From positions 1 to 34,762 of the IMG/VR virus record IMGVR_UViG_3300021976_000044: a stretch of 34,762 nt of DNA; one strand, written 5' to 3'. A model generated the notes under the pieces. That model was not told the DNA's origin. It ran no database searches and was given only the letters and a program-made list of their open reading frames with translations. Source of the DNA: a virus. Both the position numbers and the translations under genes were made by a program. Shown one piece after another: positions 1 to 34,762 of the stretch; positions within the stretch are counted from its first letter, which is position 1; every line of letters begins with the position of its first letter.

Positions 1-1
1 C

Positions 2-295
2 ACGAATGACAACCTCAGAGAGGTAGAGAACGAAGCACTTGCGTTCTTGCCTCAGAGTACTTCATCAGATATCACCCTAGGAGCGATGTCAATGGCACGT
101 CGTGACCTAAGGGGCAAGGGATGGATCCGAAACATCGTGCATGACTCTATCCTGGCAGAGTGTCACAAAGACGATGCAGAAGAGGTAGGCGAGATCCTGA
201 ACAGCCGGATGCTAGAGTCCGCATACGAGATCGTAGGCGACTACGTTCCCTTCAAGACAGAGCTTAAAGTAGGTACAAGCTGGGGCCAGGTGTAG
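2..295 (+). CDS. DNA polymerase I (family A), C-terminal end, partial
   Basis: The reading frame is open from base 2 and runs into the window from the left, so only the last 97 residues are present. The segment NIVHDSILAE is motif C of family A DNA polymerases, in which the His-Asp pair supplies a catalytic metal ligand of the palm. The preceding PQSTSSDI stretch corresponds to the conserved Q-G-x-A-A-D-like helix of this family, and the end KVGTSWGQV resembles the usual family terminus. The product should be the phage replicative polymerase. A TTG at 47 could be mistaken for a start, but homologous residues lie upstream of it. It is followed after 2 bases by the next gene, so it heads the operon seen here. 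The N-terminus is outside the window. Confidence 0.9.
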   Translation, partial: TNDNLREVENEALAFLPQSTSSDITLGAMSMARRDLRGKGWIRNIVHDSILAECHKDDAEEVGEILNSRMLESAYEIVGDYVPFKTELKVGTSWGQV

Positions 296-297
296 AT

Positions 298-492
298 ATG
301 ACTATCAGAGTTGTACGTCTTATGGAGTATACGTACCCAGATCTAGAGACAGCGCATGCAGATATGGCTCGTTGGGCTGTACAAGGAACCTTTAGTCCTG
401 GTGGTAACAAGCTCATCACCTCGACAGTGATCATCAACCCGACACCTTTCGAATCTGTCATTGTACGCGAAGCCCAGGAGGTACCAGAGTAA
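298..492 (+). CDS. Small conserved phage protein, function unknown
   Basis: This encodes 64 residues starting MTIRVVRLMEY, directly after the polymerase gene, with its stop overlapping the ATG of the MazG-like gene (TAATG). It contains a short helix around DLETAHADMARW followed by beta-like segments (NKLITSTVIIN). Small proteins of this style, with a basic MTIR start and a DMARW-like helix, occur near replication genes in actinobacteriophages, but I know no function. No transmembrane segment or metal motif is visible. The tight spacing to both neighbours supports it being a real translated gene. Confidence 0.75.
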   Translation: MTIRVVRLMEYTYPDLETAHADMARWAVQGTFSPGGNKLITSTVIINPTPFESVIVREAQEVPE

Positions 493-857
493 TGACCAAG
501 CTGTACAATCCAAACAAGACGCTCGAAGAGATGCAAGCTGAAATCAAGCAGGTCAACGAGATGAATGGCTGGTTCGACAAGACCAGAACATTCGGTGATG
601 ACATTGCTCTCCTTCACTCTGAAGTGTCAGAGATGTTCGAAGCCTTCCGTGAGCATGGCCTAGAAGACGTGACAGCTCTGCCTTTCAAACCTGGCTGGCT
701 ACCCAAGCCAGAAGGTGTTGGTAGCGAAGCTGCTGACATCTTGATTCGTCTACTTGACACCTGTGATCGACAAAGCATCGACCTCCGTGCAGAGTACGAA
801 AGGAAGATCGCACACAACAAGACTCGAGGTCACCGTCATGGAGGTAAGAACATCTGA
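492..857 (+). CDS. MazG-like nucleotide pyrophosphohydrolase
   Basis: The 121-residue product has the paired metal-binding motifs of the MazG/all-alpha NTP pyrophosphatase superfamily: E-x-x-E in SEVSEMFEAFRE (about residues 43-54) and E-x-x-D in SEAADILIRLLD (about residues 78-89). Enzymes of this family hydrolyse nucleoside triphosphates to monophosphate and pyrophosphate, cleaning the nucleotide pool or, in phages, possibly lowering alarmone-like signals. Its place beside the DNA polymerase fits a nucleotide-metabolism role. The start ATG overlaps the upstream stop, and the stop overlaps the next ATG (TGATG). The C-terminus is basic and His-rich (KTRGHRHGGK). The substrate cannot be told from sequence. 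Confidence 0.88.
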   Translation: MTKLYNPNKTLEEMQAEIKQVNEMNGWFDKTRTFGDDIALLHSEVSEMFEAFREHGLEDVTALPFKPGWLPKPEGVGSEAADILIRLLDTCDRQSIDLRAEYERKIAHNKTRGHRHGGKNI

Positions 858-1021
858 TGGAGATCACATTACGATGTGCATGTGGCGCAAGCCTTAGTGT
901 ACAGGACTCATCCGAGATAGCGAATGGCACTGCAATGAGGCTATGGTTTGAACAGCACCCTCACAATAATGACCATGCTGTCATTAACTCTCACGAGGCA
1001 ATTGCAAAGGTACCAGAGTAA
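857..1021 (+). CDS. Small protein with a Cys-rich N-terminus, unknown
   Basis: This 54-codon gene begins MEITLRCACGAS. The ATG overlaps the MazG stop and its own TAA overlaps the next ATG. The CAC pair and the later HPHNNDHAVINSH segment give two cysteines and several histidines, so a small zinc-ribbon-like or half zinc-finger fold is possible, but the full set of four ligands in a standard arrangement is not present. Similar tiny 'RCxCG ... HxxH' proteins are frequent in phages of actinobacteria. The assignment as a gene rests on the perfectly chained overlaps on both sides. Confidence 0.7.
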   Translation: MEITLRCACGASLSVQDSSEIANGTAMRLWFEQHPHNNDHAVINSHEAIAKVPE

Positions 1022-1200
1022 TGGCACTCGATGATTCGGTCTTCAACTACGAGGCAACAAAGTCCTTCGGTAGCCAACAGGAAGCTCTAGACTGGGCTAT
1101 TGAACAGAAGAAGAATGGAGGCCCTAAGTATATGGTACAGCAGAGCAAGGCATCAGAGCAGCCATGGGAGGCCGTTCAAGCCTGGTTGAACTTACGATAA
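1021..1200 (+). CDS. Small hypothetical protein (59 aa)
   Basis: The product starts MALDDSVFNYEATKSFGSQ and ends AVQAWLNLR. The ATG overlaps the upstream TAA, and its TAA overlaps the ATG at 1200, matching the chained pattern of this operon. The sequence EALDWAIEQKKNGGPKYMVQQSKASEQPWEAVQAWL looks like a compact alpha/beta module. No catalytic motif is visible and I do not recognise the family. It is most likely an accessory early protein. Confidence 0.65.
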   Translation: MALDDSVFNYEATKSFGSQQEALDWAIEQKKNGGPKYMVQQSKASEQPWEAVQAWLNLR

Positions 1201-1391
1201 TGGGTGCTAACAGTAAAAGAGAGCCTTCAAGTGACCAACGCGGTGTTGCCATCATGTGGCATGAGATGTACATAGCACTACGCGATGCAGGCTTTACTGA
1301 GTCACAAGCATTGACTATCATTGGCCAGAACATTATGGCTTCGTTCATTGCTGGCAGCTTGGATAACGATGACGATGACAACTCAGGCTGA
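1200..1391 (+). CDS. Small hypothetical protein with acidic C-terminus
   Basis: Sixty-three residues beginning MGANSKREPSSDQRG. The start at 1200 is chosen because it overlaps the previous stop; a longer upstream extension to 1164 would overlap the previous gene by 37 bases, and an internal ATG at 1254 is also possible. The centre (MYIALRDAGFTESQALTIIGQNIMASFI) looks like a helix-turn-helix-sized helical pair, with 'AGFTESQALTII' resembling a short UBA/HTH-like helix. The end is DNDDDDNSG, strongly acidic. The acidic tail is encoded by a GATGAC repeat that also contains the start of the next gene. Confidence 0.65.
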   Translation: MGANSKREPSSDQRGVAIMWHEMYIALRDAGFTESQALTIIGQNIMASFIAGSLDNDDDDNSG

Positions 1392-1602
1392 ACGTATTGA
1401 CATACTAGAACGTAAGGTCGAACTACTTGAGAAGACATTGCATCTTACACTCGTAGGTGTAGGTCCAATGCTTGAGTACATGGATAAGATGATGGAGGAG
1501 ATTGATGGGAGACCTCGTCCTTCTGATCGAGCTCGCACCAAAACTCGAACCACCAATCGAGTACAAGGCACTAAACCGTCTGTCAAACAGAGAGGGCAAT
1601 GA
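1369..1602 (+). CDS. Small coiled-coil protein, overlapped at both ends
   Basis: The frame begins with two possible starts, ATG at 1369 and ATG at 1375, both inside the end of the preceding gene. Residues RIDILERKVELLEKTLHL form a clear heptad coiled coil, followed by VGPMLEYMDKMMEEIDG. The last third (PRPSDRARTKTRTTNRV) is Arg/Thr-rich and lies over the start of the next gene in another frame, so it may be biased by that gene. An oligomeric accessory protein is plausible. No family is recognised. Confidence 0.55.
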   Translation: MTMTTQAERIDILERKVELLEKTLHLTLVGVGPMLEYMDKMMEEIDGRPRPSDRARTKTRTTNRVQGTKPSVKQRGQ

Positions 1603-1747
1603 CTTCCCTAAAATCAAGAGGCGGATAGGCCAACACAAGTTCTATGATGCTGACCAAGTCACTGAGTGGTACGGACTATGGAAACGGGCAAACGGTAACA
1701 GAGGGAGGAGACCAAATGCCCAGAGGAAAGAACGCAGAGGTAGGTGA
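1505..1747 (+). CDS. Helix-turn-helix / excisionase-like DNA-binding protein
   Basis: The 80-residue product holds the segment DFPKIKRRIGQHKFYDADQVTEWY, typical of the MerR/excisionase-like winged helix: a 'P.P.R..G..R.Y...EV..W'-like wing with the final helix before the tail. The tail KRANGNRGRRPNAQRKERRGR is very basic and suits DNA binding. The ATG at 1505 is preferred over a TTG at 1502. The gene overlaps its upstream neighbour by 98 bases and the downstream HNH-like gene by 32 bases, an unusually deep overlap for this operon. Role: a transcription or recombination accessory factor; the partner site is unknown. Confidence 0.7.
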   Translation: MGDLVLLIELAPKLEPPIEYKALNRLSNREGNDFPKIKRRIGQHKFYDADQVTEWYGLWKRANGNRGRRPNAQRKERRGR

Positions 1748-2030
1748 CACCTATACATCTGCTAATGGATATCATTACACCAAGACCAAAGAGCAGGGCT
1801 ACCGTCTCACGCATCACATCTTAGCAGAGGAGATGTTAGGTCGTTCTCTCAAGTCGAACGAGATGGTAAAGTTCATAGACGGGAACAAAAAGAACCTCAA
1901 GAAAAACAATGTCAAGGTCATAGAGAAAGGTACGAGCTCACTACGTAGAAGGAAGGCACAGATCGAAGCGCGCATGCAGGAACTACAAGCAGAGCTGGAC
2001 GACATCGAACGAGAGATTCTAGGAAGCTGA
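1716..2030 (+). CDS. HNH-endonuclease-like protein lacking the catalytic His
   Basis: An excellent ribosome binding site (GAGGGAGGAG at 1701-1710) precedes ATG 1716. The 104-residue product contains the phage HNH_3-like layout 'Y-R-L-T-H-H-I-L-A-E-E-M-L-G-R-S-L' then 'EMVKFIDGNKKNLKKNNVKVI'. Canonical members read E-x-V-H-H-x-D-G-N-x-x-N-N-x-x-x-N-L; here the two histidines are replaced by Lys-Phe and the first paired Asn-Asn by Asn-Leu. The fold is therefore likely kept while nuclease chemistry is doubtful. A C-terminal coiled coil (RRKAQIEARMQELQAELDDIEREI) follows. It could be a DNA-binding protein derived from a homing-type nuclease. Confidence 0.7.
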   Translation: MPRGKNAEVGDTYTSANGYHYTKTKEQGYRLTHHILAEEMLGRSLKSNEMVKFIDGNKKNLKKNNVKVIEKGTSSLRRRKAQIEARMQELQAELDDIEREILGS

Positions 2031-2184
2031 AGCTAGGTTTATACTATGGTCTATCCGAGTCTATTGTAGGTCTACCAAATAATTCATAGGGGTTACGTGG
2101 GTTAGTGAGGCTTGAGATTTCTCAGGTTTATACTCGAGTCTAACCGCTTGACACATATCAAAAGACCACAGGTGGGAGAGGTTA
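2031..2184 (+). promoter_or_regulatory. Intergenic leader with split direct repeat and foldbacks
   Basis: This is the largest gap in the left operon. AGGTTTATACT at 2035-2045 is followed, after 10 bases, by CGAGTCTA at 2056-2063; the same two blocks recur fused at 2124-2142. GGTTAG (2100-2105) is complementary to CTAACC (2140-2145), enclosing a hairpin with CTTGAG (2111-2116) and CTCAGG (2121-2126). TTGACA at 2148-2153 resembles a -35 box, but no good -10 follows at normal spacing. The end supplies the ribosome binding site GGTGGGAGAGG for the gene at 2185. A leader RNA or operator region is the likely role; no open reading frame of note is present. Confidence 0.4.
2035..2142 (+). repeat. Direct repeat pair, one copy split by 10 bp
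   Basis: Copy A is AGGTTTATACT (2035-2045), ten unrelated bases (2046-2055), then CGAGTCTA (2056-2063). Copy B is the same 19 bases without the insert, 2124-2142. The extra 10 bp is about one helical turn, which would keep both half-sites on the same face of DNA. Confidence 0.6.
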
Positions 2185-2388
2185 ATGTTTGAGGTACGCA
2201 TTGCTGTTCTGGATCATCAGGCCGCACGAGATCTGACGGGATACACAAGCTCTTCGACTGAAGCGTACTGTGAAACGTATGCAGATGCACACAGAGCTTT
2301 GGATGCCTTGTTAGAGATCCATGGGATCAAGGAGCGAGAGGCTGACATCGATAAGGTAGATCCAAGAAAAGGTCCAAGGGACTTCTGA
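2185..2388 (+). CDS. Small hypothetical protein (67 aa)
   Basis: The gene starts at ATG 2185 with the purine-rich site GGTGGGAGAGG 5 bases upstream, and its TGA overlaps the ATG of the next gene. The product begins MFEVRIAVLDHQAARDLTGY and continues with a helix (AYADAHRALDALLEIHG-like region) before a charged tail. The strand-helix layout suggests a small alpha/beta protein. No catalytic motif is visible and I do not recognise a family. Confidence 0.65.
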   Translation: MFEVRIAVLDHQAARDLTGYTSSSTEAYCETYADAHRALDALLEIHGIKEREADIDKVDPRKGPRDF

Positions 2389-2624
2389 TGAATAACTTAG
2401 AACAACTCCTCTCACTGCTCGATGCCTGGGGTGTTCCATATGAGGTCATGCCTGGAAAGGAAGCTGTTGTTACGGATGATCCTGATCAACCTCCACTAGC
2501 TGATAAGTTGGTCAGAGTTGGAGATCAGGACTTCAACGGAAAGGTCACAGGTTACGGAGGGTTCTATACAGACTTTGAATTCGATGCCTCTGATCAGTTT
2601 ATTCGTATGGGAGCTTGGGAATGA
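2388..2624 (+). CDS. Small acidic hypothetical protein (78 aa)
   Basis: The product begins MNNLEQLLSLLDAWGVPYEV. Both ends overlap neighbours by the ATGA arrangement, supporting translational coupling. After one amphipathic helix the rest appears beta-rich, ending with GYGGFYTDFEFDASDQFIRMGAWE. Asp and Glu dominate. The pattern of an N-terminal helix plus several strands is common in phage small proteins of unknown role. Its place just before the resolvase gene hints at an early function, without more detail. Confidence 0.65.
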   Translation: MNNLEQLLSLLDAWGVPYEVMPGKEAVVTDDPDQPPLADKLVRVGDQDFNGKVTGYGGFYTDFEFDASDQFIRMGAWE

Positions 2625-3118
2625 GACTATGGGGATTCGATCCCGGAGGTACAACAGGATGGGCCTGCTTTGATCTCAATGCGCCCGAAGCTGTTCGGTG
2701 GGACACGTGTGGTGAGATTGGTCCTGAGGAGCATCACTGGAAGCTCTGGGAGTTCCTACAAGAGCGTGTCAATGTAAACGAAGACCGAATTGTATGTGAG
2801 TCATTCCAGTACAGAGCTCACCTGGATAAGGCTGAGCTAATCTCGTGCGAGTACATTGGTGTTGTCAAGTTGTACTGTGCGGACTACGGATTGACTCCCC
2901 ACTTCCAGACAGCGTCGCAGGGTAAGATCAAGGAGGATCGTCCTGGTAAGCAGGGCAGCTTTACACAAAAGCGCCATCTCGAGAAACTAGGCCTGTGGAT
3001 CCCTGGACAGAAGCACGCGATGGACGGCTATGGACATTTGCTTTACTACATCATCCATTGTGGTGATCCAGCCTTTGCTGACCTACGACTCAAGCTCCTG
3101 ACGATTGGATGGAAGTGA
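2621..3118 (+). CDS. RuvC-like Holliday junction resolvase
   Basis: The 165-residue protein has the RNase H-like fold signature of RuvC: MRLWGFDPGGTTGWA with catalytic Asp7 and the GGTTG turn, Glu60 in DRIVCESFQ, and the C-terminal acidic site around AMDGYGHLLYY (Asp135, His139). These residues coordinate magnesium to cut branched DNA. Phage members process recombination or replication intermediates before packaging. ATG 2621 overlaps the upstream stop (ATGA); a TTG two codons earlier is less likely. Its stop overlaps the GTG start of the next gene. The location with polymerase and HNH-like genes fits a DNA-processing role. Confidence 0.85.
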   Translation: MRLWGFDPGGTTGWACFDLNAPEAVRWDTCGEIGPEEHHWKLWEFLQERVNVNEDRIVCESFQYRAHLDKAELISCEYIGVVKLYCADYGLTPHFQTASQGKIKEDRPGKQGSFTQKRHLEKLGLWIPGQKHAMDGYGHLLYYIIHCGDPAFADLRLKLLTIGWK

Positions 3119-3270
3119 CTGAAGACGAACCTTGTCCACTACAAGAGAAACATACCGATGCACCTAGAGAGTACTACGCATTCATGCGATGGGCTACAGA
3201 GATGAGCAGGACACACATCCAAGTCATGTGTGAAGGCTGCGGACTCTACAAGATATGGATTCCAAAATGA
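3115..3270 (+). CDS. Small protein with C-x-x-C pair, unknown
   Basis: A 51-residue protein starting at GTG 3115, which overlaps the resolvase stop (GTGA). It contains a helix (REYYAFMRWATEMSRTH) and then QVMCEGCGLYKIWIPK, a CxxCG knuckle typical of half zinc ribbons. An extra Cys lies at residue 7. Its TGA overlaps ATG 3267. The chain of overlaps and the CxxC knuckle support a real gene, probably a small nucleic-acid-associated or scaffold-type zinc protein. Confidence 0.6.
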   Translation: MTEDEPCPLQEKHTDAPREYYAFMRWATEMSRTHIQVMCEGCGLYKIWIPK

Positions 3271-3476
3271 ACGTAGGCGACAGAGTAAAGACAACAGCTG
3301 AGTGGAACAAAGAGTACTACAACAAAGGTGCTGTAGGTACTGTTTTGCAAGTAGCGATCAAGGGTCCTAATCCACACAAGCCAGAGCGCAACATTCGAGT
3401 TGTCTTGGACTACTCTATTGGTGCATGGGAACGTCTGTGGTTCGATCCGGAACACTTGGAGCCAGAAGATGGCTGA
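3267..3476 (+). CDS. SH3-like beta-barrel small protein
   Basis: Start at ATG 3267 is chosen for the ATGA overlap with the upstream stop; an in-frame ATG at 3255 would lie inside that gene. The 69 residues MNVGDRVKTTAEWNKEYYNKGAVGTVLQVAIKG...RVVLDYSIGAWERLWFDPEHLEPE look like a small beta barrel of the KOW/SH3 type ('VGDRV...KGxxGTV' followed by 'WFxPEHLE'). Proteins with this pattern are common small phage accessory factors. Function is unknown. Confidence 0.65.
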   Translation: MNVGDRVKTTAEWNKEYYNKGAVGTVLQVAIKGPNPHKPERNIRVVLDYSIGAWERLWFDPEHLEPEDG

Positions 3477-3684
3477 GACACTTCTAGTAGGCGATAGTGG
3501 TGTTGACCATGATGTTGGAGATGAAGGCTGCAGAGCTTGTTGGAGTGGCTTCCCTCTACCTTGTGGTGAGAAAGACTGCAAGGGATTAGTACACACTACC
3601 TTCGGTGACGAGAACATGGACTGCGATTACTGGTTGTACTACAAGTGTGATGTATGCGGATCTACAGATAGGGTAGGAGAGTGA
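3469..3684 (+). CDS. Cys-rich, probable zinc-binding small protein
   Basis: Starting at ATG 3469 inside the end of the previous gene, the 71-residue product carries CRACW, CGEKDC and a C-terminal CDVCG knuckle, giving six or more cysteines plus a histidine, arranged as a likely zinc ribbon. The pattern C-x2-C ... C-x4-C ... C-x2-C suggests two binding sites. Many such ribbons appear in actinobacteriophage early operons. Nothing more specific can be assigned. Confidence 0.65.
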   Translation: MAETLLVGDSGVDHDVGDEGCRACWSGFPLPCGEKDCKGLVHTTFGDENMDCDYWLYYKCDVCGSTDRVGE

Positions 3685-3875
3685 TGAGGAGTCCTAGCAG
3701 ACCTTATGAGTGCGACGCAGAAGGGAAGTGTGTTACACCTACCGTTCGACTCTTGGGTGGTGCTGACGAGCATATCATTTCAGGGCCTATGATGTACCTT
3801 AAGTACCATGCGGAGTGCTGTCCAAAGGAAATTGGTGGAGAAGATTGCTCTACTTGTATGATCGAACAGGAGTAG
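3684..3875 (+). CDS. Cys-rich small protein, unknown
   Basis: ATG 3684 overlaps the TGA of the upstream gene; a GTG at 3681 is an alternative one codon earlier. The 63-residue product includes YECDAEGKCV, HAECCPKEIGGEDCSTCM, giving eight cysteines in two clusters. It resembles the preceding gene in being a small zinc-finger-like protein, though the spacing differs. Both may have arisen as small metal-binding modules. No family name is recognised. Confidence 0.6.
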   Translation: MRSPSRPYECDAEGKCVTPTVRLLGGADEHIISGPMMYLKYHAECCPKEIGGEDCSTCMIEQE

Positions 3876-3879
3876 ACTA

Positions 3880-4062
3880 ATGCCCGTACTACCTGAATGG
3901 TTTGAGAACAAAGCTCCTGGACCTGGTAGGGACTTTGATGGGTGCCCTAAGGAGTGTGGAAGCATCATCCTGATCACAGGGGTCTTCGTTGGAGGATGGA
4001 TTGCGACAATGCGTTACTTTGGAGGGAAGTCAAGGGATCGCAAACCCTTTTATGACAAGTGA
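3880..4062 (+). CDS. Small single-pass membrane protein
   Basis: A 60-residue protein, last gene of the rightward operon. The first half is soluble (MPVLPEWFENKAPGPGRDFDG), followed by a hydrophobic stretch SIILITGVFVGGWIATM (about residues 28-44) that could span the membrane, then a basic tail (KSRDRKPFYDK). The basic C-terminal tail suggests the C-terminus inside the cell. It starts 4 bases after the previous stop with a weak Shine-Dalgarno. No function is suggested. Confidence 0.55.
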   Translation: MPVLPEWFENKAPGPGRDFDGCPKECGSIILITGVFVGGWIATMRYFGGKSRDRKPFYDK

Positions 4063-4195
4063 GGAAATACCTAGTGACACGTTAAATGTACGAGTGAGAA
4101 TTAACGTTCACTTAACAACGGCAGCACCCCCTAGCTAGAGGGATCTGGACGCTCGGAGGATACGTTCAGATAGCTAGGGGGTGCTGGTCTGTGTA
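4063..4195. other. Convergent intergenic region
   Basis: Rightward and leftward gene blocks meet here. A short inverted repeat ACGTTAA (4079-4085) / TTAACGT (4101-4107) precedes the long two-part hairpin at 4123-4185. No open reading frame is supported. Confidence 0.7.
4123..4185. terminator. Long two-part hairpin, probable bidirectional terminator
   Basis: AGCACCCCCTAGCTA (4123-4137) is perfectly complementary to TAGCTAGGGGGTGCT (4171-4185). Inside, TCTGGACG (4144-4151) pairs with CGTTCAGA (4163-4170) with one G-U pair, leaving a 6-base bulge GAGGGA (4138-4143) and an 11-base loop. It sits exactly between convergent operons, which favours bidirectional transcription termination. No T-run follows on either strand, so it is not a standard intrinsic terminator; RNase III processing or another structural role is possible. 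Confidence 0.65.
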
Positions 4196-4360
4196 CTAGA
4201 TGTTGAAGAGGGCTTTGGTACGGACGATAAACTCGACTGCGATCCAGCAGGCTAGTCCGGCAGCAACGTAGCCAAGATACTTAGGCTGCCTTACACCTAA
4301 CATGGCAAGGACAAAGAAGACGAGTCCTAGCAGAACCAAGAGCCAGTAAATGGTTTCCAT
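4196..4360 (-). CDS. Small two-pass membrane protein (54 aa)
   Basis: Reading from 4360 gives METIYWLLVLLGLVFFVLAM, a first membrane span, then a short basic loop (GVRQPKYLG) and a second span YVAAGLACWIAVEFIV, ending RTKALFNI. A strong ribosome binding site, AAAGGGGGTGAT, lies just upstream. It is the last gene of the 30-kb leftward block, beyond the minor tail genes. Two spans in 54 residues recall small holin or antiholin-like proteins, but a lysis role is only a guess because the clear lysis cassette is elsewhere. Confidence 0.7.
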   Translation of the reverse strand: METIYWLLVLLGLVFFVLAMLGVRQPKYLGYVAAGLACWIAVEFIVRTKALFNI

Positions 4361-4375
4361 AGCAATCACCCCCTT

Positions 4376-4645
4376 TCAGGGTAGCGCCTGTATTGCTTCA
4401 ACAGCAGTTAGGATCTGGGCGTCAGTGACTACGTCGTTGCGAGCTCCTGTATCTGGATTGAAATTGGGATTCCTAGTCGCTGTAGCAAATGCCCAATCAT
4501 CATCACCAATCGCAGCACAAAGTTGATAGATATTGGAAGCAGTCCACTGTTCAGGATTACTGATCTGTTCCGCGGCAGCGCAAGCAACGAGTCTGCTTCG
4601 TAGGCTTCCACTATTGACCATTTCACTGATACTCGCGTAGCCCAT
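4376..4645 (-). CDS. Conserved hypothetical phage protein near tail genes
   Basis: An 89-residue protein beginning MGYASISEMVNSGSLRSRLVACAAAEQ and containing NPEQWTASNIYQLCAA and NPDTGARNDVVTDAQILTAVEAI. Small proteins with this layout ('...LRSRITACAAQEG...DPEQWA...ITDAQILSAVQAI') are commonly found after minor tail genes in actinobacteriophages, from memory of the family; their role is not known. It lies 9 bases after the large minor tail gene and shares its transcription unit. Confidence 0.7.
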   Translation of the reverse strand: MGYASISEMVNSGSLRSRLVACAAAEQISNPEQWTASNIYQLCAAIGDDDWAFATATRNPNFNPDTGARNDVVTDAQILTAVEAIQALP

Positions 4646-4654
4646 TTGATCTCC

Positions 4655-7207
4655 TTATCCTATTGCATCTACCCACATCTTCGTAGGACCGTGAGTTCCT
4701 GCATTGTCACCACCAGTACCGCCACCAGGATTGAAGGTAAACTTTACGTATACAGGTACTCCATCTGTACCCGCCCAGATGAAGTCTCCCATAACATTCA
4801 GCTGTTCTGGACGAGCAGCAAGACGATGATCTACAAGCTGAGCAGAGAATACAGTTCCTGTCACACCTCCAGTAACAGTGTGCCATCGGAGTCTACCTAT
4901 CATGAAGCCTCCTGCTGTACCATTACTAGGTGTAGCAGTTGCGTATACTCGATACTTTGTACCGACTCTAGCTGCTGGAATAGTCGCTTCCAGCCTTGCG
5001 GTTTCTGTACCTGCTACATAGACTCCACCAGTATCATTAGCAATTGAGGCTGTTGCAACCTCTCGAACAACAGGATCTCCAGCTTCACTAACGTGCAACC
5101 CGTCGATTGAACCATCGCCAGAGATCAATAATGTACTGTTATCGTTTCTCCAAACAGCAGGTGTAGCATTTGGGAAGTCATTCGCTGCTGGCGGATTCGT
5201 ACCAGCGAATGTCATGGCATCACCGATAGTAATAGTATTGACGTCATCAGCTGGTAGAGTCTGTCGCCACAAGTTCGTACGTACGGCACTCACAATGCCC
5301 AGATAGAACGAGACAGCATTAGGATCGTCTGTGCCGCCGAGATCAGGAATAGCTGCAGAGGTGAGTGTTACAGCTGCACGCTTCTTCATAGCAAAGGACT
5401 TTACAGTACCCATATCAGTTTCGTGAGTACCACCAGTAGAATCAGTGTCACGCCACGTAGATGTTACCCAATGGGTCTTGAGGTCACCTTGATCATTCCA
5501 GGTATAGGTAGTATGCTTGTAGATTTGAGTCAAACCTTGAGCAGCAGTTCGAGCATTGGTTGTCCAGAAGCGTGTACCATCCCAAGTAAGACCTGAACAC
5601 TGTGCAGGAGCTGGTACAGGAAAGGCTTCAACAGCATTGTATGTTCCAGCACTAGTGAAGACCCAGACGTGGTGACCGTTTCTACTCAGAACACAATATC
5701 TGAATGAGCCAAAGTCGAAGTTGCCTCCGATGATACCCATGACCGTTCCAGTGAATCCAGCATTAGCACCAGTATTGACAGTAGACGATAGTGCTAGTGT
5801 ACTAGCACTGCGTACTTGGATACGGAACCGGTTGTTGGCATCGTCGAACTCACAGATCAAGACATTGGTACCATCAGTACCAATCGCAGCAATCCCGATA
5901 CCTGATGCCATGTCATCGAACATTATAGCACTAACGGGTGTATAGCTAGTTTGGGTTATTGCAATCCCCGAGGAGTTATACCGGGTAATAAGCCACTCAT
6001 AATCCATGCTATCAGGGATGGCTCTCCAACCCAGTGTGTACCAATCCGTTCCGATCTTTACAATACCGCCCCAGGGTAGGGGAGAACCTCCAGGTAGCGT
6101 TAACATACCACTTATGGACCTGTGAATCTCAGGACCATACTGGCCGCCAATAGATACCCACTCTGTACCGGTCCAATGCAAACCATAGTTACCAGAGAAT
6201 CCGAACGTGCCCGAAATGGTACCTGGCCAAGCCATAACAGTTGATGGAGGGGAAACAGGCGCAGTCGTACCCTCACGTAGAATACCTTCTGCTGACTTGG
6301 CAACCTCAAGCGTATGACGGATAGTAGCAGGACCTGTTGCAGTCAGACTATTGAATTCACCGTCACCCTTGAACTTCGACTGATCAGGATGTAGAGAAGT
6401 TGCAGGCGTCCCAGTAGAGTCGTAGATGTCGATGCCTTCAATAGTCACATCTGTACCAGCACCAACACCTGCAGTACGAGTACTGACTGTAGCAGACAGG
6501 GTCACATCAGAGGAAAGCGTCCCACCTACCATCTGATCAAAGACAACGTTACCAAAATAGGTGTAGCCTGAATTGATTTCAGTATTACCTATTTGGTACA
6601 AGGATGCCGACACTTGAGTAGATGTCGGACCATCTCCATCAGCATCGAAAGGTATGACCTTGATGTAGTAGGTCACTCCATATAGAAGTGGAGTACCGTT
6701 AGGCATTGCCTTGATAGTAGTGGCTGTGCTAGGACTAGTAATAGCTAGAGTAGTAATGTCAGGAGTGAACCCTGTAGTGGTAGAGATGTGGTACTTGTAG
6801 CTTACAGGGTCAGGGTTAGTGATGCCTGGATGTCTTACGTGAATGACACCAACGCCTCCATAGACAAGTACTGTTGGTGTTGTTGCAGGAACGATACCAT
6901 CCGGTAGGGCTGCATCCGTAGCTGCTGCTGCATCACTAATAGCCTGTTCGATACCACCATCACGAACAGGATTCCAGTTACCATCTTCCCAACGCTTCTG
7001 CAAGTTGTTGTCAGAAGCATCGATCCAGATAGTGCCTACATCCTTAGCATGGTCACCAGTAGCGAGCTCAGTAGGCCAAGGCTCAGTAACTGACAGAAGC
7101 GTAGGAGCAGCACTCGTGTTACGGCGCTCGAGTTTCTCAACACGCTTCTGGAGCTCTTGGATGTACCAGATAACGTCTTCTTGTTTGTTATACCTATTAA
7201 CCCCCAT
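4655..7207 (-). CDS. Large minor tail / receptor-binding protein
   Basis: The 850-residue protein starts at ATG 7207 with GAGGAGG 6 bases upstream; the stop of the preceding gene overlaps its start by 11 bases. An N-terminal coiled coil (EDVIWYIQELQKRVEKLERR) is followed by a fibronectin type III-like domain (about residues 110-210, with PVSYKYHIST and LYGVTYYIKVIPFDADGDG), then a TLSSDVTLSAT shaft-like region, a long beta-rich central domain with repeated 'W...Y.W.G' blades that looks like a beta-propeller (about 330-590), and a C-terminal jelly-roll-like domain (about 740-850). This layout suits a tail-tip or side-fibre protein that touches the host surface. Confidence 0.8.
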   Translation of the reverse strand: MGVNRYNKQEDVIWYIQELQKRVEKLERRNTSAAPTLLSVTEPWPTELATGDHAKDVGTIWIDASDNNLQKRWEDGNWNPVRDGGIEQAISDAAAATDAALPDGIVPATTPTVLVYGGVGVIHVRHPGITNPDPVSYKYHISTTTGFTPDITTLAITSPSTATTIKAMPNGTPLLYGVTYYIKVIPFDADGDGPTSTQVSASLYQIGNTEINSGYTYFGNVVFDQMVGGTLSSDVTLSATVSTRTAGVGAGTDVTIEGIDIYDSTGTPATSLHPDQSKFKGDGEFNSLTATGPATIRHTLEVAKSAEGILREGTTAPVSPPSTVMAWPGTISGTFGFSGNYGLHWTGTEWVSIGGQYGPEIHRSISGMLTLPGGSPLPWGGIVKIGTDWYTLGWRAIPDSMDYEWLITRYNSSGIAITQTSYTPVSAIMFDDMASGIGIAAIGTDGTNVLICEFDDANNRFRIQVRSASTLALSSTVNTGANAGFTGTVMGIIGGNFDFGSFRYCVLSRNGHHVWVFTSAGTYNAVEAFPVPAPAQCSGLTWDGTRFWTTNARTAAQGLTQIYKHTTYTWNDQGDLKTHWVTSTWRDTDSTGGTHETDMGTVKSFAMKKRAAVTLTSAAIPDLGGTDDPNAVSFYLGIVSAVRTNLWRQTLPADDVNTITIGDAMTFAGTNPPAANDFPNATPAVWRNDNSTLLISGDGSIDGLHVSEAGDPVVREVATASIANDTGGVYVAGTETARLEATIPAARVGTKYRVYATATPSNGTAGGFMIGRLRWHTVTGGVTGTVFSAQLVDHRLAARPEQLNVMGDFIWAGTDGVPVYVKFTFNPGGGTGGDNAGTHGPTKMWVDAIG

Positions 7208-8297
7208 CAATGTCCTCCTCTTCGAGGAGCAGCTTTAGTGTCTCCTCAGTAGAATCTGATGGAGGATTTAGTTCCCAACCGACGGCACGGACAAACCCCT
7301 CGAATGGTCTATCGGGAAAGAATCCATCATCCTCAATAGTGATGTGTGCCTGATCTCCCAGATTCCAAGTACCGAGCAAAGGGTCGAGTGTAGGATCTAC
7401 TGTTATGTTCCAACTAATGAGTGGAGGCTTCTTCGTGTTCGCATACATCTTGGTCTGTGCATTCAATGTAGCCTGAACAGTAACATCCTTATTGGTATAC
7501 ACACTTTGCAACAGGGGGTAAGAGCCAAGATTGGATTGTGTGAATGTAGTACGAAGCGGGACACCTGCATCATTGTCGGCACCTACGCCATACACCTTCA
7601 GAGCAGCACCTGCAGCATTCTCAGAGTACGTGTAGTCAGAAATCGATCCCTCGTACTCAAAGAGCAGACCCGAATTGGCCTGCGAGACACCTAGCAGAGG
7701 ATTGCCGAACTTCACCTGACGTTGTAGTATCCCACTACTGTCCATGTAGGGTACGATCTCGAAGTCAAAGCCTGTGTCATACTCTGTCAAGTACTGAACC
7801 AGATCACCATAAGACTTCAACTCATTAGCAGGAAAGTTCTCAGTTCTAGCTGTCTGCATAGGATAGTTTGAAGGAAGAGTGAACAAAGCATTCTGAAGAG
7901 GAACAGCTTGCAATCTCGTAAACAGGTCAATTGCAATGTTGCGTTGCTCTATACCGTTGTAGAACAAACTGTCTGTAGGATAGAACTTGTATGCCCAAGA
8001 CTCCCAAGTCTGCCCAGTTAGTGATAGGGACTTACCGGAACGATTGTATGTACGTGACCAAATCGGTCCACCCCAAACAACAGCGTCGCCACACAAAGCA
8101 TACAACGCGTTCCTACCTGGAATAGTAGAACCTTTAGTATCCAGGTTACCAAAGCCTGAGGCATTCATAGGTACGGTAGCAGTCATGTTACCTGTACCGG
8201 AAAGAGTACGCTGGAACCATGTACCATACAAAGGCAACTCATTGACCACCCTGTTAGACAGGATGTCAACGAGAAGGTATGTATAGTCACGACTCAT
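7197..8297 (-). CDS. ReqiPepy6 Gp37-like minor tail (baseplate hub) protein
   Basis: The 366-residue product (MSRDYTYLLVDILSNRVVNELPLYGTWFQRTLSGTGNMTATVP...) shows the opening of the siphovirus ReqiPepy6 Gp37-like family: a beta strand with LPL, then WFQRTLSGTG and NALYALCGDAVVWGGPIWSRTY. These proteins sit at the tail tip next to the distal tail protein and act as the hub or tail-associated protein. ATG 8297 overlaps the upstream stop (ATGA); an in-frame start 6 codons earlier would lie inside the upstream gene. The end is very acidic (LLLEEEDIDGG). Confidence 0.82.
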   Translation of the reverse strand: MSRDYTYLLVDILSNRVVNELPLYGTWFQRTLSGTGNMTATVPMNASGFGNLDTKGSTIPGRNALYALCGDAVVWGGPIWSRTYNRSGKSLSLTGQTWESWAYKFYPTDSLFYNGIEQRNIAIDLFTRLQAVPLQNALFTLPSNYPMQTARTENFPANELKSYGDLVQYLTEYDTGFDFEIVPYMDSSGILQRQVKFGNPLLGVSQANSGLLFEYEGSISDYTYSENAAGAALKVYGVGADNDAGVPLRTTFTQSNLGSYPLLQSVYTNKDVTVQATLNAQTKMYANTKKPPLISWNITVDPTLDPLLGTWNLGDQAHITIEDDGFFPDRPFEGFVRAVGWELNPPSDSTEETLKLLLEEEDIDGG

Positions 8298-9376
8298 GAC
8301 AGAGGAGCCAACCATTCTGCTTCGATAAAGTTGATGTCACTATAACCTGTGTCTGCTGCAGTAGCCACAAAGAGTGCTCCGCCACTGTTTTGCCAAACTC
8401 TTGTATGGTACGAGGCGCCCGCATTGCAAGGTCCCGTAATAGTAACTTGACGCGTATCGACTAGGCCGTTAGTTGCGTTTGCATCTGCACCATTACGAAC
8501 AATTTCAGCACTGTTATTCTCTATAATACCAGCAGCACGGTACCCTGTAGCGTTAACCCAACGCATCCCTATACTAGTGGTAATACGGTAAATGCCTGGT
8601 GTGTTGATATCAATCCAGTTGTTGGTAGCATCCCACATACCATCAGTATCGTACGTTACTGTACCATCAAAGGTGTACAACACCTTGTGTACAGATGCGT
8701 TAGGAATGCTATACGAGTTGAGTCGAACGTGTACCATTGGCTTACGGGTCTTAGTAGCTCCGCCTGTAGTACCGAAGCTCTTGACATGACCTGTAGAATC
8801 TAGTTGCTGCAAAAGTACACCAGCACTCGAGTACCATTCGAACGGCTGCGCAGCAACAACTTGCTGCCACTGTGTTTGCGACATCCGTGCAATAGTTGCA
8901 GTGTTAGTAATGTTGGCATTGGTGACAGTAGCCTGCAACGCATTGACTACGATCGTTGCGAGAATGATAGAGTTGACTGGTGCTGCAGGAGGAACAGGGG
9001 AACCTGAAGGAGTACCAGTAACAACTGCAATCGACCATGCATTAGTCGCTCCAGAGTATGCTTGGTCCTGAACTCTTGCAACGATGATATCCCTACGACC
9101 GTTTGTACCATCAGCTGCAGTGATAGTAACGTTGACCGAAGCATCATTGACACAGTGGTATGAACCCTGAAACGCGTTCTCTGTACCAGGAACAATAGCT
9201 GCACCTGCTGCCACTGCTACCGTCATGTTAGGTGACCCTTGAGCTGCTACAAAGAGATCACCAGAATGGACAACGCCTCCTACAGAACGCCAGAGTGTAC
9301 GAAGCAACAGCCTGTCACCCTGTGCTGTGTGAGCTGCACTGTTCTGTAAGTGAAGGGGTGGGTTTAATGCTGTCAT
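8294..9376 (-). CDS. Minor tail protein with C-terminal jelly-roll-like domain
   Basis: This 360-residue protein has an N-terminal module (DRLLLRTLWRSVGGVVHSGDLFVAAQGSPNMTVAVAAGAAIVPG) widespread at the start of phage fibre and minor tail proteins, with the 'GRRDIIVARVQD' and 'ILATIVV' strands that follow. A linker leads to a C-terminal domain (about 215-360) with SVHKVLYTFDGTVTYDTDGMWD, INTPGIYRITTSIGMRW and FIEAEWL, which looks like a C1q/TNF-like beta jelly roll. Such domains trimerise and bind host glycans. It is followed by the Gp37-like gene with an ATGA overlap. Confidence 0.8.
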   Translation of the reverse strand: MTALNPPLHLQNSAAHTAQGDRLLLRTLWRSVGGVVHSGDLFVAAQGSPNMTVAVAAGAAIVPGTENAFQGSYHCVNDASVNVTITAADGTNGRRDIIVARVQDQAYSGATNAWSIAVVTGTPSGSPVPPAAPVNSIILATIVVNALQATVTNANITNTATIARMSQTQWQQVVAAQPFEWYSSAGVLLQQLDSTGHVKSFGTTGGATKTRKPMVHVRLNSYSIPNASVHKVLYTFDGTVTYDTDGMWDATNNWIDINTPGIYRITTSIGMRWVNATGYRAAGIIENNSAEIVRNGADANATNGLVDTRQVTITGPCNAGASYHTRVWQNSGGALFVATAADTGYSDINFIEAEWLAPLS

Positions 9377-9385
9377 TGTAAACTC

Positions 9386-10264
9386 CTACTCGAATGCGTC
9401 ACTGTATGTCAGGAAGGCCTCTGCTCCTGAAAGGGTATCAGCCCCAAACCGGATGAAGTTGTTGCCTGCAACAAGTCCCCACCATACATAAGGTGCAAGG
9501 ACCCAAGTACGTCTATTGGCAGTACCATTTAATTTGACAGTATGGTTCCTCATCGAGATGACTACTGAGTCACCCACTCCAAGCGTTCCTGCTAATTTGA
9601 TCCTAGGAAGGTTAATTGAAGGCCACGAGTCATTAATCAAGAAGGGATTAGCACAAGGACCGTTAATGGTAATGTCTGGGTACGTTGTAGCATTCCCTCC
9701 ATTGAATACGTTAGAGCCTGCACCGCCAGTAATGCCTCCACCATAAGTTCTGTTGTATGCTCGGTTGTAAGCATAACCAGGTACAGTAATAGGCAAGAGA
9801 GTCATAGGACCAAAAGTGTTAACCACTGAACTATAGATTGTTGGATCTTCACACCGTACCTGGAACTGGATTGCAGTCTGCCCAGTTCTACGCATCTGCT
9901 CCCAGTCATACTTTACACCCAAGCTACGTCCGCGAACCATTCGCTGCAGGCCATCTACACCCCACTTGAGAACAGCTCCGCCACCTACACTGTCACGACC
10001 CTCTTTGTAAGGGCGCCAGTTAAGACGAAGCGACTCAAGATATGGCTCATCGCCATAGGCAGTACCTTCAAGGATGACAGTTCGCATATTCGTGAAGCCT
10101 GTATCCAGGAACCCTCCGCTACCACCTTCGCGGGAACGTTCAGAGACCCTATACTCACCACTGTCAAGGCCAGTAACCTTGTTGATATCTACAAAGGGCT
10201 CACCAGGCAGGAACTCGTCATTCAGGAGGGGACCATCATTGTATTGAAAAGTGAAGTCATCCAT
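9386..10264 (-). CDS. Distal tail (Dit-like) protein
   Basis: The 292-residue product (MDDFTFQYNDGPLLNDEFLPGEPFVDINKVTGLDSGEYRVSERSREGGSGGF) begins like phage distal tail proteins: an N-terminal 'F.Y....L.....PF....V.GLDS...R'. It then shows a galectin-like C-terminal domain with repeated strands (PDITINGPCANPFLIND, VGDSVVISMRNHTVKLNG). Dit forms hexameric rings at the tip of the tail tube and anchors the hub and fibres. It comes directly after the tape measure gene, the usual order. Two bases separate it from that gene. Confidence 0.8.
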   Translation of the reverse strand: MDDFTFQYNDGPLLNDEFLPGEPFVDINKVTGLDSGEYRVSERSREGGSGGFLDTGFTNMRTVILEGTAYGDEPYLESLRLNWRPYKEGRDSVGGGAVLKWGVDGLQRMVRGRSLGVKYDWEQMRRTGQTAIQFQVRCEDPTIYSSVVNTFGPMTLLPITVPGYAYNRAYNRTYGGGITGGAGSNVFNGGNATTYPDITINGPCANPFLINDSWPSINLPRIKLAGTLGVGDSVVISMRNHTVKLNGTANRRTWVLAPYVWWGLVAGNNFIRFGADTLSGAEAFLTYSDAFE

Positions 10265-10265
10265 A

Positions 10266-13200
10266 TCAGCTTACCCTCCTTGCGAGCTCAAAGCCAAGGT
10301 CGGCCGCATGCTTGCGTGGATCGATCTCATTGGTGTAGATCGTAATCTCCTGGTGAATACCAGGCCTACCGTCTGAACCTCTGCTGTAGTCATTACGGAT
10401 GCTCTCAGCAGGTGCACTAGGCACAACCATCTCACCCCTATGGAGGTACGCGAGTTGGTTCTTGAGGATCTTCCAAGCACCCTTTGCGTAGCCACCCAGA
10501 CCATCTCCGCCACGAAGGAAGTCTGCTGCCTGACCACGAGCGCTTGCGGCAGCTAGCTTATTACCAATCTCGACAGCGTGAACATGTGGTGCCCAGTTAC
10601 CCTTACCTGTACGATCCCAAGCAGCAAAACCAACCATGCGCAGAATTCTTTGGATCGTTTGAAGGTTACCACTACGCGATGTATCAAACACACCACCACC
10701 GGTGTGTGTAGTACCTGAGTAAGACGTAGCCGGCTGGTATGACCCCTGAGTGATGTGAAGAGCTCTACCAAGCATCTGCTCAGCACGCTTGATCTTTCGG
10801 TACGTAGAAAGGTCTAGAGGTTCACCATCATAGAACACACGACGGTTAGGCCCAGTCAGTACACCAAGATCCGAAGGAATGATATACTCGTTGGTACCGA
10901 AGGCTGTGCTGTACAAACCCTTTAGCACATCAACTGACTTGCCACCAACCTTACCAACGAAGTTCCATGCAGGTCCAGCTCCCGACTTCAGACCAGATAA
11001 GAATCCTGACATGATAGCCTTACCAGCAGGAACTAGGAGCTGCTTGTCCAAAGAGATTGGACCCTTGTGATCCTTGATCCAGGTACCAATCCCTCCAACC
11101 CAATCAGTGACAGACTTCCATACACTCTTCAAGCCTTCAAGGAAGCCCTTAATGATATCCTGACCCTTATAGTAGAGCCAGTCCTTAGCCTTAGAGAATG
11201 CGCCAGTCAACTTGTCGATTACATTTGCCTTGACCCAAGTACCAATAGTTCTAGCAATCGCTCTGATACCGTTTGCTAGACCAGTAACGAAGTCCTTACC
11301 CTTCTGGTAAAGCCAAGTACCAGCCTGTGCAAATGGCTTAACCATATCCTTCGCAAGTTGGACGATCTTACCCATGAGGGTCCTAGCAAGAGCAACAATG
11401 GCACTAATCACGTAGTTGAAAACCTTTGGTCCTACGTCCAACAAGTACTTGAACCAACCAATGATACCATTAATAATGTCTGGGAAGATCGAGTGTCCTA
11501 CTAGCTTGTTCCAAAGCCACTTAGCAGCATCGACAATACCCTGAACTAGTCCCTTGAAGAGTCCAACGATGATGCGAATAGCACCTACAAGGATGTCACC
11601 AATAGCACCAAGGATATTGCTAAAGATCGTCTTGATACCTTCCCATGCTAGCTTCCAGTTACCTGTAAAGACACCTGTCAGGAACTGGATGACTCCTCGG
11701 AAGATATTGATGACGCGACCAATGAGCTTGCCGATCAGTTCTAGCACAGGAGGCAACACTGCTGCAATAACAGATGCAGCAACCTTAAAGACAGCAACAA
11801 GAACGTAGATAACACCTTGCAGACGTTGGAAGGCAAATATAACGACGTCCCTAATCCTTCTTGCAATCCACATAAAGATGTCGCCCATTATATTGGCTGC
11901 ACCCTTTAGTGCTTCGCCAATAGGAGGCCAGGCATCCTTAAGACCTTGTAGTGCTGGCTGAATTGCCTTCCACATCTTTGTAGCACCATCAGCAATGGAG
12001 TGCCAAACCTTTACAAGCGAAGGACCAATGCCACTCCAGATTTCCTTGGCAAACTCAACGATCGCTCTTCCAGCATCAGCAAACCAGCCACCAATTTCTG
12101 AGACAGGCTTACCAATGTGATTCCAGATAGCGACACCAACAGCAGTAAAGAGGGTAACAGCGTCGCCCCAAACCTTCTTCATGAAGGCCCAGATCTCCTT
12201 ATGGTACTTGACAATGAAGAAGATCGCAACGCCAATAGCAACGATGGCTGCAATAACAAGAGCAATAGTTCCAAGCAAGGGCAAGAGTGCAATCCCTGCA
12301 AAGGTAGCAGCACCTGCAAACATTAAGAAGACACCTGCAGCAGCTAGTACACCACCTGCAAGTATTGCAAGACCAGCAGCGAGCGCAGTAAGCTTGACTA
12401 TCATGTCACGTGTCTTGGGATCAAGCTTCTGGAACCACTGCAAGACCTTGATGACAGCACCCGTCATGCTTAGCCAAGCAGGTACAAGAGCATCGCCAAC
12501 AACGGTCTTCAGGATCTTGAAGTTGTTCGACAACAACTGAGCCTGCGACTGTGGCTGCTTGAACATTGTGTCGTAGGCTTCAGCCAATGCGCCCTTACTG
12601 TTATGCATTGCTGCAGTGTACTGATTCAGCTTGTCGTAGTTCTTGACAGCGATGTCGTAGAACCTACGGGCCTGAATAGTACCGCCCGCACCCTTAAAGA
12701 GCTCCTGCAAAGCCTTAGCTCGCTCAGGAGCACTCAAGCCTGCCATCTTCTTGCCGAGCTCTGTAACAACCTGAGAGATAGGCAGGAACTCACCCTTGGC
12801 ATTCTTAACTGCAATGCCCATCTTCTCTAGACGTTTAATAGTCGTCGGATGCGAGAAGGCATCTAGAGCACGACCTGCAGAAGCAGAAGCCATAGCAGCT
12901 GACAAACCATTCCTTGTCAGGAAGGCCATCATACCTGCTAGGTCCTGGAAGCTCTGACCAGCACGTACGGCTGACGGAACGGCTCGACCAATAGTCCTAT
13001 TGAACTGTTGGTAAGTACCGACACCCTTACGGACCAGTTGGAACATCGTATCACTGACAGTACGAACTTCACTAATTGGAATCTTGAACGCATTCAGAAT
13101 TCCGATAGTACCCTTACCTGCCTCCTGCAAGTCTTCCTGACCAGCAACAGACTCATAGGCAAACTCCTTGAGGAGCTGCTTCGCCTGTGGAAGGTTGACA

Positions 13201-13586
13201 TCGATCGACGAGAAGATGTCATACAGAGACTTCTGGATATGATCGAACTCAGTAGGAATAACAGAGCCCACTTCTCGCCCGATCTCTTTCAACTCCTCAA
13301 TACTGACCTTGACCTTATCAGTCTGGGTCTTAGTCAGAGCAGCTTGACGAGTGTACTCAACAGCAGAATCAACCGCTGTCTTGAAGAAGGCTGCTGCTGC
13401 AGCTCCAGCAGCAGCGAGTCCAATACCAATTGAAGATAGAGCCTGACCTCGAGCAGTCTGTGCCTGTGCTGTCTTCAGAGTCTGCTTGTCAAGGTCTTTC
13501 ATGTTACCAGAGAAATGACGAAGGACACGAGACGCTTCATCACGTGCGCGAAGGATCAAGAACACTTCACGTGTTGAAAGCGCCAT
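10266..13586 (-). CDS. Tail tape measure protein with C-terminal M15-like domain
   Basis: The 1106-residue protein is the longest in the window and sets tail length. Residues about 80-380 match the TP901-type core (GTYQQFNRTIGRAVPSAVRAGQSFQDLAGMMAFL). Hydrophobic repeats from about 395 to 470 and further amphipathic TM-like segments to about 880 follow. Near the C-terminus lies a peptidase M15-like domain: QGSYQPATSYSGTTHTGGGVFD (His961, Asp968) and GNWAPHVHAVEIG (His1001, His1003) give the H-x-x-G-x-x-x-D and H-x-H zinc ligands of D,D-peptidases. This could trim peptidoglycan during DNA injection. The protein is preceded by the frameshifted chaperone gene, the standard order. Confidence 0.93.
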   Translation of the reverse strand: MALSTREVFLILRARDEASRVLRHFSGNMKDLDKQTLKTAQAQTARGQALSSIGIGLAAAGAAAAAFFKTAVDSAVEYTRQAALTKTQTDKVKVSIEELKEIGREVGSVIPTEFDHIQKSLYDIFSSIDVNLPQAKQLLKEFAYESVAGQEDLQEAGKGTIGILNAFKIPISEVRTVSDTMFQLVRKGVGTYQQFNRTIGRAVPSAVRAGQSFQDLAGMMAFLTRNGLSAAMASASAGRALDAFSHPTTIKRLEKMGIAVKNAKGEFLPISQVVTELGKKMAGLSAPERAKALQELFKGAGGTIQARRFYDIAVKNYDKLNQYTAAMHNSKGALAEAYDTMFKQPQSQAQLLSNNFKILKTVVGDALVPAWLSMTGAVIKVLQWFQKLDPKTRDMIVKLTALAAGLAILAGGVLAAAGVFLMFAGAATFAGIALLPLLGTIALVIAAIVAIGVAIFFIVKYHKEIWAFMKKVWGDAVTLFTAVGVAIWNHIGKPVSEIGGWFADAGRAIVEFAKEIWSGIGPSLVKVWHSIADGATKMWKAIQPALQGLKDAWPPIGEALKGAANIMGDIFMWIARRIRDVVIFAFQRLQGVIYVLVAVFKVAASVIAAVLPPVLELIGKLIGRVINIFRGVIQFLTGVFTGNWKLAWEGIKTIFSNILGAIGDILVGAIRIIVGLFKGLVQGIVDAAKWLWNKLVGHSIFPDIINGIIGWFKYLLDVGPKVFNYVISAIVALARTLMGKIVQLAKDMVKPFAQAGTWLYQKGKDFVTGLANGIRAIARTIGTWVKANVIDKLTGAFSKAKDWLYYKGQDIIKGFLEGLKSVWKSVTDWVGGIGTWIKDHKGPISLDKQLLVPAGKAIMSGFLSGLKSGAGPAWNFVGKVGGKSVDVLKGLYSTAFGTNEYIIPSDLGVLTGPNRRVFYDGEPLDLSTYRKIKRAEQMLGRALHITQGSYQPATSYSGTTHTGGGVFDTSRSGNLQTIQRILRMVGFAAWDRTGKGNWAPHVHAVEIGNKLAAASARGQAADFLRGGDGLGGYAKGAWKILKNQLAYLHRGEMVVPSAPAESIRNDYSRGSDGRPGIHQEITIYTNEIDPRKHAADLGFELARRVS

Positions 13587-13598
13587 CGTGCCCTCCTC

Positions 13599-14173
13599 TC
13601 ACTTAGGCTGATCCTTGTTGCGACGCTCATTGAACGCGTCGAGAGCTGCTGACATCCCCATCATCAAATAACCGTCTTGCTGAAGGACTCCACCCGGACC
13701 AGGCAATGAATGAAGTTGCTCACACACCTTTGCGAGCTGAATAAAGAACGCTGTTTCATCATCGGGCTCCCTACTCATAACTACACTTGCTCTGATCCGG
13801 TCTCTTAGTTTCCCTCGTCCTCCTCAAAGTTATTCATGTCGGTAATGAGAGCTTCGATCTCCTGTCCTACTCTAGGATCGAGCTTGTTGAAGTCAGGAAG
13901 GGTTGATAGATTCAATGCTCGTCCATCAACGTCTTCCAGGTTGTGTTCAACAATACATGCCTTGAACTCGAACTCCGTGACACGACGATTAGCCATAGCT
14001 AACTCGCCTCGAAGATCTTTACCCTTACCTCCGGACTCCACTTCGAGCTTCGTGAACATGCGACGCTCGAGAATCTGTCCAAAGGACATCCGTCGCAAGA
14101 CGACGAACCCATCAGGTAGAGTCTTAAGGTCCTTGTGCTCTGTTGTTTCCAGATCAACTGTTGCTCTGGGCAC
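13599..14173 (-). CDS. Tail assembly chaperone, -1 frameshift product
   Basis: Reading from 14173, ribosomes reaching the slippery heptamer at 13808-13814 (G GGA AAC in the zero frame) can slip back one base and continue with CTA AGA GAC. That frame is open for 69 codons, to a TGA at 13599-13601, ending NERRNKDQPK. The full product is about 191 residues. The region lies between the tail tube and tape measure genes, where nearly all long-tailed phages make a G/GT pair that coats and recruits the tape measure protein during tail assembly. A separate start at an internal ATG in the -1 frame lacks a ribosome binding site, so frameshifting is favoured. Confidence 0.85.
13805..14173 (-). CDS. Tail assembly chaperone, short form
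   Basis: The zero-frame product has 122 residues (MPRATVDLETTEHKDLKTLPDGFVVLRRMSFGQILERR ... NNFEEDEGN). It is all-helical in appearance, as expected of tail assembly chaperones, and ends one codon after the slippery site. GTG 14173 is preferred because GAGGGAG lies 8 bases upstream; the GTG at 14182 sits directly against that site. The gene comes just after the tail tube gene. Its acidic C-terminus (EEDEGN) is encoded over the slip site. Confidence 0.82.
   Translation of the reverse strand: MPRATVDLETTEHKDLKTLPDGFVVLRRMSFGQILERRMFTKLEVESGGKGKDLRGELAMANRRVTEFEFKACIVEHNLEDVDGRALNLSTLPDFNKLDPRVGQEIEALITDMNNFEEDEGN
13808..13814 (-). promoter_or_regulatory. -1 frameshift slippery heptamer GGGAAAC
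   Basis: On the minus strand the heptamer GGGAAAC is phased as G-GGA-AAC with respect to the chaperone frame, followed immediately by TAA. This is the X-XXY-YYZ form used for -1 programmed frameshifting. The -1 frame stays open to 13599. A downstream stimulating structure was not resolved by eye. Confidence 0.88.
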
Positions 14174-14206
14174 TACAATCACTCCCTCAGTGATCGATGT
14201 GTATGG

Positions 14207-15151
14207 TTATACTACGGTGACATCCTCTTGTGACTTGACAATAATACTGTAGGACTTACCTACAGCATCCACGACACCATTGTAGGATACAGAACCACGA
14301 ATCAAGTCACCCTGACCGCTCAGACCCAACTCGTAGGTATCGATGATTGCTGCAGGCGTGATGATCTCGATCGAGTTGTTGACGCTCCGAGTTGCCTTGA
14401 GCGTGATGCTCTTAGCAGTCAACGACTTGAACGAGTCGTACTCAGTCCTAGTCTCGAAGTCACGCTCAACAGACAGGGTAGTTGAACGCTCACCGAATGC
14501 AGTGAACTGTGCACCCTGACCTGTGTCCTTGATCCTGTACTGAGGCTCAGCATTGTCCTCGACCTGGAACGAGAAAGCGTCCGTGTCGAAGACCTGAGCA
14601 GCAGTAGGAATTTCCATCTTGTAAGCACCGGCACCAAACGGAATGACCGTAGGCCACGTGATACCTGCAAGGTCAGCCTGTGACGCTTCGTTGTTGCCAA
14701 CGATGCTCACACTCATCTTGAGTGCGCCGTCTTCGATACTGAACGTGAAGCTGCTCACGACACACCCAACGTAACCGAATGTCTCGCTGTTACGCTCTAC
14801 CGCAATAGACAGCGTCTTGACGGGTACAGCAGCAGGAGTCGGAGTGAATGTGTAAGTGAAGCCTGGGCTTGCAGTACCTGTCTTGAGACACGTTGTACGA
14901 GATGCGAGCAGGAAGTACAGAACGACATCTTCCGTTGCATCGAAAGAAAGGTCGCCCTCGACGTGAGCATTACCAGCAATGGCACCCAGGATCTCAGCAG
15001 TCTTCCGAATCGGACGACGCCAGACAGTGTCCTGCTGGTACTGCATCGACTCACTGTCGATAGGAATGAACTTGGTAGGAGCAAGGTAGGTGCCTTGCAC
15101 TGCTTCTGGTGCTATACCTACTGCTCCGCCAGCACCAATACCAACTGCCAT
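14207..15151 (-). CDS. Major tail tube protein
   Basis: The 314-residue product starts MAVGIGAGGAVGIAPEAVQGTYLAPTKFIPIDSES, the opening of many actinobacteriophage tail tube proteins ('G...G.A.E...GT......F.P..S.S'). Further family features are RRPIRKTAEILG, 'AHVEGDLSFDATEDVVLYFLLAS', and a core of beta strands. Six-fold rings of this protein stack to form the tail tube. Its position directly before the chaperone gene is standard. The C-terminal part (about 205-314) has an alternating-strand pattern typical of an added surface domain. Confidence 0.88.
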   Translation of the reverse strand: MAVGIGAGGAVGIAPEAVQGTYLAPTKFIPIDSESMQYQQDTVWRRPIRKTAEILGAIAGNAHVEGDLSFDATEDVVLYFLLASRTTCLKTGTASPGFTYTFTPTPAAVPVKTLSIAVERNSETFGYVGCVVSSFTFSIEDGALKMSVSIVGNNEASQADLAGITWPTVIPFGAGAYKMEIPTAAQVFDTDAFSFQVEDNAEPQYRIKDTGQGAQFTAFGERSTTLSVERDFETRTEYDSFKSLTAKSITLKATRSVNNSIEIITPAAIIDTYELGLSGQGDLIRGSVSYNGVVDAVGKSYSIIVKSQEDVTVV

Positions 15152-15153
15152 GA

Positions 15154-15525
15154 TCAGCTACCTCCCTTTCCAGAGCCGTCAGCCGGGTCCTTGTCCTTCG
15201 CAGAGTCCACAGGGTCCTTCTTGCCGCTCGCTCCTGGGACTGGATCGCTCTTCTTGGACTCAGCTTTGCTGGTCGTAACCTCGATGCCTTCCCGATCCTT
15301 GTAGTACTCGAGCAGTGTCGGTCCTGGCTCGACGTCGACGTGTGTGATCAGACCCGTGTCGTCGTCCTTGTGGTCCTTGACCTTCTGATGAGCGACCCGG
15401 AAGTAAGCAGCCTGCTCATCGGTGATGTCGTGCTCGGCTCCGTTCTCAAACGAACCGAGACCATCCAGGTAGACCTCCACACCCTTCCCTGCGTTCGGGA
15501 GGTCCAGTTTCAACTTGTACCCCAT
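15154..15525 (-). CDS. Hypothetical protein with Lys/Asp/Ser-rich tail
   Basis: Start ATG 15525 is chosen for the site GGAGGTG five bases upstream; an in-frame extension to 15573 would overlap the tail-terminator gene. The 123-residue product begins MGYKLKLDLPNAGKGVEVYLDGLG, has a small folded part with DITDEQAAYFRVAHQ, and then a disordered tail rich in Lys, Asp, Ser and Gly (about residues 80-123). Small proteins with this layout occur between tail terminator and tail tube in several siphoviruses. Function unknown; a scaffold-like or virion-decorating role is possible. Confidence 0.65.
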   Translation of the reverse strand: MGYKLKLDLPNAGKGVEVYLDGLGSFENGAEHDITDEQAAYFRVAHQKVKDHKDDDTGLITHVDVEPGPTLLEYYKDREGIEVTTSKAESKKSDPVPGASGKKDPVDSAKDKDPADGSGKGGS

Positions 15526-15538
15526 GTCTACACCTCCG

Positions 15539-16018
15539 TTATGGGTTAGGGGGTAGAAATGTCTGCGACTCACAAAGCACGATCAGACGTGACGTGCGGA
15601 GAGTCGTACTGCCCTTCTTCTGATAGCCTGACTCGATCGTTTCTACTAGGCTACCATGTAGAAGCTGATTGGGATCGGCCCCAAATGTTGCATCGGCATG
15701 AACTAGGGTTTCGAGCGCTTCTGCGAGTTCATCCGCCTTCTTGCGATTGCCCTGCGGGTCAGCAATAATGCCAGCATACGCAAGGACACCAATGCGGATC
15801 TCATTCGCCGTACGCCTACGAACTCCATTGAGCTGCCTACGCTTAGTCTCGGGTTCAACACAGATGGCATACCCGCTAGGGATCAGATCCTGATCACCAT
15901 AGAATACACCAAGTCCTTCTACAGGAATGCTGAGGGTCCCTGCCAATGCGATCTTGTTGGTATTGAACTTATCAACCATGTACTGACACAGTACTGGAAT
16001 AGAGGCAGTGCTAGCCAT
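15539..16018 (-). CDS. Tail terminator-like protein
   Basis: The 159-residue product (MASTASIPVLCQYMVDKFNTNKIALAGTLSIP...) lies just before the tail tube genes, the usual site of the tail terminator that caps the growing tail. The body has an alternating beta/helix pattern, with a helix NRKKADELAEALETLVHAD and strands EIRIGVLAYAG and RTSRLIVLCESQTFLP, consistent with the small alpha/beta fold of lambda gpU-like proteins. It overlaps the upstream gene by 8 bases. Assignment rests mainly on context and fold-like pattern. Confidence 0.65.
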   Translation of the reverse strand: MASTASIPVLCQYMVDKFNTNKIALAGTLSIPVEGLGVFYGDQDLIPSGYAICVEPETKRRQLNGVRRRTANEIRIGVLAYAGIIADPQGNRKKADELAEALETLVHADATFGADPNQLLHGSLVETIESGYQKKGSTTLRTSRLIVLCESQTFLPPNP

Positions 16019-16688
16019 GTCGACTCCAATGCCTCTCGATACGCTCCTCGAGCCATTCTTCGAAGACGCGCTGAATGTTTGGGACGTCCTCTTCCTGAAT
16101 CATAATGAAGGGACGTGCTGGGATTGTGAAGTCTCCAGTTCTGATAGTCGTACCAGTCTTGATAGCGTTCGCAATTGACTTCTGCAGGGAGTTGAATGCT
16201 GCGCCAGCGCTTCCTGTCTTCTTGATCCGACCGCCCATAGTACTACCATATCCTCCCTGATGTACCTTACCATACCAAACGTTCTGAGGCAAGTCAAGAA
16301 GGATAGCAGCATTGTTATTGATGGTCCAGATGTTGACGTGCGACATTACTTGTCTGAGAGCACCTGTCTTGTCAAGAAGGTTACCTACAGGCTCACCCAT
16401 CTTCTCGCGGATGTCGATCGTAGCTTCTGCATAGGGTGCCCAAGCAGGTCTGCCCTCTTCGTCAAAGTTTCTCTGAATGCTAGGGATAATGACTTGCTGA
16501 ACTGCACGCTTCAGGGGCTCACGAAAGGAACGGATGTCTATACCAAGCTTGTCGATATCCCTAGCGATGATACCGACACTCGGAGAGAAGGTCAGCTGAG
16601 GTACCGAGTCAGCCATTACCCTAGGATTGATACGGAGCTTGCTACTGACATCTCTGTGGACATCAGCGAACGAGGGTCGTTTGGCCAT
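16011..16688 (-). CDS. Phage virion morphogenesis (tail completion, gpG/HK97 gp10-like)
   Basis: The 225-residue product contains EPLKRAVQQVIIPSIQRNFDEEGRPAWAPYAEATIDIREKMGEPVGNLLDKTGALRQV, matching the virion morphogenesis/tail completion family: a helix with 'I..N F.....P W.P....T', then 'LL.KTG.L...'. The rest includes VHQGGYGSTMG and IPARPFIMIQEED, the usual 'Y...HQ.G......PARPF' end. Such proteins join or finish the tail-head interface. It follows the head-tail connector gene by 3 bases. Confidence 0.8.
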   Translation of the reverse strand: MAKRPSFADVHRDVSSKLRINPRVMADSVPQLTFSPSVGIIARDIDKLGIDIRSFREPLKRAVQQVIIPSIQRNFDEEGRPAWAPYAEATIDIREKMGEPVGNLLDKTGALRQVMSHVNIWTINNNAAILLDLPQNVWYGKVHQGGYGSTMGGRIKKTGSAGAAFNSLQKSIANAIKTGTTIRTGDFTIPARPFIMIQEEDVPNIQRVFEEWLEERIERHWSRHG

Positions 16689-16691
16689 GGC

Positions 16692-17144
16692 TCACCAGAC
16701 TTTCCCGAGCGTAAAGACTGGTCCTCCCAGGCTCGGATCATCAGCTGTGGGCTCTTGTGCGCTCGACGCATCTGTGGGGTAATACAAAGGTGTGGAAGGA
16801 TCGACCTGAGTAGGTACCTCTGGATCGATAGAAAGACTACCTGCAATGAGCCCCGCAATAAGGGACTCAGCATTGCCATACAACCAAAGAGCGTAATCGT
16901 TTACATCTTCATCAGTTGCGTACGCTCTTTGGATAATGACTGAGACATACTGCATCGCAATGATGCTACGTACGATCTCAGGGGTAGTGACAGGAGAGAT
17001 CCACGTGGAGGTATCAAACGCTACGGCCAGCTTCGCTAGCGCGACCGTTGCTGTTGAATCCTCCAAGTTCGCATCGAGAGTGACGACAGGGAGCTTGACC
17101 GCCTCAGCCCAAGCCCTCGCGTCGTCCTCATCGATACGTGCCAT
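16692..17144 (-). CDS. Head-tail connector protein (adaptor-like)
   Basis: The 150-residue product begins with helices (MARIDEDDARAWAEAVKLPV), then ESIVRSII-like and YVSVIIQRAYATDEDVNDYALWLYGNAESLIAGLIAG, a mostly helical core with a flexible Pro-rich tail (DPEVPTQVDPSTPLYYPTDASS). This helical, acidic pattern and position between capsid and tail completion genes match HK97 gp6-like connectors. The connector ring attaches the tail to the portal. It overlaps no gene; about 18 bases separate it from the next one upstream. Confidence 0.7.
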   Translation of the reverse strand: MARIDEDDARAWAEAVKLPVVTLDANLEDSTATVALAKLAVAFDTSTWISPVTTPEIVRSIIAMQYVSVIIQRAYATDEDVNDYALWLYGNAESLIAGLIAGSLSIDPEVPTQVDPSTPLYYPTDASSAQEPTADDPSLGGPVFTLGKVW

Positions 17145-17162
17145 GGATCTCTCCTCGCTTCA

Positions 17163-17474
17163 CTACTTGTTAGTGCCGGTCGCCTTGGCTCCACCAGTAC
17201 TGGCAGTACCAGTGTCCGGCTTCTTGGCTTCTGCCAGTTGCTTCTCGAGATCCTTGACACGCTCCTGAAGAGCGTTGTTCTCTTCCTCGAGCTCTGTCGC
17301 ACTGGCATCCTCTTCACGAGGACGAGGAGGCGTACCGATTGCCCCCTGCTCCTTGAGGTCCTCGAACACGTCCTTGGGAAAGTCGCTCGCCTTGACGTCG
17401 TCGCCTTCATCGAACTCGACGAGTGATCCGTCTTCCTTCCCGTACTTGATACCGGTCAATGCTACCGTTGCCAT
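17163..17474 (-). CDS. Small protein with coiled coil, next to capsid gene
   Basis: The 103-residue protein starts MATVALTGIKYGKEDGSLVEFDEGDDVKASDFPKDVFEDLKEQGAIG, a small alpha/beta module common in head-gene clusters of siphoviruses (a Rho-N/'FKN'-like head protein in appearance). It continues with a coiled coil (ELEEENNALQERVKDLEKQLAEAKK, about 60-86) and an Ala/Gly/Thr-rich tail. It could be a head-associated or connector-associated protein. The evidence is mainly context between capsid and connector genes. Confidence 0.6.
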   Translation of the reverse strand: MATVALTGIKYGKEDGSLVEFDEGDDVKASDFPKDVFEDLKEQGAIGTPPRPREEDASATELEEENNALQERVKDLEKQLAEAKKPDTGTASTGGAKATGTNK

Positions 17475-17487
17475 GTCATGCCTCCTA

Positions 17488-18489
17488 TCAGGCCACTGCA
17501 GCCTTGATGACGTACCCGGTTACGGACTTGCCGAAGTCACCCGAAGCTGGGTTGATCTCGACACCGACCATCTTCAGGTCGTAACGACGCGACACGCGGA
17601 TCAGATCGCTCTTCCGCTTGTCTTCACGCCACCTGTCTACGACCTGCTGAACAGCAGCACCGTAGTTCCAGGTGAACTCGTACGCGAAGGCTGGAATGCG
17701 CATTCCTGCACGTGGTGGGACCCACGCGAAGATGACATCCTTGCCCCAGAGGTAGCTCGCCGTGATGGCGTTACCAGCTGCACCAGGTGCGCCCGTACCA
17801 ACACCGACACCAGGTACGATGACACGTTGCACACCCAGAACGGATGCGATGATCTCAGGCGTCAGAACTGCACGCTCCGAGTACTTGATCCGCTCGATGA
17901 TGTCCGGGTGGTCCTCCAGGATGCTCATCACCTGGTAAGGGATGATTGCCGTGTTGGGCTCCATGAACACCTTCGCGTGAACCGCACGCATCGCAGTGCG
18001 CGTGTCACCGATCGGGTTGCTGTTCGCGTAGTCGTTCCACTGTGCTGTACCCACCAGAGTCGTGGAGAGACCCGATGCGTAGTTCGCAGTGGTGGTAACC
18101 ATTGCCTTCATTGCCAGCTCGCGGCCCAGCATGATCTTGCTGGTTACGAGTTCAGTACCATCACGATCTGGTGACAGCGGAGCGTCCGCGTTCTCACGCT
18201 CTTCATCGGTCACCGGGATCTGCAGGCTGTGCTCCTGAGCGTAGTACGGCTCAAGGCTGAGCTGCAGACCTGGGATCTCGTTGGCTTCCGTACCAGGCGC
18301 ACGGAAGTCGCTGGTCTCTGCCAGCCACGACTCGCGACCGAACACGTAGTACTTGTCCGACTGCTTCCTGACACCAACATTGGCGAACAGGTTGTTTCCA
18401 ACCAATCCGTTGTTCGGCCACCCAAGAGAGATAGTAGTCAGCACCTGGTCGATGTGGACGTTACCCGACCCTGTAGGGTTGTAAACCAT
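17488..18489 (-). CDS. Major capsid protein (HK97-fold, E-type)
   Basis: The 333-residue protein (MVYNPTGSGNVHIDQVLTTISLGWPNNGLVGNNLFANVGV...) matches the E-type major capsid proteins of many Gram-positive phages. Their N-terminus has the 'H.D..L....V.....G...D..FP.V.V' pattern. The P-domain helix and E-loop parts appear as DRDGTELVTSKIMLGRELAMKAM and the C-terminal segment AFAYEFTWNYGAAVQQVVDRWREDKRKSDLIRV. The VPGVGVGTGAPGAAGN stretch forms a loop in the A domain. The shells are built from 60T-type copies of this protein. It follows the decoration protein gene by 23 bases. Confidence 0.9.
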   Translation of the reverse strand: MVYNPTGSGNVHIDQVLTTISLGWPNNGLVGNNLFANVGVRKQSDKYYVFGRESWLAETSDFRAPGTEANEIPGLQLSLEPYYAQEHSLQIPVTDEERENADAPLSPDRDGTELVTSKIMLGRELAMKAMVTTTANYASGLSTTLVGTAQWNDYANSNPIGDTRTAMRAVHAKVFMEPNTAIIPYQVMSILEDHPDIIERIKYSERAVLTPEIIASVLGVQRVIVPGVGVGTGAPGAAGNAITASYLWGKDVIFAWVPPRAGMRIPAFAYEFTWNYGAAVQQVVDRWREDKRKSDLIRVSRRYDLKMVGVEINPASGDFGKSVTGYVIKAAVA

Positions 18490-18512
18490 AGTCTATTACA
18501 CCTCCCTTGTTA

Positions 18513-18920
18513 TCAGACGCCTGCAGGCATGCCTGGCGTGAGAAGTACGTCAATGAAGTCTCCTGGGTTCACAGCTGCCGTCAAGGCAATACCGAAAGAG
18601 ACAGCTGTAGCACCGGCGATCGTAGCTGCACGAGATGTAGCTGCAGCCTCAGGCATCACACGCGCACCTACAGCAATTGCTGCACTAGCTTCTACGCGTG
18701 CGATGCCAAGGACACGGATGTCCAAAAACACCTTACCTGTAGCGACCCTCGCAGCATCGACGTTCTCCATGACTACACCGAAGACACGATCGGTGATAAC
18801 AGTGGTAGGGCCAATCTCCTGCGGGTTCGCAGTTTGCTTGACGAGCCTACCAGCTGTATAGGCCGCAACACCTGACGCCTTCATCCCCTTGTCGAGGACG
18901 TAATTCGGACCAACACCCAT
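18513..18920 (-). CDS. Capsid decoration protein (DUF2190-like)
   Basis: The 135-residue protein has an Ala/Gly/Val-rich beta sequence (MGVGPNYVLDKGMKASGVAAYTAGRLVKQTANPQEIGPTTVITDRVFGVVMENVDAARVATGKVFLDIRVLGIARVEA...IAVGARVMP) typical of DUF2190-type capsid decoration or head-stabilising proteins. These bind at the three-fold axes of capsids. The gene sits just upstream of the major capsid gene and just downstream of protease/scaffold, the usual place. The C-terminus, 'GFIDVLLTP'-like, ends FIDVLLTPGMPAGV. Confidence 0.82.
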   Translation of the reverse strand: MGVGPNYVLDKGMKASGVAAYTAGRLVKQTANPQEIGPTTVITDRVFGVVMENVDAARVATGKVFLDIRVLGIARVEASAAIAVGARVMPEAAATSRAATIAGATAVSFGIALTAAVNPGDFIDVLLTPGMPAGV

Positions 18921-18936
18921 TTCCGGTTACCTCCTC

Positions 18937-19650
18937 TCAGTCAGTTCTGAACGAGAACGCTTCGTCGCGGTACTCGTCATAGAGCTTGGGGTTCTCGGAC
19001 GAGACACGCTCGACAGCATCGGCGTACAGCATGTCCTTGTTCTCTTCCATCAGCGCCTTGACAGCCTTCTCGAAGCGCTGACCAGGAGTGTACTCGGTGC
19101 CGCGACGAGCCCAACCCTTCTCGGTCAGGTCGATCAGACCAAGGTCGAGGGTCTTCTTGTACTGCTCGAAGATCTCGTTGGCAGTAACCTCAGGAGAGTT
19201 CATCATCACGTAGCGCAGGTGGTTCTTGACCGCAGGTGGGACGGTGAAGTCCTTACCCTTGAACATGTCATCGAGCTCTGACAGCTTCGTCTCGATGCGC
19301 TGCTCCTTGTTCTTACCATTCAGAACAGTGAGCTCTTCATGCTGCGACTGAACGAGCTCGACAAGAGCCTTCTGCGCAGGGTTCGTGGACACCTCGGCGA
19401 GCTGTGCCAGAGCCTGCTCGACCGTGATACCCTCCGGAAGCACCGGAGGCTCGGCCAACTTCTTGAGGGCTGCTTCCACCTCTGCATCAGTAGCGGTCGC
19501 GGGCAGCTTCAGCGTTGCACGAAGCACCGCAGGATCGCTCGGACCTGGAGGAGGCTTCAGCTCACTGAGTGCCTTGAGCTTGACCTCCACTTCGGCGTCG
19601 GTGGCAGTCTCCGCCAGCCCCAACATCGTGCGGAGCTTCTTCGGGTCCAT
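18937..19650 (-). CDS. Nested scaffolding protein from internal start
   Basis: Inside the protease gene, ATG 19650 is preceded by AAGGAG (19656-19661) at a 5-base spacing, and GAAGGAAGG lies just beyond, so the site is as strong as those of separate genes. It gives a 237-residue protein starting MDPKKLRTMLGLAETATDAE. Two similar motifs, LGLAETATDAEVEVKLKALSEL and LKLPATATDAEVEAALKKLAE, appear in tandem early on, followed by a long helical part. A nested scaffold in the 3' half of a protease gene is known from Mu (gpI/gpZ) and lambda (C/Nu3). The co-translated products would build and mature the prohead. Confidence 0.65.
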   Translation of the reverse strand: MDPKKLRTMLGLAETATDAEVEVKLKALSELKPPPGPSDPAVLRATLKLPATATDAEVEAALKKLAEPPVLPEGITVEQALAQLAEVSTNPAQKALVELVQSQHEELTVLNGKNKEQRIETKLSELDDMFKGKDFTVPPAVKNHLRYVMMNSPEVTANEIFEQYKKTLDLGLIDLTEKGWARRGTEYTPGQRFEKAVKALMEENKDMLYADAVERVSSENPKLYDEYRDEAFSFRTD

Positions 19651-20157
19651 GCCATCTCCTTCCTTGCGTTGGTTGAGCTCTACGGGTGGATCCCCAACGA
19701 GCTCTGACAGGTTGACTGGAACCAGGTCCTTAAGGAAGGGCCTGTTGGTAAGTGCACCACCGAAGACGACGTCCTTGTGCTTGACACCAGCAGTGTCAGT
19801 CCACTCATCGTCATACGTCGGAGAGAAGTACCTGTACGCCTTCTCCTTGATCTTGGTAGCGGCCGCCTTCGTCCATTCGACCAGAAGCCATAGACCGTCA
19901 TCGCGAGCTTCTGCCTTCTTCACCCACCCTGCAGCCTCGTCAGTACGAAGCTTGTGGTCGTAGTCGATGTCGGGGTCGATGCCGCGAACCCTGTTGTTGA
20001 CGCTGTCGGCGAAGTTCTTGATACGCTCAGGCGTAAGATTCAAATCGCCGTGCACGGGGTGCTTGAAATTGCCAATACTCATCGCATGAACCCACTGAGC
20101 ATCTGCAGTCTCATCCAAATGGATGCTCTGGATATTCGTAAGGTATGCGAACTTCAC
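18937..20157 (-). CDS. Capsid maturation protease with scaffold (Mu gpI-like)
   Basis: The 406-residue protein opens MKFAYLTNIQSIHL and has a Mu I-type protease domain over about residues 30-155: FKHPVHGDLNLTPERIKNFADSVN, IDYDHK, AAGWVKKAEARDDGLWLLVEWT, YRYFSPTYDDEW and VFGGALTNRPFLKDL. The 'SP.Y...........GALTN.P.L' string is the hallmark of this clan of capsid proteases. Residues about 170-406 are helical and Glu/Lys-rich, matching a scaffolding domain. The gene follows a leftward promoter with a GGAGG ribosome binding site. An internal start likely makes the scaffold on its own. Confidence 0.85.
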   Translation of the reverse strand: MKFAYLTNIQSIHLDETADAQWVHAMSIGNFKHPVHGDLNLTPERIKNFADSVNNRVRGIDPDIDYDHKLRTDEAAGWVKKAEARDDGLWLLVEWTKAAATKIKEKAYRYFSPTYDDEWTDTAGVKHKDVVFGGALTNRPFLKDLVPVNLSELVGDPPVELNQRKEGDGMDPKKLRTMLGLAETATDAEVEVKLKALSELKPPPGPSDPAVLRATLKLPATATDAEVEAALKKLAEPPVLPEGITVEQALAQLAEVSTNPAQKALVELVQSQHEELTVLNGKNKEQRIETKLSELDDMFKGKDFTVPPAVKNHLRYVMMNSPEVTANEIFEQYKKTLDLGLIDLTEKGWARRGTEYTPGQRFEKAVKALMEENKDMLYADAVERVSSENPKLYDEYRDEAFSFRTD

Positions 20158-20188
20158 GTCGACCTCCTAACGGTTACCGCTTGAGTCA

Positions 20189-20218
20189 ATTGTACCATTT
20201 TCGTTTCGGGACACGCAA
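20189..20218 (-). promoter_or_regulatory. Leftward promoter for capsid genes
   Basis: On the minus strand TGGTACAAT (-10 TACAAT at 20189-20194 with an upstream TG, the extended -10 form) follows a TTGCGT box at 20213-20218 after 18 bases. It lies 30 bases before the protease start codon, in the only gap of this size in the region. The motif at 20217-20241 abuts its -35 side. Confidence 0.55.
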
Positions 20219-20241
20219 CTACCATGATATAATAGTATCAC
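20217..20241 (-). promoter_or_regulatory. Conserved 25-bp upstream element, copy 1
   Basis: The core ACCATGATATAATAGTA (plus strand, 20221-20237), with flanking AAC on one side and CAC on the other, recurs at 34412-34436 with two mismatches. It starts 22 bases upstream of the leftward -10 box. In the plus orientation it also contains TGATATAAT, a perfect extended -10. Confidence 0.7.
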
Positions 20242-20243
20242 CT

Positions 20244-20468
20244 TCACTGGAATACGGCTCTCACCTTCCTCACACCGTTACCATCACGAATCCATACATG
20301 ACGTCCGATCTTTTCAAAGCGTGCCCAGATCACCTTCTTCCCATCTACGGTATCACGATACACTGCGACCCATCCTTCAAGAGGCTCTACGGTATCACGT
20401 TCACCGATAGCCATCTCGATAGTGTCGAAGTTAGTACTGTCGTGATTGTACTCTGCCATTACCTTCAT
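20244..20468 (-). CDS. Small hypothetical protein (74 aa)
   Basis: ATG 20468 overlaps the upstream stop (ATGA); longer in-frame starts would overlap that gene by 66 bases. The product MKVMAEYNHDSTNFDTIEMAIGERDTVEPLEGWVAVYRDTVDGKKVIWARFEKIGRHVWIRDGNGVRKVRAVFQ appears as a small beta barrel. It is the last gene before the gap preceding the capsid protease, so it closes the upstream transcript. No catalytic motif and no recognised family. Confidence 0.65.
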   Translation of the reverse strand: MKVMAEYNHDSTNFDTIEMAIGERDTVEPLEGWVAVYRDTVDGKKVIWARFEKIGRHVWIRDGNGVRKVRAVFQ

Positions 20469-20803
20469 GCGATAGTCACCGTCACTGGTGCGATACGGAC
20501 AGGACGCTCGGTAGCACCTGTAAGCCTGACCCATGGCTGGAAGTCACCAGGACTAAGAGTTAGATCGTTGCCACCGAAAGAGCCGATGAGACGAGCTACA
20601 AAGTAGTCGCCTTCGACACCTGAAGCTACAGCGTCAGCCCATAGAGCGTGAAGGTTGTCAGGTACAATGACAGCAGCCTTCCACTCTGTAGTAGGACGAA
20701 CGCCTGCAGTGAGAAATGCTACCTCTGCACTTACTGAAGGAACGTCGCCAGTAAAGCCCATGTAGACGTACTCGGTCGACTCCCTCTGGAGTTCAACAGC
20801 CAT
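20465..20803 (-). CDS. Hypothetical structural protein (112 aa)
   Basis: The 112-residue product MAVELQRESTEYVYMGFTGDVPSVSAEVAFLTAGVRPTTEWKAAVIVPDN... ends VRLTGATERPVRIAPVTVTIA. Strand-rich sequence with Thr and Val repeats and a C-terminal 'DLTLSPGDFQPWVRLTGATERPV' segment suggest a beta-sandwich virion protein. Its start TAATG-like overlap with the long repeat protein and ATGA overlap with the next gene imply coupled translation and perhaps joint assembly. Similar proteins lie next to fibre genes in some actinobacteriophages; function uncertain. Confidence 0.65.
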   Translation of the reverse strand: MAVELQRESTEYVYMGFTGDVPSVSAEVAFLTAGVRPTTEWKAAVIVPDNLHALWADAVASGVEGDYFVARLIGSFGGNDLTLSPGDFQPWVRLTGATERPVRIAPVTVTIA

Positions 20804-22056
20804 TAGATTCCAACTCCTTCTACATCTGCTGCAGCAGGACCTGTTACGGTACGACTGAGAGCAGGACCAGTAACGCCTTGTGCTTCACTAGCAACACTTC
20901 CTACCAGTTCCTGTGGTGTTCCAACACCACTAGCTACATGCCCTACAGCAACTCCTGTATCTACCATACGCACTGCAGGACCTTCAGGACCTCTTGGAAC
21001 AACACCCACACCTGTAATGTCAACACGGAACGCTTCAAGATCACCATTGAGGACTACGAAGACCGAGTCAGTCATTCCAAGAGCATCAGATACGACACGG
21101 TTGAACGTCTGATTGACAGTAACAACATCTGTCAGACCCAAGTTATCACTTACACCACGGATGATAACAATGGAGACAGTATCAGTCATACCTAGATTGT
21201 CACTAGTGACCTTGCTCTGCGTAAGTCGAGCCGAGTCAGTTAAGCCAAGACTGTCAGTCGTTGATATGTCACCAGAGCCAGTAATCTGTTGCGTGTCAGT
21301 CATGCCTAGAGGATCTGAGATGACCTTGGAAAGACTGATAGCAATGCTATCAGTCATACCGAGATTATCCGAGACACCTTCACCCTGAGCCAACGCAACT
21401 GTATCTGTAAGGCCTAGGTTATCCGTTGTGGAAACACCAATGCCTCGTGCGAGAGTAGTGCTGTCAGTCATTCCTAGGTTGTCAGTAACACCCTTACCTA
21501 GAGCGAATGTCTGTGTATCTGTCATACCGAGAGGATCGGATACTGCCTCACCGTGACCCTGAGACAACGTTGCCGTATCAGTCATTCCAAGGTTATCAGT
21601 TGCCGTTAGAGCAATGCCCTTATCGACAACTGTAGAATCAGTCATACCCATGCTGTCGCTAATGACCATGGAGTAATTGAATGCGACAGTATCGGTCATA
21701 CCTAGAGGATCTGTCTGACCCTTACCGAAAGCGTATACTTGAGAATCTGTCATTCCCAAGTTGTCGGTAGTAGCTACAGGAATGATCTTCTCAACGAGAA
21801 CAGAGTCTGTCATTCCAAGGTTATCACTGACAACCTTGCTCTGACTCAGAGCAGTCGTGTCAGTCATGCCTTCATTGTCACTAATACCCTTGACAAGATC
21901 AATTATGATCGTGTCAGTCATACCTAGGGTATCAGAAGGAGTCTGCGTAAAGTTATTGCTAGCAGCTGCAAATAGAGGACCAACGATACGACTATTAGGT
22001 CCTACTGTTGCAGGAGGGTTGTGTGACGGAGTTGGGTACCTTACGCGTACGCTCAT
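20803..22056 (-). CDS. 16-repeat fibre-like protein (S/T-D-N-L-G-M-T-D repeats)
   Basis: The 417-residue protein has a short N-terminal head (about 1-40), then 16 copies of a nine-residue motif [ST]-D-x-[LME]-G-[ML]-T-D-[STV] from residue 41 to 331. The copies start 18 or 20 residues apart and never at an odd distance. That regularity suits a beta-solenoid or beta-helix rod. The remaining 85 residues are Gly/Val-rich. The protein probably forms a fibre or surface-exposed rod of the virion, and could bind a host ligand with the C-terminal part. It follows the 232-residue protein by overlap and shares its transcript. Function is inferred from repeats and context. Confidence 0.75.
   Translation of the reverse strand: MSVRVRYPTPSHNPPATVGPNSRIVGPLFAAASNNFTQTPSDTLGMTDTIIIDLVKGISDNEGMTDTTALSQSKVVSDNLGMTDSVLVEKIIPVATTDNLGMTDSQVYAFGKGQTDPLGMTDTVAFNYSMVISDSMGMTDSTVVDKGIALTATDNLGMTDTATLSQGHGEAVSDPLGMTDTQTFALGKGVTDNLGMTDSTTLARGIGVSTTDNLGLTDTVALAQGEGVSDNLGMTDSIAISLSKVISDPLGMTDTQQITGSGDISTTDSLGLTDSARLTQSKVTSDNLGMTDTVSIVIIRGVSDNLGLTDVVTVNQTFNRVVSDALGMTDSVFVVLNGDLEAFRVDITGVGVVPRGPEGPAVRMVDTGVAVGHVASGVGTPQELVGSVASEAQGVTGPALSRTVTGPAAADVEGVGI
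21064..21936 (-). repeat. Coding tandem repeat, 16 units of 54 or 60 bp
   Basis: The 16 motif copies lie in this span. Their nucleotide copies differ at wobble positions while the protein motif is held, and the inter-motif linkers differ strongly in sequence. Consecutive motif starts are 54 or 60 bases apart (18 or 20 codons). Confidence 0.9.
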
Positions 22057-22751
22057 GCTGCCACCCGTGGAGCCATTACAAGGGACGCAGGCAACTGTGT
22101 AGGCACGGAAATGTCTAGTTCAATGATGACTGAACCAGAAGCAGTAGCAGAGTTACTACCCCACGTAACAGTTGTACCAGTAAAGCCGCTGTTGCGGAAC
22201 ACGTACTCTGCACCAGTAGTGGGTGTGGTGAATCCTGAGTCAGTAACACCCTCCGTCCAACTTGTCGGAGGCGTCATACCTGCAGGGTTCGTAGCATTCA
22301 TCATTGCACCTAGACAAGCATTTGCAGTCAGAGCTGCTACTGCGAAAGCAGGAGTCGGAGGGGAAGCGCTTGCCTTGTTATCTTGGAATGCTGACTGACG
22401 AACAGCATTAGGTCCGACTCTAGACATACTTGCTGCCGTAGCTACATAAATAGTAGCACCTGCATTGGCATCGCTAGGAGTATCACAAGTGACAGTCTGA
22501 GAGACAGCCGTTGCAAATTGGTTAGCGACAAAACAGTAGATCGTATCGACACTAGCTCGCGATAATCCCGAATTGATCAGTGTGAATGTCTGACCAGCAA
22601 TAGAACTCACACAGGAAGGATTATTTGCAACAGTAGTTGTTGCCGCAAAGAAGACAATAATCAGGTCGCCTGCAGCAGGAGTGAATGCAGCAGTAGTCTG
22701 AGGTGTTGTTGACGAGTTATTAAAAAGCGCTCTATGCGTTACTGTAGCCAC
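22053..22751 (-). CDS. Beta-rich structural protein, jelly-roll-like
   Basis: The 232-residue product MATVTHRALFNNSSTTPQTTAAFTPAAGDLIIVFFAATTTVANNP has an alternating strand pattern and key Gly-Asp-Leu-Ile (GDLIIV) segment shared with the second half of the 451-residue protein at 23860-25215, along with W-containing strands (TSWTEGV, TVTWGSNSATASGSVIIELD). These look like a lectin- or Ig-like jelly-roll domain carried on virion proteins. It ends by overlapping the repeat protein. It probably belongs to a surface-decorating or fibre group. Confidence 0.65.
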   Translation of the reverse strand: MATVTHRALFNNSSTTPQTTAAFTPAAGDLIIVFFAATTTVANNPSCVSSIAGQTFTLINSGLSRASVDTIYCFVANQFATAVSQTVTCDTPSDANAGATIYVATAASMSRVGPNAVRQSAFQDNKASASPPTPAFAVAALTANACLGAMMNATNPAGMTPPTSWTEGVTDSGFTTPTTGAEYVFRNSGFTGTTVTWGSNSATASGSVIIELDISVPTQLPASLVMAPRVAA

Positions 22752-22768
22752 AGTTCACTCCCTTCCCT

Positions 22769-23122
22769 TTACTTGTTGTCTGTACCGCTAGTGAACCCTG
22801 AACTCCCACCTGCAATAGCGCCAGTAGGAGAAACATCCTCACCACAAGAAGAGTAAACAGGACACGCTAACTGACTTAGCAATTCATAGCTACCTTCAGG
22901 ATCACCTTCAAAGCTGTAATGAAGAATGATCTGAACGATGTATGGTCCAGGATCGTCCTCTGCAGTTGTATTCGGAGGATCCAGTACGGACAAGGTATGG
23001 CCAGAACCCTCTAGAAGGACTCCAGCATTTGTAGCTTCCCAAGTCGTAAGCCAGGCATCGACTGCATCGCCTTCGCCTGTAGTTTGATACTGCGCCAGAC
23101 CGTCGTAATGAACAGATGTCAT
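22769..23122 (-). CDS. Small structural protein (117 aa), unknown
   Basis: The product MTSVHYDGLAQYQTTGEGDAVDAWLTTWEATNAGVLLEGSGHTLSVLDPPNTTAED... contains a possible sheet with PYIVQIILHYSFEGDPEGSYELLSQL and a flexible Ser/Gly-rich tail (AIAGGSSGFTSGTDNK). Two cysteines at LACPVYSSCGED could form a disulfide. Lies among fibre-like genes; no family recognised. The gene has a normal gap and ribosome binding region (GAGGAT) upstream. Confidence 0.6.
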   Translation of the reverse strand: MTSVHYDGLAQYQTTGEGDAVDAWLTTWEATNAGVLLEGSGHTLSVLDPPNTTAEDDPGPYIVQIILHYSFEGDPEGSYELLSQLACPVYSSCGEDVSPTGAIAGGSSGFTSGTDNK

Positions 23123-23131
23123 GATCCTCTC

Positions 23132-23398
23132 CTACGAAGCTACACCGGTAACAAGTAACCAGACACCATCATCGGAAGGACCAGCAGGAATGGTAAGAAC
23201 CGTTCCTGCGATCGTTGCAATAGCTGCAATCGTTGTTCCTGTATCACTGACGATTCCAGCCTTCTTGATCACCTTGAAGTGATTACCTACATCGACTGTA
23301 TCAGCAGCATCTACATTCTTCAGTGCAAACAATGCTGTCTTACCGCACTGCCCATCCTCGAAACAAATTCTGACTTGATCGTTTGCGAGTAGTGCCAT
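23132..23398 (-). CDS. Small beta-rich protein (88 aa)
   Basis: MALLANDQVRICFEDGQCGKTALFALKNVDAADTVDVGNHFKVIKKAGIVSDTGTTIAAIATIAGTVLTIPAGPSDDGVWLLVTGVAS: a strand-rich small protein that resembles a small adaptor or decoration module ('G....V.I.AG..D..VWLLV.G'). Patterns such as GTVLTIPAGPSDD recall short virion-surface proteins next to fibre genes. It starts 13 bases after the next upstream gene. Function unknown. Confidence 0.6.
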   Translation of the reverse strand: MALLANDQVRICFEDGQCGKTALFALKNVDAADTVDVGNHFKVIKKAGIVSDTGTTIAAIATIAGTVLTIPAGPSDDGVWLLVTGVAS

Positions 23399-23410
23399 CT
23401 CTCTTTCCTC

Positions 23411-23848
23411 TCACTCATCCCACACGTAATAACAATCACAAAGCTGACCAGTACCAGTTGGAGTGATCAGTCCGATGCCATCAGCAGTAGCGTTCGGAAT
23501 TACCAAACCGTTACCACCAAAGGTCCAAATGACTCCAGACCCTACTGCTCCTGCGAGCGATGCTACTCGCAACGTACCACCAACACCTCCTGCTCCCGTG
23601 TGGCCTGCTAGGATAGTTGCAAGTGCAGACTGTGCAGTATCATCCTCAGCCGTCTCAGCTAAGCCTGTACCTGCGTTAGTAGCAGTAGTCATACGGACTA
23701 GAGACACCATCAACGGGGTTGCCGTAGTATTGAAGACGCCAACCTCACGAACTCTCGCACGCACAGTAGTGACACCGTATAGACTCAGCATCGATCTATC
23801 TGCAGTACCTATCACAGTCGACCTTGAAGCATGTGCGAACCGTGCCAT
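23411..23848 (-). CDS. Structural protein (145 aa), unknown
   Basis: ATG 23848 has the excellent site AAGGAGGAAGG just upstream, whereas a longer in-frame start would overlap the previous gene by 148 bases. The 145-residue product MARFAHASRSTVIGTADRSMLSLYGVTTVRARVREVGVFNTTATPLMVSLVRMTTATNAGTGL ends with QLCDCYYVWDE. Beta-rich with 'V.EVGVFNTTATPL..SLVR.TT.TN.GTG', a pattern I recall from phage virion-surface proteins. Likely a decoration or fibre-associated component. Confidence 0.65.
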   Translation of the reverse strand: MARFAHASRSTVIGTADRSMLSLYGVTTVRARVREVGVFNTTATPLMVSLVRMTTATNAGTGLAETAEDDTAQSALATILAGHTGAGGVGGTLRVASLAGAVGSGVIWTFGGNGLVIPNATADGIGLITPTGTGQLCDCYYVWDE

Positions 23849-23859
23849 ATCCTTCCTCC

Positions 23860-25215
23860 TTAATTTGGTCCGAGGACCATTCCTGAGCGTGCAATCCCAC
23901 CAATTACAGGTAGCTCTACATCTGGTGGAGGTTCTCCACCACCCCCACCCTCTAAACCAAAAGCTACAGTCTGCAATGCTGACGGACCTGTGGTGCTCCA
24001 AGTCCATGATCCTTGATAGGTACTGGACCCGTCAGCAGACAGCACATACCCATGACCGGTATAGGTAATGGCTGTCTGTCTTGACCCCAGCAGGTAAGCG
24101 GGCGGCTGAATCTTGGTGCCCGTACTACTGGCTGTACCGACTAAGGTCAGCACCAGGTCGCCAGCATCAGGTGCAGATCCCAACGCAGGGGTATAGGCAG
24201 CGACTGAAGCTGCTACCGAGGCCATCGTGACAGCTTTGGAGATCAAACCTGTTGTCCCTCGAAAGACATCCACAGCAAGCGATGTGTTGGTAGCAGACGC
24301 ATACTGATCCGCCTCGATGATTTCGGTACCTGATAGGGGTGTAGCATTAACCAAAAAGAAGGTCTGAATCCAACGACTACTTGCGTCGCCCATCTGGGTC
24401 TCAGCAATCGTAGTGAAGGTCTGGAAGTTGGTAGTCTCCAACACTGCCATTCCATTCGTAACATGAGTCCCGTCTGACGTCATCGTAGCGACAATCAGAT
24501 CACCAACATTACAGGCTACCCCGATAGCGACACCGTATGACCCAGCACCCGTAGAAGCCGTAGAAATGCTACTCGTGTTGACTCTAGTTACAGCAGGTGC
24601 AGGAAGTTCTAGCAAACTGGAGATGTTCGGACCACTAAGCCCGGTAGTGGCACCAGTCGCCGAATAGTTACCTGCTGACGAGACCCCTAAGTATGCAGCA
24701 GTATCAGAATCGTCATCCTCGATCTCAGTGAACCCACCATGTGAAGTGGGTGGTGTATGAGTAGTTGGCTGCTCCGAGTATCCGTGCCAGTCGAGCACTG
24801 ACCCGTTCCTCACACCATTAAGGGTTACAGTCGGAAAGGCGAGGCCAGAGTTCGTAGTAAAAGTCAGTGGGAAGTCAGTATTGCTACTGAGGTCCGCAGT
24901 AGGAGAAACGCCTCTATAGAGAGTTGCCTGACCTGTGGACCACATCGAACCGGTCCACGAGAACGTGTACGTTCCTGTATCTCCAGCTGTCAAGCGCTTC
25001 AAAAATGTATCAATCTTACCACTACCATTCACTGCCTGAGCACGGAGGATCCATTCCGCACCAGGCTTTGTAACAGCAGGATTGATCGACTCCCAGCGAC
25101 TTAGCCGAACGACTACTACATCTAGAGCAGCAGCGCCTACTGGTACAGGAATAGCACGCGACGTCTGAAACGACGCACTCCCTGTACTAGTAGAGTCGAT
25201 CTTGGTAACTGACAT
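23860..25215 (-). CDS. Large beta-rich structural protein with two jelly-roll domains
   Basis: The 451-residue product has two similar-looking domains: about 1-205 (DVVVVRLSRWESINPAVTKPGAEW, GTYTFSWTGSMWSTGQATLYRGV) and about 215-420 (VGDLIVATMTSDGTHVTNGMAVL, WIQTFFLVNATPL, GSWTWSTTGPSALQTVAFGLEG). The GDLI-x-n and SW-type strands recur, and also appear in the protein at 22053. The final 30 residues are Gly/Pro-rich (GGGGGEPPPDVELP). A virion-surface or fibre role is likely. No enzyme motif is visible. Confidence 0.68.
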   Translation of the reverse strand: MSVTKIDSTSTGSASFQTSRAIPVPVGAAALDVVVVRLSRWESINPAVTKPGAEWILRAQAVNGSGKIDTFLKRLTAGDTGTYTFSWTGSMWSTGQATLYRGVSPTADLSSNTDFPLTFTTNSGLAFPTVTLNGVRNGSVLDWHGYSEQPTTHTPPTSHGGFTEIEDDDSDTAAYLGVSSAGNYSATGATTGLSGPNISSLLELPAPAVTRVNTSSISTASTGAGSYGVAIGVACNVGDLIVATMTSDGTHVTNGMAVLETTNFQTFTTIAETQMGDASSRWIQTFFLVNATPLSGTEIIEADQYASATNTSLAVDVFRGTTGLISKAVTMASVAASVAAYTPALGSAPDAGDLVLTLVGTASSTGTKIQPPAYLLGSRQTAITYTGHGYVLSADGSSTYQGSWTWSTTGPSALQTVAFGLEGGGGGEPPPDVELPVIGGIARSGMVLGPN

Positions 25216-25221
25216 GTTAAG

Positions 25222-25260
25222 TTACGCTCCGAGGAGCTTGTGGATCCAGGTGATTAGCAT
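25222..25260 (-). pseudogene. Relic of the 3' end of a duplicated fibre-like gene
   Basis: The strand reads MLITWIHKLLGA then TAA, which closely matches the C-terminus of the neighbouring gene at 25565-26152 (LAITWIHKFLGAP). Its ATG overlaps the stop of the 101-residue gene (TAATG). The nucleotide match also extends through CACAAG and GGATCCA. A remnant of a paralogue, left when the 101-residue gene or its copy was inserted, explains both the match and the isolation. A translated 12-residue peptide is formally possible. Confidence 0.5.
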
Positions 25261-25565
25261 TACGGCTCCAGTACTGTCGTTGTCGTCCAGAGAGCTTCAC
25301 CAGCAGAGACATTTGTAGCAGTAACTAGACTACTGCTAGGTTCATTATCAACCGCATGCCAAACGATATTTCCGGGTCCAATCCGAACAATTCGTGCTGT
25401 AGTACTGTGCGACCAGATCGCATCTCCAGATGAAGAAGGTACACCAACAGCTGCACCAACTGAAATCAATATGCCTCCCTCAATCAAACCAATTCCATCA
25501 CTTAGAGTAGCTCCGTTTTCAGTAGCAACCGCTGACCTTGAAACGTGAGTGACATACTGAGGCAT
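25260..25565 (-). CDS. Small beta-rich protein (101 aa)
   Basis: MPQYVTHVSRSAVATENGATLSDGIGLIEGGILISVGAAVGVPSSSGDAIWSHSTTARIVRIGPGNIVWHAVDNEPSSSLVTATNVSAGEALWTTTTVLEP. It has a repeated strand pattern with W-x-x-S/H near three positions (DAIWSH, NIVWHA, EALWTT). Its start overlaps the stop of the 195-residue gene (TAATG). Likely a virion-surface or fibre-associated module. Function not recognised. Confidence 0.6.
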   Translation of the reverse strand: MPQYVTHVSRSAVATENGATLSDGIGLIEGGILISVGAAVGVPSSSGDAIWSHSTTARIVRIGPGNIVWHAVDNEPSSSLVTATNVSAGEALWTTTTVLEP

Positions 25566-26152
25566 TATGGTGCTCCTAAGAACTTGTGGATCCAGGTAAT
25601 TGCGAGAGAGTCAAGTGCTCCCTTGTTCACAGCCGAGAACACTGTACGAGAGATGTAGTCAGCAGCAACACCTACAGCATCTGTGACTAGACTAGTGATA
25701 CCAGCTTCTGTGATCGCAGCGTTAGTTGCGACACCAGCAGCCCATGTGGTCTTGTATGCCGCCTCCACACCAAGGCTCGTACCAAGGTTATTAAGTGTTG
25801 GATGTGTTGTGTCAAAGACGATATGCGAGCCGGAAATGTAGGCACCGATTACGATGCCTGTGCCTGCAGCCTTGTTGACTGCAGTAGTGTTAGTACCTAG
25901 CTTCATCCTGGATACTAGCGTAGGCTGCGCGATATTCGGGGTACCAATGAGAGCTACGGCTCGCGTTGCGTAGTACAGATCTCCTTGGTTGGTAATGATG
26001 TTGGAGAACTGCTCAAGGTGCTTCAGATCGCCGTCTGGTCCGCGTAGTTCTACGACGCCGTAGCCACGAAGGCCTAGGTCATTGCACTCTTCGCGAGCAC
26101 GACCCAACGCGATTGTGACTTCGTCAGTCATCTTGCTCACGTCTCTGTGCAT
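25565..26152 (-). CDS. Minor structural protein (195 aa)
   Basis: The 195-residue protein begins with a helix-rich part (MHRDVSKMTDEVTIALGRAREECNDLGLRGYGVVELRGPDG) and continues DLKHLEQFSNIITNQGDLYYATRAVALIGTPN, a segment common at the start of phage tail-fibre or baseplate-type proteins ('F.NLITNQGD.YYA.R'). The end SLAITWIHKFLGAP is the strand-type terminus also seen in the relic at 25222-25260. Ribosome binding site AGAAGGA precedes ATG 26152. A fibre component is the best guess. Confidence 0.65.
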   Translation of the reverse strand: MHRDVSKMTDEVTIALGRAREECNDLGLRGYGVVELRGPDGDLKHLEQFSNIITNQGDLYYATRAVALIGTPNIAQPTLVSRMKLGTNTTAVNKAAGTGIVIGAYISGSHIVFDTTHPTLNNLGTSLGVEAAYKTTWAAGVATNAAITEAGITSLVTDAVGVAADYISRTVFSAVNKGALDSLAITWIHKFLGAP

Positions 26153-26167
26153 TGCAATCCTTCTTTC

Positions 26168-26653
26168 TTACCTTGATGGGGTTGTTACGATAGGGAGCGG
26201 AGGAATGCTAGCTAGGTTGTCACAGTCACGCTGCGCAAACACCTGAGCTACGTAGATACGGAACTGTTCGATCTGTGCCTTCTGTGCAGGCGTTTGTGAA
26301 CCGGGAGATGCTAGACTCAACACGTAATCCCACAACTGGATCTGCGCAAGACGTGTCTCGTTCGCTGCCAAACAAGATACTCTCGCATTGTCCTGAGCCT
26401 CCTCAGCCTGACTCTTAGCACTAGTAGCAGTGACCGCAATGAATGCTATCCCGATACTCAACAGGATATCTAGCGCCACACTAATCGCCAGACCTCTAAT
26501 GAGTCGACGGTCGCGCTTGACGATCTTGACCATTGCAACAACCTGCTCGGACATGTCAACATTCAGCTTGTCCACAGCGACAGCCAGCTTCTCAGCTTCT
26601 TCAGCCAAAAGCCGAACCTGCTGACGTTCCCCGTCACTACTTGTCGTCGCCAT
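26168..26653 (-). CDS. Membrane-anchored coiled-coil protein
   Basis: Start ATG 26653 lies 17 bases inside the upstream gene; in-frame starts further up are possible. The 161-residue product has an N-terminal coiled coil (QQVRLLAEEAEKLAVAVDKLNVDMSEQVVAMVKIVKRDRR), one transmembrane span (LIRGLAISVALDILLSIGIAFIAVTATS, about 60-87) and an external-looking second half with two cysteines (VSCLAANETR, RDCDNLASI). The basic residues before the span suggest the N-terminus is inside. It could be part of the lysis cassette, such as a holin regulator or an anchor. Evidence for lysis is positional only. Confidence 0.6.
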   Translation of the reverse strand: MATTSSDGERQQVRLLAEEAEKLAVAVDKLNVDMSEQVVAMVKIVKRDRRLIRGLAISVALDILLSIGIAFIAVTATSAKSQAEEAQDNARVSCLAANETRLAQIQLWDYVLSLASPGSQTPAQKAQIEQFRIYVAQVFAQRDCDNLASIPPLPIVTTPSR

Positions 26654-26813
26654 CGATGGCACGCTCCTCTTCAATGAACGCCTCGACCTGCTCTTGCAGG
26701 TTGTTGGTGAACCTGTGAAGATTCATAGTACGCGCATGAAACTCGTCTCGCAGTCTGCGCGAGTCCGCAATCAGTTCATCCAAGTCCTTTTCCTTTTTCC
26801 CTCGCCTACTCAT
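26637..26813 (-). CDS. Small charged coiled-coil protein (58 aa)
   Basis: ATG 26813 overlaps the upstream stop (ATGA). The 58 residues MSRRGKKEKDLDELIADSRRLRDEFHARTMNLHRFTNNLQEQVEAFIEEERAIDGDDK form a continuous helix with heptad-like spacing. It is basic at the start and acidic at the end. The gene is chained between two other coiled-coil genes, so its product may assemble with them. Longer in-frame extensions are ignored because they cover the upstream gene. Confidence 0.6.
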   Translation of the reverse strand: MSRRGKKEKDLDELIADSRRLRDEFHARTMNLHRFTNNLQEQVEAFIEEERAIDGDDK

Positions 26814-26992
26814 GGCGGTGGCGCCTTCCTCAAGGTCGTGATGGTCGCCATTGCGGAGTTCAGCGCACGGACCGCGTCCGACAACGAACGCTGATAGTCG
26901 CTCCGGATTAATTCGTTCAGTTGACGCAGCTCCATTTCGAGTCGCGCGGTCCGAACTTTTTCCTCCTGGTACAATCGCTTCCATCCAAACAC
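26810..26992 (-). CDS. Small coiled-coil protein (60 aa)
   Basis: GTG 26992 follows CGGAGG at 8 bases and overlaps nothing, 1 base from the upstream TGA. The product MFGWKRLYQEEKVRTARLEMELRQLNELIRSDYQRSLSDAVRALNSAMATITTLRKAPPP is a helix with heptad repeats and one aromatic N-terminal segment. Its stop overlaps the next start. It is one of three chained coiled-coil genes after the lysis enzymes, a grouping that may encode a complex. No family is recognised. Confidence 0.6.
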   Translation of the reverse strand: MFGWKRLYQEEKVRTARLEMELRQLNELIRSDYQRSLSDAVRALNSAMATITTLRKAPPP

Positions 26993-26993
26993 C

Positions 26994-27635
26994 TCAGCTT
27001 CCTCCGAATACGCCAGCAGCAGCAAGAACACCTAGTAGTGTTGCCACACCTGCTACGGCTCCGAGCAGTGCGTACAAGCCTGATTTGAATTCTTGACCGC
27101 CCTGCTTGTTACCCTGCATCAAAGTAAGCTGATTAGTCAGACGCAACTCCAATTCATTTGTACGCTCAGTATTGCGCTTGCTCTCAGCATCCAGCTTCTC
27201 ACTGATACCGGTAATTCGTACATCGGCCTCTTGACGACTCATTACATTAGCCATCTGTTCACTAAGCTGTCGACGAAAGATATCTACCGACTCAAAACGT
27301 TTCTCGTCCGAAGTCTCAGCTTTCGCAACCGCTTCCTTCTGTGCAGCGAACTGAGTAGCTGTCTGCAACTGTCGCTCATCCATTATTTCACGAATGTGTT
27401 GAATCTCAGTCTGGATCAGAGTAGGTGTACGATTAACCGTCTCGTCAAGCAGCTTAGTCGCACGATCCATAGCATTCAAACGCTCGTCGCGAATACTTAA
27501 CTGACCATTCACATACTCACGTTCTGACTCGATCGCTCGACCCAACTGCGCCGTAGTTAGAACTGTAGGATCTGGAATCGGTACATTACCACGAGGTGGT
27601 TGCCTGCTACTATCACTGCTCGACGATTCGGTCAT
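26994..27635 (-). CDS. Coiled-coil protein with C-terminal membrane anchor
   Basis: The 213-residue protein has a Ser/Pro-rich N-terminus, a long coiled coil from about 30 to 170 (LLDETVNRTPTLIQTEIQHIREIMDERQLQTATQFAAQ, EKLDAESKRNTERTNELELRLTNQL), and a C-terminal hydrophobic span LYALLGAVAGVATLLGVLAAAGVFGG. Tail-anchored topology would leave the coil in the cytoplasm. Proteins with this layout are common beside holins in actinobacteriophages and are often labelled membrane protein or holin-like. It follows the holin-like gene by 18 bases. Confidence 0.68.
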   Translation of the reverse strand: MTESSSSDSSRQPPRGNVPIPDPTVLTTAQLGRAIESEREYVNGQLSIRDERLNAMDRATKLLDETVNRTPTLIQTEIQHIREIMDERQLQTATQFAAQKEAVAKAETSDEKRFESVDIFRRQLSEQMANVMSRQEADVRITGISEKLDAESKRNTERTNELELRLTNQLTLMQGNKQGGQEFKSGLYALLGAVAGVATLLGVLAAAGVFGGS

Positions 27636-27652
27636 GCTTACCTCCTATCCAA

Positions 27653-27946
27653 CTATGCTGCAGCAGCTGTGACGTCTACAGGCCTACCCTCAGGTACAGG
27701 TCCAGCAATACCAGACACGAGCTCCAGTGGCTTGTCCAGATCAGGAGTGCTCACTGCAACAGCTACGTTCGGCGTGACCTGACCCTCCGTGTACTTCGCC
27801 CATCCCAAGGCGATCGCGGCCAGCAGAAGGTTACCCAGACCAATCCACTTGACATCTACGAATTCGGCCAGCCCAGCACCGCCGAGAAGGACACCTGCTC
27901 CAGCAAGCACACTATTCATGATCAAGACCGGTTTTGGTGTACTCAT
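27653..27946 (-). CDS. Holin-like protein, two membrane spans
   Basis: ATG 27946 is used because AAGAGG lies six bases upstream; a longer in-frame start overlaps the upstream gene. The 97-residue product has hydrophobic spans VLIMNSVLAGAGVLLGGAGL (about 7-26) and WIGLGNLLLAAIALGWA (about 34-50), followed by a soluble tail of about 45 residues. A short two-span protein directly after two lysins fits a class II holin, which permeabilises the membrane to release endolysin. The long C-terminal tail (VDVTAAAA end) is longer than in simple holins. Confidence 0.72.
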   Translation of the reverse strand: MSTPKPVLIMNSVLAGAGVLLGGAGLAEFVDVKWIGLGNLLLAAIALGWAKYTEGQVTPNVAVAVSTPDLDKPLELVSGIAGPVPEGRPVDVTAAAA

Positions 27947-27956
27947 TTCATGCCTC

Positions 27957-28484
27957 TTATCTGTTGCAGTCAATATGCTCTAAAGCACCCTTAGTCAGGT
28001 ACTGTAGAGCCATCTGATATGTCAGGCAACGAGCATTGTCGTTGCTACCGTCAGCACTACGTGGATATCCAATTGCTCCGTTGATCTTTCCCATCTGGTT
28101 ATTGTCCGCCCACTCGTTACACTTCGGACGAGCTTTTGTCCAATACCAGACAGCGATCTTCGCAGAGTATCGAATATCAAGGGCTAGATCAGGCTCTTCT
28201 ACAAGGTCAATACCGAGATACTTACCTGCAGGAGTGTAGTTCATGATCGAACCGTCCTCCAGTACCTTGCCCGTCAGCTGAATGTACCCACGACCTGCAT
28301 ACGGTCGTGCGTCACTGACTTGACGGACATTGTACTCTAGCCACGACTCAGTCAGCAGCGTCGTCAGGAAGGCAGCAACACGTCGAGGCGTATTGATCTT
28401 CGCATCATGCATTGCTTGCAGCAAGGAAGGCAGCCCTTCAAGTACGACTGACTCCTTACCTTTCCTGAGCCTGCTGGGGAACAT
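27957..28484 (-). CDS. Endolysin, GH19-type muramidase/chitinase-like
   Basis: The 175-residue product includes VAAFLTTLLTESWLEYNVRQ (catalytic Glu46 in the T-E-S motif) and RPYAGRGYIQLTGKVLEDGSIMNYTPAGKYLGIDL, the glycoside hydrolase 19 signature 'Y-x-G-R-G-x-I-Q-L-T'. These enzymes cleave chitin or the glycan of peptidoglycan. The C-terminal half has the family's W-Y-W helix (KIAVWYWTKARPKCNEWAD). The start is uncertain: ATG 28484 has only a close AAAGG, and a non-standard upstream start is possible. Eleven bases separate it from the holin-like gene. Confidence 0.83.
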   Translation of the reverse strand: MFPSRLRKGKESVVLEGLPSLLQAMHDAKINTPRRVAAFLTTLLTESWLEYNVRQVSDARPYAGRGYIQLTGKVLEDGSIMNYTPAGKYLGIDLVEEPDLALDIRYSAKIAVWYWTKARPKCNEWADNNQMGKINGAIGYPRSADGSNDNARCLTYQMALQYLTKGALEHIDCNR

Positions 28485-28504
28485 CCCTTTGATATCCGCC
28501 AGCG

Positions 28505-29479
28505 TTAGGCTTTTGGGAGCGCTTCGGGCTCTACAGGAGGATCTGGTACGACAGGAGGAGCTGTCTGTGCCTTGACAATAGCCAACTCAGCGAGCCCAGT
28601 CTCGATCTTCTCCTGGGACGCGATGAACTTGGTCTGGGCATCGGCAAGAACCGACGCCGCCTGCTGACGACCCTCATCAGTTGCTTGTGACCACCGAGCT
28701 GTTGCCAGCTGCTCCTGGAAGTCATCCTCGACCTCGTTGCCATTGAGCCAGGCGATGATGGCGTTGGTCGCAGCGACCAGAGTAGCGGTCTGACCTCGGT
28801 TCTCATTGATGATCTGCTCGTAGCGCCCGGTCTCAGTACCCCCAGCACCAAATGTCTGGCTGAACTTCTGATCGATGTAGGCCTTGATCTGATCAACATC
28901 TTGCTGTGACATGTCATCTCCTCCGCTTGCGTTTTGCTTTGCCATGTTAACAATAGTAGGAACCTGTGCAATACGAGCATCGCCAGGGCATTCCTTACCA
29001 TACGCTGTCGACCACTTCTCGCCACCAGCTACGCGATAAGGATCGACGCCTTGCTTGTGCCAACCTACACCCTTAGATTCGGGCTTCGAGTTAGGCATGA
29101 TCTGAATAGGAATACCCTCGAGGCGATGACATTCCGAAACAATCCATGCAAGACGCTTGAGCATTGTTGGACTCCAGCCATTATTCAAGTCAGAGCCAAC
29201 ACCTCCCTGCGACTCTACACTGATCAGTGTAGGATTACCTTCGAGATTAGCAGGTGCACGATACTTCGTGTCTACGTACTGCTCGAAGTCAGCCATGCCG
29301 TCAGTATTACCTGAAGTCCGCACGTAGAAGTGCGAAGTAGGATTACCTGACTGGTTGAAGTAATTGAACAACGATGCACCATTGCTAACAGCAATGTGCA
29401 AACAGACACCTCGTGATCCAACACGTAGCGTACGATGTCGTGTTACTTCTTTCCTAATGGCTCCCTCTAACCATGCCAT
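28505..29479 (-). CDS. Endolysin, N-acetylmuramoyl-L-alanine amidase (Amidase_2)
   Basis: The 324-residue protein has an N-terminal zinc amidase domain: CLHIAVSNG (His28), TLISVESQGG (acidic Glu89), KGVGWHKQGVDPYRV (His141) and GKECPGDARIAQVPTIV (Cys164), the H-H-C ligand set of type 2 amidases, which cleave the link between muramic acid and L-alanine. After about residue 190 the sequence is helical and acidic (DQIKAYIDQKFSQTFGAGG, then QTATLVAATNAIIAWLNGNE), ending with a Pro-rich segment PPVVPDPPVEPEAL. No clear cell-wall-binding repeat is visible. It stands between portal and GH19 genes. Confidence 0.88.
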   Translation of the reverse strand: MAWLEGAIRKEVTRHRTLRVGSRGVCLHIAVSNGASLFNYFNQSGNPTSHFYVRTSGNTDGMADFEQYVDTKYRAPANLEGNPTLISVESQGGVGSDLNNGWSPTMLKRLAWIVSECHRLEGIPIQIMPNSKPESKGVGWHKQGVDPYRVAGGEKWSTAYGKECPGDARIAQVPTIVNMAKQNASGGDDMSQQDVDQIKAYIDQKFSQTFGAGGTETGRYEQIINENRGQTATLVAATNAIIAWLNGNEVEDDFQEQLATARWSQATDEGRQQAASVLADAQTKFIASQEKIETGLAELAIVKAQTAPPVVPDPPVEPEALPKA

Positions 29480-29482
29480 GCC

Positions 29483-31018
29483 TTATCCTCCGCTCTTATC
29501 TTGTCCCGCATTCTTTCCTGGAACACCCTTTTCTACCGGCGTATCCTTCTGGCGCGGGAGACCTGCCTTTTGACCATCCTGCTTGTTCATCGTCTCAATG
29601 TCACGACGTGTCTCAGGATCAGCCTTCGGAAGGTCCATCTCCTCACGCAGGTTCTCTTCGAGCCTGTCATCAGGAGTAAGGACCTTTGCACCAACAAGGT
29701 TACGTACGGCGAACGACATGGTACGCCAATCTGCCTGCTCACCAATACGACGAGCCTTCAACTGTGGGTACTTCTCACCCCTACCCCAGTTCAGGTCAAT
29801 CAACTGGGGAATGGCGTACTTGTTGAACACTCCTGCAACGATGTCAGCGATGAACCGAGTAGCCTTGAGGAACATCGTCTGATCTTCCTCCTTGGCACCT
29901 CCATCCATAAAGGCTACCAGGATGTTCTTCTGGATCTGCTTGTCGTGGTGATCGATAGACTTCATCGCATCGACAGGCTGACCCTCAAGCTTGGCGAAGA
30001 GCAACTCCCAGTTAGGAGGCAACACAACGTGTGCGCGCTCATTCGTACGAAGGTTACGTCCCAACTGATCAGCTTCGAGCTTGTCGACCTTGGTAAAGCC
30101 TGGTGGAAGCTTAATCACTGGTACACCGATGCCATGACGTTCCTTCTGAATGGCATCGATCATGTAGAGCTTGTCCTTGTAGTACCAGTGCTTATACGCT
30201 GACCGCAGAATGCTCAGGCCTTCAATATCGCCAGCTTCCTTATCAAACGAGAACACCAGAAGCTTGTCAATTGGAATGACAATAGGATCAGGATCGTCAA
30301 TGTCGGGGTTGATCATCTCGACACTATCAGGACCACCATTACCGTCGAAGTTCCACTTCAGAACATCCATAGGGTGACGAGGTGCAAGCTTCTTCCAAAC
30401 GGCTCGCTCCTGACCTCCAATCATCCGGATGTCCCAGACCTTCTCAAACATGTAGTACCCGAAGTCAGCCATCAACAGGATCTCAGTGAGCGTCTGGGGC
30501 CACGTCGGACTCTGATAGCAAGTCAGACACTCCCAAGCGAAGTTGGCCTTGTTGATGTCCATAGCACTTTCGCTAGCAGGCTCCATGAACCACCTAGCAC
30601 TCAGTACAGGCGTCTTCACCAATCGTAGCGTACCCCGTACGGTACCATCGCCTCGACGCATCATGTCATACTTCTCGAGACCCTTCAATCCACGCAGGTC
30701 ATTGTTGTACTCTTGCCGTGACCAACTACTGAATGGAGAAGGTACTGAAGTGCCGAGCTCTCCTAGCGGTGCAGGCCTAGTTACAGAAAGCTGCTTAGGC
30801 TCTTCAGCAAACTGGATCTCATCAAGCTGCTCCCCCACTAGTGCGCGCCTTTCTCTGGCACCCGGGACCCTCTTCGCTACGATCACCACAGGCCCGAACG
30901 CTTCATTCGTGACGACGTCAACGACATCGTTGTTCCGTAGAATGTCGTAGAAGTTGCTGTCTGGAGGTGGGTTGTCCTGCGGAGGGGCCTTCCACCAGCC
31001 GCGATCGAATACGCCCAT
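29483..31018 (-). CDS. Portal protein (DUF935/Mu gp29-like)
   Basis: The 511-residue protein shows the portal family core: RRGDGTVRGTLRLVKTPVLSARWFMEPASES, YQSPTWPQTLTEILLMADFGYYMFEKVW, and NGGPDSVEMINPDIDDPDPIVIPIDKLLVFSFDKEAGDIEGLSILRSAYKHWYYKDK, the 'G.S.LR..Y..W..K' block seen in DUF935-type portals. The portal forms a dodecameric ring through which DNA is packaged and ejected, and where the tail attaches. Its start overlaps the stop of the terminase gene by one base, a typical arrangement. The C-terminal 60 residues are polar and likely flexible (KQDGQKAGLPRQKDTPVEK). Confidence 0.88.
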   Translation of the reverse strand: MGVFDRGWWKAPPQDNPPPDSNFYDILRNNDVVDVVTNEAFGPVVIVAKRVPGARERRALVGEQLDEIQFAEEPKQLSVTRPAPLGELGTSVPSPFSSWSRQEYNNDLRGLKGLEKYDMMRRGDGTVRGTLRLVKTPVLSARWFMEPASESAMDINKANFAWECLTCYQSPTWPQTLTEILLMADFGYYMFEKVWDIRMIGGQERAVWKKLAPRHPMDVLKWNFDGNGGPDSVEMINPDIDDPDPIVIPIDKLLVFSFDKEAGDIEGLSILRSAYKHWYYKDKLYMIDAIQKERHGIGVPVIKLPPGFTKVDKLEADQLGRNLRTNERAHVVLPPNWELLFAKLEGQPVDAMKSIDHHDKQIQKNILVAFMDGGAKEEDQTMFLKATRFIADIVAGVFNKYAIPQLIDLNWGRGEKYPQLKARRIGEQADWRTMSFAVRNLVGAKVLTPDDRLEENLREEMDLPKADPETRRDIETMNKQDGQKAGLPRQKDTPVEKGVPGKNAGQDKSGG

Positions 31019-32460
31019 TAGAACGTGACACCTCCTGAGGTGAAGAAGCCCTCATCACCTGCTGGATTAAAGGATTGGAAGTCATGAGACCCTGGAAGTA
31101 CGAGCACAGGAGCAGGTGCGGCACTTGTATACATTGCATCGCTAAGCTGGTAAATTGCACCCAACCTAAACACGTGCATTAGACCGTAACGCAAAGCATC
31201 AATTGCGTGATCTTGCATCTTGACACCGAACTCAGGCACGTTCTTTCCCTTGATACTGCCGGGTGCCTTGTAGTCATCAAGCTCTGAAATGGTGTGCTTA
31301 CAGCTAAAGTCCACGTAAAATGCAGGCTTTGAGAGGGGTCCACCGTACTCATCCGTACCATATTCACGGTCCCTCATGAATGACCGCATCAAGTTGATGC
31401 CCTCACGCCAGTTGGTCTTCGCCTCTGGGTTGGTCACACACGAGACTAGATGCTGGGACACAACCGCAGCAGCCTCAGGATCGGCAGCATCACCAAACGC
31501 TAGGTCCAAATGGTACCCAGCGGGCTGCGGACGCTCCTTCAGCTCTGCACAGTGCATCTCGGTTGTCATGTAGGCCTTGTAGTGCTCACGCCATACGAAC
31601 ACCTGATCGTCAGGACTTACCTGAAACTCGATCGCTGCAAGTGGGTTAGTGTATCCCCAGTCAAAAGCAATGTAATTAGGCCAGTTAGGATTAAACGGAA
31701 CGTTCTTTACATGTACTGAAGTATTCCACTCTGGAAAGATCTTACCAACAAAGCTACTAAAGTCCGCTGCAATCTCTTGCGCGAATTCCTCCGGTAGCAT
31801 CGTCCTATGCAGCAACTGGATCTCAGGGTCCTCATACCCGCCTGGGTAGATCTCCGTGTTCATCCAACTCGGGAACTGCCAGCTCTCATACTCAGGCACA
31901 TGTTGGTCTTGTCCCAGCAAGTGCATCTGGTACAGCCAGTTGTGCCCCTCAGGCGTCGTCGGGAAGTCAGCACCACCCCTACGGTCGCCTAGTGCAGGCC
32001 TAATGTACCTAGAAAATGTCTCTTCCTTATGCTTAGCTGCCTCAGACATGATCACATGGTCCAGTGCATCACCGACAAGGTTCTCGGGATGATCAGCACT
32101 GCGTACGTAAACGGCTGTATTCCAAGGGAACTTGATGTACATATCCCCCTGCTTCTTGTTGTACGCCTTCTTGATCCTCTTGTCACGCCCCAACGACATG
32201 TTAACAATCAGATCGTCCCAGATAACCCGGAACTCCTTCTCACCCAAGTCGTAGGTCGGCCCAACGATCCAATAGTTTCTATCAGGCACAAACAACTTGG
32301 GCTCGAGGTCCCTACCGGCCATCGTAGACTTGCCAAACCGACGACCACAACATGCTACTCTAAACCGTGCTACTGCGTCGTGGTACAGCCTCTGTTGCGG
32401 GTGGGGCACGTACCGAATCTTGCGAAAGAAGGCAGCCTTGTCAATCAAGCCCTGTGTCAT
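31018..32460 (-). CDS. Terminase large subunit
   Basis: The 480-residue protein carries the Walker A motif CCGRRFGKS (37-45), a Walker B-like ALDHVIMSEAAK (139-140 Ser-Glu in place of Asp-Glu), the coupling motif TTPEG (168-172), and a nuclease domain with YIAFDWGYTNP (Asp267), LAFGDAADPEA (Asp324) and KMQDHAIDALRYG (Asp417, Asp421). It drives ATP-dependent DNA packaging and cuts the concatemer at headfuls or cos. ATG 32460 overlaps the upstream stop; a few extra residues at 32472 would lie inside that gene. The Walker B Ser is unusual and worth checking. Confidence 0.92.
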   Translation of the reverse strand: MTQGLIDKAAFFRKIRYVPHPQQRLYHDAVARFRVACCGRRFGKSTMAGRDLEPKLFVPDRNYWIVGPTYDLGEKEFRVIWDDLIVNMSLGRDKRIKKAYNKKQGDMYIKFPWNTAVYVRSADHPENLVGDALDHVIMSEAAKHKEETFSRYIRPALGDRRGGADFPTTPEGHNWLYQMHLLGQDQHVPEYESWQFPSWMNTEIYPGGYEDPEIQLLHRTMLPEEFAQEIAADFSSFVGKIFPEWNTSVHVKNVPFNPNWPNYIAFDWGYTNPLAAIEFQVSPDDQVFVWREHYKAYMTTEMHCAELKERPQPAGYHLDLAFGDAADPEAAAVVSQHLVSCVTNPEAKTNWREGINLMRSFMRDREYGTDEYGGPLSKPAFYVDFSCKHTISELDDYKAPGSIKGKNVPEFGVKMQDHAIDALRYGLMHVFRLGAIYQLSDAMYTSAAPAPVLVLPGSHDFQSFNPAGDEGFFTSGGVTF

Positions 32461-32822
32461 GCGCTCACCCACCTACCTTCACGGATGAAGCCATGATCCC
32501 CACATTCAGGCCCTTGCTGCCAACGGTACCTACACAACAGTGATGGCGAAATCGTAAGTGGCTCTAGGCTCTCTACATCCCAGGCAACGTCTCCATGATC
32601 TCTGAACGGACCACTACCAGCACACCAGCGATTCTCGTCTAACTTGTAGTGCGGCTGAATGATCCCGTGGTACTTGCCTGGCCCCTTACCGAAGCCCGGA
32701 CAACTCTCACTGCAGGTTACAAGTTGGTACCAATGCAAGTCGCCAAGGTAGGTGTACTTCCCGAACTGTCCGTAAGGGAAGGCATCAATCTGCTCTTGAG
32801 TCAATCCCGAGTCCGTCGTCAT
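32457..32822 (-). CDS. DUF6527-like small protein (121 aa)
   Basis: ATG 32822 has AGAGGAGG seven bases upstream; in-frame extension to 32918 would overlap the next gene. Near the end, VESLEPLTISPSLLCRYRWQQGPECGDHGFIREGRWVSA resembles DUF6527 proteins ('SL.P.I.P S I........C..H.FI..G.V...'), and the Cys residues (SESCPGF, WCAGSG, LLCRY, PECGDH) could bind zinc. These families are of unknown function. The position just before the large terminase is typical of small DNA-packaging-associated or HNH-like genes. Confidence 0.68.
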   Translation of the reverse strand: MTTDSGLTQEQIDAFPYGQFGKYTYLGDLHWYQLVTCSESCPGFGKGPGKYHGIIQPHYKLDENRWCAGSGPFRDHGDVAWDVESLEPLTISPSLLCRYRWQQGPECGDHGFIREGRWVSA

Positions 32823-32880
32823 GGTGCCTCCTCTCTTCGTTGGGTGCAGCTTGCGAACTTCAACCAGAGCATTATGTAGC

Positions 32881-33285
32881 TTAGGGGGTCCATCTGTCGT
32901 TCTTGGGTGTACTGCCAATGCGTCGCAGCTTGCTGGCGTACGTCTCTCCGTGATGCCCTACGCGCAACGTTGCAGTGTCGACATCTCGAACAGTTCCTGT
33001 CGAGGTTCCCGCGTCTGCAGCGATTTGTGTGTACGTAATCTGCGTTCCACTAGCTGTTGCTACGGTAAAGATCCCGTTGTAGCTCGGGTCAGCCATACTC
33101 ACTGCAACACGACGTCCCGGTGCGAGTGTGTTGACAACAGTCAGCGTAACAGTGTTACTCGTACGTGCAGCTACTGTCACGTTCAAGCTAGCAGGAACGG
33201 CCGTGACGACAGCTGGTCGCTGCTTACCTGCAGCAGTACGATAGTGTACGGTCCTACCTACTTCCGCAGGGTAAGCGTTAACCAT
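32881..33285 (-). CDS. Beta-rich structural protein (134 aa)
   Basis: MVNAYPAEVGRTVHYRTAAGKQRPAVVTAVPASLNVTVAARTSNTVTLTVVNTLAPGRRVAVSMADPSYNGIFTVATASGTQITYTQIAADAGTSTGTVRDVDTATL...RWTP. It has a strand pattern ('AVSMADPSYNGIFTVATASGTQITYTQ') recurring in phage tail-fibre and decoration modules. It lies between the acidic small gene/small terminase and the large terminase, an odd place for such a protein. Function unknown; a virion-surface module is likely. Confidence 0.6.
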   Translation of the reverse strand: MVNAYPAEVGRTVHYRTAAGKQRPAVVTAVPASLNVTVAARTSNTVTLTVVNTLAPGRRVAVSMADPSYNGIFTVATASGTQITYTQIAADAGTSTGTVRDVDTATLRVGHHGETYASKLRRIGSTPKNDRWTP

Positions 33286-33302
33286 GGTTGCCTCTCGATT
33301 TG

Positions 33303-33848
33303 TTAGTAAGGCCGGTTGTAGTAGCGGTTGGTCTGTCGCATCGCCGTAGCAGGCTGAACACCCTTCACAACACCCATTCCAGGTACGCGTACATTCACGC
33401 TGTTGGCTGCCAGTGCTGCAGGCACCGCTACCGCTCCAGGTGTGTCGGCACCAGTGTCAACGTAGCCAGTGCTACCTGCAGGAAGGCTCTTCATCAGTGT
33501 CGGCGTACCTACAGCGCGGCCGTAGATGTTGTAGCTCGAGGCTGCTGGGTCGTTAGCAAACGACAACGTCACAGTGTTCGTGTTAGTACCGGCTGGCACA
33601 ATCTGCTGCACCGCTGTCGAGGGGAGTGTCTCGAGCCCGTTGATGATCTTCGTCAGTCTGTACTCGTACGTAGCAGGCACAAGTGTCCCACCTGTAGTGG
33701 CCGTACCCGCAGTAGGCGCAGCCGGGGCAGCACCCCTCGCAACGCTAGTTGCCTCGACCCTCCCATTGAAGGTCGTCCCCTGTGCGTCTCTGTAGCTGAC
33801 TACGTTGTGACCTTGATCCTTCACCGCAACGTTCGCTCTCAGCGGCAT
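33303..33848 (-). CDS. Beta-rich structural protein with fibronectin-like domain
   Basis: The 181-residue protein includes TYEYRLTKIINGLETLPSTAVQQIVPAGTNTNTVTLSFANDPAASSYNIYGRAVGTPTLMKSLPAGSTGYVDTGAD, which follows the phage fibronectin type III-like pattern 'Y.Y.VT..N..GETLPS......V..GT...V.L.W.......YN.YGR..G'. Such domains are common on phage virion proteins that attach to sugars. The start ATG 33848 has a GAGGGGAG site. It is placed just upstream of the terminase module, and may be a capsid- or tail-surface protein. Confidence 0.65.
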   Translation of the reverse strand: MPLRANVAVKDQGHNVVSYRDAQGTTFNGRVEATSVARGAAPAAPTAGTATTGGTLVPATYEYRLTKIINGLETLPSTAVQQIVPAGTNTNTVTLSFANDPAASSYNIYGRAVGTPTLMKSLPAGSTGYVDTGADTPGAVAVPAALAANSVNVRVPGMGVVKGVQPATAMRQTNRYYNRPY

Positions 33849-33850
33849 CG

Positions 33851-33988
33851 CTACTCACTCCCCTCTTCATGCTCCGTACCTGTGTCCGTGCTGGCCTCGA
33901 CGTCATCAGGCCCTACAACGTCCTCACCGTCAGGCCCGTACATTTCTTCCGGCGTCGTCTCCGGTACTTTAGGTGCAGGCTCAGTCAT
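33851..33988 (-). CDS. Very acidic small protein (45 aa)
   Basis: MTEPAPKVPETTPEEMYGPDGEDVVGPDDVEASTDTGTEHEEGSE: about a third of the residues are Asp or Glu and there is only one Lys. Its ATG overlaps the stop of the small terminase gene (TAATG). Acidic tails of this sort can mimic DNA or act as intrinsically disordered linkers. The gene is real by its overlap, though the function is unknown. Confidence 0.55.
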   Translation of the reverse strand: MTEPAPKVPETTPEEMYGPDGEDVVGPDDVEASTDTGTEHEEGSE

Positions 33989-34362
33989 TACTCCTCCTCA
34001 GTGTCGCTCTTGTTGCCGTTGGCATACTCTTCGATGGGCTTGTACACACCCTCCAGCAACGCCTCTAGCGGAGTCCTACCGTGTGGGTTCTCCTCGCCAG
34101 GCTTGCCTAGCACACGCTCGACAACGTACTTCGATGCATCGAGCCGAACCTTCTCCACCGCACTGTATAGAGCGAGGTGCACAATGCTGGCAGCTGCTGC
34201 GGGGGACGACTCCCTAAACTGGCGGCGAGTAAGCTCGATGTCGCTCTCGCTTGGGTGTGCATCCCTTTCCATCGCCAGACCCTCAATTGCACTGTCTGGG
34301 ATCCATGCGCGGTCGTCGATGGTCTCGTCGGTCTCAGAGGTACTGTCCTCATATTCGTTCAT
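33988..34362 (-). CDS. Probable terminase small subunit
   Basis: ATG 34362 is five bases after AAGGAGG; the ATG at 34365 is too close to the site and the ATG at 34377 is upstream of it. The 124-residue product has an acidic flexible N-terminus, then LTRRQFRESSPAAAASIVHLALYSAVEKVRLDASKYVVERVLGKPGE, which resembles the helical-repeat segment 'L.....A...L..L.......R..A....LDR.LGKP' of small terminase-like proteins in actinobacteriophages. It heads the late block and lies near the promoter. Its role would be DNA recognition for packaging. Confidence 0.6.
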   Translation of the reverse strand: MNEYEDSTSETDETIDDRAWIPDSAIEGLAMERDAHPSESDIELTRRQFRESSPAAAASIVHLALYSAVEKVRLDASKYVVERVLGKPGEENPHGRTPLEALLEGVYKPIEEYANGNKSDTEEE

Positions 34363-34382
34363 CATAACCTCCTTCATTCCCT

Positions 34383-34409
34383 ATTATACACTGAAACCCT
34401 ATATGTCAG
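34383..34409 (-). promoter_or_regulatory. Leftward promoter for the late block
   Basis: On the minus strand -10 TATAAT (34383-34388) and CTGACA (34404-34409) are 15 bases apart, somewhat short. The start codon of the small-terminase gene is about 20 bases below. The conserved motif at 34412-34436 lies just above the -35 side. Confidence 0.55.
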
Positions 34410-34411
34410 GA

Positions 34412-34436
34412 AACGACCATGATATAATAGTAACAC
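34412..34436 (-). promoter_or_regulatory. Conserved 25-bp upstream element, copy 2
   Basis: The core ACCATGATATAATAGTA (34416-34432) and flanks match 20217-20241 except at two positions. It starts 23 bases above the leftward -10 box, compared with 22 at the other copy. In the plus orientation TGATATAAT (34420-34428) is a perfect extended -10 promoter. Confidence 0.7.
34420..34428 (+). promoter_or_regulatory. Possible rightward extended -10 promoter
   Basis: TGATATAAT is a perfect TGn-TATAAT. It faces the plus-strand gene at 34639, which it could drive, with no recognisable -35. It lies within the element shared with 20217-20241. Confidence 0.45.
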
Positions 34437-34540
34437 TTGGGCTTATGTCTTCTTTATATATCGCCCTCCTTGTTTTGCATCTGTCTCAGCGAGGTCAGAG
34501 GGAACAGTAAAGAACACAAGGTTTTGCAACAATCCAGCGT

Positions 34541-34561
34541 GGGACCCAGGGCCCTTTTTTT
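34541..34561 (+). terminator. Possible weak intrinsic terminator
   Basis: A short GGG/CCC foldback in GGGACCCAGGGCCC (34541-34554) is directly followed by seven T (34555-34561). The stem is only about four base pairs with a bulge, so this is a weak call. It could end a short rightward transcript from the element at 34420. Confidence 0.3.
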
Positions 34562-34638
34562 ACATATAGATGTTTTGTACAATATAGTTAGAAAGGAAAT
34601 AAAATAAGTACTTTTCAACAAAGAAAGGAAAATTAAAA

Positions 34639-34762
34639 ATGTCAACAAAGCACTTCATTACGTACAAAAGGTACGAAGAAAAGCATGGTATTGGTGAGTA
34701 CAGAAGTGAGTACTCTAAAGTACCTCCACAATTCGTACTTGATAAGATTGCTGATGAAGCAT
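34639..34762 (+). CDS. Plus-strand protein, start only (partial)
   Basis: ATG 34639 has AAAGAAAGG upstream and begins MSTKHFITYKRYEEKHGIGEYRSE; 41 residues are seen before the window ends. The sequence is charged and Tyr-rich, with a helix-like VLDKIADEA at the end. It faces away from the late block across an AT-rich leader. I do not recognise the family; it may belong to an early or regulatory operon. Confidence 0.6.
   Translation, partial: MSTKHFITYKRYEEKHGIGEYRSEYSKVPPQFVLDKIADEA

Follow-up and report, generated by a model that had tools for sequence, protein, structure and literature searches.

The minus-strand gene at 20803..22056 codes for a 417-residue protein (hereafter P0001, ATG at 22056) that belongs to a widespread, uncharacterised and phrog_12240-like family of phage repeat proteins. 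The DNA that we analyzed, referred to as the window, is the whole 34,762-base IMG/VR virus record IMGVR_UViG_3300021976_000044, which has a G+C content of 51%. On balance, we favor a reading of P0001 as a late phage protein, probably on the virion surface, whose TDxxGMTD units build an elongated, beta-rich stalk or spacer. We infer its stalk function and its presence in the virion, as well as the use of separate or fused binding domains, from the late virion genes that surround it, from domain fusions in relatives, from an upstream domain gene and from a co-conserved neighbor.

The repeats are conserved as protein

The P0001 gene is tightly packed on the minus strand, with a start codon that overlaps the stop codon of the preceding gene and a 3' end that touches the next gene, and the plus strand across 20803-22056 is full of stops. 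The protein consists of 40 N-terminal residues ahead of the first repeat (21937..22056, minus strand), an array of 16 units, each 18 or 20 residues long (residues 41-340; 21037..21936, minus strand) and a C-terminal tail rich in Gly, Val and Ala (residues 341-417; 20806..21036, minus strand). Residues 332-387, which span the end of the array and part of the tail, weakly match phrog_26919 (E 0.005). The repeat region contains no cysteine and no tryptophan and has a net charge of -28.

A first-pass annotation of this DNA, made from its letters alone, had described 16 copies of the motif [ST]D..G[ML]TD[STV] with intervals of exactly 18 or 20 residues. A recount returns the same motif starts, at residues 41, 59, 77, 97, 115, 133, 153, 173, 191, 211, 229, 247, 267, 285, 303 and 323, with successive intervals of 18, 18, 20, 18, 18, 20, 20, 18, 20, 18, 18, 20, 18, 18 and 20, and the same extent of the motif block (21064-21936, minus strand). 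Shuffled P0001 sequences contain a mean of only 0.0005 motifs. The annotation had further claimed that the copies diverge at wobble bases while the motif is kept, and this is also what we observe. Specifically, at the codons of the invariant D, G, T and D residues 271 of 480 pairwise comparisons are synonymously different and none is non-synonymous, and over all motif codons the first and second positions are 79% identical among copies vs 43% for the third positions. Since codon differences at the invariant residues are all synonymous, it is the protein and not the DNA that is conserved in these repeats, which bears out the proposal that selection acts on the protein. Tandem Repeats Finder detected no DNA repeat over the array; the sole tandem DNA repeat that it found in the window (11158-11208, two copies of ~24 bases) lies within the tape measure gene.

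P0001 is encoded among the late genes of a long-tailed phage

The minus strand of the window carries, in order, genes for the terminase large subunit (31018-32472) and the portal protein (29483..31018), a block of small genes, and then genes for a Mu I-like head protease (18937..20157), a scaffold or decoration-like protein (18513-18920), the phrog_1005 major capsid protein (17488..18489), a neck protein (16011-16688), a minor tail protein (14207-15151) and the tape measure protein (10266-13586), beyond which there are further tail genes. This minus-strand order of terminase, portal, protease, capsid, neck, tape measure and tail genes indicates that the window virus is a long-tailed phage with siphophage late genes. 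The P0001 gene sits with the portal gene on one side and the head protease gene on the other.

Several additional features of the window are worth recording. An endolysin-like gene (27957-28484, minus strand; phrog_181, E 1.1e-21) is located amid the small genes between the portal and head protease genes, which is an unusual placement for a lysis function. The tail block ends with an 851-residue gene (4655-7210, minus strand) without a PHROG match that is a candidate for a tail tip or receptor-binding protein. Finally, plus-strand frames at 2615-3118, 1644-2030 and 492-857, which by eye appear RuvC-like, HNH-like and MazG-like, respectively, are probably early genes.

The repeat family is essentially viral

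With the P0001 protein as query, nothing close was found among phage records or viral contigs. Searches of phage records by tblastn were likewise empty, both for P0001 at E 1e-5 and for the repeat proteins of loci L025 and L214 at 0.01, although the low-complexity filter may mask relatives in these searches. Relatives were collected with a DNA pattern that codes for two D..G-x-TD motifs 18 or 20 residues apart. The 18-residue version of this pattern is present in 77 viral loci and the 20-residue version in at least 119. Collagen-like proteins with a GxTDxxGxTD repeat matched the same DNA pattern and were taken out before counting; these viral proteins (L022, L023, L044, L057 and L072) repeat the motif every 6 residues and constitute a separate family. 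A ‘tail fiber’ of phage KoPa-4 (tblastn E 3) was also set aside as it contains a different kind of repeat, NLxDLxxxxxARxNLGL.

Overall the repeat is found in 94 reading frames from ~93 loci, nearly all of them IMG/VR phage contigs, with the consensus TDxxG[LIM]TD every 18-22 residues. Among 84,980 bacterial and archaeal genomes there are two true cases, one in an Actinoplanes genome and one in a Sedimentisphaerales assembly. The Actinoplanes case, L214, is a prophage, since its repeat protein is identical to that of viral contig L031, and the Sedimentisphaerales case is probably one as well. Thus, with loci that are almost exclusively viral and cellular cases that comprise one prophage and one probable prophage, the family is essentially viral. 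Many relatives (for example L105, L005, L059 and L043) end, after the long repeats, in short ones such as GAPKxRIxxG, AEDRTLRV, VxxESRxL and ITPRPxxG.

Existing profiles capture little of this family. The phrog_12240 profile (PHROGs v4) matches the P0001 repeat at residues 97-279 (E 6.5e-9) and is also matched by 14 of 62 related proteins, with most relatives below threshold. A Pfam search with P0001 at E values up to 1 yielded two sub-cut-off hits, to DUF5792 (0.015) and to a silk domain (0.67), and no solenoid repeat profile. No solved structure significantly matched the repeat family, and a literature search found no description of a TDxxG[LIM]TD repeat.

Unit lengths change mostly in steps of two residues

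When traced over the family, unit lengths are predominantly 18 (200 units), 20 (809), 22 (56) and 24 (10), as compared with 19 (23), 21 (24), 23 (8) and 25 (15). This amounts to 1076 even vs 71 odd intervals, a count that is slightly biased by the recruitment of each relative via one 18- or 20-residue pair. Among loci recruited by the 18-residue pattern alone, 20 is still the commonest length and 19 and 21 are rare. The earlier assertion that intervals are never odd is therefore correct for P0001 and describes a strong bias of the family, but it is not a law, as homologs do contain odd units. This includes close homologs, namely L105 and L020 (units of 21, 21 and 25), which have terminase, portal or protease genes in common with the window phage, and L014 (a unit of 21), which has a close portal. 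Odd spacing in close homologs is an outcome that the annotation itself had named as counting against its proposal.

The odd units differ from the even ones in a specific manner. A glycine at position 10 is present in 14 of 23 units of 19 residues (from 8 loci) vs 4 of 936 units of 18 or 20 residues (Fisher p 4e-22, with a larger true p given that the units are related), and most units of 24 or 25 residues hold a GG loop in their linker. Judged from the sequences, the position 10 glycine looks like a beta-bulge that would offset a single extra residue, and it offers the strongest support for the idea that the even rule reflects extended strands. Indeed, lengths that change mostly in pairs, and odd changes that come with a compensating glycine, are what is expected of extended strands.

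A different account of the even spacing is evolutionary inertia, by which blocks of 18, 20 or 56 residues were copied and indels were rare, with no structural rule involved. Evidence that bears on this comes from the order of the units in P0001, where the interval order 18-18-20 occurs in four of five triplets (p about 0.01, permutation). Specifically, this order is present in minus-strand triplets 1 (residues 41-96; 21769..21936), 2 (residues 97-152; 21601..21768), 4 (residues 211-266; 21259..21426) and 5 (residues 267-322; 21091..21258), and triplet 3 is irregular with 20+18+20 (residues 153-210; 21427..21600). The 18-18-20 order is also seen in L025, L028, L043, L046, L052 and partly in L008, and a 20-20-X order is seen in L068, L034 and their relatives. 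Over 35 proteins unit lengths recur with a period of three units (lags 3 and 6, z 3.5-3.8). A family-wide period of three repeats was nevertheless rejected because this signal is gone once the 18-18-20 and 20-20-X groups are removed (lag 3 z -0.4), which indicates that the 18-18-20 order is specific to the P0001 lineage, and not a structural law, just as 20-20-X is confined to one other. The simplest account of the triplet order is that two lineages each inherited a block structure, which is in keeping with inertia. However, inertia does not readily explain why many lineages mix units of 18, 20 and 22 residues and yet rarely change length by one, nor why odd units carry a specific glycine. In addition, linkers in the same phase show no greater similarity than other linkers (1.56 vs 1.61), although old copies would be expected to lose their similarity. 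We thus regard inertia as a doubtful explanation of the even spacing as a whole.

The repeat region likely has a beta fold

We favor, as likely, a beta fold for the repeat region, a view to which the spacing and the glycine evidence contribute most. An AlphaFold2 model of a seven-repeat P0001 fragment, built with 21 sequences, has one 13-residue strand per repeat connected by short turns and contains no helix, at low confidence (pLDDT 62, pTM 0.46). T, V, S and G are frequent in the linkers, whose beta propensity exceeds their alpha propensity.

The first-pass annotation went further in that it proposed a beta-solenoid rod with one 18-20-residue rung per repeat, and suggested structure prediction as a check. 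The beta component of this proposal is favored by the spacing, by the position 10 glycine and by the predicted strands; the solenoid component is unproven. In its support, known solenoids have coil lengths of 18 and 20 residues, even steps and glycine bulges would suit extended strands, and the PDB entry that scores best in a profile search with the repeat is the Hap autotransporter passenger, which we take to be a beta-helix (E 0.51, non-significant). The low-confidence prediction shows repeating units that are drawn as one long strand and a short turn instead of rungs. A fold search with the repeat model also gave no significant match in PDB or BFVD, with no solenoid among the PDB matches listed, in line with the lack of solenoid profiles in the Pfam search. 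Furthermore, the in/out alternation of hydrophobic residues expected of rungs is absent, with strand-like periods being depleted in the family's units of 18 and 20 residues. A true solenoid hence appears to us unlikely, while still the foremost of the other structural possibilities.

The same periodicity analysis raises the possibility of short amphipathic helices with TDxxG turns, with the 20-residue branch forming helical hairpins or three-helix modules. Hydrophobic periodicity in the 20-residue linkers peaks at a helix-like 100-110 degrees (z 22.7 at 110 degrees vs within-unit shuffles), and the units of L158 read as amphipathic helices. On the other hand, this periodicity is weak in 18-residue units, helices predict neither the two-residue steps nor the glycine in odd units, and both the beta-prone linkers and the helix-free P0001 model point away from them. 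A helical array is therefore quite improbable.

Neighboring genes and a putative surface stalk

In hhalign, the gene adjacent to and upstream of P0001 (22053..22751, minus strand) matches, with a probability of 88 and a pairwise E of 3.5e-6, a domain that 15 relatives carry N-terminally fused to their repeats; all other combinations stay below 2%. The window phage thus seems, by this match, to encode separately a domain that relatives fuse. Other repeat-protein fusions in relatives involve LamG (3), fn3 (3) and DUF4082 domains, as well as PHROG tail, minor tail and virion-structural families.

A second gene of interest codes for an uncharacterised 195-residue protein of phrog_5417 (25565..26152, minus strand). 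In 52 of 93 repeat loci a homolog of it lies on the same strand no more than 3.2 kb away, a count that is a minimum since many loci are short fragments, and L014 shares the gene order portal - neighbor - repeat - protease. The model of its product is confident (pLDDT 80, pTM 0.80), and a PDB fold search with this model gave no match. Its only relative in a cultured phage is BcepGomr gp18, a weak match (E 5e-3) whose gene has a virion structural gene on one side and a tail fiber gene on the other. The product is possibly an anchor or assembly partner of the repeat protein.

Large genes beside the repeat genes of relatives code for portal, major head protein, head protease, terminase, tail tube, tape measure and endolysin. 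P0001 could alternatively be a late protein that is not part of the virion, such as a secreted or cell-surface protein made among lysis and head functions, and the nearby endolysin gene (27957-28484) is compatible with this. That the neighbors are mostly virion genes, and that relatives are fused to tail, minor tail and virion-structural families, argues otherwise and leaves such a role improbable.

A location within the late structural block and a linkage to binding-type domains are both features expected of a phage stalk or fiber. In the surface stalk that we favor, each unit would most likely contribute one extended strand and a DxxG turn. As strand residues alternate between sides, unit length could change only by pairs, and an odd change would need a glycine bulge. 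The stalk would keep binding domains at a distance from the particle; in relatives it would carry fused lectin-like or sandwich domains, and here the gene for such a domain would be the one directly upstream. A more detailed version is an undescribed virion-stalk beta fold with one strand per unit of 18, 20 or 22 residues, pair-quantised lengths, rescue by the position 10 glycine, an acidic ladder of D2 and D8 that possibly binds calcium, and the 25565..26152 product as anchor or assembly partner. Taken with all of its parts, we consider that version rather unlikely.

The repeat is present in dozens of unrelated environmental phages, is missing from Pfam, lacks a solved relative and is nearly undetectable in cultured phage genomes. 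If it does form a virion stalk, then phage surfaces would commonly include this unannotated component, whose co-conserved partner gene is testable. The pair-step rule with its glycine exception would also constitute a sequence-only signature of strand geometry, and could guide the design of rigid rods of chosen length.

Comparison with known systems

The closest likeness is to phrog_12240, which matches the repeat itself and is a cluster without assigned function or structure. More distantly, AZF89921.1 of Methanosarcina virus MetMV, a virus known from metagenomes (PMC7164591), has degenerate D/E-S-L-x-L-S/T-D repeats ~20 residues apart and is encoded within a block of late genes; it was matched by tblastn at E 2e-4. 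This hypothetical protein differs in that its motif has largely decayed, regular spacing is lost and the C-terminal domain is a different one.

Hexapeptide and RTX folds have 18 residues per coil and pentapeptide folds have 20. P0001 resembles these beta-solenoids, and those of AIDA-type autotransporters, in having 18-20 residues per unit, a composition rich in T, S, D and G and probable extended strands, but it has a different motif, no in/out alternation and no Pfam or fold match to them. The low-confidence P0001 model is similar to the strand-turn-strand arrangement of MORN-type single-layer sheets, with a non-significant Foldseek match to a Tunisvirus MORN protein (prob 0.66, E 0.19), but motif and unit length again differ.

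Trimeric phage fiber stalks, such as the triple beta-spiral, the triple-stranded beta-helix and the beta-prism, are repetitive beta stalks that bear receptor-binding domains. Their motifs and unit lengths differ from those of P0001, which was predicted as a monomer only. Finally, collagen-like phage proteins are built on an uninterrupted Gly repeat of 3 or 6 residues, whereas the spacing in P0001 is 18 or 20.
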